A stretch of DNA of 42,052 nt from Acidisphaera sp. (lineage in GTDB: Bacteria; Pseudomonadota; Alphaproteobacteria; Acetobacterales; Acetobacteraceae). The notes beneath the pieces were generated by a model. That model was not told the origin of the DNA and did no database searches. It saw nothing but the letters and a program-made list of their open reading frames with translations. Both the position numbers and the translations under genes were made by a program. Of the stretch, positions 1-42,052 are shown piece by piece. The first letter of the stretch is position 1. Each line of letters opens with the position of its first letter. The stretch covers positions 1 to 42,052 of the forward strand of contig JAFAYM010000141.1 in the NCBI GenBank assembly GCA_019240395.1, written 5' to 3'.

Positions 1-558
1 CGCGTGATCCTGACCGGCGAAAATCCCTTCATCCGGCTCAGTGCCGAGGACGGCGATCCCGTCACCACCAACGCCAGCTTCTGGCGTATCCTGTTCTGTC
101 CGGTCGGGCCGGGGCACGTGCTCTATCTCCGGAGCGAGCTGACCGAGGATCGCTGGCGCATCTGGTCGGACAACATCGCCATGGCGCGTTGGCTGCAATC
201 GACCGTGCAGGGAATGCTCAACGCCGAGCTCGCCGACGCGACCATCCCGGTCATCGAGGCGACATTCAGCCGGTCGGGGGACGCGCGCAGCTTCTGGACG
301 GAAACCGCGAAGGCGCGCGACGTGGAGATCGCCCTGACGTGGTTCGAATTCGGCGAGCCGCTGCTCATCCACACCCAGCCGAATGCCGAGCCGGGGCGGC
401 GGTACGGCGTGTGCACGGTGCTGGTGCCCGCGCTCGGCGCCCGCCTGTCACGCAACGGCGTGGAGGCCGCCGGCCGGCCGTGGCCGCGGGAGCGCGAAGG
501 CCGCGCCTTCAGCACCTGCGCGCTGGCGTTTTCCGAAAGCTGGACGGAAGCCCGGTAG
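1..558 (+). CDS. Hypothetical protein, 5' end probably outside the window
   Basis: The frame is open from the first base to the TAG at 556-558. A GTG at position 4 could start a 184-residue protein, but no ribosome binding site can be judged because the window begins here, so the gene may be 5'-truncated. I do not recognise the family. The product looks soluble and cytoplasmic, with no signal peptide or membrane segment, and has Trp-rich patches (for example ASFWRILF, DRWRIWSDN). Its last 40 or so codons (from about 431) occur twice more downstream, at 774-901 and 1104-1231, as promoterless tails in a tandem duplication. The gene converges on iorAB. No function can be assigned. Confidence 0.6.
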   Translation, partial: RVILTGENPFIRLSAEDGDPVTTNASFWRILFCPVGPGHVLYLRSELTEDRWRIWSDNIAMARWLQSTVQGMLNAELADATIPVIEATFSRSGDARSFWTETAKARDVEIALTWFEFGEPLLIHTQPNAEPGRRYGVCTVLVPALGARLSRNGVEAAGRPWPREREGRAFSTCALAFSESWTEAR

Positions 559-572
559 TCCGCAGATCACCA

Positions 573-626
573 GGGGCCCGTCATCGCGAGGGGGCCCGTC
601 ATCGCGAGGGGGCCCGTCATCGCGAG
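573..626 (+). repeat. Three tandem 18-bp repeats
   Basis: The 18-bp unit GGGGCCCGTCATCGCGAG is repeated exactly at 573-590, 591-608 and 609-626, just after the gene-1 stop. The unit contains the left arm (GTCATCGCGAG) of the 95-bp palindromic repeat, so this is a local expansion of that arm. The other two copies of the junction (near 917 and 1248) have only one unit. Confidence 0.9.
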
Positions 627-710
627 GAGCGCAGCGACGTGGCGATCCAGAGCCGTCGCACGTGGCAGGCCCTTGGATCGCCGCGCCGCCGAGGGGCGGC
701 TCGCGATGAC
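616..710. repeat. 95-bp palindromic intergenic repeat, copy A
   Basis: Terminal inverted repeats GTCATCGCGAG (616-626) and CTCGCGATGAC (700-710) enclose an inner inverted pair (GGCGATCCA near 641, TGGATCGCC near 674). The form resembles the small repeated palindromes common between alphaproteobacterial genes. It has no coding capacity of its own. Confidence 0.8.
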
Positions 711-718
711 AGCGGCGG

Positions 719-782
719 CTATTCCGCGGCCATCGGCTGCGGCCGGCGGCGGAAGCGCTCCAACAGTCGGGTCCGCTCGGCG
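719..782 (-). pseudogene. Duplicated tail of iorAB, first copy
   Basis: On the minus strand this encodes a degenerate copy of the last 20 or so codons of iorAB, including the TAG stop (719-721). Differences from the real gene include CAACAGTCGG for CAGCAGCCGG. It is joined at CGCTCGGCG to a copy of the gene-1 tail and has no start. Confidence 0.8.
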
Positions 783-901
783 CCCGCCCTTCGCGCAACG
801 GCGTGGAGGCCGCCGGCCGGCCATGGCCGCGAGAGCGCGAAGGCCGCGCCTTCAGCACCTGCGCGCTGGCGTTTTCCGAAAGCTGGACGGAAGCCCGGTA
901 G
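774..901 (+). pseudogene. Duplicated tail of gene 1, first copy
   Basis: A copy of the last 40 or so codons of the gene ending at 558, with its TAG at 899-901. It carries several substitutions (CGCCCTTCGCGCAAC for CGCCTGTCACGCAAC, and CCATGGCCGCGAGAG for CCGTGGCCGCGGGAG). It has no start and is a duplication remnant. Confidence 0.8.
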
Positions 902-922
902 TCCGCAGATCACCGGGGGCCC

Positions 923-1017
923 GTCATCGCGAGGAGCGCAGCGACGCGGCGATCCAGAGCCGCCGCCCGTGGCAGGCCCTTGGATCGCCGCGCCGCCCAG
1001 GGGCGGCTCGCGATGAC
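923..1017. repeat. 95-bp palindromic intergenic repeat, copy B
   Basis: Same element as at 616-710, with arms at 923-933 and 1007-1017 and the same 95-bp length. Substitutions from copy A are few. It lies between the second copies of the gene-1 and iorAB tails. Confidence 0.8.
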
Positions 1018-1025
1018 AGCGGCGG

Positions 1026-1109
1026 CTATTCCGCGGCCATCAGCTGCGGCCGGCGGCGGAAGCGCTCCAGCAGCCGGGTCCGCTCGGCGGCCGCCTCGCG
1101 CATCGCTCG
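1026..1109 (-). pseudogene. Duplicated tail of iorAB, second copy
   Basis: A copy of the last 28 or so codons of iorAB with its stop at 1026-1028, nearly identical to 1357-1440. It reaches 23 bp further into iorAB than the first copy and is joined at CGCTCG to the next gene-1 tail. Confidence 0.8.
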
Positions 1110-1231
1110 GCGCCCGCCTGTCGTGCAACGGCGTGGAGGCCGCCGGCCGGCCATGGCCGCGAGAGCGCGAAGGCCGCGCCTTCAGCACCTGCGCTCTGGC
1201 GTTTTCCGAAAGCTGGACGGAAGCCCGGTAG
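1104..1231 (+). pseudogene. Duplicated tail of gene 1, second copy
   Basis: Third occurrence of the gene-1 3' end, with TAG at 1229-1231. It shares the CCATGGCCGCGAGAG variant with the copy at 774-901, so these two are closer to each other than to the intact gene. It has no start. Confidence 0.8.
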
Positions 1232-1253
1232 TCCGCAGATCACCAGGGGCCCC

Positions 1254-1348
1254 GTCATCGCGAGGAGCGCAGCGACGCGGCGATCCAGAGCCGCCGCCCG
1301 TGGCAGGCCCTTGGATCGCCGCGCCGCCGAGGGGCGGCTCGCGATGAC
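1254..1348. repeat. 95-bp palindromic intergenic repeat, copy C
   Basis: Arms at 1254-1264 and 1338-1348. This copy lies directly downstream of the real iorAB stop (1357-1359, minus strand). Its hairpin-forming sequence may help end transcription of the convergent genes. Confidence 0.8.
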
Positions 1349-1356
1349 AGCGGCGG

Positions 1357-4300
1357 CTATTCCGCGGCCATCAGCTGCGGCCGGCGGCGGAAGCGCTCCA
1401 GCAGCCGGGTCCGCTCGGCGGCCGCGTCGCGCATCGCTCGCTCCTTGACGTGGCCGAAGCCGAGGATGCGCGCCGGAATGGCGGCGAGCGCCGTCGCCAG
1501 GCCGCGGTTGTCCCGCGTCAGGCCGGACAGGATTTCCTCCACCAGTGCTTCGTATTCGGTGATGAGGGCGCGTTCCTGCTGGCGCTCCTCGGTGTGGCCG
1601 AAGGGATCGAGCGCCGTGCCGCGCAGGAACTTCAGGTGCTGCAACACCCGGAAGGCAGGCAGCATCCAGCCGCCGAAGGCGCGCTTCTGCAGATGCCCGG
1701 TGCGTGGATCGCGTTTCGCCAGGATCGGCGGCGCCAGGTGGAAGCGCAGCTTGTAGTCGCCCTCGAACTGCCGCTCGAGCGCCGCGCGATAGCCGGGGGC
1801 GGCGTAGAGCCGGGCCACCTCGTACTCGTCCTTATAGGCGAGCAGCTTGTAGTAGTTGCGCGCCACCGCATCGGTCAGCTTCAGGCCGCCGCCGAGCGGC
1901 ATCTCGGCCGCGCGCACCCGCGCAACCAGCGCGCGGTAGCGGCGGGCGTAGGCGCGGTTCTGATAGGCGACGAGGTCGCCGGCGCGCCCCTCGATGAGTT
2001 CCTCGAGGGTCTGCGGCGCCGCGCGCTGCCGATCGAGCCCGGCGATGCCGGCGACCCGGGCGGGATCGACGGCGGTGCAGCGGCCCCAGCGGAACGCCGC
2101 CTGGTTCGCCTCGACGGCGGTGCCGTTCAGCTCGATGGCCTGCATCAGCGCCGCGTGGCCGATCGGGATCAGGCCGCGCTGCCAGGCGTAACCGAGCAGG
2201 AACAGGTTGGTGGCGATCGAATCACCGACCAGCGCGGTCGCCAGCGCCGTCGCGTCCAGCATGTCCGCGTGCCCCGGGCCGACCGCCTCGGCGATCGCCG
2301 CCTCGAGCCGCCCGATCGGCAGGCGCGCCGTGTGCTGCAGCACGAAGTCGGCGGTGATCGTTTCGTGCGTGTTGACGATGGCATGCGTGGCGCCGCGCGC
2401 TACCGCCGTCAGCGCCTCCCGTCCCGCCCCCACCACGAGGTCGCAGGCCAGCAGCAGATCCGCCCCGCCGGTGGTGACGCGCAGCGAGCGCAGCGCGTCC
2501 GCGTCGGCGGCGATCTTGATATGGCTCCAGACGCTGCCGCCCTTCTGTGCCATGCCCATCTGGTCGAGCACCGTGACGTGCTTGCCCTCGGCATGCGCGG
2601 CGACGCCGAGCAGCGCGCCGATGGTCACCACGCCGGTGCCGCCGACACCGGTGACCAGCAGATCGAAGGGCCGCTCCAGTCCGGGCAGCACCGGTTCCGG
2701 AAGTGCGGAAAAGCCTTCCGGCGCCGGCGGTCGCGGTCGGCGCGGCTTGCCGCCATGCACCGTGACGAAGCTCGGGCAGAACCCGTCGACGCAGGAGAAG
2801 TCCTTGTTGCAGCTGGACTGGTCGATCGCCCGCTTCAGCCCGTATTCGGTGTCCGCGGGCACCACGGACAGGCAGTTCGACGTGCGCGAACAGTCGCCGC
2901 AGCCCTCGCAGACGCGGGCGTTGATGAAGGCGCGCTTGGCCGGATCGGCCATCGTGCCGCGCTTGCGCCGCCGCCGCTTCTCCGACGCGCAGGTCTGGTC
3001 GTAGACGATCGCCGTGCAGCCCGCGATGTCGCGCAGCTCGCGCTCGGTGTCCTGCAGGCGGCTGCGATGGCGCACTTCCACGCCGGGGGCGAGATCGGTG
3101 ACGCCGTCGTATTTCTCCGGCTCGTCGGTGACCACGACGACCCGCCGCACGCCCAGCGCGGCGAGCTGGCGGGTGATCTGCGGCACGTCGGGCGCGCCCT
3201 CAACGGGCTGGCCGCCGGTCATCGCCACGGCGTCGTTGAACAGCAGCTTGTAGGTGATGTTGACGCCCGAATTGGCGGCGGCACGGATCGCCAGCATGCC
3301 GGAGTGGTTGTAGGTGCCGTCGCCGATATTGGCGAAGACGTGGCGCTCCTCGGTGAACGGCGCCTGGCCGATCCAGGCCATGCCCTCGCCGCCCATCTGC
3401 GAGAACGTCGCGGTATTGCGGTCCATCGACTGCGCCATGTAGTGGCAGCCGATACCGGCCAGCGCGCGGCTGCCGTCGATCACCTTCGTCGAGGTGTTGT
3501 GCGGGCAGCCCGAGCAGAAATACGGCCGCCGCTCGGCCCCGGTTTCGAAGCTTTGCAGCGCCCTGCTCTGGCTCTCGAGAAAGGCGACGCGCTCGCGCAT
3601 CGCGGCATCGTCGCGGAAACGCCCGATGCGAGCGGCCAGCGCCACGGCGATTTCCCCGGCCGACAGCTCGCTGTCCGGCTTCAGCAGCCGGGCGCCGGTC
3701 TCGTCGCGCTTGCCGACGATCCGCGGCCGGTTCGGAAGATCATAGAGGATCTGCTTCAGCTGGCTCTCGATGAGCGGCTGCTTCTCCTCGACGACGACGA
3801 TCTCCTCGAGGCCGCGCGCGAAGCTTCGAACGATGCCGGGCTCGATCGGCCAGACCAGCGCCAGTTTCAGCAGGCGCACGCCAACTGCCTCGGCCCGCTC
3901 CTCGGGCAAGCCGAGATCGGCGAGCGCCTGGCGGACGTCCTGGTAGGATTTTCCGGAGGTGACGATGCCGAGCCGCGCCCCGCCGCTGCCGAAGACGATG
4001 CGGTCGAGCCGGTTCGCCTGCACATAGGCGTGCACCGCCGGCAACGCGTAATCGTTGATCCGCCGCTCCTGGTCGAGCGGCGCATCCGGCCAGCGGATGC
4101 CGAGCCCGCCCGGCGCCTGGCGCCGGCCTTCGGGGTAGCGCGGCGTGAACTCGTTGATGTCGAAGCGGATCGATGTCGAGCTGTCGACCGTGTCGGCAAC
4201 CAGCTTGAAGCCGGTATAGAGCGAGCTGTAGCGCGACATCGCCCAGCCGTGCAGGCCGAGCTCCAGGATGTCCTGCACGCTGGCGGGCGCCAGTACCGGG

Positions 4301-4803
4301 ACCAGCGCGGCGAGCAGCGCATACTCGCTCTGCGTCGGCACCGTCGAGGATTTGCAGGCGGGATCGTCGCCGGCGAGCAGCAGCACGCCCCCATGCGGCG
4401 AGACGCCGGCGAAATTGGCGTGCTTGAACACGTCGCCGCAGCGATCGACGCCGGGCCCCTTGCCGTACCAGAAGGCGAACACCCCGTCATGCCTGGCGCC
4501 GGATGTGAGGCTGACCTGCTGGGTGCCCCAGACCGCCGTCGCCCCCGCCTCCTCGTTCAGCCCGGGCTGGAAGACGATGCCCTCGGCCTGGAGGTGCTCG
4601 CGCGCCTGCCAGAGCTGGATGTCGACCGTGCCGAGCGGCGAGCCGCGATAGCCCGATATGAAGCCGGCGGTGTTCAGCCCGTCGCGACGGTCGAGCCGGC
4701 GCTGCAACAGCGGCAGGCGGACGATGGCCTGGGTGCCGGTCAGATACACCCGATCGACGTCGACGGCATATTTGTCGTCGAGCGACACTGCCGTGTGCTT
4801 CAT
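1357..4803 (-). CDS. iorAB: Indolepyruvate ferredoxin oxidoreductase, fused alpha/beta type
   Basis: This 1148-residue fused enzyme oxidatively decarboxylates indolepyruvate and related aryl-pyruvates to acyl-CoA, passing electrons to ferredoxin in aromatic amino acid breakdown. Visible parts in order: N-terminal pyrimidine-binding domain (about 20-230); CSGCPHN at 430-436; thiamine diphosphate site with GDGTYNHS at 494-501 and LLFND near 520; a Cys-rich iron-sulfur segment with Cys632, 635, 638 and 644 and further Cys at 665, 671 and 676; and a gamma-type domain beginning near 720 ([10 protein letters not shown], then [13 protein letters not shown]). The ATG at 4803 has GGAGG about 9 nt upstream; in-frame sequence further upstream does not resemble the family. 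The length is normal for proteobacterial fusions. The gene stands alone on this strand, divergent from an acyl-CoA synthetase, and its last codons have been copied twice downstream. Confidence 0.95.
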
Positions 4804-4832
4804 CGCCGCGCCTCCGAGCCGATCTCCCCGGG

Positions 4833-4862
4833 TTAATATGGCACCCGTCGTGGCCACCCCAA
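4833..4862 (-). promoter_or_regulatory. Candidate sigma-70-type promoter of iorAB
   Basis: Read on the minus strand, TTGGGG (4862-4857) and TATTAA (4838-4833) are separated by 18 bp, with the -10 about 30 nt upstream of the iorAB ATG. This is one of few AT-rich spots in the 251-bp divergent gap. The match is by eye only. Confidence 0.35.
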
Positions 4863-5054
4863 GCGGCTTCCCGGTGCCGGCGAAAATCGCAGCTTCCAGG
4901 CAGCTTGCGGCGTGAGGAAAACGCCGGAGCCGAGGCGGCGGGTTCCTGCCGCGTAATTTTGTTTCGCGCGATCCTGCTGCGCCGCACAAGCGGTTCGGCT
5001 TGCCCTCGCCGGCCCGATCCTGTCACCTCCTCGCCCGGGGATCAGGAGAGAATC

Positions 5055-6773
5055 ATGGCGGGGGAGAGCGGCGACATCCTGCCCAGCTATGTGCATGGCG
5101 CTTCCGCGACCCGCCTGCTCGGGGAGACGATCGGGGCGCATTTCGACCGGGCGGTGGCGCGCTGGGCCGAGCGCGACGCCCTGATCGTACGCCACCAGGA
5201 TGTCCGCTGGAGCTACGCCGAGCTGCGGCGGCGTGTCGACGCGGTGGCGGCCGGACTGCTGGCGCTCGGCTTCGGCCGCGGCGATCCGATCGGCATCTGG
5301 TCGCCCAACAACGCGGAATGGGCGCTGCTGCAGTTCGCCACCGCCAAGGCCGGGATGATCCTGGTCACCATCAACCCCGCCTACCGGCTCACGGAACTGG
5401 AATACGCGCTCAACCTGTCGCGCTGCAAAGGCTTGGTGCTCGCCCGCAGCTTCAGGAGCAGCAACTATGTCGGCATGCTGCGCGAGCTTGCACCGGAGCT
5501 CGACGATGCGGGAGAGGAGTTGCACGCGGCGCGGCTGCCGCATCTGCGACGGGCGATCGTCATCGCCGAGGCGGCGGAGCCCGGCTTCCTGCGCTTCGCC
5601 GATATCGCCGCCGGCGCCACCGCCACCGCGGCGGCGCGACTGGCGAGCCTCGGGGAAAGCCTGCAATTCGACGATCCCATCAACGTGCAATTCACCTCGG
5701 GCACCACGGGGTTCCCGAAGGGCGCCACCCTGTCGCACCACAACATCCTCAACAACGGCTTCTTCACGGGGGAGGCGATCCGGCTCACCGAGCACGACCG
5801 GCTGTGCATCCCGGTGCCGCTCTATCATTGCTTCGGCATGGTCATGGGCAATCTCGGCTGCATCACCCATGGCGCTGCGATGGTGTATCCGAGCGAGGGT
5901 TTCGACCCCCTCGCCGTGCTGCAGACCGTCGCCGAGGAACGCTGCACCGCGGTCTACGGCGTGCCGACGATGTTCATCGCGGAACTCGATCATTCCGACT
6001 TTTCCGCCTACGACGTGTCATCGCTGCGCACCGGCATCATGGCCGGCGCCCCCTGTCCCATCGAGGTGATGCGCCGGGTGATGGAACGGATGCATCTGCG
6101 CGAGATCACCATCGCCTACGGCATGACGGAGACCAGCCCGGTCAGCTTCCAGAGCGCCGTCGACGATCCGGTGGAGCGGCGCGTCTCGACGGTCGGGCGG
6201 GTGCACCCGCACACCGAGGTGAAGATCATCGACAGCGAGGGCCGCATCGTGCCGCGCGGCGTCACCGGCGAGCTGTGCACCCGCGGCTACTCGGTGATGC
6301 TCGGCTATTGGGACGAGGAAGCAAAGACCCGCGAGGTGCTCGATGCCGCGGGGTGGATGCATACCGGCGACCTGGCGACGATCGACGCCGAGGGCTACTG
6401 CGCGATCGTCGGGCGGATCAAGGACCTGGTGATCCGCGGCGGCGAAAACGTCTATCCCCGCGAGGTCGAGGAGTTCCTGTATCGCCACCCCAAGGTGCAG
6501 GCGGCACAGGTGGTCGGCGTGCCCGATGCGCGCTACGGCGAGGAGCTGTGCGCCTGGCTGCGGCTGATGCCGGGCGAGAGCGCCGAGGAGGAGGAGATCC
6601 GGGCCTTCTGCCGCGGCCAGATCGCGCATCAGAAGATTCCCCGCTACATCCGTTTCGTGGACGAGTTCCCGATGACCGTCACCGGCAAGGTGCAGAAATT
6701 CATCATCCGGCGGCGGATGATGGAGGAGCTGGGCCTGCAGGAGAGCGGTCCGGCGGCCTCGGCGGAGGGCTGA
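5055..6773 (+). CDS. AMP-forming acyl-CoA synthetase (FadD-like)
   Basis: A 572-residue member of the adenylate-forming superfamily that activates a carboxylic acid with ATP and loads it on CoA. Visible motifs: [11 protein letters not shown]-loop at 214-223, YGMTET at 355-360, a GWMHTGD block near 430, then the hinge [16 protein letters not shown], and the C-terminal lysine in TVTGKVQK near 545. The ATG at 5055 is preceded by AGGAG at 5044, which decides the start over the longer open frame. No signal peptide or membrane segment. The family resembles medium/long-chain fatty acid or short branched-chain ligases; the substrate cannot be read from sequence. Divergent from iorAB, so activation of aromatic acids is possible but unproven. 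Confidence 0.93.
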
Positions 6774-6777
6774 TCCC

Positions 6778-7725
6778 TTGCCGGGAGGCGAGCCGGAGCC
6801 GCCGAGGGCGCCACGCAGGCCGGACGGCTCACTGCCGATGCAGCGGCTCGGGGTGCCCCGCCTCGCCTGGAGCGATCTCTATTTCTACATGCTGGTGCAG
6901 CCCTGGAGCCTGTTCTTCGGCATCCTGATCGGCTGCTACCTGCTGGCCAATTGCGGCTTCGCGCTGCTCTATCTGCTGCAGCCCGGCGGTATCGAGGGGG
7001 CACAGCCGGGATACTGGCCGGACGCCTTCTTCTTCAGCATCGAGACGATGGCGACCGTCGGCTACGGCGTCATGCACCCGGTGACGCTCTACACCCACAT
7101 CCTGGTCGTCCTGGAGATCCTGTTCGGGGTGCTGGCGGTGCCGGTGCTGACCGGGCTGACGATCCTGAAATTCGCCCGCCCGACGGCACGCGTGCTGTTC
7201 AGCCGCGACGTGGTGATCGCGCCGTTCGATGGCGTGCCGACCTTGATGTTCCGCGCCGCCAACATCCGCTCGAACACGATCATCGAGGCGCGGATGAAGG
7301 TGACCCTGCTGCGGCGGGAAACCACGCTGGAGGGCCACCAGATCCGCCGGCTCGTCGACCTGCCCCTGCTGCGCGACACCAATCCCATGTTCATGCTGAC
7401 CTGGACGGTGATGCACAGGATCGACGAGGAAAGCCCGCTGTATGGCGTGAGCCCGCAGGATTGCCGTGCGCAGGACGTGCAGATCCTGGCCGTGATGACC
7501 GGGCTGGACGCGACGTCGTCCTCCATGGTGCATGCGCGCCACGCCTATGAGGCGGGCACGCTGAAGTTCAACCGGATGCACCAGGACATCGTCACGACGA
7601 TGCCGGACGGCACCGTCCGGATCGACTATGACCGCTTCCATGACACGCGGGCGATAGAAGAAGGCGAGGGGGCTTCGCCCCCTCGACCCCCACCAAAGGC
7701 AATGCCTTTGGAAACCGTTACTTAA
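6778..7725 (+). CDS. KirBac-type inward-rectifier potassium channel
   Basis: The protein has an amphipathic slide helix (about 30-42), a first membrane helix (44-66), a pore helix and filter TVGYG (93-97), a second membrane helix (104-130) and a cytoplasmic beta-rich Kir domain to the end. This is the two-helix tetrameric K+ channel fold of bacterial Kir proteins. The start is uncertain: TTG at 6778 has GGAGG about 8 nt upstream, 4 bp after the synthetase stop, while an ATG at 6838 would shorten the protein by 20 residues. The Kir domain ends near DRFHDTRA. The last 20 or so residues, including the TAA at 7723-7725, are encoded by an intergenic palindromic repeat and look acquired. Probably co-transcribed with the synthetase. 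Confidence 0.92.
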   Translation: MPGGEPEPPRAPRRPDGSLPMQRLGVPRLAWSDLYFYMLVQPWSLFFGILIGCYLLANCGFALLYLLQPGGIEGAQPGYWPDAFFFSIETMATVGYGVMHPVTLYTHILVVLEILFGVLAVPVLTGLTILKFARPTARVLFSRDVVIAPFDGVPTLMFRAANIRSNTIIEARMKVTLLRRETTLEGHQIRRLVDLPLLRDTNPMFMLTWTVMHRIDEESPLYGVSPQDCRAQDVQILAVMTGLDATSSSMVHARHAYEAGTLKFNRMHQDIVTTMPDGTVRIDYDRFHDTRAIEEGEGASPPRPPPKAMPLETVT

Positions 7726-7793
7726 GTCATGGGGTCTGGCGGCCGCTGCCCCCAGCGGGTCCCATGCTTCAGCTTTGGGGCGGAGCCCTCGCC

Positions 7794-7799
<6 letters not shown>
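7658..7799 (+). repeat. Palindromic intergenic repeat, family 2, copy 1
   Basis: About 142 bp. Its ends are inverted: AAGAAGGCGAGGG at the left and CCCTCGCCTTACTT at the right. Inside are hairpins GGCGAGGGGG/CCCCCTCG and CCAAAGGC-AAT-GCCTTTGG. It separates the convergent KirBac and hydrolase genes, and both of their stop codons (TAA 7723-7725; minus-strand TAA 7796-7794) lie inside it. It could serve as a two-way terminator. Closely related copies are at 23219 (opposite orientation) and 28043. Confidence 0.85.
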
Positions 7800-10436
<2,637 letters not shown>

Positions 10437-10508
10437 GCGGGTCCTCCATTCCTGTTGCAGGACCCGCGAGCGGAATCGCGGAAAAATACGGTCGAGGCTC
10501 CTCTGAGC

Positions 10509-11798
10509 CTATTGCTTCGGCAGCGGAATGGGCAGCTCCGGCGAAGGCCGGATGGCGCCGTCGAGCAGTTGCTGGGCGGCGCCGGCCAGGCGGAGATACC
10601 AGTCGCTCGGCAGCCGGCAGCCGTCGGCATCCAAGGTCAGGAAGCTGGCTTCGGCGGGACTCTGGGCGTGGCTCGGCAGCATCTTGAACATCGCCGTGCC
10701 TTCGTCGACCTCGTCGAACATGGCGCCGAACAGCATGGTCACGCCGGCGGCCACCGCGTCGGACACCTGGTGCCAGTAGAAGCGCCCGCAGCGTCGCGGG
10801 ATTTCGTTGATCCGCGCGTGCTTTGCCGGCTCGCGCAGATCCATCAGGTTCTTCCAGGAGAACCCGGGAAACACCACCGGCATGTAGTCGATGCCGAGGC
10901 GACGGGTTTCCAGCAGGTCGGGGCGGATGCGCTCCCGCAGGAAATTGTCGGCGCCGGCATCGTCGCCGAACCGTCCGACCGCCCATGGACTGATGATATC
11001 GAGGGAGCGGTACACCGCTCCCCAGGCCGGATCGGGGTCGGCATCGGCGCTGTCGGTGCGCCATCCCGCGGGAACCCCGCCCAGCAAGGTGACGCCGCCA
11101 CGCGGCGCGCCCTCCGCGCGCAGCGCCGCCATCAGCCGCGCCGCCGCCTCCGGCCGCAGCTCGCGGCCACCGAAGCCGAGGCCCCAGACGCCGAGCACCG
11201 GGCGTCCGCGATGCCGCGCATAGGCCGGGCTGCCGGTCAGGCCGCCGTTCTGCAGGCGCTGCCAGTCCGCTGCGACGAGAGCGAGGTCCGTCGACTGCAT
11301 GCCGGAGAGGTCGTACTCGACGAAGAACAGCCGGCCTTCCGCCTCGGCGGCCTGGCGGACATTGTCGAGCACCTGATCGACAGCACTGCGCGAAGCCGGA
11401 TCCTCGATCGCCACGCCGAACCGGCCGACAGCCACCCCGTCGATGCCGTATTGCCGCATCCAGGCGAAGTGCCGCCGCACGGTTGCCGGGTCGCGCGAGG
11501 AGAAGACGAAGATGGGCTTGTGGTCGGCGGTGAACAGGCCGGTGTCGCAGCGTTCCTCCGGCGACAGCTCGCTGACGTCGGGCAGCATGTCGATCGTCGG
11601 GGTGTGGCCGTCGAACCAATGGTTCCAGCCGGCGCCGGCGCCGTCCTTCGGGCAGCCGAACCAGCCCTGGTAACCCATGACGAGCTTGTGGGAGAGCGTC
11701 GAGCGATCGACGGCTTGCTGCGCGCGCGCGACGGGAACGGCGATCAGCAGAGCGAGCGCGCAGGCCGCTGCACGGCGGCAAAGCGTCGCTCCGATCAC
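10509..11798 (-). CDS. Exported glycoside hydrolase family 71/99-like protein
   Basis: From the GTG at 11798 the protein has 429 residues. It opens with a signal peptide (VIGATLCRR followed by ACALALLIAVPVARA) and then GYQGWF...WNHWF, the hallmark N-terminus of GH71/99-like endo-mannanase or xylosidase-like TIM barrels. An acidic segment FDEVDEGTAMF near residue 370 aligns with the conserved catalytic region of that clan. The start was chosen because it lies 19 bp after the preceding gene's stop and gives a clean signal peptide; an ATG at 11898 would overlap that gene by 80 bp. It is last in a four-gene minus-strand set with two GT90 enzymes, so a role in trimming or remodelling the glycan they make is a fair inference. 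Confidence 0.75.
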   Translation of the reverse strand: MIGATLCRRAAACALALLIAVPVARAQQAVDRSTLSHKLVMGYQGWFGCPKDGAGAGWNHWFDGHTPTIDMLPDVSELSPEERCDTGLFTADHKPIFVFSSRDPATVRRHFAWMRQYGIDGVAVGRFGVAIEDPASRSAVDQVLDNVRQAAEAEGRLFFVEYDLSGMQSTDLALVAADWQRLQNGGLTGSPAYARHRGRPVLGVWGLGFGGRELRPEAAARLMAALRAEGAPRGGVTLLGGVPAGWRTDSADADPDPAWGAVYRSLDIISPWAVGRFGDDAGADNFLRERIRPDLLETRRLGIDYMPVVFPGFSWKNLMDLREPAKHARINEIPRRCGRFYWHQVSDAVAAGVTMLFGAMFDEVDEGTAMFKMLPSHAQSPAEASFLTLDADGCRLPSDWYLRLAGAAQQLLDGAIRPSPELPIPLPKQ

Positions 11799-11817
11799 CC
11801 GCCAGCCGTGGCGGAGG

Positions 11818-12813
11818 TCACGCGACGAAGCAGCTGAAATACTCCCGCAGAACGGCGGCGGTGTAGTCCAGGGCCGCCTCCCGGGTGAGAAATCTTTCAT
11901 GGAACTGTCTTCCCTCATCCGCGACGTGGCGGAAATAGCCGGGGTGAGCCAACTCCAGCCGCACCAGCGCAAGCACCTCCTCGTCGGTGCCGACCGGGAT
12001 GAAATGCCGCCAGGGCACCATCTCGCTGAAATAGAACAGCCGGTGCGGCGAGTCGTATTTCACCAGCGCGCTGTTGCTCTTGAGACTGAGCGCCACCCGT
12101 GAGCAGGTCGCGCCGTTGCCGTCCATGGACAGCAGCAGCCGCGACCCCTCCTGGTCGGTCCAGCTCATCGGCCCGACGCCGAAGCCCATTTCCCGGAGTT
12201 CGTCGGCAGCCTCGGGGGTCACGCACTGCACGATGTTGGGCAGGCGGAACTCGACGAGAGGGCTATCCCTGAAGAACAGGGCGGAGCGGATGCGCTGGTT
12301 CTCCAGCCGTCGCAGCGATTCGACGGTATGCATCGATCCTGTGGTGGAGCCGACGAAGACCGCTTGGGCAGCCTTGTCTTCATAGGCGAGATCATCCCGG
12401 TGGTTCTCGAAGAAGTTTCCCGCCAGCAGATCCATGTCCGGCAGGAGGATGCTGCTGCTGCCTCTGGTGTTCTGGAAACCGAAGACGGGAACGCGCGGGT
12501 TCTCATGCGGCCCGTCGTGCATGTCCATGGCGAGCGTGCCGCGCAGGTCACTGCCGGTCCGGCTGACCACCTCCTTGAACCAGCCGAGATAGAGGCCCAC
12601 GCGATAGGTGCCTTCGCTTCCCCCGTCCACCCCAGGCTTCTCCTCTGCCGACACGTCGCCATCGGAGAAGTGAAACAGGTAGACCGACTCATGCTGCGCC
12701 TTCAGATCGGCAAATTCCTGCGCCGCCGCTGGACGGTCGATGCCGCGATCCTTCCAGGCATGTGTCTGCGCGACGCACCAGGCCCGGATGGCCCTCTGAA
12801 GTTCATCGTCCAT
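11818..12813 (-). CDS. Family 90 glycosyltransferase (CAP10-like)
   Basis: A 331-residue protein with the CAP10/GT90 signature: AVFVGSTTG near residue 152, RLPNIVQC, LLSMDGNGATCSRVALSLKS, then SALVKYDSPHRLFYFSEM and VPWRHFIPVGTDEEVL. GT90 members transfer xylose or glucose to glycans or proteins in eukaryotes, and in bacteria are linked to LPS or capsule modification. No signal peptide or membrane segment, so it probably acts at the cytoplasmic face. The ATG is at 12813, 28 bp after the upstream gene. It is one of two GT90 genes in this operon (the other is at 14625) and the two are well diverged. Donor and acceptor are unknown. Confidence 0.85.
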   Translation of the reverse strand: MDDELQRAIRAWCVAQTHAWKDRGIDRPAAAQEFADLKAQHESVYLFHFSDGDVSAEEKPGVDGGSEGTYRVGLYLGWFKEVVSRTGSDLRGTLAMDMHDGPHENPRVPVFGFQNTRGSSSILLPDMDLLAGNFFENHRDDLAYEDKAAQAVFVGSTTGSMHTVESLRRLENQRIRSALFFRDSPLVEFRLPNIVQCVTPEAADELREMGFGVGPMSWTDQEGSRLLLSMDGNGATCSRVALSLKSNSALVKYDSPHRLFYFSEMVPWRHFIPVGTDEEVLALVRLELAHPGYFRHVADEGRQFHERFLTREAALDYTAAVLREYFSCFVA

Positions 12814-12841
12814 GCTCGGCTCCGGCGCCCCGGCTTGCAGG

Positions 12842-14449
12842 TCAGGCGGATCGCGCGGTGGCCAGCATGGTATCTTCGGCCAGCTCGACGATCGAAGCGT
12901 GCTGTTCGATGAACCGCCTGGATTCCGGCGTCACGCTCTCGGCCCGGGTCATCAGCAGCAAGTTGACGGTTTCGGTGTACCGGCCCTGTGCGACGTCCCC
13001 GAGCGCCTCGGTGATGCGGGCGAACTGCTCGGGCGACCAGGCCACCGCCAACGCGACGCGACGGTTCCGCTCCCCTAACGCCTCGAGCACCCGGCGCGGG
13101 GGCTCCGCCAGCAACAGAATTGCCGACGCTTCGGCAGGCGATGCCGCGGCGAACTGCTCCGATGCCATTCTCCGCGCGGCCGCTTCGAGCACGGAGCCGC
13201 CGCAGGAGATCACCAGGGTTGCCATGTCCCCGAGCTCCGACCTGAGCCGGACGATGACCGGCAGCGCATCGGCATCCTCGCCGATGTCGGCGAGCACCGT
13301 AACGTCCTGCCGGCCGGCAGCGAGGCGTCGCAATGAGGAAACGAGCGCCGGGGGCGGCATCGTCCCGCCGTCGGTTCCGGCCCGGTCGATCAACGCCGTG
13401 GGCACCCGCAAGCACCCTTCGGCGCGGAGCTGCGAGGCGAGATCCCCGAGCAGCGCCACCTCGGCTTCATGGCGTCCTTCGCCTTCCTCTCCGTCGCGAT
13501 AGAGCATGATCGATTGCAGCGCGTAGCCGACCCGTCGCGGGTCGTCCCCCAGGCCGATTTCCCGCGGGCACACCGTATTCTCGAACGCCATGTCGAGGCG
13601 GACCAGACCTCCATTGTGGTCGGCGCCATCAGCCGCGATGATCGGCACGTCGATGATCAGCTCGCGCGGCTCGACGGGATCGAAGGTCCGGTCCGCGAGC
13701 ACCCGCTCCGCAATCGAGGCACTGACGCGCACCGCTCCCCCGGCGACGTAGCCGGCGAGCCGGCAGCGCAGCCCGTCGCGGGATGTTGCAGGGAGCGGCA
13801 GGAGCAGCGAAGCGCTCGGACCGTCGCTCCAGATGAAGGATTGCTCGGGATAGCTCCACCCTCTCTCGAGCGCGAGCCTGCCGGCTCCGGTGATGGAGTA
13901 GGCGAAGCCCAGGGCGAACCCCGGAAAATCCTGCGGCGCCGCGCGATGCAGGCCGAACGCCTGCAGCAGGCGCTGCACGATCCAGGAATAGTCGTCGCCG
14001 CCCGGCCAGCGCAGCGATGCCGCATCGATCCGACGTCCCAGCAGGTTCGACAGCGCCTCCGCGGCCTTCGCCGGGCGGCGATGCAGCTCTTCAAGGGATA
14101 CCGTGGGGTGGCGGGAAAAGACGCCATCGAGGTAGTCCAGCAGCCGCAACCGGAAGGACAGTGCGGGATCGGCGCTGCCGCCGATGGCCCCGAACAGATC
14201 CCGCAGCAGGACGACGCCCGGCCTCAGATAGATCAGTCGGAGCTTGCCGGGACTCTCCTCGCATTGGCGTGCGAGATGCAGGAGATTCTTGTGGGTGACC
14301 AGGATGTCGGGCTCATCCAGCGCGCCGACGAAATCGGCGAATGCCCCGTACTCCGCGATGTCGCGGTCGCCGCCCACCGCGGCATGGCGAAGCGCGGAAC
14401 TCAGCGTCGACGCCGAGAACTCCTCGAGCGCCACCACGATCGTTGCCAT
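12842..14449 (-). CDS. Large protein of unknown function with beta-sandwich-like middle
   Basis: The ATG at 14449 has GGAGGG 4 nt upstream, giving 535 residues; a longer open frame upstream has no such signal. I do not recognise the full protein. Residues 1-150 look alpha/beta, with VTHKNLLHL and KLRLIYLRPGVVLLRDL resembling sulfotransferase- or kinase-like P-loop-free segments, but no firm motif. Residues about 190-340 read like the beta-sandwich found in many alphaproteobacterial surface-glycan proteins (GWSYPEQSFIWSDGPSASL, then VPIIAADG and a conserved GDDPRRVGYAL). Residues 370-535 are alpha/beta again and may hold a second enzyme-like domain. It sits between two GT90 genes, so a part in glycan assembly is likely; the activity is unknown. 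Confidence 0.75.
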   Translation of the reverse strand: MATIVVALEEFSASTLSSALRHAAVGGDRDIAEYGAFADFVGALDEPDILVTHKNLLHLARQCEESPGKLRLIYLRPGVVLLRDLFGAIGGSADPALSFRLRLLDYLDGVFSRHPTVSLEELHRRPAKAAEALSNLLGRRIDAASLRWPGGDDYSWIVQRLLQAFGLHRAAPQDFPGFALGFAYSITGAGRLALERGWSYPEQSFIWSDGPSASLLLPLPATSRDGLRCRLAGYVAGGAVRVSASIAERVLADRTFDPVEPRELIIDVPIIAADGADHNGGLVRLDMAFENTVCPREIGLGDDPRRVGYALQSIMLYRDGEEGEGRHEAEVALLGDLASQLRAEGCLRVPTALIDRAGTDGGTMPPPALVSSLRRLAAGRQDVTVLADIGEDADALPVIVRLRSELGDMATLVISCGGSVLEAAARRMASEQFAAASPAEASAILLLAEPPRRVLEALGERNRRVALAVAWSPEQFARITEALGDVAQGRYTETVNLLLMTRAESVTPESRRFIEQHASIVELAEDTMLATARSA

Positions 14450-14569
14450 CAGCCCTCCGCAACGCTTCTCGCGAGGCATATCTGCGGTCGCACCACCAGT
14501 GTCCTGCCCCTGAAGTTCGCTGTCCGTCGCAGCGAGCGGAAGGGATGAGCAGGCCAGTGAAACCAAAGC

Positions 14570-14628
14570 CTAGTGTCACGATCCGAAGGGCGTCGTGAGA
14601 GCGACGCATCTCGCAATCGGGACACTAG
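14570..14628. repeat. Interrupted inverted repeat around a GT90 stop codon
   Basis: CTAGTGTC at 14570-14577 is matched by GACACTAG at 14621-14628. A second perfect hairpin, GCGTCG-TGAGAG-CGACGC, lies between them (about 14591-14608). The TAG stop of the GT90 gene (14627-14625, minus strand) is part of the right arm. The position just after that gene suits a terminator or attenuator, but there is no T tract. The rest of the 175-bp gap (14450-14624) shows only the ribosome binding site of the next gene. Confidence 0.5.
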
Positions 14629-15560
14629 ACGGCCAGGGTGCATTCCGCCATTGCCGCCAGCCCTTGCTCCATCGCGCGATCGAAGCTGTGGGCCATGGCG
14701 AAGCTCTGGCCCCGCTCGGCGATCGTCTGCGCCGCATCGTCGTTGTCGAAGCACCACTCCAGCTTCTCCGTCAGGTCCGACAGGTCGGGCTGCACCGGCA
14801 CGAAATGCTCCCACGGAGCGATGCCGCCGTAGAACCACTGCTCGTACGCCGTTCCGACCTTCAGCACGCAGCGCCCCATCAGCAGCTTGTCGAAGAAGCC
14901 CCAGGCGTTGGCGACGCCGTCGATGTCGATCAGGAAGCGGTACTGCGCGTGATCGAGCATCGGTATCTTCGGCCGCAGGATGCCCCAGGCCGCGTATTGC
15001 GCGCGGGCTTCCTCCGGGCTGCGCACGCCGCCCCATGGCGACATAACCGCGGCATCGGCGCGCGGTTCGGCCCGCAGCGCGAGGCACATCGCGACCCGGG
15101 GGATCTGCTCGAGCTCGGTGATCGGCTCGCCGGCGAATGTGCTGCTGTCATGCGTCGCCGTGCCGCGCCAGAACACCATGTCGCGGCACTCCTCCCAGCG
15201 CGGCAGCTCGCCGGCCCGCACCCGGGCGCGGGTGTGTTCGTAGCCGCGATGCTCGAAGAAATAGGTGTCGGGAATCAGCCGGACCGCCGGCGCCTCGCCA
15301 AGGCGCTTGCCGTAGGCGACGGAGCAGACATCGTGCAAGGCCCGGTCATCGTACTGCAGGAACAGCAATTCGGTGGCCGGGGGATGGCGCCTCTCCAGCT
15401 CCTCGAGCGCGTCCTGATAGCGCCCGGCGAGCGCCTGCATCATACGCATCGTCGGAAAGGTCCGCGCATTCATCACGGAATAGCGGGCCAGCACGAACCG
15501 CGTGTGCCGGCCCTCGCGGATCAGCGCCATGGTGCCGTAAGGGGACATGTCGGCGGCCAT
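14625..15560 (-). CDS. Family 90 glycosyltransferase (CAP10-like), second copy
   Basis: A 311-residue GT90-type protein: MVFWRGTAT near residue 128, KIPMLDHAQYRFLIDIDGV, then NAWGFFDKLLMGRCVLKV and YEQWFYGGIAPWEHFVPVQPDL. These are the conserved sugar-nucleotide-binding and PW-H-PV elements of the CAP10 domain, clearer here than in the paralogue at 11818. The start at ATG 15560 lacks a strong ribosome binding site; an in-frame ATG 12 bp downstream is the alternative. First gene of the minus-strand glycan operon. Bacterial members are tied to LPS or capsule modification, and this one probably adds a pentose or hexose to a surface glycan. Confidence 0.85.
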   Translation of the reverse strand: MAADMSPYGTMALIREGRHTRFVLARYSVMNARTFPTMRMMQALAGRYQDALEELERRHPPATELLFLQYDDRALHDVCSVAYGKRLGEAPAVRLIPDTYFFEHRGYEHTRARVRAGELPRWEECRDMVFWRGTATHDSSTFAGEPITELEQIPRVAMCLALRAEPRADAAVMSPWGGVRSPEEARAQYAAWGILRPKIPMLDHAQYRFLIDIDGVANAWGFFDKLLMGRCVLKVGTAYEQWFYGGIAPWEHFVPVQPDLSDLTEKLEWCFDNDDAAQTIAERGQSFAMAHSFDRAMEQGLAAMAECTLAV

Positions 15561-15611
15561 CTCACGCGTCCATCGAGATGGTTCGGGCCTCCCCCCTCGG
15601 GGGTCGGCACA

Positions 15612-16835
15612 TCACACGATGCCCTTCTCCCGCAGGCTCCGCAGCGCCGCTGTATCGAGCCCGAGCAGAGAGCCGAGCACCGCATCGGTGTGCTCGCCGA
15701 GCAGCGGCGGCGGGATGCGGTAGTCGACCGGCGTTTCGGACAGGCGGACCGGGTTGGCGATCACCCGCACCCCCTCCGGGGTCGCGGAGTGCGGCATCTC
15801 CACCACCACGCCGCGTGCCTGCACCTGCGGATCGGCGAAGACTTCGGCTAGCGTGTTGATCGGTCCGCAGCCGATCTTCAGCGCCTCCAGCCGTTCCACC
15901 CACCACCCCGTCGGATGGCGTTGCATGACCGGGGTCAGGGTCTCGGTCACCAGCTTGCGGTTGCTGACGCGCGCGGCGTTGGTGGCGTAGCGCTCGTCCT
16001 GCAGCAGATGCGCGAGATCGAAATTCTCGCAGAAGCGCTTGAAGGTCGGGTCGTTGGCGACGGACAGCACGATATAGCCGTCGGCCGTAGGGAACACCTG
16101 GTAGGGCACGATGTTGGGATGCTGGTTGCCCAGCCGTGGCGGGTTTTCGCCGGTCGCGAGATAGTTCATCCCCTGGTTGGCGAGCCAGGCGACGTGCGTG
16201 TCGAGCATGCCGATATCGACCTGCTGGCCGTGCCCGGTGGCGTCGCGATGGCGCAGGGCGGCGAGGATGCCGATGCAGCCATAGAGCCCGGCGAACAGGT
16301 CGGCGACCGGCACGCCGACCTTCTGCGGCTGGCCCTCGGGCTCGCCGGTCAGGCTCATCACGCCGCCCATCGCCTGCACCAGGCTGTCATAGCCGGGGCG
16401 CGGCGCATACGGCCCGGTCTGGCCGAAGCCGGTTATCGAGCAGTAGACGAGGCGGGGAAACTGCTCGCGCAGCTGCTCGTAGCCGAGGCCGTACTTGGCC
16501 AGCGCGCCGACCTTGAAATTCTCCGCCAGGATGTCGCAGCTTGCGATCAGCCGCCGGGCGATCTCCTGGCCCTCGGGCTTGGCGATGTCGAGGGTGACGG
16601 AGCGCTTGTTGCGGTTCACGCCGACGAAATAGGCGCTCTCTTGCGTGCCGGGCATGAAGGGCGGGGCGAAGCCGCGGGTGTCGTCGCCCGAGCCCGGCTT
16701 CTCGATCTTGATGACGTCCGCACCCAGGTCGGCCAGCATCTGCACGCAGGTTGGTCCGGCGAGCACGCGGGTCAGGTCGAAGACGCGCAGGCCTTTCAGC
16801 GGCCCGCTCGGCTCGGGGGTTGCGGTCGCGCTCAT
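15612..16835 (-). CDS. Family III (CaiB/BaiF) CoA-transferase
   Basis: A 407-residue protein typical of the formyl-CoA:oxalate, carnitine and succinyl-CoA:acid CoA-transferase family. N-terminal GLRVFDLTRVLAGPTCVQML and ADVIKIEKPGSGDDTR form the CoA-binding half. Asp179 in VGVPVADLFAG is the family's catalytic aspartate, and GFGQTGPYAPRPGYD with a C-terminal LGEHTDAVL complete the pattern. The ATG is at 16835; the frame stays open far upstream only because it is antisense to the aldehyde dehydrogenase. Divergent from that gene by 87 bp with a shared control region. CoA transfer to an acid whose aldehyde precursor is oxidised by the neighbour is an attractive but untested link. Confidence 0.92.
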   Translation of the reverse strand: MSATATPEPSGPLKGLRVFDLTRVLAGPTCVQMLADLGADVIKIEKPGSGDDTRGFAPPFMPGTQESAYFVGVNRNKRSVTLDIAKPEGQEIARRLIASCDILAENFKVGALAKYGLGYEQLREQFPRLVYCSITGFGQTGPYAPRPGYDSLVQAMGGVMSLTGEPEGQPQKVGVPVADLFAGLYGCIGILAALRHRDATGHGQQVDIGMLDTHVAWLANQGMNYLATGENPPRLGNQHPNIVPYQVFPTADGYIVLSVANDPTFKRFCENFDLAHLLQDERYATNAARVSNRKLVTETLTPVMQRHPTGWWVERLEALKIGCGPINTLAEVFADPQVQARGVVVEMPHSATPEGVRVIANPVRLSETPVDYRIPPPLLGEHTDAVLGSLLGLDTAALRSLREKGIV

Positions 16836-16922
16836 CGGTGCCTTGTCCCCTTCTTGCTCGCCGGTGCGGCAGGGTCCATCTTCGAACACGGTTATAGGTC
16901 CCTTGTTCCGGGAGGCAAACCC

Positions 16923-18434
16923 ATGCTCGACCGCCCGCATCCCACGCCGCAGGAGCCGAGCCTGGACGAGCGGGCGCTGGCCCGCGCGCTCTCCGGCCGG
17001 CACTTCATCGGCGGACGCTTCGTGCCGGCGCGCTCGGGCCGGAATTTTCCCGTGCACAACCCGGCGACCGGCGAGATGGTGGCCGAGGCCGCCGAGGGCG
17101 ACGCCGCCGATGTCGACGCCGCAGTGCAGGACGCCGCCGGGGCGCAGAAGGAATGGGCGAAGCTGCCGGCCCGCAAGCGCGGCGCCATGGTCGCGAAATG
17201 CGCCGGAGTGCTGCGCGAGCATGTGGAGGAACTCGGCCGACTGATCGCTCTGGAGACTGGCAAGGCGCTGCGCACCGAGAGCCGGGTGGAGGCCAACACG
17301 GTCGCTGACATCCTGGAGTTCTACGGCGGCCTGGGCAGCGAGCTGAAGGGCGAGAGCGTGCCGTTCGCGCCGGGCGTGCTGTCGGTGACGGTGCGCGAGC
17401 CGCTCGGCGTGGTCGGCGCGATCATCCCGTGGAACGTGCCGATGTTGCTGATGGCGCTGAAGGTGGCGCCGGCGCTGGTGGCGGGGAACACGGTGGTGGT
17501 GAAATCGGCCGAGGAGGCTCCGCTCGCCGTGCTGCGCATCTGCGAGCTGATGAACCGCGTGCTGCCGCCGGGCTGCTTCAACCTGCTCTCCGGGTTCGGG
17601 CCGGAATGCGGCGCCCCGCTCGTGACGCATCCGAAGGTCCGCAAGGTGACGTTCACCGGCAGCGTCGAGGTCGGCCGCATCGTCTCCAAGGCGGCGGCCG
17701 AGAAGATCATCCCGGTGACGCTCGAGCTCGGCGGGAAGAGCCCGATGCTGGTGTTCGCGGATTGCGACTTCGAGAAGACGGTGATGGGCGCCATCACCTC
17801 CATGCGCTTCACCCGCCAGGGGCAGAGCTGCACGGCGGCGAGCCGCATCTATGTCGAGCGGCCGATCTTCGACCGGTTCGTCGACGCGCTGGCGGCGAAG
17901 GTGGACGCCATGGTGATGGGCGACCCGCTCGACGAGAAGACCGACATCGGCACGATCATCAGCCAGGGCCAGTTCGACAAGGTGCAAGGTTTCATCGAGG
18001 AGGGACGCGCCACGGCAGGCGCACAGGCGCGGGCCTGCAGCGCCATGCCGCAGGACCCGGCGCTGAAGAAGGGCCTGTTCATCCAACCGCACATCTTCAC
18101 CGGCCTGGAGAACAGTTCACGCCTGGTGCAGGAGGAAATCTTCGGCCCGGTCACCTGCGTGTTCCCGTTCGACGACGCCGAGAGCGTGCTCGCTGCGGCA
18201 AATGACAGCGAATACGGGCTGGCGGCCTCGGTCTGGACCAACAATCTGAAGGTGGGGCTTGACCTGGCGCACCGGCTGGAGGCTGGACTGGTGCAGATCA
18301 ACCAGAACCTGGTCGTGCAGGCGAACCTGTCCTATGGCGGCGTCAAGAGCTCCGGGCTGGGCAAGGAGGCGAGCCTGGAGGCCATGCTCGAGCACTTCAT
18401 GCACAAGAAGACGATCATGGTGAATTATCAGTAG
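16923..18434 (+). CDS. NAD(P)-dependent aldehyde dehydrogenase
   Basis: A 503-residue class of the aldehyde dehydrogenase superfamily. The nucleophile is Cys303 (RQGQSCTAASR), the general base Glu268 (VTLELGGKSP), and the cofactor and oxyanion residues are Asn171 (IIPWNVP) and Lys194. FTGSVEVG forms the Rossmann glycine turn and EEIFGPV the conserved C-terminal block. The ATG at 16923 follows GGGAGG by 6 nt. It oxidises an aldehyde to an acid in the cytoplasm; the substrate is not visible. Divergent from the CoA-transferase and convergent with the beta-helix gene, whose stop is 13 bp away. Confidence 0.95.
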   Translation: MLDRPHPTPQEPSLDERALARALSGRHFIGGRFVPARSGRNFPVHNPATGEMVAEAAEGDAADVDAAVQDAAGAQKEWAKLPARKRGAMVAKCAGVLREHVEELGRLIALETGKALRTESRVEANTVADILEFYGGLGSELKGESVPFAPGVLSVTVREPLGVVGAIIPWNVPMLLMALKVAPALVAGNTVVVKSAEEAPLAVLRICELMNRVLPPGCFNLLSGFGPECGAPLVTHPKVRKVTFTGSVEVGRIVSKAAAEKIIPVTLELGGKSPMLVFADCDFEKTVMGAITSMRFTRQGQSCTAASRIYVERPIFDRFVDALAAKVDAMVMGDPLDEKTDIGTIISQGQFDKVQGFIEEGRATAGAQARACSAMPQDPALKKGLFIQPHIFTGLENSSRLVQEEIFGPVTCVFPFDDAESVLAAANDSEYGLAASVWTNNLKVGLDLAHRLEAGLVQINQNLVVQANLSYGGVKSSGLGKEASLEAMLEHFMHKKTIMVNYQ

Positions 18435-18447
18435 GGGCGCGTGATCG

Positions 18448-20025
18448 TCAGAGCACGGGAATGCGTCGTGCCGTCCCCGTGCTGTCCAGCACGGTGAGAG
18501 TGCCGGTCGGAGCGCCCGGGGCGCCCGGCGTGTAGGCGCCCAGCTTCGGCGGGGTGGCGAAGCTCACGCTGCCGGAAAAGTTGTGCGTCGAGCCCTGGTG
18601 CCGGATCGCCCCGAGCCACGGATCGAAGGTGTCGAGGGCGGCGTTGGTGTCGTTGCTGCTCGCCGTGCTGCCGCTGAACAGGCCGTAGGTGACGCCGGAG
18701 ATCGTCGCGGCGTCGGCGGTCACCGGGCCGGCGATCAGCGTGCCGCTCGCCGCGGTCGGCACCCAGAAGACGACGCCGCCCGGCACCGCCGAGCCACTGA
18801 GCGTCAATGAACCGACCTTGTGGCGCAGTCCGCCGAGCTGCACCAGCCCGACGTCGGCGCCTTGCGTGGTGTGGCCGTTCGCCGTGACGGCATCGATCTC
18901 GCAATCGTTCGGCGGTGCCGCGCCCGGCTCGCCGCCGATGCGCACGACGCAGTCCCCGGCGGCGCTGCTGCCGCAATTCTCGAGATTGATGTCGCGCACG
19001 CGGTGGCGGCCTCCGGGGCCGGTGATGACGATGCCGCCGTTGCAGCCGCTGGCGAAGATGCCCTCGATGAGGCAGTCATAGTTGAAGCTGCCGGCGCTGA
19101 GCACGTTGACCATGACGGGGAGTCCGCCGCCATAGACCGCGACGTTGCGCGCGGTGCAGCGCCGGGTGGTGCGCGCGCCGCCGGAGGTGGAGGCGGCCGT
19201 GAACATGACGCCGGTGCTCGATCCGGGCGCCAGGGAGGCGACGCAATCCTCGACGGTGGCGTTCTCGATGCCGTCCCAGTGGTCATACGCGACATTGCCG
19301 TTGTTGGTCGCGACGCAATCGCGCACCATCGTATTCCTGGTGGCGAGCATGGCGGTGCCGTTGTTGCCGCCGTTGAACCAGCAGTGCTCGACGATGCAGT
19401 TCTGCGCCAGGCGGAAGGAGACCGCGTGGGTGCCGCCGTCGGTGAGCGCGCCGTAATCGAAGAAGATCCCGCAGACCCGGAGGTTCTGCGCGAGCGTGCC
19501 GCCATAGGCCGCATTGAAGCCGGCGTTATTGATGAAATTGAAGCCGTTGCCGTTGCCGACAGTGGTGAACCAGCGCGTGCCAAAGCCGGTGCCGAGGACC
19601 GCGGTGTTGCTCGGCTGGAGAATCGTCGCGTTGATCAGGTAGTTGCCGGGCGGGATAACCACCGCGCCGCCGGCCGCCGCGGTGAAGGCCACCTGCATGC
19701 TCGCCGTGCTGTCGGTCGCACCGGTCGGATCGCATCCCTTGTCGTCGACCGCATTGACGGAATGGGAAAACCGCTGCGTCAGGGTCGCGGCGCCGCCATT
19801 GGCGGTGACCAGGCTGCTGCCGAGATCCTGGCCGGCCGCCTTCGCCCGCACAGCAAGGCTCTGGGCCAGCGTCGGCCGGGTGCCGAAGGCGACGGCGATG
19901 GCTGCCGCCGCACCGGCCGGCGCCAGCAGGTTCCGGCGCCGCAGGTCCACCGAGTCGGCGCGGACCCCCGGGGCCGCGCGGCGACCGGCGGCTTCGCGGA
20001 CCCGATCAAGGAGAGGAAAGCGCAT
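18448..20025 (-). CDS. Exported pectate-lyase-like beta-helix protein
   Basis: A 525-residue protein. A twin-arginine-like signal (DLRRRNLLAPAGAAAAIAVAF, ending near ALAQ around residue 55) is followed by DDKGCDPTGATDSTASMQVAF, the usual entry motif of pectate lyase 3-type right-handed beta-helices. Many short Asn/Gly-rich coils follow (IVEHCWFNGGNNGT, MVRDCVATNNG and others). Such folds bind or cleave polysaccharides, or act as tail spikes; no catalytic set is clear. The C-terminal 60 residues (GAYTPGAPGAPTGTL) look like a short trimerising or surface-binding tail. The ATG is at 20025, next to a perfect palindrome (20057). A role on an exported glycan is inferred from the neighbouring glycosyltransferases. 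Confidence 0.8.
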   Translation of the reverse strand: MRFPLLDRVREAAGRRAAPGVRADSVDLRRRNLLAPAGAAAAIAVAFGTRPTLAQSLAVRAKAAGQDLGSSLVTANGGAATLTQRFSHSVNAVDDKGCDPTGATDSTASMQVAFTAAAGGAVVIPPGNYLINATILQPSNTAVLGTGFGTRWFTTVGNGNGFNFINNAGFNAAYGGTLAQNLRVCGIFFDYGALTDGGTHAVSFRLAQNCIVEHCWFNGGNNGTAMLATRNTMVRDCVATNNGNVAYDHWDGIENATVEDCVASLAPGSSTGVMFTAASTSGGARTTRRCTARNVAVYGGGLPVMVNVLSAGSFNYDCLIEGIFASGCNGGIVITGPGGRHRVRDINLENCGSSAAGDCVVRIGGEPGAAPPNDCEIDAVTANGHTTQGADVGLVQLGGLRHKVGSLTLSGSAVPGGVVFWVPTAASGTLIAGPVTADAATISGVTYGLFSGSTASSNDTNAALDTFDPWLGAIRHQGSTHNFSGSVSFATPPKLGAYTPGAPGAPTGTLTVLDSTGTARRIPVL

Positions 20026-20056
20026 CGGAATGTCCCCGGCTGATCCCAGCCGCCAG

Positions 20057-20073
20057 AGTTAGTGTCACTAACT
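20057..20073. promoter_or_regulatory. Perfect 17-bp palindrome, candidate operator
   Basis: AGTTAGTG-T-CACTAACT is an exact inverted repeat in the 102-bp gap between the divergent beta-helix gene (ATG 20025) and GT4 gene (GTG 20128). It is more AT-rich than its surroundings and is placed where a dimeric regulator could control both genes. No regulator gene is nearby. Confidence 0.45.
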
Positions 20074-20127
20074 GACCGGCACAAGCTCTCTTGTCGCGGC
20101 GGCGAGGAACGAACAGAACGGCGGCCA

Positions 20128-21537
20128 GTGACCCGCCACCTGATCCTGGATGTCTCGAGCCTGGCTCGATGGACCGGGCCGCCGGTCGGGATGATGCGGG
20201 TCGAGCACGAGCTGGCGTCGCTGGCCCGGCGCCGCCTGCCGCAGATCACCCTCTGCTTCTACGATCCCCGGGAGAATGCCTACCGCCCGCTGCAGCCGGA
20301 ATGGGCGGGGCGGATCATCGGCTGGCAGGGTGCCATCGCCACCGCCGCCCTCGACGAGCGGCAATCGCGGCGGCGCCTCCTGCCCTCGCGCTACCCGATC
20401 GTCATGGCACTCGAGCGGCGACGGCTCACCGCCCGCTCGGCCCGGACGGCACGATGGATGGATCGGCTCCAGCGCCTGGTCCTGGCCCCCAGGGCGCACC
20501 AGTTCCCGCTCGCGGACAAGGCGGGAAACCGGCTCGCCCTGGTCCCTCCCGACCTTGCGCTGGGCAGCGCCATGCTCCTCGGGCCGGGCGACATCGTGCT
20601 CTCCGCCAGTTCGGACTGGCTATATCGCGACATCACGGCGCTGGGCCGGATCAAGCGGCAACGGGGCTTCCGACTTTGCGTGATCTGCAACGACATCATC
20701 CCGCTCAGCCATCCCGAGTTCTTCAGTGCGGCCGATGTCGCGGTGTTCAAGACCTTCTGGGATGCGATGTTCCCGCTCGCCGACCGCGTGCTGGCGATCT
20801 CACGCCAAACCGAGAGCGACGTGCTGGAGTACTGCGCGGGCAGCGGGCTCCGCCCCGGCGCGACGGCCGTGATCCCGATGGGATATCGCGCCGGGGATGA
20901 CCTGTCGGCGGCACCGCTGCGCCCCGGACTGGAGCCCGGGCGCTACGCGCTCTTCGTCAGCACCATCGAGCCGCGCAAGAACCACGCCTTGCTGCTCCGG
21001 GTCTGGCGCCGCCTGCTGGCGGAAGGCGTGCCGCAGCGCCGCCGCTTCAAGCTGGTCTTCGTCGGACGGCCGGGCTGGATGGTGCAGCGGCTGCTGGCAG
21101 AGATCGCCGACACCGCGGCGTTCCAGGGCACGCTGCTGCACCTCGCCGATGTCGAGGACGCGGAACTTTCCACGCTGTACGCGCAGGCGGCGTTCTGCCT
21201 CTACCCCTCGCTGTACGAGGGGTTCGGCCTGCCGGTGATCGAGGCTTTTGCGCGGGGCAGGCCGGTGATTGCCTCGACCGGCGGGGCGCTGCCCGAGGCG
21301 GTGGGCGGCCTCTCGCCGTGCCTTGATCCCGGGGATGACGAGGCCTGGCTCGCGGCGATCCGGCGCTGGATCGAGCAGCCCAGAGTCCTCAGCGAGGCCG
21401 AGGCGCGGGTGCGCGCCGGGTTCGCCCGCCCCGACTGGGAGATTGCGGGGATGCGCATCTTCGAGGCCGCCGGGTTTTTCAGCGCGGCATCAGCAGCGTC
21501 CGGCCACGCAGCAGGAGCCGGCCTAGGCGGGTCCTGA
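20128..21537 (+). CDS. Family 4 glycosyltransferase
   Basis: A 469-residue GT-B fold enzyme. The N-terminus ILDVSSLARWTGPPVGMMRVEHEL is the pattern of rhamnosyl/mannosyl transferases that begin 'LDVS...GI.RVE'. The C-terminal GT4 domain has FVSTIEPRKNHALLLRVWRRL, then the E-x7-E donor motif in YEGFGLPVIEAFARGRPVIAS. The GTG at 20128 was preferred over an in-frame GTG at 20062 because it starts at the conserved strand; neither has a good ribosome binding site. Cytoplasmic or membrane-peripheral; donor sugar unknown. Its 3' end overlaps the convergent GT2 gene by 59 bp. Confidence 0.88.
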   Translation: MTRHLILDVSSLARWTGPPVGMMRVEHELASLARRRLPQITLCFYDPRENAYRPLQPEWAGRIIGWQGAIATAALDERQSRRRLLPSRYPIVMALERRRLTARSARTARWMDRLQRLVLAPRAHQFPLADKAGNRLALVPPDLALGSAMLLGPGDIVLSASSDWLYRDITALGRIKRQRGFRLCVICNDIIPLSHPEFFSAADVAVFKTFWDAMFPLADRVLAISRQTESDVLEYCAGSGLRPGATAVIPMGYRAGDDLSAAPLRPGLEPGRYALFVSTIEPRKNHALLLRVWRRLLAEGVPQRRRFKLVFVGRPGWMVQRLLAEIADTAAFQGTLLHLADVEDAELSTLYAQAAFCLYPSLYEGFGLPVIEAFARGRPVIASTGGALPEAVGGLSPCLDPGDDEAWLAAIRRWIEQPRVLSEAEARVRAGFARPDWEIAGMRIFEAAGFFSAASAASGHAAGAGLGGS

Positions 21538-22441
21538 GCCGCGCACCGCCTTGCCGCCGGGCCAGCGTGAGGGCGGCCTCCGCCGCCGTCCGGTTGCCCG
21601 CCGCCATCGCGTCCCGCGCCGCTCCGAGGGCACGGCCGGTGATTTCCGATCGCAGGCAAGCCTGCGTCATGCCGAGCCCGAGCAGGAAATCGGCGGTCGG
21701 CAAATCGATCCCATCCGCCGGATCGGCGAGCCCGGACCGTCGGCACCGCGCAGCCGCCAGCGCCGCCAGCTCGGACAATATCCGCTGCTCCAGCCCGTGC
21801 CAGGTGCATTGGCCGGGGTGGCGGCGATAGTCGAGCAGCGGCTCCCCGAGATTGCGCAGATCGTGGCGCTCCGAGAGGCGCAGCCACAGATCATAGTCCT
21901 CGCACATCGGGAAGGCGCGATAGCCGCCGGCTGCCAGCACCGCCTGGCGGCGCATGAGCACCGTCGGATGCGCCATGCAATTGGCGGTCTGCAACCTGGC
22001 GCGGATCGCCGCCGGGCTGATCGGCGGGCGGATGACGCCGAGCGGGGTTCCCGCGCCGTCGATGATCCGCCAGGCGCTGCCGATCGCCGCGGTGCCGGGA
22101 TGCGCGGCCAATGCCGCGGTCTGCCGTCCCAGCCGCTCCGGCGCGGCGACATCGTCCGCGTCCATCCGGGCGATCAGCTCGGCGGAGGCGTCGGCGATCG
22201 CCCGATTGAGCGAGGCGACCAGACCGAGAGGGGGCTGCGTCATGACGCGGATCCGGCGATCCGCCGCGGCGGCCCGGGCGAGAATCGCCGGGGTGGCATC
22301 CTCCGATCCGTCGTCGACGATGACGAGTTCGAAATCCTCGAAGGTCTGCCGGCCGATGCTGGCGATCGCCTGGCCGACGAATTGCGCGCCGTTGCGCACC
22401 GGCAGCACGACGCTGACCGCCGCGGCCCGCCGCTTTGCCAT
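21479..22441 (-). CDS. Family 2 glycosyltransferase
   Basis: A 320-residue GT-A enzyme: VSVVLPVRNGAQFVGQAIAS (10-29), VIVDDGSED near 41, LNRAIADASAELIARMDADD with the metal-binding DxD, and CEDYDLWLRL containing the ED acid and basic site. The last 80 residues are helical and Arg/Ala-rich and may lie on the membrane. It adds a sugar to a growing glycan; donor and acceptor are unknown. The ATG is at 22441, 27 bp from the divergent GT2-like gene. The C-terminal 20 codons overlap the convergent GT4 gene. Confidence 0.9.
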   Translation of the reverse strand: MAKRRAAAVSVVLPVRNGAQFVGQAIASIGRQTFEDFELVIVDDGSEDATPAILARAAAADRRIRVMTQPPLGLVASLNRAIADASAELIARMDADDVAAPERLGRQTAALAAHPGTAAIGSAWRIIDGAGTPLGVIRPPISPAAIRARLQTANCMAHPTVLMRRQAVLAAGGYRAFPMCEDYDLWLRLSERHDLRNLGEPLLDYRRHPGQCTWHGLEQRILSELAALAAARCRRSGLADPADGIDLPTADFLLGLGMTQACLRSEITGRALGAARDAMAAGNRTAAEAALTLARRQGGARLRTRLGRLLLRGRTLLMPR

Positions 22442-22468
22442 GCCGCCGTTTTATCCCATCCTGCTGAT

Positions 22469-23212
22469 ATGTCCGAGCCCGCCAGCATCGTGACGGTCAC
22501 GCGCAACGGCTATTTCTTCGTCCGCCTGCTGGTGGAGAAGGTGCGCGAGCTCGCGGCAGGGCGCGACTATGAAATCATCGCCGTCGATCGCGGCAGCAGC
22601 GACGGCACCCGCGACTGGCTGCGCGCGCAGCCCGACGTGCGGCTGATCGGCCTGCGGCAATGGCGGACCAGGGGGCACGGGCATGGCGAGGCGGCGGAGG
22701 CGGGGGTCAGGGCGGCACGGCACGAGCGGATCGTGCTGCTGGATTCCGATGCGCATCCGCTGGACCCAGCCTGGCTCGATGCCTGTATCGGCCGGCTCGA
22801 TGCGCATCATCGCCTCGCCGGGGCCGTGTTCCGCGATCGCCACGCCGGCAATCCGCACGGCTGGTACGTGCACCCGCATTTCATGGCCTTCTTCAAGTCC
22901 GACCTCGGCCGTCTGATCGTGCTGCGCAAGCTGCGCGGCGATACCACGGATACCGGCGAGGAGGCGACGCTGCGGGTGCTTGCCGCGGGGAAAGGCGTCG
23001 TTGGCCATCCCATCGTGTTCTGCCCGCAGTTTGCGGTCGGCCATCCGCGCGTGCCGACCGCGGCCGGCGGCGTCTTTCACGCCTGGTATGTGTCGCGGCT
23101 CGAGCGCAACGAGGCGGAGGTTGCGCGCGAGACCGGCGGCGCGGTGACGCGCGCGCTCTATCTGGCGCCGCTGCAGGCGAAGCTGCGCTCTGCCTACGGC
23201 CTTGCTTACTGA
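22469..23212 (+). CDS. GT2-like glycosyltransferase
   Basis: A 247-residue GT-A-like protein: SIVTVTRNGYFFVRLLVEKV, then IIAVDRGSSDGTRDWL and HERIVLLDSDAHPLDPAWL, which carries a DSD in place of DxD. After that, AGAVFRDRHAGNPHGWYVHPHFMAFF resembles short glycosyltransferases or nucleotide-sugar-binding relatives without a full acceptor domain. The ATG at 22469 has no clear ribosome binding site. It shares a 27-bp gap with the divergent GT2 gene, so both promoters must overlap coding sequence or rely on read-through. Followed by palindromic repeat family 2. Confidence 0.8.
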   Translation: MSEPASIVTVTRNGYFFVRLLVEKVRELAAGRDYEIIAVDRGSSDGTRDWLRAQPDVRLIGLRQWRTRGHGHGEAAEAGVRAARHERIVLLDSDAHPLDPAWLDACIGRLDAHHRLAGAVFRDRHAGNPHGWYVHPHFMAFFKSDLGRLIVLRKLRGDTTDTGEEATLRVLAAGKGVVGHPIVFCPQFAVGHPRVPTAAGGVFHAWYVSRLERNEAEVARETGGAVTRALYLAPLQAKLRSAYGLAY

Positions 23213-23218
23213 GTGCAG

Positions 23219-23348
23219 AAGAAAGGCGAGGGCTCTGCCCTCGACCCGCTGGGGCCCGTCGGCCCCAGACCCCATGACTCAAGTAACGGTTTCCAAGAGC
23301 ATTGCCTTTGGTGGGGGGCGAGGGGGGCAAAGCCCCCTCGCCTTTCTT
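23219..23348 (-). repeat. Palindromic intergenic repeat, family 2, copy 2
   Basis: A 130-bp copy in the opposite orientation to the one at 7658. The ends AAGAAAGGCGAGGG (23219-23232) and CCCTCGCCTTTCTT (23335-23348) are perfect inverses. Read on the minus strand it has the same order of parts as copy 1: GC-rich hairpin, CCAAAGGC-AAT stem (with changes in one arm), GGAAACCGTTACT and GTCATGGGGTCTGG. It fills nearly all of the gap between two glycosyltransferase genes and begins 7 bp after a stop codon. Confidence 0.9.
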
Positions 23349-23353
23349 GCTGA

Positions 23354-24463
23354 ATGAAGATCGCCCTGACGGTGGACCGCTTCGATCCGCTGGGCGGCGG
23401 CCTCGAGAAATGGACCTTCGGCCTCGCCTCCCATCTGGCCGAAGCGGGCCACGAGATCCACGTCGTGACCTTCGCGACCGCCGACCACGCTCTGCCGCTC
23501 ACCGTGCACGTCCTCACCGCCGCGCGCTCGCCGCTGCTTCGCGCCAGGCGCATCGAAGATCACCTCGCGAGGATTGCGCCCGATGTGGTGCACGACATCG
23601 GCGCCGCCTGGTCCGCGGACGTATTCCAGCCGCAGACCGGCTCCCTTCTGCTCAGTCTGGATCGCGAGATCGCTTCCTTCCCGCTGCGTCGCCGGCTGCG
23701 CGCCGCGCTCTCGCCGCGGATGATCCTGCGTCGCTCGCGCATGGATCGGCTGGAGCGCGGGCAGGCGCGCCGCGCGCGGCGGATCATTGCCGTCTCGCGG
23801 CTGGTCCGGGAGCTGCTCGCGGGACGCCACGGCGTCGCCCCCGACGCCATGCCCGTGATCCCGAACGGCGTCGACACCGACGCCTTCTCGCCGGTGCCGC
23901 GGCAGATCGGGCCGGCGGTCCATTTCCTGGCGAGCGCACAGAATTTTTGGCTGAAGGGCGCCGACACCGCCCTGCGCGCGCTGGCGCTGCTCGCCGGCGC
24001 CGGTCATGATGTTCGGCTGGCCATTGCGGGCGCGACCCCGGCCCCGCGGTGGCCGCGGCTCGCCGCGGAGCTCGGGATCGCCGGGCGGGTGCGCTTCTGC
24101 GGCCGCGTCGCCGACATGAAGCCGCTCTTCGCCGCCGCCGACGTATTTCTTCACCCCACGCGGTGGGACGCCTGCAGCCTCTCCACCCTGGAGGCGATGG
24201 CCAGCGGATTGCCGGTGATCACCACCTGCCGGGATGGCGCGAGCGAGCTCATCGAGCACGGACGCAGCGGCTTCGTGCTTGCCGACCCCGATGACGTCCA
24301 CGCGCTGGCGGCGCACATGCGGGCGTTGCGGGACGCCGATCTGCGGCGGCGCCTCGGAGAGGCGGCGAGACAGGCGGCTCTGCGTCATCAACTCAAGCAC
24401 AATTATCGCGCGGTGGAAGCGGTGCTGGTCGAGGCCGCGCGGGGCGCTCCGCCCGCGGGTTGA
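23354..24463 (+). CDS. Family 4 glycosyltransferase
   Basis: A 369-residue GT-B enzyme. The N-terminal acceptor domain begins MKIALTVDRFDPLGGGLEKW, with the glycine loop that contacts the donor. The linker holds IAVSRLVRELL and VIPNGVDTDAF, and the C-terminal GT4 domain has FLASAQNFWLKGADTALRAL and an E-x7-E-like motif in LSTLEAMASGLPVITT. This group includes LPS core heptosyl/glucosyltransferases such as the WaaG type. The ATG at 23354 lies 6 bp past the repeat at 23219-23348. The ribosome binding site is poor and partly overlaps the repeat end. The acceptor is unknown, probably a lipid-linked surface glycan. Confidence 0.9.
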   Translation: MKIALTVDRFDPLGGGLEKWTFGLASHLAEAGHEIHVVTFATADHALPLTVHVLTAARSPLLRARRIEDHLARIAPDVVHDIGAAWSADVFQPQTGSLLLSLDREIASFPLRRRLRAALSPRMILRRSRMDRLERGQARRARRIIAVSRLVRELLAGRHGVAPDAMPVIPNGVDTDAFSPVPRQIGPAVHFLASAQNFWLKGADTALRALALLAGAGHDVRLAIAGATPAPRWPRLAAELGIAGRVRFCGRVADMKPLFAAADVFLHPTRWDACSLSTLEAMASGLPVITTCRDGASELIEHGRSGFVLADPDDVHALAAHMRALRDADLRRRLGEAARQAALRHQLKHNYRAVEAVLVEAARGAPPAG

Positions 24464-24525
24464 GCTTGCGGCGGGAGCGCCAGATGCCAGATACGAACCG
24501 GAGCGCAACCCGTGGGGCCGACTCG

Positions 24526-24556
24526 CCTTGAATGCTAGACCCTCGTGGATGATCCC
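24526..24556 (+). promoter_or_regulatory. Candidate heat-shock (RpoH-type) promoter of cbpA
   Basis: TCGCCTTGAA ending at 24532 matches the RpoH -35 consensus (TCnCCCTTGAA) with one change. A C-rich run, GATCCC at 24551-24556, falls at the expected -10 distance. The pair lies 20 nt before the cbpA ATG. The -10 half is weak and there is no experimental support. Confidence 0.35.
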
Positions 24557-24576
24557 AGCCGATTCCAGGGAAGCCT

Positions 24577-25512
24577 ATGGCGAGCACTGACCTCTACGAA
24601 GCCCTCGGCGTGAAGCGCGACGCCAGCGCGGAGGAGATCCGCAAGGCCTACCGGAAGCTCGCCAAGAAGCACCACCCCGACCTGAATCCTGGCAACAAGG
24701 CGGCCGAAGATCGCTTCAAGGCAGTGGCGTCGGCCTACGACATTCTCTCGGACAGCGAGAAGCGGGGCCGCTACGACCGCGGCGAAATCGACGCCTCCGG
24801 GGAGGCGCGGCCGGAGCGGCCCTTCTATAAGGGCTATGCCGAACGCCCGGGCCGCGGCAAATATCAGACCGCTCAGCCGCCCGGCGCCGGCATGTCCGAA
24901 GAGGAACTGGGCGACATCTTCGCCGAATTCTTCACGGGATCGGCAGGGAGGTCCGGCCCCGAGATCCGTATGCGCGGCCGCGACCAGCACTACGCCCTTG
25001 AAGTCGACTTCCTCGACGCCGTCACCGGCGCCACGCGGCGGCTGACCCTGCCGGACGGCAAGAGCCTCGAGGTGCAGATCCCCCCCGGCATCGAATCGGG
25101 GCAGGTCCTCCGCCTCAAGGGCCAAGGCGGACCGGGGCGCAACGACGGCCCGGCCGGCGACGCCCTGATCGAGATCGCCGTGGCGCCGCACCCGCTGTTC
25201 CGGCGGGAGGGCGACGACCTCCACGTCGAGCTGCCGGTCAGCCTCGCCGAGGCGGTCCTCGGCGGCAAGATCACCGTCCCGACGCCGGCCGGCCCGGTCA
25301 GCATGACCGTCCCGCCGCGCTCGGACACCGGCACTCGGCTGCGCCTGCGCGGCCGCGGCATCCCCGCCCGTGCCGGGCGCCCCGCCGGCGACGAATACGT
25401 GACGCTCAAGGTGCTGCTCGGCAACGCGGACGAGGAGCTCGAGCGGTTCCTTCGGGAATGGTCGGCGAAACACCCGTTCAACCCGCGCCGTGGCCTGACG
25501 GAGGAGCCGTGA
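24577..25512 (+). CDS. cbpA: DnaJ-class co-chaperone, curved-DNA-binding CbpA type
   Basis: A 311-residue type II J-protein. The J-domain (1-70) has the HPD tripeptide at 33-35, which stimulates DnaK ATPase. A short Gly/Pro linker (70-125) follows, then two C-terminal peptide-binding beta domains ([18 protein letters not shown] near 136 and [18 protein letters not shown] near 217). The Cys zinc-finger of DnaJ is absent, as in CbpA. The ATG at 24577 is preceded by AGGGAA. The stop overlaps the GTG of the next gene by 4 bp, the usual cbpA-cbpM arrangement. Confidence 0.95.
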
Positions 25513-25856
25513 TCACCACCGACAGGCTTTGCCGCGAAATCGCCGGCCTGCAGACCGCCGACCTGCTGCGCTGGATCGAGAATGCCTGGGTGCAGCCGGA
25601 GGGCGAGCCCGGCCGATATCTGTTCCAGCAGATCGACGTCGCGCGCGTGCGCCTGATCGTCGAGCTGCGCGACGAGCTGCGCGTCGACGAGGAGGTGCTT
25701 CCGGTCGTGCTGTCCCTGCTCGACCAGCTGCACGAGACGCGGCGGCAGATGCGCCGGCTGCACACCGCGATCAACGAAGCGGCACCGGAGGACGTGAAGC
25801 ACCGCATTCTCGAGCGCCTGATCGGGGCGGCCAGGGAATTGCGGGGGGACCGCTAG
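25509..25856 (+). CDS. cbpM: CbpA modulator, CbpM-like
   Basis: A 115-residue, mostly helical protein coupled to cbpA by a GTGA overlap. It starts with a short Leu-rich segment and [11 protein letters not shown], like the MerR-type N-terminus of CbpM. It continues with [20 protein letters not shown] and a C-terminal helix. In Escherichia coli CbpM binds the CbpA J-domain and blocks its action on DnaK. Identity here rests on context, size and helix pattern, since the family is weakly conserved. Confidence 0.8.
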
Positions 25857-25857
25857 C

Positions 25858-27135
25858 CTGCCCCAGGCCGAGTTCTCGACCGAGGCGTCCCCAACCGGGG
25901 CCGTCTTCCTGCGGCGACTGGGCCCCGGGCTGATCACCGGCGCCGCGGACGATGATCCCAGCGGCATCGCCACCTACAGCCAGATCGGCGCGCAATTCGG
26001 CTACGGCCTTGCCTGGACGATGCTGTTCAGCCTGCCGCTCATGGTGGTGATCCAGGAGATCAGCGCGCGCATCGGCTGCGTCACCGGATACGGCATCGCC
26101 TCGAACATCCGCCGGCACTATTCGCCCTGGCTGGTGTGCGGCGTCGTCATCGTGCTGTTCATCGCCAATACCATCAACCTGGCGGCGGATCTCGGCGCGA
26201 TGGGCGCCGCGGTGCGCCTGCTGATCGGCGGCGATTCCCGGCTCTATACGATGCTGCTGGGCATGCTGTGCGTCGCGCTGGAGATCTTCATCCGCTACCG
26301 CACCTACGCCGGCCTGCTGAAATGGCTGACGCTGTCGCTGCTGGCCTATGTCGCCGTCGTCTTCACCGTCAGCATTCCCTGGGGCGCTGCCCTCCGGGCG
26401 ATCGCCGTCCCGCATCTCGCCTTCAACGCCGAGACCGCCACCGCAGTGGTCGCGGTTCTCGGGACCACCATCAGCCCCTACCTTTTCTTCTGGCAGTCCT
26501 CGCAGGAGGTGGAAGAGCGGGCGCGGCGCGTCAGCAAGCCGCTCTGCATCACGCCGCGGCAAGCCGGCCCGGAACTGGCGCGCATCAGGGCCGACACCCT
26601 CGTCGGCATGACGGTTTCCAACGTGGTGGCGATCTTCATCATCTTCGCCGCCGCCGCCACCCTTCACGCCAGCGGGATCACCACCATCCAGACCTCCGCG
26701 CAGGCGGCCGAGGCGCTGCGCCCGATCGCCGGCGCGTTCGCCTTCGCAGTCTTCGCCGCCGGCATCGTCGGCACCGGCCTGCTCGCCGTGCCGGTGCTCG
26801 CGGGCTCCGCCGCCTACGCCGTCTGCGAGGCCTTCCGCTGGACACAGGGGCTCGACCGCCGGCTGCGGGAAGCCAAGGCGTTCTATGCGACGATCACCGT
26901 GGCGACCTTGCTCGGGGCCGTTCTGAACTTCACGGCGCTCGACCCGGTGAAGGCGCTTTACTGGGCCGCCGTGGTCAACGGCGTGCTGGCGGCCCCCGTC
27001 ATGGCCGTGATGATGATCATCGCCGGCAATCCGCGGATCATGGGCCGGCTGACCCTGCCCTGGAGCATGACCGTGGTCGGCTGGCTCGCCACGGCAGTCA
27101 TGCTGCTGGCGACGATCGGCTTCCTGTTGCTGTGA
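25858..27135 (+). CDS. NRAMP (SLC11)-family divalent cation transporter, probable CTG start
   Basis: An inner-membrane protein of about 425 residues with some 11 membrane helices. The conserved first helix reads LGPGLITGAADDDPSGIATY at residues 21-40, so the gene must start upstream of the first ATG (26020, residue 55). The frame is open back to 25822 but contains no ATG, GTG or TTG. The best start is CTG at 25858, two bases after the cbpM stop, with a G-rich run (GGGGGG, about 10 nt upstream) as ribosome binding site. The sixth helix has TTISPYLFFW at 203-212 where classical members have the metal-binding Met-Pro-His; here the Met is Ser206. Such variants are grouped with NRAMP-related transporters, some of which carry Mg2+ rather than Mn2+/Fe2+. 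The substrate is therefore uncertain. Confidence 0.88.
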   Translation: MPQAEFSTEASPTGAVFLRRLGPGLITGAADDDPSGIATYSQIGAQFGYGLAWTMLFSLPLMVVIQEISARIGCVTGYGIASNIRRHYSPWLVCGVVIVLFIANTINLAADLGAMGAAVRLLIGGDSRLYTMLLGMLCVALEIFIRYRTYAGLLKWLTLSLLAYVAVVFTVSIPWGAALRAIAVPHLAFNAETATAVVAVLGTTISPYLFFWQSSQEVEERARRVSKPLCITPRQAGPELARIRADTLVGMTVSNVVAIFIIFAAAATLHASGITTIQTSAQAAEALRPIAGAFAFAVFAAGIVGTGLLAVPVLAGSAAYAVCEAFRWTQGLDRRLREAKAFYATITVATLLGAVLNFTALDPVKALYWAAVVNGVLAAPVMAVMMIIAGNPRIMGRLTLPWSMTVVGWLATAVMLLATIGFLLL

Positions 27136-27154
27136 CGGGGGACAAGGAGGGGGC

Positions 27155-27394
27155 ATGACGACGGACGGCAATTCTCCGGGCGACGCAGCGCCGGAGCGCC
27201 AGCTCGCAGACTATCTCGGCTTCGCGCGCGCCCATGGCGCAACTTCCGACAGCCGGCAGTGGATCAGCGATCTCGAGGACATGCTGCGGGTGGCCTGGGT
27301 GCTGATGACCCCCGACCAGCTCGCCGCATTCCGCGGCCACCCCGACATCCTGGCCATCGAGGAGGCTGCCGGCGGCACCTCCGCGCCGCCGTGA
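27155..27394 (+). CDS. Small hypothetical protein
   Basis: A 79-residue soluble, acidic protein beginning MTTDGNSPGD. AAGGAGGGGG lies just upstream of its ATG, one of the best ribosome binding sites in the window. The middle (RQWISDLEDMLRVAWVLMTPDQLAAFRGHPDI) is predicted helical. It is 19 bp after the transporter and its TGA overlaps the next gene's GTG, so it is translationally coupled to the DUF2161 gene. I do not recognise the family. Confidence 0.7.
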   Translation: MTTDGNSPGDAAPERQLADYLGFARAHGATSDSRQWISDLEDMLRVAWVLMTPDQLAAFRGHPDILAIEEAAGGTSAPP

Positions 27395-28119
27395 ACCGGC
27401 CGCCGGAGACTGCGCTCTACGCGCCGGTGAAGGCGTTCTTCGAGCGGCATGGCTACCGCGTGAAGGGCGAAATCCGCGGCTGCGACGTCGTCGCTGTGCA
27501 TGATCACGACGGCCAGAAGATCGCCGTCATCGAATTGAAGCTCGGCTTCTCCCTGGACCTGGTCCTGCAAGGGGTCGATCGCTGCGCTCTCGCCGACGAG
27601 GTCTGGCTCGCCGTGAGAGCCGCGCGGGTGGCCCGCAAGCGCGATACGCGCATCGTCAAGCTCTGCCGGATGCTCGGCTTCGGCCTGCTGGCGATCAATC
27701 CGCGCACGAATGCTGTCGAGGTGCGCGCGGAGCCCGGACGCTATCGCGCGCGCGGCAATCTGCAGCGGCGTGTGCGTCTGCTCCGGGAATATCGGGACCG
27801 GCGGGGTGATCCGACGGCCGGCGGCGGCTCGCGCCAGCCCGTGATGACCGCCTACCGGCAGCGCGCGCTGGCCTGCGCCGCAGCTCTGGCGGACGGGCCC
27901 CGCCGCGTCCGCGATCTGGCCGCCGCGGTCCCCGACGCCGGGCTCATCCTGCTGCGCAACGTCTACGGCTGGTTCGAGCGCGAGCGCCGCGGAGTCTATC
28001 GGCTCCGCGCGGCCGGATACCGCGCTCTCAACGACGCAAGACAGAAAGGCGAGGGCTCCGCCCAATCCGCCGATCGATGGGACCCGACAAGGGCAATGCC
28101 CTTGCAACCCGTCACGTAA
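27391..28119 (+). CDS. DUF2161 PD-(D/E)XK nuclease-like protein
   Basis: A 242-residue protein. Residues 8-60 hold YAPVKAFFERHGYRVKGEI, then CDVVAVHD and VIELKLGFSL, the DUF2161 signature. Asp32 and Glu48-Leu-Lys50 match the acid and ExK parts of the PD-(D/E)XK nuclease/phosphodiesterase fold, so metal-dependent cleavage of nucleic acid is possible but not shown. The second half (VMTAYRQRALACAAAL and VYGWFERERRGVYRL) looks like a small winged-helix module. GTG start at 27391, coupled to the previous gene. The last 25 or so residues (after YRALNDARQ) and the TAA come from palindromic repeat family 2, as in the KirBac gene. Confidence 0.8.
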   Translation: MNRPPETALYAPVKAFFERHGYRVKGEIRGCDVVAVHDHDGQKIAVIELKLGFSLDLVLQGVDRCALADEVWLAVRAARVARKRDTRIVKLCRMLGFGLLAINPRTNAVEVRAEPGRYRARGNLQRRVRLLREYRDRRGDPTAGGGSRQPVMTAYRQRALACAAALADGPRRVRDLAAAVPDAGLILLRNVYGWFERERRGVYRLRAAGYRALNDARQKGEGSAQSADRWDPTRAMPLQPVT

Positions 28120-28155
28120 AAGCTCCGGGTCGTTTGCCCTCTGTTGAGGGTCTTG
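28043..28155 (+). repeat. Palindromic intergenic repeat, family 2, copy 3
   Basis: A shortened, diverged copy in the same orientation as the one at 7658: AGAAAGGCGAGGGCTCCGCCC, then CAAGGGC-AAT-GCCCTTG and CAACCCGTCACGTAA. The stem changes from AAAGGC/GCCTTT to AAGGGC/GCCCTT, a paired substitution that keeps base pairing. It encodes the tail and stop of the DUF2161 gene and runs close to the start of the methyltransferase gene. Confidence 0.75.
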
Positions 28156-28170
28156 CTTCATAGTTCAGAA

Positions 28171-28956
28171 ATGCAGGTCGCAGACCTCAACCGCCGAGTC
28201 TACGAGCGCCCGGGTGTGGCGCGCTACTACGCCGCGCAGGACGGGCTGCACGCCGCCGAGGTCGCCATCCTGCAGCGCTACGCCGGCGACATACGCGGGG
28301 GCAGCGTGCTCGACCTCGGGGTCGGAGGCGGACGGACGACGCCGCATCTGGCATCGCTCGCCCGCCGCTATGTCGGGGTCGATTTCAGCGCCGCCATGGT
28401 CGCCGCCTGCGGGCGGCGCTTCTCGCAGCACGAATTCCGCCAGGCCGACGTGCGCGACCTATCGGAGTTCCCGCCGCAAAGCTTCGATTTCGTGCTGTTC
28501 TCCTTCAGCGGCATCGATGCCCTGGATGATGCCGGACGCTCGCAGGCGCTGCGCGAGATCGCCCGCATCCTCAAGCCCGGCGGCGTGCTCGCATTCAGCA
28601 GCCACAACCTCCGCCACGCCGGGCAGGCCCGCTTCTTCCGCGAGATCTTCCGCGTGCCGGTCACCGTGCATCCCGGCCGCATCCTGCGTTCGCTGTTCCG
28701 CGTCTCCGTCAGGCTCTGCAATTACTGCGCGGGGCTGCTGCACAATCGCCGGGAGGCGCGCTACGCCTTGCTGCACGACCCCGGCAGCGATTTCGCGGCG
28801 CCGCATTACTACGTGGACATTCCGGAGCAGCGCCGGCAGCTTGCGAGGGCCGGTTTCACGGGGCCGACGCAGATCTTCGACGAGAGCGGCAACGAGGTCG
28901 GTCCCCGCGGCAACGACTGCTCGGCGACGCTGCACTACGTCACGCGGAAACCCTGA
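28171..28956 (+). CDS. Class I SAM-dependent methyltransferase
   Basis: A 261-residue protein with the SAM-binding motif VLDLGVGGGRTTPHL near 49-63, VGVDFSAAMV (acidic motif II), QADVRDL, FDFVLFSFSGIDALDD and motif ILKPGGVLAFS. The C-terminal part (about 155-261) is helical with a C-terminal beta strand and may bind the acceptor. The ATG at 28171 was chosen because it lies just past the repeat; an in-frame start at 28144 would lie in repeat sequence. The final 22 bp overlap the convergent double hydrolase. The substrate is unknown. Confidence 0.85.
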   Translation: MQVADLNRRVYERPGVARYYAAQDGLHAAEVAILQRYAGDIRGGSVLDLGVGGGRTTPHLASLARRYVGVDFSAAMVAACGRRFSQHEFRQADVRDLSEFPPQSFDFVLFSFSGIDALDDAGRSQALREIARILKPGGVLAFSSHNLRHAGQARFFREIFRVPVTVHPGRILRSLFRVSVRLCNYCAGLLHNRREARYALLHDPGSDFAAPHYYVDIPEQRRQLARAGFTGPTQIFDESGNEVGPRGNDCSATLHYVTRKP

Positions 28957-30704
28957 TCGGCGACCGCCGGAGACGGCGGCGCCACCCCGTAGCGGTCGCG
29001 CAGGAACTCCAGGAACAGCGCGATGAAGCGCTGGCGCGCGGCGTGCCGGGCCAGCATGTGGTCGAGCCCCGGGACGATCGTTACCCTGACAGTGGGAAAA
29101 GCCCGGAGATCACGGCCGGAGGCGCCAAAATACTGCTCGAGTTCGTCGATGCCGGGGTCTTCCTGCCCCAGCACGACCGCAACCTGCACGCCCCGACGCG
29201 CCAGCGCGGCGAAGGCGCGTCCCGGCCGGGCGTGCCGCAGCGCCAGGCCGAGGCGCTCCGCGATCGGCAGCACCGGAGCCAGCGCCGCGCCGGCGAAGCG
29301 GCGCGTCAGGCGCCGCGCCAATGTCAGCAGAATGCCGCGAAAATTCACCTCGGCGCGGAGCAGCCGCCGCCACACGTCCCGCTGCTTCAGGCGGTCCCGG
29401 TAGAAGCGGGTGGACCGCATGGCCCGGCGCTGCGCCAGCTCGAGCGAGTCGCCGACCCGCCAGTGCAGGCGCGCCAGGTTCACCACCACCAACCCGCCGA
29501 TCCGCGACTCCGCCACCGCCGCATGCAGGGCGTGGTAGCCGCCCGAACAGATGCCGGTGACGATGAACCGCCGGTAGCCGAGCCCCTGCAGCAGGTCGAG
29601 CGCCGCGGCGATCTCCGGCCCGCGATCGGTCTCGTAGAGATGGATGCGCGCGCCGGCCTCGGCCTCGCTGTCGCCGGCGCCCGAGAAATCCATGCGCAGC
29701 GAGGCGACCCCGCGTTGCGCGATGCGGCGCGCCAGGGTGACGCCGAGCCGGCCGATGCCGTAATGCGGATCGCCGCCGGTGTTGCAGATCACCACTGCCA
29801 GATCCGTCGTGCCGTGCTTCTCGCGATCGGCCGGCGGCTCGCAGAGCATGCCGAACAACCGCCGATCCTCGCCGAAACGGAACGGCCGCTCGATGGCGCC
29901 GGGCGGATGCAGCACGGCGAGGCTCGCCAGCAGCGCCGCCGACGGGGCGCGCGCCACGCGCCCGAGCGGCACCACGCCGACCAGCCATTCCGTCACCCTG
30001 CGGTAGGCGAGTTCCGGCACCTCATTGGCATTCGCGTCGCAGAGGAAGCGGTCATAGCCGGGGAAATCCTCGCGCCGAACCGCGACCCCCAGGCTGCCCA
30101 GGCGCGTCGCGTAGTCGGCGACCGCGGTCGTGCCGACAGGGTCCAGGATCAGCACGTGCGGCGCCGGCGCGGTCCGCACCTCGCGCAGGTCGATGCGCGC
30201 GATCCTGTCCAGCGTGGCAAGCGGCAGCCGCAGGCCGGCGGCTTCGTGCCAGCCCGGCTCCTGCGACGCTTCGTCCATACGGGCGACGGCGGTGAGCTCG
30301 CGCCGATGGACGCGGCCCGAGATCACCGGCGCCAGCAGCGCGAGCGCGGCGACGTCGGGGATTTCCGCCGCGGCCAGCGCGGCGAGCGCCGCGCCGAAAC
30401 GCAGACCGCACAGGGCGAGCCGCTGGACCCCTGTCGTGCTGCGCAGCCAGCCGGCGGCGTCGCGCACGCTTTGCAGCCATGTCTCGACCTGGGCGGCGTC
30501 ATCGCCGCCGCAGGCATCGGCGCTGCCGGGATAGTCGAAGCGCATCGTCGGAAAACCCGCTGCCGCCAGCCGGTCGGCGAGCAGCCGCCAGGGCCGGTGC
30601 ACGGATCGGCCCTCGTAGCCCAGCGCGCCGCACAGCAGCACCGCGCAATCCCCCTCCGCCGGATGCAGCCAGCCGAAGCAGTCGCTGAAGGAAATCGGGA
30701 TCAC
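28935..30704 (-). CDS. Double alpha/beta hydrolase, first domain lacking nucleophile
   Basis: A 589-residue protein made of two alpha/beta hydrolase domains. In domain 1 (about 1-250) the nucleophile elbow reads GLRFG with Arg102 in place of Ser, as in the exosortase-A-associated hydrolases. Domain 2 (about 270-589) has GICSGG with Ser387 as nucleophile, MDFSGAGDS near 338, and a late histidine in PGLDHMLARH. Domain 2 is likely an esterase or thioesterase, and domain 1 may bind substrate or partner. GTG start overlapping the GH2 stop by 4 bp (GTGA). Last gene of the carrier-protein operon, so release of an acyl or aminoacyl group from the carrier is a reasonable guess. No signal peptide. Confidence 0.8.
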   Translation of the reverse strand: MIPISFSDCFGWLHPAEGDCAVLLCGALGYEGRSVHRPWRLLADRLAAAGFPTMRFDYPGSADACGGDDAAQVETWLQSVRDAAGWLRSTTGVQRLALCGLRFGAALAALAAAEIPDVAALALLAPVISGRVHRRELTAVARMDEASQEPGWHEAAGLRLPLATLDRIARIDLREVRTAPAPHVLILDPVGTTAVADYATRLGSLGVAVRREDFPGYDRFLCDANANEVPELAYRRVTEWLVGVVPLGRVARAPSAALLASLAVLHPPGAIERPFRFGEDRRLFGMLCEPPADREKHGTTDLAVVICNTGGDPHYGIGRLGVTLARRIAQRGVASLRMDFSGAGDSEAEAGARIHLYETDRGPEIAAALDLLQGLGYRRFIVTGICSGGYHALHAAVAESRIGGLVVVNLARLHWRVGDSLELAQRRAMRSTRFYRDRLKQRDVWRRLLRAEVNFRGILLTLARRLTRRFAGAALAPVLPIAERLGLALRHARPGRAFAALARRGVQVAVVLGQEDPGIDELEQYFGASGRDLRAFPTVRVTIVPGLDHMLARHAARQRFIALFLEFLRDRYGVAPPSPAVADQGFRVT

Positions 30705-33163
30705 GGCCGCCCCTGGTAGTGCACGGGACGTGCAAGATTGGTCGCCCGCACGCTGCCGGCCGGCGGCGGCGGCGCCGAATCCGACTCAGCCGGAACCAGG
30801 CGAACACGGCGGTCATGCAGCGGGGAGAGATGGAAGCCATCCTCCGCGGGCAGGAAGAAATCGTCGCGGATCTGCACGTGCTGGGCGAAGCGGCGCGCTG
30901 CGAGCCGCAGCCACCAGCCCGCGTCATCCTGCTCGACGTCGACCCGCAGATCGAGCGCACCGGTCGGCAGCAGTCGCGTGCGGGGGAAGTGACAGGCCTC
31001 AGCAATCACCTCCGACTTGGCGTCGAGCAGGTGCACGCAGGTCACGTCATGCGCCGGAGGGCCGAAGCGGTAGGCGTAGGCGATGTCGAAGAAGCGGTCG
31101 AGCAGCGACGCCGCGGCAAGGCGCAGCGTGCCGTGCGGCGGAACGCAGACCTGGCGTTCCGCCCGCGCCACCACCGTCTCGCCGCCGCGCAGGCAGGACA
31201 GCCGCAGCTCCGCCTCGAGCGGTTCCGCGCTCTCGTTCAGCACGTGGATGTCCAGGCCGTTCAGGCCCTCGTCGGTGAGCACCACCTGGCGCAGCCGGAA
31301 AACCCGGCGCAGCGCATGCCAGGTCGATTTCGGTCGCCCCAGCGCATCGATCACGCCCCAGCCGGCGCCCGGCACGAAATCCTGCAGCGTCCAGACCAGG
31401 CCGCCGGCGCAGGCCGAGCCGACGCGCCGCCACTCCGCGAATACCGCCTCCATCAGATCGGCGGCGACGGCGCGGGAGAGATCGAGATAGCGCTCGGGAT
31501 CTTCGTAGCGCAGGCGCGCCACGTCCTGGCCGTACAGGCTGGCGAGATAGTGGTCGCGCACATCCTCGAAGTCCCAGGACGCGCCGGCATCGCGCGGCAC
31601 CGCCTGCTTCCACCGGGGATGATGGCTGAAGGGCGAGGCCATCTCGGCGACTGTTCGTGCGCAGGGCACGTTGGCGAAGGCCAGGCACTCGCTGGCGAAC
31701 CGCACCCCGGCGCGCCGCGCGTCTTCTGGCGGGCGCAGATAGGCGCCGACGCCGTAATAATGCGCCACCCCCTGCCCCGGCTGGAACGGCCAGTCACCGC
31801 CGCAAGGCGAGTTCGGCACGTAGGGCACGTCCGGGCGCAGGCGCTGCACGAGGTCGGGCAGCGTTTCGTCGAACAGGCGGTTGCTCCAGCGTTCCCGTGG
31901 CGCGCCGAGCATCGCCGCCTGCTGCATCACCTCGCTGCCGCCGCAGAGCACGGCGAGGCTCGGGCTGGCCTGGGTCCGGTCGAGAAACTGCCTCGCCTCG
32001 AGGCCGACGGAATCCAGGAAATCCGGGTCGCCTGCGGGGTAGTCGAAATTGGCGAACATGAAATCCTGCCAGACCAGCAGGCCAAGCTCGTCGCACAGCG
32101 TATAGAACGCGTCGTCCTCGTAGAGCATCGTGCCGGACACCCGCACCATGTTCATGCCGGCATCGCGCATGCGCAGCAGCGACGGGAGATAGCTCTCGCG
32201 ATGGCCGGACAGGGACAGCAGGTCAGGCGGGGTCCAGCAGGCGCCGCGGCAGAAGATCTTTTCGCCGTTCACCCTGAGGCCAAAACCGGCACCGTCAGCG
32301 CCGCGATCGATCTCGATATGGCGGAAGCCGATGCGGCCGAGATCGATCTCGTGCCGGCCGATGCCGGCCCGGGCGGAATGCAGGCACGGCGCGCCATGCG
32401 TGCGCGGCCACCAGCGCGCGGCCTGCGGCACACGCAGCCTGCCCTCGACGGTGTTCGGGTCGCTCGCGTGCAGCCAGGTCCGGCGCGCACCCACCTGCAG
32501 CCATGATTCGCCCGATCCGCAAAAGCCGTTTTCTGCAGTCAGCCGCAGCGTCACCTCGCCGTCAGCGGACGTGCGAAGATCGGCGGTGACCCCGTCGAGC
32601 TCGGTCGCCGGCGACAGCGTGACCGCCCGCCACGGCCCGATTGCGTGGATCTCCGGGCACCAGCCCGGCATCATGCCGAGCAGCGTGGTGCGGGCGTGGC
32701 GCAGGCCGGCGCCGGCGATCATGCGCGGACGCCAGGCGCCGCGGCCACGCCGCCCCGCGAGATCGGCATCCAGGCTGCGGAACGCCAGCACCAGCGAATG
32801 GCTGCGGTTCAGCCGCACCGGGAGCTGGTGCTCGTGGAACATGTTGCGCGAACGGAACAGGAGCGCCCCGTCGATCCAGGCTTCGGCGATGGTGGCCAGG
32901 CCGCCCAGCCGCAGCACATGCGGCCCGTTTCCCCTCAGGCGCGTGCGGTAGAAGATGTCCTGATCGTGCAGCCTCCGCGGCGCCGCCGGGTCGAACGCTC
33001 CGGCCGCGGTCAGAGCGGCCGCAGCGGTGCCCGGGACGGCGGCGGGAAACCAGCGCACATCGTCGGGGAGATCGTCAGGCCCGGCAAACGCGCCCGCCGG
33101 CGTGCAGCAAAGCTCCCAGGCAAGCGCCGGGTCCGCTCCCTGCGGCCGGACGATGCGGGCCAT
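30701..33163 (-). CDS. Glycoside hydrolase family 2, beta-mannosidase-like
   Basis: An 820-residue GH2-type protein: an N-terminal jelly-roll sugar-binding domain (about 40-185), an immunoglobulin-like domain (about 190-285), a TIM barrel (about 300-640) and a C-terminal beta domain. Glu411 in LCGGSEVMQQ aligns with the acid/base and Glu492 in VRFASECLAF with the nucleophile, so both catalytic acids are present. No signal peptide, so it acts in the cytoplasm, unusual for scavenging mannosidases. The ATG is at 33163, 4 nt after the DUF1839 stop. Its setting between an aminoacyl-carrier ligase set and a hydrolase suggests cleavage of, or transfer to, an internal glycoconjugate. Confidence 0.85.
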   Translation of the reverse strand: MARIVRPQGADPALAWELCCTPAGAFAGPDDLPDDVRWFPAAVPGTAAAALTAAGAFDPAAPRRLHDQDIFYRTRLRGNGPHVLRLGGLATIAEAWIDGALLFRSRNMFHEHQLPVRLNRSHSLVLAFRSLDADLAGRRGRGAWRPRMIAGAGLRHARTTLLGMMPGWCPEIHAIGPWRAVTLSPATELDGVTADLRTSADGEVTLRLTAENGFCGSGESWLQVGARRTWLHASDPNTVEGRLRVPQAARWWPRTHGAPCLHSARAGIGRHEIDLGRIGFRHIEIDRGADGAGFGLRVNGEKIFCRGACWTPPDLLSLSGHRESYLPSLLRMRDAGMNMVRVSGTMLYEDDAFYTLCDELGLLVWQDFMFANFDYPAGDPDFLDSVGLEARQFLDRTQASPSLAVLCGGSEVMQQAAMLGAPRERWSNRLFDETLPDLVQRLRPDVPYVPNSPCGGDWPFQPGQGVAHYYGVGAYLRPPEDARRAGVRFASECLAFANVPCARTVAEMASPFSHHPRWKQAVPRDAGASWDFEDVRDHYLASLYGQDVARLRYEDPERYLDLSRAVAADLMEAVFAEWRRVGSACAGGLVWTLQDFVPGAGWGVIDALGRPKSTWHALRRVFRLRQVVLTDEGLNGLDIHVLNESAEPLEAELRLSCLRGGETVVARAERQVCVPPHGTLRLAAASLLDRFFDIAYAYRFGPPAHDVTCVHLLDAKSEVIAEACHFPRTRLLPTGALDLRVDVEQDDAGWWLRLAARRFAQHVQIRDDFFLPAEDGFHLSPLHDRRVRLVPAESDSAPPPPAGSVRATNLARPVHYQGRP

Positions 33164-33167
33164 CGGC

Positions 33168-34151
33168 TCAGCCCAGGCGCGCAGTCAGCGCGTGCATCAC
33201 CGCGTCATAGGCACGCTCAAGCGCATCGAAGCTGTCGCCGCACTCCGCGTGCCGCTGCCGGCTGACCAACCGCGCCGTGCGGAACTGCAGCGCCTTGGCG
33301 GCCTGCGCGAGATCGGTGCACCCGGCCCGCAGCGCATCGAGGCCGAACGCCCCCTCCCCCTCCAGCCAGTCGGCGTAGCTGCCGAGCAGCTCGAAATTGC
33401 TGCCGATCTGGCGGAAGGTGTTGAAGGCGTAGCGATGGAAGTCGCCCATCCCGGCCGACAGCAGCCGGTCGAGCTGCGCCGCGAATGCGTCGCGAAATGC
33501 GGTGAGCGGATTGCTCGCCGGCCGGCGCCGCAGATGCTGGCGCAGGAGGGTGAGCGAGGCTTCCGCCAGGCCCTCCGGGTCCAGCGCCACGAGCGGGCGC
33601 TTCACCATCTCCGCATAGGGCAGCAGCGGCAACCCGTTCTCGCGCGGCATGCGGAACAGCGAGAAAAAGTCGCTGCCGTCCAGATCGTAGCAGCCGGCAT
33701 TGTGGAGATAGCGGCAGCGGCCGTCCTCGCTGTCCAGCGCCAGCACGCCGATCGTCGTCTTGGTGTGCTCGCTGCGATAGCTGGTGGAACGCGTGTCCGG
33801 AAGGAAGAAGCTGTCGACCTCGAGCAGCACCACGCGGCCGCGCGCGGCCTGCAGCGCAACGTGCCGCTCCAGTTCGTCGTAGAGCGCCAGTTCCTGCACG
33901 ACGGTGCCGTAGAGATATTCGAGATCGGCGCTGGGCGGCTTGAAGAAGGTGAACTGGTCACCCTCGAAGTCCAGCGTCACGGTGAACGGCAGGGCCGCCT
34001 CGGGCTGCAAGCCCCAGACATTCAGCAACTCGATCCACAGATCGACGTAGCAGTTGCTCTGCGGCCAGATGCGGTCCGCCGCGTGCAGGGCATGGGGCCG
34101 GTGCACCGGCCCTGCCGAGAGGGGGGTAGCGGCGGCTAGGCTGACGGCCAA
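33168..34151 (-). CDS. DUF1839 family protein
   Basis: A DUF1839 protein of about 327 residues (TTG start at 34151, overlapping the ligase gene by 16 bp) or 312 residues (GTG at 34106). Homologues begin about 15-19 residues before the [20 protein letters not shown] block, which favours the TTG; neither start has a good ribosome binding site. Other conserved parts are [38 protein letters not shown] and [14 protein letters not shown] followed by HTKTTIGV. The function of the family is unknown. The acidic and His-rich strand HTKTTI and VDSFFLPDT could form a metal or nucleotide site. The tight position after the aminoacyl-carrier ligase suggests it acts on the loaded carrier, for example by aminoacyl transfer. 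Confidence 0.85.
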
Positions 34152-35050
34152 AGCACGCTCTGCACCGGGGAAGGCCAATGTGCGGGCTCGAAGCCGTGAT
34201 GGCGGAACAGCGCGAGCGCCGTGCGTTCCAGGCCGAAGCCGACACAGGCGGTGTGCGCCGTCGCGCCGTCGCGCCCCGCCAGCTTCCAGATCTGGCCGAA
34301 ATGGTCCATGTGGTAGTTGAAGCTCAGGCAGGCCGTCGGCTGCGCCGTGCTGTTGACCGGAATCAGCAGCTCGAATTTCAGCTTCTGCACGCGCTGGCTG
34401 TCGGCCAGCACCCGGCCGGCCCGGCCGAAGAACGGATCGTTGGCCACATCGACGATGTGCGGCAGGGCCAGCGTGCGCACCAGCGCCTCGCCGCGTTCCA
34501 GCCAGAGCGCACGGAACCCGGTCACCTGCTCGGGCGTGCCGATGCGCACGTATTCGCGCATGCGGAACATCTGCATCCGCGTCGGCTCGAGAGACGGCTC
34601 GTGACGGAAGCAATAGGACTGCACGTCGATCAGGTAACCGGCCTCGGGCAGCGCACCGCGTCGCGCCAGCACGGGATAGACGGGGTAGCAGGCTGCCGGC
34701 GTCAGCACGATATCGGTCGCGGCCTGGTCGCGTGTCCAGTCCTCGCCGACCTCGATGCAGCGCAGCACTTCGCGGTGCGCGCGCTCGTCGCCACAGAAGC
34801 TGTGCACGGTCCCCGCGAGCTGCGGAAAGCTCTTGAGATATTCGCTGTCCTCGAAGTCGCGCCGGCTCAGGCCGGGCGGAAAGCGCAGCACCTCCGCGCC
34901 GTCGCCCCCGCCGGTACGGGTCACCAGCGCGTCGATGGCCTCCACCACGCGCTCGAATATCTGGCTGCGGCCGTACAGCCCGGCCACGCCGGTCGGCAGC
35001 AGCAACCCGCCGGCGATCAGCTGCTCGAGATAGGAGGGAGTCGCATCCAT
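34136..35050 (-). CDS. Amino acid:[carrier protein] ligase, class II aaRS-like
   Basis: A 304-residue protein homologous to the catalytic core of atypical seryl-tRNA synthetase but with no tRNA-binding domain. As in the Bradyrhizobium enzymes, members activate a small amino acid (Gly or Ala) with ATP and load it on the phosphopantetheine of a carrier protein. Motif 2 is FRHEPS near 148-153 with [10 protein letters not shown], and motif 3 is [12 protein letters not shown] at 271-282. Cys121, Glu166 and Cys269 match the zinc ligands I recall for the Bradyrhizobium enzyme (Cys131, Glu176, Cys279), all with a constant offset of -10. The ATG at 35050 is 2 nt after the dehydrogenase stop. The carrier is almost surely the ACP at 36272. 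Confidence 0.92.
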
Positions 35051-35052
35051 GC

Positions 35053-36270
35053 CTAGAGAAGCCCGAGCCGCGGCTTGCTCGCCAGCAGCAGGCGCGCGGT
35101 GGTCTCGCGGATGCGATCGTTGTTGATCATCAGCGGCGCCGAGTTGAGATCGCGCAGGTGGCGGGAAAGGCTGTACGGGCCTTCGTTCTGATAGCCGGCA
35201 AAGCCGCAGATCAGCAGCGCCTGATGCACCACCTGCAGGCAGGCCTCCGAGACGCCGGCCTTCAGCGTGTTCATGTCGGCGGCCTCGCCCACCGGGATCG
35301 GTTCGGCGGCGCAGGCGCGCGCCGCCTCGAAGCGCCGCAGCCCGACAGTGACCCGCGCCTGCAGCATCTCCAGCAGCTCGACGGCCATGCTCAGGCGCAG
35401 CGCTCCTGGCGGCAGCGCGCCCTCGCTGCGCCGCACGGCGGCGCGCAGGAACAGCCGGGCGCGATCGACGGCGTCGGCGGCAATGCCGATCCAGACGCTC
35501 GCCCACAGAAGATGCGACACCGGCACCATGGTGTCCGAGGCAATCTGGCCGAAGGGCGCCGGCAGGATCTGCTCGGCCTTCCCGGCGGCGACGACGCGCA
35601 GGGCGCTGCTGCACGTGCCGCGCATGCCCAGCGCGTTCCAGGTCCCGGTGCGCTCCAGCTCGCAGTCCTCGCGCGGCGAAACCACCAGCACCTGGTCCGA
35701 CGGCTTGGCGTAGGCTCCGCTGCGCGCGGTGATCAGCAGCGCGTCGGCGTGCTCGCCGTAGGAGACGGCGCTCCCGCGCTTCTCCAGCGTGTAGCCGCCC
35801 GCCCCGCGTTGCCCGGCCCCGTGACTCCCGGTACCAAGCTGCACGGCGCAGGCGCTGCTGCGCATGTTGCCGCCGACGCCCTCCTCGGACGTCACCGAGG
35901 CCAGCAGCAGGCGCTGTGCTGCGATGCGGCGCAGGAAATTGCAGTGCCACGTGCTGCCGGTGCCGTGGCGGACGAGGCACGCCACCTGGATCTGGTGCAT
36001 GGCATAGATCATGGCGGTAGAGGCGCAGGCCTGCGCCAGCGTGCAGCACGCCTCGGCGACCGCCGAGAGCGTCTCGCCAAGCCCGCCGAAGGCCACGGGC
36101 ACCAGCGCGCCGAGCAATCCCTCCGTCTTCAGCGCGGCGATTGCGGCGGCCGGAAAGGCGCCATCCCGGTCGACCTGATCCGCATGGCGCTTGGCGACCG
36201 CCGCGACCCGGGCGGCCGCATCCTCGATCGACCAGGCTTGGCCTGCGAGCTCGAGGGCCGATGCCGTCAT
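35053..36270 (-). CDS. Acyl-CoA dehydrogenase-like flavoprotein
   Basis: A 405-residue acyl-CoA dehydrogenase-fold protein: a helical N-terminal domain (1-125), a beta domain ([19 protein letters not shown], then [21 protein letters not shown]) and a helical C-terminal domain ending [21 protein letters not shown]. In the C-terminal segment the usual YEGT-type glutamate appears replaced ([12 protein letters not shown]), although the base may be elsewhere. Related enzymes oxidise carrier-bound prolyl or acyl groups in antibiotic pathways, so FAD-dependent oxidation of an aminoacyl-carrier is proposed. The ATG at 36270 is 1 nt after the ACP stop. No signal peptide. Confidence 0.85.
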
Positions 36271-36271
36271 G

Positions 36272-36517
36272 TCAGACGGACTCGGACTGCAGTTGCCGGA
36301 TGATGCGCTCGAGCGAAGCGATGCTGGAAAAGGACTGGCGCGAGAGCAGCGAGTCCGGAAACTCGACCTGGAAGGTTTCCTCGATGGCCAGCATGATGTT
36401 CACGATGGCCAGCGAATCCAGCCCGGCCGCGTAGAGATCGGCATCATCCGCCAGCGTGGCAGCGGGAACATCGAGGCGCCCATGCCTGTCCAGGGTCGCC
36501 CGCAGATCGACTTCCAT
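36272..36517 (-). CDS. Acyl/aminoacyl carrier protein
   Basis: An 81-residue acidic, helical carrier protein. Ser35 in the motif LDSLAIVNIML is the site for the 4'-phosphopantetheine arm. The body has the usual four-helix spacing (DADLYAAG before the serine, then IEETFQVEFPDSLLSRQSFSS). GGAG lies just before the ATG at 36517. It is the first gene of the six-gene operon, followed at 1 nt by the dehydrogenase. It resembles carriers partnered with amino acid:[carrier protein] ligases rather than fatty acid ACP, which usually carries a DSLD motif. Its loading partner is presumed to be the ligase at 34136. Confidence 0.9.
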   Translation of the reverse strand: MEVDLRATLDRHGRLDVPAATLADDADLYAAGLDSLAIVNIMLAIEETFQVEFPDSLLSRQSFSSIASLERIIRQLQSESV

Positions 36518-36602
36518 GCCCCGCTCCGTGCCGCGCCGAAGGCTCGGTTATCCGGCACCGGAGTGAACAGCTCATTAAAATCGGACGACTTGCCCCCGCC
36601 TC

Positions 36603-36621
36603 TCGCACGCGAACGCGTGCG
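36603..36621 (-). terminator. Perfect hairpin after the NHL gene
   Basis: CGCACGCG-AA-CGCGTGCG is a perfect stem 10-28 nt after the TAG of the NHL gene (36633-36631) on the minus strand. It sits in the 113-bp gap before the carrier-protein operon and probably separates the two transcription units. No T tract follows, so termination is inferred from place and shape. No convincing promoter for the operon is visible in the rest of the gap. Confidence 0.5.
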
Positions 36622-36630
36622 GCAGCCGTG

Positions 36631-37722
36631 CTACTCCGGAGAGGGGTGCAGCTCCAGCTTCTGCACCCGCCAGTTCAGCAGCTCCGCCACGTAGAGCTCG
36701 TTCTCCGAGGGGCAGGCGATCTCGTGGATCCAGCCGAACTGCTTGAGCGGCTTGCCGGCGCGGCCGAGCATGCCGAGCACCTTGCCGTCGAGGCTCAGCT
36801 TATAGATGCGGCCAGGATAGGCGTCGGACGCGTACATCACCTGGTGCGGCCCAGGAGTGATGCAGATCGCCCAGGGCGCGCCCGCCACCATCGTCTTCGG
36901 CGTGCCGAAGGGCGGCGCCTGGTCCGGCTTGTTGCCGATCGCCGGCTTGGCGTTCGGGTCGAACGGCACGTCGATGCTGATCTGGCGAAGGAATTTGCCT
37001 GATGTGTCGAACACCTGGATGCGGCGATTGCCGCGGTCGGCGACGTAGATGTCGTTCTGCGCGTCGATCGCGATGCTGTGCGGCGTGTTGAACTGGCCGG
37101 GCTGATCGCCCGGCGAGCCCCAGGAGCCCAGCCACTCGCCGTCGCGGCTCACCTTGGCGACGCGCGCGTTGATGTAGCCGTCGCTGATGTAGCCGTTGCC
37201 GTCGGTGTCCCAGGTGATGTCCGTCACCTGGCGGAACATGCCGTCGATCGGCGGCAGCGGCGGCTTGGGGTGCTTCAGCGGCCCGGTGTCTTCGTCCGAC
37301 GCCTCCTGCTTGCGGCCGAACACCATGACGACGCGGCCGTCGGGATCGAACTTGATCACCATGTCCGAGCCCTTGTCGGTGGCCCAGATGTTGTCGTCGC
37401 GGTCGATCTTCACGGTGTGCGCGAACGACCAGGCATAGAGGTTGTGGCCGATCTCGCGCAGGAATGTGCCGTCGGCGCCGAATTCCAGCAGCTGCGCCGC
37501 CGAGGCCGCATACGCCGGCCCAATGGTGTTGCCGCGGGAGAAGACGAAGACGTGGCCCTTGGAGTTGACCGCCACACCGGACGCCTCGCCGAGATAGAGG
37601 TTCGGCGGCAGCTTCAGCGGGTTTGGCACGGAGTCGAACGGAATCTCCGGCACCGGCTGCGCCAGCGCCCCGGCGCTGAGCAGGACGCCGGTCAGCAGCG
37701 CTGCGGCAAGGCTGCGGATCAT
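36631..37722 (-). CDS. Exported NHL-repeat beta-propeller protein
   Basis: A 363-residue protein with a Sec signal peptide (MIRSLAAALLTGVLLSAGALA, cleavage near 21) and several NHL repeats. Examples are GVAVNSKGHVFVFSR near 50, VKIDRDDNIWATDKGSDMVI near 103, DITWDTDGNGYISDGYINAR near 165 and IAIDAQNDIYVADRGNRRIQ near 216. It resembles the beta-propeller lyase domain of peptidylglycine alpha-amidating enzymes, though a full metal site cannot be confirmed. Probably periplasmic or extracellular; the binding partner is unknown. The ATG is at 37722; the divergent gap to the next gene is 84 bp. Confidence 0.88.
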   Translation of the reverse strand: MIRSLAAALLTGVLLSAGALAQPVPEIPFDSVPNPLKLPPNLYLGEASGVAVNSKGHVFVFSRGNTIGPAYAASAAQLLEFGADGTFLREIGHNLYAWSFAHTVKIDRDDNIWATDKGSDMVIKFDPDGRVVMVFGRKQEASDEDTGPLKHPKPPLPPIDGMFRQVTDITWDTDGNGYISDGYINARVAKVSRDGEWLGSWGSPGDQPGQFNTPHSIAIDAQNDIYVADRGNRRIQVFDTSGKFLRQISIDVPFDPNAKPAIGNKPDQAPPFGTPKTMVAGAPWAICITPGPHQVMYASDAYPGRIYKLSLDGKVLGMLGRAGKPLKQFGWIHEIACPSENELYVAELLNWRVQKLELHPSPE

Positions 37723-37806
37723 TCGGCGCCTCCCCCGTTTGTGCCGGATTCAGCCTCCGGCCGCTTGCCGATGTCAACTCCGGCGCCGCTCTGCCATGAT
37801 CGGAAC

Positions 37807-38217
37807 ATGCAGGGCAGGCTGACATCGATCTTGTTCGCGCTCTGCCTGCAGGCTTCGGGCCTGCAGGCACAGACCCAGGCGCAGCTCAACGACACCGTCG
37901 CGCTCGGCAGCCTCGCCGCGCTGGCGCCGATCTGCGGCCTGCGCGACGAACGCTGGGCGGTCGACCTGCGCCGGGCAGCGATCCAGGCCGCCACCCGCTC
38001 GCACGCCCATGACGATGCCGGGCTCAAGGCGATGCCGGGCAGCAACCTGGCGGTCGGCGCGCTTTCCTTCGCGGAGACCGAAGCGCTGGAAAGCTTCGCC
38101 GAGGCGCCGGCCGTTGACACCTGTGAGCCGCTGGCGCGCAATCCCGACCTGCGCCGGGCCGATGCGATGGTGCTGGAGTTCCGGCGCCAGCGCGGGGTGA
38201 TCGGGTCGGGGTCTTAA
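37807..38217 (+). CDS. Small exported hypothetical protein
   Basis: A 136-residue protein with a probable signal peptide (MQGRLTSILFALCLQASGLQA). The mature part is about 115 residues, helical, with two cysteines (Cys43 in APICGLRDERW and one in VDTCEPL) that could form a disulfide. The ATG is at 37807; the ribosome binding site is weak. Divergent from the NHL gene. I do not recognise the family. The stop is 35 bp before the IS481 target duplication, so the element did not disrupt it. Confidence 0.65.
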   Translation: MQGRLTSILFALCLQASGLQAQTQAQLNDTVALGSLAALAPICGLRDERWAVDLRRAAIQAATRSHAHDDAGLKAMPGSNLAVGALSFAETEALESFAEAPAVDTCEPLARNPDLRRADAMVLEFRRQRGVIGSGS

Positions 38218-38252
38218 CCGATTCGAGGGCTCTGCGCCGAATGCTGACGCGC

Positions 38253-38258
38253 TCTAGA
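38253..38258. repeat. IS481 target site duplication, left
   Basis: TCTAGA beside the left end of the element matches the copy at 39299-39304. It fits the NCTAGN target known for the Bordetella IS481. It provides the TAG stop of the transposase (38256-38254). Confidence 0.85.
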
Positions 38259-39213
38259 TGTCGCTACCAAGGACGTTGTCCCTGGTGAGCCTGAAGATTG
38301 GTGGTTTTCCACCGAGTGCTGCGTGTGGCCGAGAGGTATTGTAGTTGTGCAGCCAGGGATGCATGGCGGCCTGTCTGTCTGCGGAGGTTTGGAAGGCACG
38401 CGCATAGGCCCATTCGCGGATGCTGCTTTGGATGAAACGCTCGGCCTTGCCGTTGGTCCTGGGCGTGTAGGGCCGGGTGCGCTTGTGGGTGACGTTGTTG
38501 GCTTTCAAGGCAGCCGCGAAGACCTTGCTTTTGTAGGCCGAGCCGTTGTCGGTCATGACGCGCTCGACGACGACGCCATGGCTGTTGAACCAGGCAAGGC
38601 TGCTGTTGAGGAAGGCGGTGGCGTCTTGCTTGCGTTCGCTGGGCAGCAGTTGCGTGTAGGCCAGACGCGAGCGGTCATCGACGGCGACGTGCAGGTATTC
38701 CCAGCCCAGGCCGCGTCCGATGGCGCGTCGGTTGCTTTGGCCGGTGCGGTCGCCGGTGATGCGATGGCCGATCCCATCGATGCGGCCGAGCTTCTTGATG
38801 TCGATGTGAACCAGCTCGCCCGGTCGTTCGCGCTCGTAGCGGATGAGAGGCGGCCGGGGGTCGAGAGCAGTTAGCCGCCCAAGGCCGCGCCGACGGAGCA
38901 CGACGCCGATGGTGGACAGCGGCCGGGCCAAGCTTCGGGCGATCGCCGGGCCGCTCATGCGGTCCCGGCGCAGTGCCTCGATTTCCGCCTCTGCCTGTCC
39001 ATCGAGCCGGCTCGGGCTGCGATGCGGCCGCGACGAATGATCCGCCAGGCCGCCGGCCCCGGTCGCGGCGAAGCGGTTGCGCCACTTGCGGACGGTTTTG
39101 GGGGTGACGCCGAGCGCCTCGGCGACGCTGACCACCGTCCAGCCCACTTGCAGCCGCTCAATCATCAGCATTCGACTATGGCAGGTGGTTCGCGCATTCT
39201 TATGGACGTCCAT
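38254..39213 (-). CDS. IS481-family DDE transposase
   Basis: A 319-residue transposase: an N-terminal helix-turn-helix (VSVAEALGVTPKTVRKWRNRF, about residues 26-46), then an RNase H-like core with catalytic acids in HIDIKKLGRI, DDRSRLAYT and VMTDNGSAYKS and the glutamate in TNGKAERFIQS. The ATG at 39213 (MDVHKNAR) is preferred to an upstream in-frame start because it fits family N-termini and has GGAG upstream. The frame is intact and full-length, so the enzyme may be active. Its TAG comes from the target duplication. Confidence 0.93.
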   Translation of the reverse strand: MDVHKNARTTCHSRMLMIERLQVGWTVVSVAEALGVTPKTVRKWRNRFAATGAGGLADHSSRPHRSPSRLDGQAEAEIEALRRDRMSGPAIARSLARPLSTIGVVLRRRGLGRLTALDPRPPLIRYERERPGELVHIDIKKLGRIDGIGHRITGDRTGQSNRRAIGRGLGWEYLHVAVDDRSRLAYTQLLPSERKQDATAFLNSSLAWFNSHGVVVERVMTDNGSAYKSKVFAAALKANNVTHKRTRPYTPRTNGKAERFIQSSIREWAYARAFQTSADRQAAMHPWLHNYNTSRPHAALGGKPPIFRLTRDNVLGSDI

Positions 39214-39298
39214 CCGGGGCTCCGGGCTGTGGGTTGTTGGCCTCGCAACCACAGCTTCTCAGCCCAGCCCCGGAGGGACAACCTCCATAGCAGCGACA
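38259..39298 (-). mobile_element. Complete IS481-family insertion sequence, 1040 bp
   Basis: Imperfect terminal inverted repeats TGTCGCTACCAAGGACGTTG (left) and, inverted, TGTCGCTGCTATGGAGGTTG (right) flank one transposase gene. A 6-bp TCTAGA duplication lies on both sides. The element is inserted in the stop codon of the sugar transferase gene at 39300. All parts needed for mobility appear intact, suggesting a recent insertion. Confidence 0.92.
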
Positions 39299-39304
39299 TC
39301 TAGA
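39299..39304. repeat. IS481 target site duplication, right
   Basis: TCTAGA, a duplicate of 38253-38258. Its CTA (39300-39302) is the TAG stop of the sugar transferase gene on the minus strand, so that gene's reading frame survives the insertion. Confidence 0.85.
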
Positions 39305-40727
39305 AAGCATGCGGACTGATCACCTCCCGCACCAATGTCAGGAGCAGAATCCGGCAATCCAGCGCCAGCGACCAGTGCTCGACATAGTGGAGATCAAGCT
39401 CCACCCGCTTGCGGATCTGCTCGGCGGTGCGGATCTCGCCGCGATGACCGTTCACCTGCGCCCAGCCGGTGATGCCCGGCTTGACCCGATGGCGCAGCGC
39501 ATAGCGCGACACCACCGCCTCGAGCGGCTGCTGGTCCGCGCGCGTGTTGAGCGCATGCGGCCGCGGGCCGACCAGCGACATGTCCCCGCGCAGCACGTTC
39601 AGCAGCTGCGGCAGCTCGTCCAGCCCGTGCCGGCGCAGCCGCCGCCCCAAGGGCGTCACGCGCGGATCGCCGCGCGAGGTCTGCCGATCGGCCAGTAGAT
39701 CGGCGCAGTGATGATACATGGTGCGGAACTTGAGCACCTCGAACGGGTGATTGTTGAAGCCGAGCCGCTTCTGACGGAACAGCACCGGACCAGGGCTGTC
39801 GAGCCGGATGGCCAGCGCGATCGCCAGCAGCAAGGGCGACAGCAGCAGCAGAAACAGGGAAGCGAGCAGGCGATCGAAAACCGCCTTCTGCAGATGCTGC
39901 CATTCCCCGAGCGGCTTGCGGCGAAGCGTCACGACCGGCTCACTGCCGGCTGCGCCGAAATCCAGGACGAACAGATCGGGAGCGAGAACGATGTCGGCGA
40001 TCGCGCTGTCAAGCCGATCCAGCGTCTCGCGGATGCGGTCGGTCTCGGCCAGCGGCAGAGCCAGCACGATGTCGTCGATCCGCTCCCGACGGCTGCGGGC
40101 CAGCAGATCGTCCAGCGTGCCGGCGACCCGCAGGCCGGGATGTCCGCGATCGTCGAATACGCCGAGGATATTCACCGGAGCGGACGGCCTCGCCTGCATC
40201 CGCTCGATGAAGGCGCCGGCAACCGCTGTCGCGCCGACCACCGCGATCCGGCGGGCAAGCAGTTCGTCGAGCATCCGGGTGCGCAGCAGGCCGGCAAGGA
40301 CGCACCGCAGCGCCAGCACCAGGCCAGCGCCGCCGAAAGTCCAGCCGAGCAGCCAGGCATCGAGCTTGCCTCCCCGGTCCAGCAACAGCAGACAGGCGGC
40401 CACCATCCCACCGCCGAGCAGCAGCGCGGGTCCGATGAGGGCCAGCTGGACGGAGGCCGAACGCAGCGCGCTGATCCGATAGCTGCCGCTCCCAGCCAGC
40501 CGGAGCAGGACTACGGCACTCCCGGTCAGGCAGGCTACTGCGTGCTCGCCGCTCGGCCAGAAGCGGCCGGAGGTCGCGGCCTGCGCGACAACGCATGCCA
40601 GCAACAGCAAGCCGAGATCCGCTGCCCAGACCAGGTCGACCAGCATCGAGGCGGGCAGGCCGGCCGGATCGGATCCGGCCGGGATGCGCGGCAATGTCGG
40701 CGCTTGCGAGTGGAACGCAACGCTCAC
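39300..40727 (-). CDS. Undecaprenyl-phosphate sugar phosphotransferase (WcaJ/ExoY-like)
   Basis: A 475-residue inner-membrane protein that starts exopolysaccharide repeat units by moving a sugar-1-phosphate onto undecaprenyl phosphate. The N-terminal half has four or so membrane helices (about 25-150), then a CoA-binding-like domain (IAVVGATAVAGAFIERMQ). The C-terminal catalytic domain has a membrane helix (LLASLFLLLLSPLLLAIALA), FRQKRLGFNNHPFEVLKFRTM, LDELPQLLNVLRGDMSLVGP and HRVKPGITGWAQVNGHRGEI. GTG start at 40727 with AGGTGGA about 8 nt upstream. The stop lies in the IS481 target duplication. The sugar is unknown, often glucose or galactose. Confidence 0.92.
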   Translation of the reverse strand: MSVAFHSQAPTLPRIPAGSDPAGLPASMLVDLVWAADLGLLLLACVVAQAATSGRFWPSGEHAVACLTGSAVVLLRLAGSGSYRISALRSASVQLALIGPALLLGGGMVAACLLLLDRGGKLDAWLLGWTFGGAGLVLALRCVLAGLLRTRMLDELLARRIAVVGATAVAGAFIERMQARPSAPVNILGVFDDRGHPGLRVAGTLDDLLARSRRERIDDIVLALPLAETDRIRETLDRLDSAIADIVLAPDLFVLDFGAAGSEPVVTLRRKPLGEWQHLQKAVFDRLLASLFLLLLSPLLLAIALAIRLDSPGPVLFRQKRLGFNNHPFEVLKFRTMYHHCADLLADRQTSRGDPRVTPLGRRLRRHGLDELPQLLNVLRGDMSLVGPRPHALNTRADQQPLEAVVSRYALRHRVKPGITGWAQVNGHRGEIRTAEQIRKRVELDLHYVEHWSLALDCRILLLTLVREVISPHAF

Positions 40728-41039
40728 GAGTGATCCACCTGTCCGAACCCGGACGCTGCCGTCCCGGCAACCTTCCCCCTCAGCAGACCTTAAGGACTGC
40801 CCTAAAAACCAGCAAGTAGAATCGAAGCCGGATAATTCCTCTGTAGGTGGTGGCCGCCCGCCTCCCGATGCTAGCGGCCGTTTTGGCGGCCAAACAACCC
40901 GCGATTGAGCTCACGTCGGGCCCGGATATTGCCGCGGGAGTACGCTGCATAAATCGTGCTCCACAGCAGGATTTTTCCGCGGCGCTCCGCGTCCTGCATG
41001 CTAAGGGCCATCAAAACGTGCCGCCAACCCGGGGGGAAG
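40728..41039. other. Divergent intergenic region between sugar transferase and glycosyltransferase
   Basis: 312 bp without a gene, somewhat richer in A/T than the window (notably 40795-40850). A perfect 6-1-6 palindrome, TTTGGC-G-GCCAAA (40882-40894), could be an operator for either gene. TTGAGC at 40905 with a weak -10 near 40927 is the only promoter-like pair for the rightward gene. No RNA gene or riboswitch is apparent. Confidence 0.4.
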
Positions 41040-42052
41040 ATGAAGACAGGTGGTCCGGTCATTCACCTGTACTGTCTGTGCTGGAACGAAGTGCGCATGC
41101 TGCCGTACTTCTTCCGGCACTATGCCGATCTGGTGGATCGATTCGTCGTCTTCGACAACGGTTCAACTGACGGTTCCCTCGATCTGCTTGCGGCAAACCC
41201 TCGGGTGCAGGTCACGGATTTCCAGGTGCCCGGCGACTCCTTCGTCGACGAGGAGCGTCGGCTCAGCGACGTGATCTGGCATTCCAGCCGCGGTTCAGCC
41301 GATTGGGTGATGATGCTCGACATCGACGAGCACCTGCACCACCCCGATCTCCCCGGCTATCTTCAGCGGTGCACCGCTGAAGGCGTCACCGCGATCCGCT
41401 CGATCGGCTACGAGATGGTGGCCGAAGCGTTTCCGAGCGCGCAGGCCCGACTATGCGATCTGGTGACCGCCGGCGTCCGCTCCTTCGGCCATGACAAGCT
41501 GTGCCTCTTCGACCCGAACCGCATTACCGAAACCCGGTATGGCCCGGGCCGGCATACCGCATTCCCGGAGGGGGACGTGGTCTGGCCGGCGCAGCGCGTG
41601 GTCCGCATGCTTCATTACAAGAAGCTCGGGGTCGAGTACGTGCTGGAACGCAATGCGCTCCTGCGGACCGGGCTTCGCCGGCGCGACATCGAGGCCGGCT
41701 GGGGCTTTCATTACCTGTTCCTGCCGGATGCCGTCGCTCGGGACTTCGCCGAACTCAACGGCCGCGCCAAGCCGGTTCCGGGCCTGGCCGGCGCCGTTGA
41801 AGGCACGCGCGACGAAGACCTCCTCATCGAGGCGTCCGGGCTGTTCCTGCCGGAATGGTATGTTCGCGCGTACCCCGACGGGGCGACCACGCAGGCCGAT
41901 CCGCTCGCGCATTTCTGCGCCCATGGCTGGCGTGAGGGTCGCAAGCCGAACCCGCATTTCGACCCGCGATGGTACGCGGCATCCTATCCCGACGCCGCCG
42001 GCAGCGGGGCGAACCCGCTGGCCCGCTACATCGCCGAGGGTGAAGCCGCCGG
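41040..42052 (+). CDS. Glycosyltransferase with C-terminal repeats, truncated by window end
   Basis: The frame from the ATG at 41040 (GGGGGGAA just upstream) is open to the last base, giving at least 337 residues with no stop. The first 230 or so residues form a GT2-type domain of the kind that starts LYCLCWNEVRMLPYFFRHY, with VVFDNGSTDGSLDLL, VMMLDIDEHLHHP (DxD) and HYKKLG. After it come two or more imperfect repeats of about 35 residues: LPEWYVRAYPD, then DPLAHFCAHGWREGRKPNPHFD, WYAASYPD and NPLARYIAEGEAAG. Such repeats occur in Rhodospirillales and rhizobial surface-polysaccharide proteins. Probably a multidomain enzyme that continues beyond the window. Donor and acceptor are unknown. Confidence 0.85.
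   Translation, partial: MKTGGPVIHLYCLCWNEVRMLPYFFRHYADLVDRFVVFDNGSTDGSLDLLAANPRVQVTDFQVPGDSFVDEERRLSDVIWHSSRGSADWVMMLDIDEHLHHPDLPGYLQRCTAEGVTAIRSIGYEMVAEAFPSAQARLCDLVTAGVRSFGHDKLCLFDPNRITETRYGPGRHTAFPEGDVVWPAQRVVRMLHYKKLGVEYVLERNALLRTGLRRRDIEAGWGFHYLFLPDAVARDFAELNGRAKPVPGLAGAVEGTRDEDLLIEASGLFLPEWYVRAYPDGATTQADPLAHFCAHGWREGRKPNPHFDPRWYAASYPDAAGSGANPLARYIAEGEAA

What the first reader, a model, noticed from the sequence alone, without database searches (positions are those of the whole stretch)
28935..36517. Six-gene aminoacyl-carrier-protein operon with glycoside hydrolase and double hydrolase
Carrier protein, acyl-CoA dehydrogenase-like protein, amino acid:[carrier protein] ligase, DUF1839, GH2 and double hydrolase genes run on one strand with junctions of 1, 2, -16, 4 and -4 nt, so they are almost certainly made together. 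The ligase is known biochemically in Bradyrhizobium but the purpose of its product is, to my knowledge, unresolved. Here it comes with a redox enzyme, a protein of unknown function, an intracellular mannosidase-like enzyme and a release-type hydrolase. This is a full candidate pathway for loading, oxidising and transferring an amino acid, possibly to a glycan.
Basis: partly seen in the sequence, partly recalled or inferred. Interest (0 to 1): 0.88.

Follow-up and report, generated by a model that had tools for sequence, protein, structure and literature searches.

The report
Conserved aminoacyl-transfer operon, biofilm-linked
Six adjacent bacterial genes, kept together in many soil and plant bacteria, look like a small assembly line that loads an amino acid on a carrier protein and hands it to a sugar; in Burkholderia the same genes sit inside the cluster that makes the biofilm polysaccharide, so a long-standing question about what these loaded carriers are for can now be tested.

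Summary
In detail: six co-directional genes at 36517-28935 (minus strand), junctions 1, 2, -16, 4 and -4 nt. It is not local. Carrier, flavoenzyme, ligase, DUF1839 and GH2 stand in this order in 68 of 80 named loci; 10 of the other 12 are cut by a contig end. Of 16 DUF1839 genomes among 398 sampled, 16 have it beside the ligase and 16 hold the double hydrolase. The DUF1839 model matches full-length only CcbD, CtaG and AziU3/U2; CcbD joins a carrier-bound amino acid to an amino sugar. The 'dehydrogenase' lacks the catalytic glutamate and resembles flavin N-oxygenases as much as dehydrogenases. The double hydrolase has Arg and Cys where serine would be. In Burkholderia the set lies between the two c-di-GMP regulator genes of the Bep/Bec biofilm polysaccharide, and published transposon hits there reduce pellicle. 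Best reading: an aminoacyl-derived group is passed to a cell-surface sugar. Iyer and Aravind predicted this in 2010, so the idea is not new; the fold match, the hydrolase partner and the biofilm link are added evidence. Against it: the published Bep repeat has no amino sugar, the presumed carrier-gene mutant was not hit, and alphaproteobacterial loci lack polysaccharide neighbours.

The parts
36272..36517 (-). Carrier protein (81 aa), PRK07081-like; phosphopantetheine serine S35
   Evidence: PF00550 42.4 bits; PRK07081 99.4 bits, cut-off 72; S35 in 75 of 75 aligned; a purine-rich GGAGCGGGGC stretch stands before the ATG
35053..36270 (-). Acyl-CoA-dehydrogenase-fold flavoenzyme (405 aa), probably an N-oxygenase or an atypical dehydrogenase
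   Evidence: PF02771/PF00441; nearest solved chains by single sequence are 3m9v/4kcf, the nitrososynthase 3mxl, then SCAD; I382 in 76 of 76 at the catalytic Glu column
34136..35050 (-). Amino acid:[carrier protein] ligase (304 aa)
   Evidence: PRK07080 501.9 bits, cut-off 357; Bll0957 structures 3mey/4h2w as relatives; C121, E166, C269 in 81 of 81
33168..34151 (-). DUF1839 protein (327 aa, TTG start uncertain), CcbD-like papain-fold transferase with candidate nucleophile C34
   Evidence: PF08893 409.6 bits; model pLDDT 89.8; CcbD Z 19.7 over 284 residues
30701..33163 (-). GH2 beta-mannosidase-like protein (820 aa); no N-terminal signal peptide seen by eye
   Evidence: PF22666 37.3 bits; nearest solved chains are beta-mannosidases; E411 and E492 in 70 of 70
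28935..30704 (-). Double alpha/beta-hydrolase (589 aa), related to exosortase-associated hydrolase 2 + hydrolase 1, GxRxG in domain 1 and GxCxG in domain 2
   Evidence: TIGR03101 75.1 and TIGR03100 106.3 bits, both under their cut-offs; R102 33 of 34, C386 34 of 34, H549 34 of 34; model pLDDT 85.4
36631..37722 (-). Context only: NHL beta-propeller protein directly upstream on the same strand, 113 nt before the carrier gene
   Evidence: PF01436; ScyF-like, under cut-off
39300..40727 (-). Context only: WcaJ-type undecaprenyl-phosphate sugar transferase, separated from the operon by an IS481 transposase (38254-39252) and the NHL gene
   Evidence: PF02397; TIGR03025 380.3 bits, cut-off 295.55; 40% identical over 382 aa to the B. 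cenocepacia Bep-region enzyme

Best explanation
The six genes are one co-inherited pathway that attaches an amino-acid-derived group to a sugar of the cell surface. Proposed order of steps: (1) the ligase activates a small amino acid (a review table lists glycine, alanine or serine for studied relatives) with ATP and loads it on the carrier; (2) the flavoenzyme modifies the loaded aminoacyl group, most likely by oxygenating the amine, less likely by dehydrogenation; (3) the DUF1839 protein takes the group from the carrier onto a cysteine and passes it to an amino or hydroxyl group of a sugar or lipid-linked sugar, as CcbD does in celesticetin synthesis; (4) the double hydrolase, whose only remaining nucleophile is a cysteine, moves, proofreads or unloads acyl groups in the same pathway; (5) the apparently cytosolic GH2 enzyme trims or recycles the glycoside. 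In Burkholderia the acceptor pathway would be the c-di-GMP-controlled Bep/Bec biofilm polysaccharide. Shown here: gene order, conservation, co-occurrence, predicted DUF1839 fold, conserved active-site residues, position inside the Bep region. Inferred: substrates, order of steps, acceptor, and every role given to GH2 and to the hydrolase.
For: Operon conserved across Alpha- and Betaproteobacteria. In 289 class genomes the ligase is over cut-off in 7, the double hydrolase (E up to 1e-30) in 5, all among those 7, and DUF1839 in 4, all among those 5 (chance 1.3e-9 to 1.2e-7, taking genomes as independent and the three draws as the same set, as their handles suggest). In the phylum sample 16 of 16 DUF1839 genomes have the ligase adjacent and 16 of 16 hold the hydrolase (15, the window's own). 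DUF1839 model: CcbD Z 19.7, AziU3/U2 18.9, CtaG 18.4, next unrelated chain 7.5; CcbD joins carrier-bound proline to an amino sugar through a catalytic Cys (PMC12945683 passages). The 11 DUF1839 proteins of 74 that lost C34 are all from Cupriavidus or Ralstonia; 10 of their loci show a second DUF1839 copy with the Cys, the eleventh (L041) ends too early to tell, and no other of the 80 loci shows one in its held flank. B. cenocepacia L043: the set lies between BerA- and BerB-type genes, with ManC and a WcaJ-type gene near, and the hydrolase about 16 kb on in the same contig beside glycosyltransferase, acyltransferase and Wzc genes. B. pseudomallei: becG (acyl-CoA dehydrogenase) insertion has biofilm 0.84 against 1.25 in wild type; only becF, becM and becO of 18 bec genes were not hit in the screen (PMC5507470). 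The second ligase copy of the window's own genome also has glycan genes after it.
Against: The published repeat of the Bep polysaccharide (Gal, Glc, Gal, Man) has no amino sugar (PMC7084887), so an amide there has no place; an ester would have been lost in the 0.3 M NaOH used, but that is an excuse, not evidence. becF, by position the carrier gene, was in the library and was not found among the biofilm-deficient mutants. becG was the mildest of the seven bec mutants tabled, and polar effects are not excluded. Alphaproteobacterial, Curvibacter and Mycetohabitans loci show no WcaJ, BerA or ManC match in their held flanks of up to 10 kb, and 84 flanking ORFs of 12 such loci have glycosyltransferase-2 in only 5. 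The window itself has no BerA, BerB, ManC or Wzc match, and the Poly_export genes found in this genome lie on other contigs. DUF1839 and BtrH do not match at profile level (probability 1%). L004 has the ligase and hydrolase but no DUF1839 or GH2 at the locus and no DUF1839 in its 2.4-Mb draft genome. Two class genomes (G180, G250) have the ligase without hydrolase or DUF1839, and G241 has ligase and hydrolase without DUF1839. One of the five hydrolase matches (G389) has an internal stop.
Confidence: 0.58

Rival explanations
1. The pathway makes a small soluble aminoacyl-sugar conjugate (a cofactor, thiol-like or signal molecule, as in mycothiol or lincosamides) rather than decorating a polymer; its link to biofilm is through that small molecule or through shared regulation.
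For: CcbD and BtrH act on small sugars (passages). Alphaproteobacterial loci lack polysaccharide genes nearby. The Bep repeat shows no amino sugar. The GH2 enzyme appears cytosolic, fitting a soluble glycoside.
Against: In betaproteobacteria the set is often inside polysaccharide clusters: WcaJ-type gene in 44 of 80 loci, BerA-like in 43, ManC in 33. The hydrolase is related to exosortase-associated hydrolases.
Confidence: 0.22
2. One reading: the flavoenzyme is a true dehydrogenase that oxidises the loaded amino acid, and the double hydrolase releases the product as a free small acid; DUF1839 has an unrelated role.
For: Acyl-CoA dehydrogenase fold; an acyl-CoA dehydrogenase chain (7p98) is the top profile match, and that chain too lacks the Glu in the printed alignment.
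Against: No carboxylate at either of the two catalytic-base columns: I382 in 76 of 76 and S/T/C/A at 252. Both serine positions of the hydrolase are replaced. The DUF1839 fold points to transfer.
Confidence: 0.1
3. The aminoacyl-carrier feeds a non-ribosomal peptide, as suggested when the ligases were first described.
For: The ligases were proposed to feed non-ribosomal peptide synthesis (as quoted in PMC2922099).
Against: In 84 flanking ORFs of 12 loci 2 are AMP-binding enzymes and no condensation domain is among the 25 families shown of 109; the constant partners are a glycosidase and DUF1839.
Confidence: 0.05

Closest known systems
Amino acid:[carrier protein] ligases (Bll0957 of Bradyrhizobium, PDB 3mey/4h2w) and the conserved neighbourhood noted by Iyer and Aravind 2010 (example Atu2574)
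   Same: Same ligase family with the three presumed zinc ligands; same partners (carrier, redox enzyme, uncharacterised ORF, glycosidase); same predicted outcome, amide on a cell-surface sugar. That Atu2574 is a DUF1839 protein is my inference; it was not checked.
   Different: That note gives no structure for the uncharacterised ORF, does not name the double hydrolase, and makes no link to Bep/Bec biofilm genes.
CcbD/LmbD lincosamide condensing enzymes (with CtaG and AziU3/U2, whose roles are recalled, and BtrH, papain-like by PMC10318531 passages)
   Same: DUF1839 model matches the whole chain (Z 16.7 to 19.7 over the 14 entries); candidate Cys at the start of the first helix; a dedicated carrier protein in the operon.
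   Different: 10 to 16% identity; no profile-level link to BtrH; reported triad order differs (Cys-Thr/Ser-His); acceptor unknown.
Bep (BCAM1330-1341, BerA/BerB) and Bec (becA-R) biofilm polysaccharide clusters of Burkholderia
   Same: In Burkholderia loci the set lies inside these clusters; by position becF-becK are the same six genes.
   Different: The window has a WcaJ-type gene and scattered glycosyltransferases but no BerA, BerB, ManC or Wzc match. What I read of the cluster papers names a dehydrogenase, a glycoside hydrolase, a TIGR03100 hydrolase and hypothetical proteins, and proposes no aminoacyl step.
Exosortase-A-associated hydrolase 2 and hydrolase 1 (TIGR03101, TIGR03100)
   Same: The double hydrolase reads as a fusion of the two; in L136 two adjacent hydrolase frames also show GxRxG and GxCxG, and L141 is a similar fusion.
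   Different: Scores are below both curated cut-offs.
Flavin N-oxygenases of the acyl-CoA dehydrogenase fold (3m9v/4kcf, recalled as KijD3; nitrososynthase 3mxl; DnmZ 4zxv, its activity recalled)
   Same: Top three of the single-sequence search are 3m9v, 4kcf and 3mxl, and these with DnmZ are four of the top five of the profile search; no catalytic Glu in this protein.
   Different: Dehydrogenase chains score about the same in the profile search; no flavin reductase gene in the set.

Membership tests
Amino acid:[carrier protein] ligase (NCBIfam PRK07080) | Score over curated cut-off | tested here: met
   501.9 bits, cut-off 357
Amino acid:[carrier protein] ligase (NCBIfam PRK07080) | Zinc-binding Cys/Glu/Cys (which residues these are is recalled; columns found from the 4h2w alignment) | tested here: met
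   C121, E166, C269 in 81 of 81
Amino acid:[carrier protein] ligase (NCBIfam PRK07080) | Loads an amino acid on the partner carrier | not testable with these tools
   Needs protein mass spectrometry
Carrier protein PRK07081 | Score over cut-off and attachment serine | tested here: met
   99.4 bits, cut-off 72; S35 75 of 75
Acyl-CoA dehydrogenase (as an enzyme) | Fold domains | tested here: met
   PF02771 46.7 bits, PF00441 23.6 bits, both over cut-off
Acyl-CoA dehydrogenase (as an enzyme) | Catalytic glutamate at the MCAD or IVD position (positions recalled) | tested here: not met
   I382 76 of 76; position 252 S 71, T 2, C 2, A 1
Flavin N-oxygenase (nitrososynthase group) | Clearly nearer to nitrososynthases than to dehydrogenases | tested here: inconclusive
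   Top three by single sequence, but 7p98, a dehydrogenase entry, tops the profile search
DUF1839 (PF08893) | Score over gathering cut-off | tested here: met
   409.6 bits, cut-off 22.5
CcbD-type papain-fold condensing enzyme | Whole-chain fold match | tested here: met
   Z 19.7, 284 aligned, rmsd 3.6; 19 Foldseek matches at E under 0.001, all CcbD, CtaG or AziU3/U2 entries
CcbD-type papain-fold condensing enzyme | Nucleophile Cys at start of helix 1 | tested here: met
   C34 in 63 of 74, at the first residue of helix 34-45; the 11 without it are Cupriavidus/Ralstonia, 10 of them with a second copy seen
CcbD-type papain-fold condensing enzyme | Cys-His-acid triad in the usual order | tested here: inconclusive
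   H129 and H150 both 74 of 74; a published model says Cys-Thr/Ser-His; no coordinates to measure
CcbD-type papain-fold condensing enzyme | Sequence-profile kinship with BtrH | tested here: inconclusive
   hhalign probability 1% against 9 BtrH_N proteins, 2 of which seem to carry a start chosen too far upstream
GH2 beta-mannosidase | Two catalytic glutamates | tested here: met
   E411 and E492 in 70 of 70; nearest solved chains beta-mannosidases; the residue before E411 is Ser in 68 of 70, Asn in 2
GH2 beta-mannosidase | Hydrolyses beta-mannosides | not testable with these tools
   Needs an assay
Exosortase-A hydrolases TIGR03100/TIGR03101 | Score over curated cut-offs | tested here: not met
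   106.3 against 168.45; 75.1 against 202.75
Bep/Bec polysaccharide cluster (for the window) | BerA-type regulator, ManC and Wzc genes close by | tested here: not met
   No tblastn match at E 1e-4 in the window; WcaJ-type gene present

The most novel reading that the evidence does not exclude
Biofilm polysaccharides of the Bep/Bec family, and surface sugars of many plant- and soil-living proteobacteria, carry an N-oxygenated or otherwise oxidised amino-acid substituent, installed by a tRNA-synthetase-derived ligase and a CcbD-like transferase and stripped off by the alkaline extraction used to solve the Bep structure. This would be a carrier-protein route of glycan aminoacylation different from the Dlt system.
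Probability: 0.27. Interest if true: 0.86.

Novelty: new variant of a known kind. Interest (0 to 1): 0.66.

Why it matters
The carrier-loading ligases were described in 2010; in the passages I saw, a 2022 review still gives them no downstream product (PMC9437257), and another 2022 review asks for the hypothetical bec proteins to be characterised (PMC9899790, passages). Joining the two gives a concrete, testable role for both. If right, it adds an aminoacyl step to a c-di-GMP-controlled biofilm polymer and says why base-extracted material might not show it.

Tried and rejected
Rejected: 'six genes only here'. Rejected: flavoenzyme as an ordinary acyl-CoA dehydrogenase (catalytic Glu column is Ile in 76 of 76). 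I first placed H253 on the IVD glutamate by eye; the printed profile alignment puts S252 there, so I dropped the His-as-base idea. Rejected: filing the hydrolase under TIGR03100/03101 (below both cut-offs).

Led nowhere: Rfam and tRNA scans of the window (none); PDB sequence search with the DUF1839 profile (none); DUF1839 against a BtrH_N alignment (not significant) and against the hydrolase alignment as a control (not significant); flanks of 12 alphaproteobacterial or Curvibacter loci (no constant neighbour). In one search the GxRxG/GxCxG pair was seen only in L136 and the fused L141 of 7 loci; in the other five my pattern found no GxCxG in the hydrolase frame. Papers: searches listed none that I could see tying the carrier ligase to Bep/Bec, but I opened only some of those listed; subscription journals are mostly not held, and the 2010 PNAS paper itself could not be read.

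Limits: the 80 loci are the best 80 of 212 by ligase similarity and lean to Burkholderia; many flanks are cut short. ORFs for the neighbour lists were picked by codon-position G+C and are approximate. Co-occurrence chances treat genomes as independent; at the looser E of 0.001 the ligase model rings in 13 of 289 genomes, not 7; the hydrolase search scored at most 4 candidates a genome in the rows shown. The becF-becK assignment rests on order (becE to becL leaves six places, becG is the dehydrogenase) and on synteny with L024/L025, not on B. pseudomallei sequence. Class and phylum samples share genomes.
Full report
What is there. Profile searches name them: a carrier protein (PRK07081, 99.4 bits), an acyl-CoA-dehydrogenase-fold flavoenzyme, an amino acid--[carrier protein] ligase (PRK07080, 501.9 bits), DUF1839 (409.6 bits), a GH2 protein (37.3 bits to the N2 domain) and a two-domain alpha/beta-hydrolase. 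The carrier gene has a purine-rich stretch before its ATG. Upstream on the same strand are an NHL-propeller gene, an IS481 transposase and a WcaJ-type sugar transferase. Elsewhere the window holds glycosyltransferases but no BerA, BerB, ManC or Wzc match.

Is it more than chance. A scan of named genomes with the ligase found 212 relatives; the best 80 were kept. Searching these with the six proteins and extending to start and stop shows carrier, flavoenzyme, ligase, DUF1839 and GH2 in order and on one strand in 68 of 80 (recount). Ten of the other 12 (L014, L017, L033, L037, L044, L047, L067, L070, L071, L080) are cut by a contig end. Two truly differ: L004 (Acidisphaera) has carrier, flavoenzyme, ligase and hydrolase only, with no DUF1839 in its draft genome; L075 has carrier and ligase, while its genome has DUF1839 and the hydrolase elsewhere. 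The hydrolase stands directly behind GH2 in 26 of 80 and somewhere in the held flank in 33 of 80. Of 12 genomes checked (11 without it in the held flank, plus L004), 12 have it. Junctions between -20 and +50 nt: carrier-flavoenzyme 70 of 75, flavoenzyme-ligase 72 of 78, ligase-DUF1839 74 of 77, DUF1839-GH2 60 of 72, GH2-hydrolase 26 of the 26 that lie behind GH2 (starts chosen by script).

Starting from DUF1839 instead of the ligase: 16 of 398 phylum genomes have it, 16 of 16 with a copy next to the ligase (two further copies, L119 and L120, are second copies in genomes that also have the adjacent one). All 15 of these genomes other than the window's own have the double hydrolase, and the window's own has it too. 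In 289 genomes of the class, ligase over cut-off 7, hydrolase 5, DUF1839 4, each set inside the former; P 1.3e-9, 1.2e-7 and 1.8e-8, with genomes taken as independent. At E 0.001 without the cut-off the ligase model rings in 13. In the window's own family only 1 of 100 genomes has DUF1839, the window's own: the set is sporadic, as expected of a transferable module.

DUF1839. The model from 26 aligned homologues has mean pLDDT 89.8. Foldseek gives 19 matches at E under 0.001, all to CcbD, CtaG or AziU3/U2 entries. VIA-align puts CcbD at Z 19.7 over 284 of 327 residues, AziU3/U2 at 18.9 and CtaG at 18.4; the next chain, unrelated, has 7.5. CcbD takes carrier-bound proline onto a catalytic Cys and joins it to the amino group of a sugar (PMC12945683, passages); what CtaG and AziU3/U2 do I recall only. 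In DUF1839, C34 is the first residue of helix 34-45 and is kept in 63 of 74. The 11 without it all come from Cupriavidus or Ralstonia; 10 of their loci carry a second DUF1839 gene on the other strand, with the Cys in 10 of 10, and the eleventh (L041) ends too early to tell. No other of the 80 loci shows a second copy in its held flank. That is what one expects if the Cys is needed. A 2023 survey already classed DUF1839 as papain-like with a Cys-Thr/Ser-His triad and guessed at glycan processing (PMC10318531, passages). H129 and H150 are both invariant (74 of 74), and which one works is not settled; the weak local match to BtrH lines up H129. At profile level DUF1839 and BtrH do not match, so kinship rests on the fold alone.

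Flavoenzyme. By single sequence the nearest solved chains are 3m9v/4kcf (recalled as KijD3) and the nitrososynthase 3mxl, then short-chain dehydrogenase. By profile a dehydrogenase entry (7p98) and DnmZ lead, then 3m9v/4kcf and 3mxl; the prolyl-ACP dehydrogenase 4irn is far down the list. The printed alignment places the catalytic-Glu column of dehydrogenases at I382 (76 of 76) and the alternative one at 252 (S, T, C or A); that these are the catalytic positions is recalled, and 7p98 itself has Thr there. I conclude oxygenation is likelier than dehydrogenation, not that it is shown. No flavin reductase is in the set.

Hydrolase and GH2. Domain 1 has GxRxG (R102 in 33 of 34), domain 2 GxCxG (C386 in 34 of 34) with H549 invariant; in the model both sit at strand-to-helix elbows. 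Fold search of the model gives ordinary esterases and lipases among its top 50. The protein resembles hydrolase 2 and hydrolase 1 of exosortase systems but scores below both cut-offs. GH2 keeps both catalytic glutamates in 70 of 70, is nearest to beta-mannosidases and shows no signal peptide by eye.

The biofilm link. In B. cenocepacia (L043) the five core genes lie between a CRP-type gene and a VpsR/sigma-54-type gene. Published work names these BerA (BCAM1349) and BerB (BCAM1342), both c-di-GMP-dependent regulators of the Bep polysaccharide BCAM1330-1341 (PMC5552954, PMC9684580, passages). The double hydrolase lies on the same contig about 16 kb on, amid glycosyltransferase, acyltransferase and Wzc genes, where the published table has BCAM1334 as a TIGR03100 hydrolase (PMC3584217, passages); equating the two is by gene order. 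Over the 80 loci a WcaJ-type gene is in 44, a BerA-like gene in 43, ManC in 33, BerB in 28, all betaproteobacterial by record title. In B. pseudomallei becA-R, between becE (CRP) and becL (sigma-54) there are six places, the second (becG) an acyl-CoA dehydrogenase; L024 and L025 show the six genes of this report in that very place. Only becM, becO (not in the library) and becF were not hit in the pellicle screen, and becG is 0.84 against 1.25 (PMC5507470, sections 16 and 17 read whole, table passages). So five of six presumed cassette genes were hit and the presumed carrier gene was not; the authors picked first genes of operons for follow-up, and polar effects are possible.

What speaks against a polymer. 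The Bep repeat is Gal-Glc-Gal-Man, without amino sugar, from material extracted in 0.3 M NaOH and read in NaOD (PMC7084887, passages). An ester-bound group would be lost there, an amide should not be. Alphaproteobacterial loci show no polysaccharide cluster in their held flanks, and the Poly_export genes of the window's genome are on other contigs (the genome is a 303-contig draft). A small aminoacyl-sugar is therefore the main rival. The second ligase copy in this genome (68% identical) is followed by a HAD hydrolase, a glycosyltransferase, a glycosidase-like protein and a PIG-L deacetylase, with no carrier gene found in the 740 nt left before the contig end: glycan-flavoured again, without DUF1839.

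What is known. Iyer and Aravind (2010, note added in proof, read whole) described this neighbourhood and predicted an amino acid joined by the uncharacterised ORF to the amino group of a cell-surface sugar, with monooxygenation by the redox enzyme. That prediction is theirs. Added here: the CcbD-like fold of that ORF, the natural Cys-loss experiment in Cupriavidus/Ralstonia, the double hydrolase as constant partner, and the place of the set in the Bep/Bec region with its published phenotypes. My searches (listed under Tried and rejected) showed no held paper that makes the biofilm connection; I did not open every paper listed.

Verdict. A real, widespread, co-inherited pathway module; transferase role of DUF1839 likely (about 0.8, my estimate); sugar acceptor likely; polymer as acceptor open.

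Noticed in passing
L016:15704-16651 and nine further Cupriavidus/Ralstonia loci: A second, Cys-keeping DUF1839 gene on the opposite strand where the cassette copy has lost its Cys (R or Q); may be an active/inactive pair, as AziU2/AziU3 is solved as a complex.
   Followed up: partly
L084:1416-8584 (G000:C175): Second ligase copy of this genome, followed by HAD hydrolase, glycosyltransferase, glycosidase-like and PIG-L deacetylase genes, without DUF1839.
   Followed up: partly
L141 (620-aa open frame): Another fused double hydrolase with GxRxG and GxCxG in a genome picked up by the exosortase hydrolase 1 model, just under the cut-off.
   Followed up: no
window 15915-18434 +: 839-aa ORF with aldehyde dehydrogenase only from residue 370 on; the first 369 residues match no Pfam family.
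   Followed up: no
window 11818-15560 -: Two GT90 (Glyco_transf_90) genes around a 574-aa ORF without any Pfam match.
   Followed up: no
window 6778-7725 +: Inward-rectifier potassium channel (Kir-type) gene.
   Followed up: no
window 38254-39252 -: IS481-type transposase between the WcaJ-type gene and the operon; it may have separated the operon from a polysaccharide cluster.
   Followed up: no
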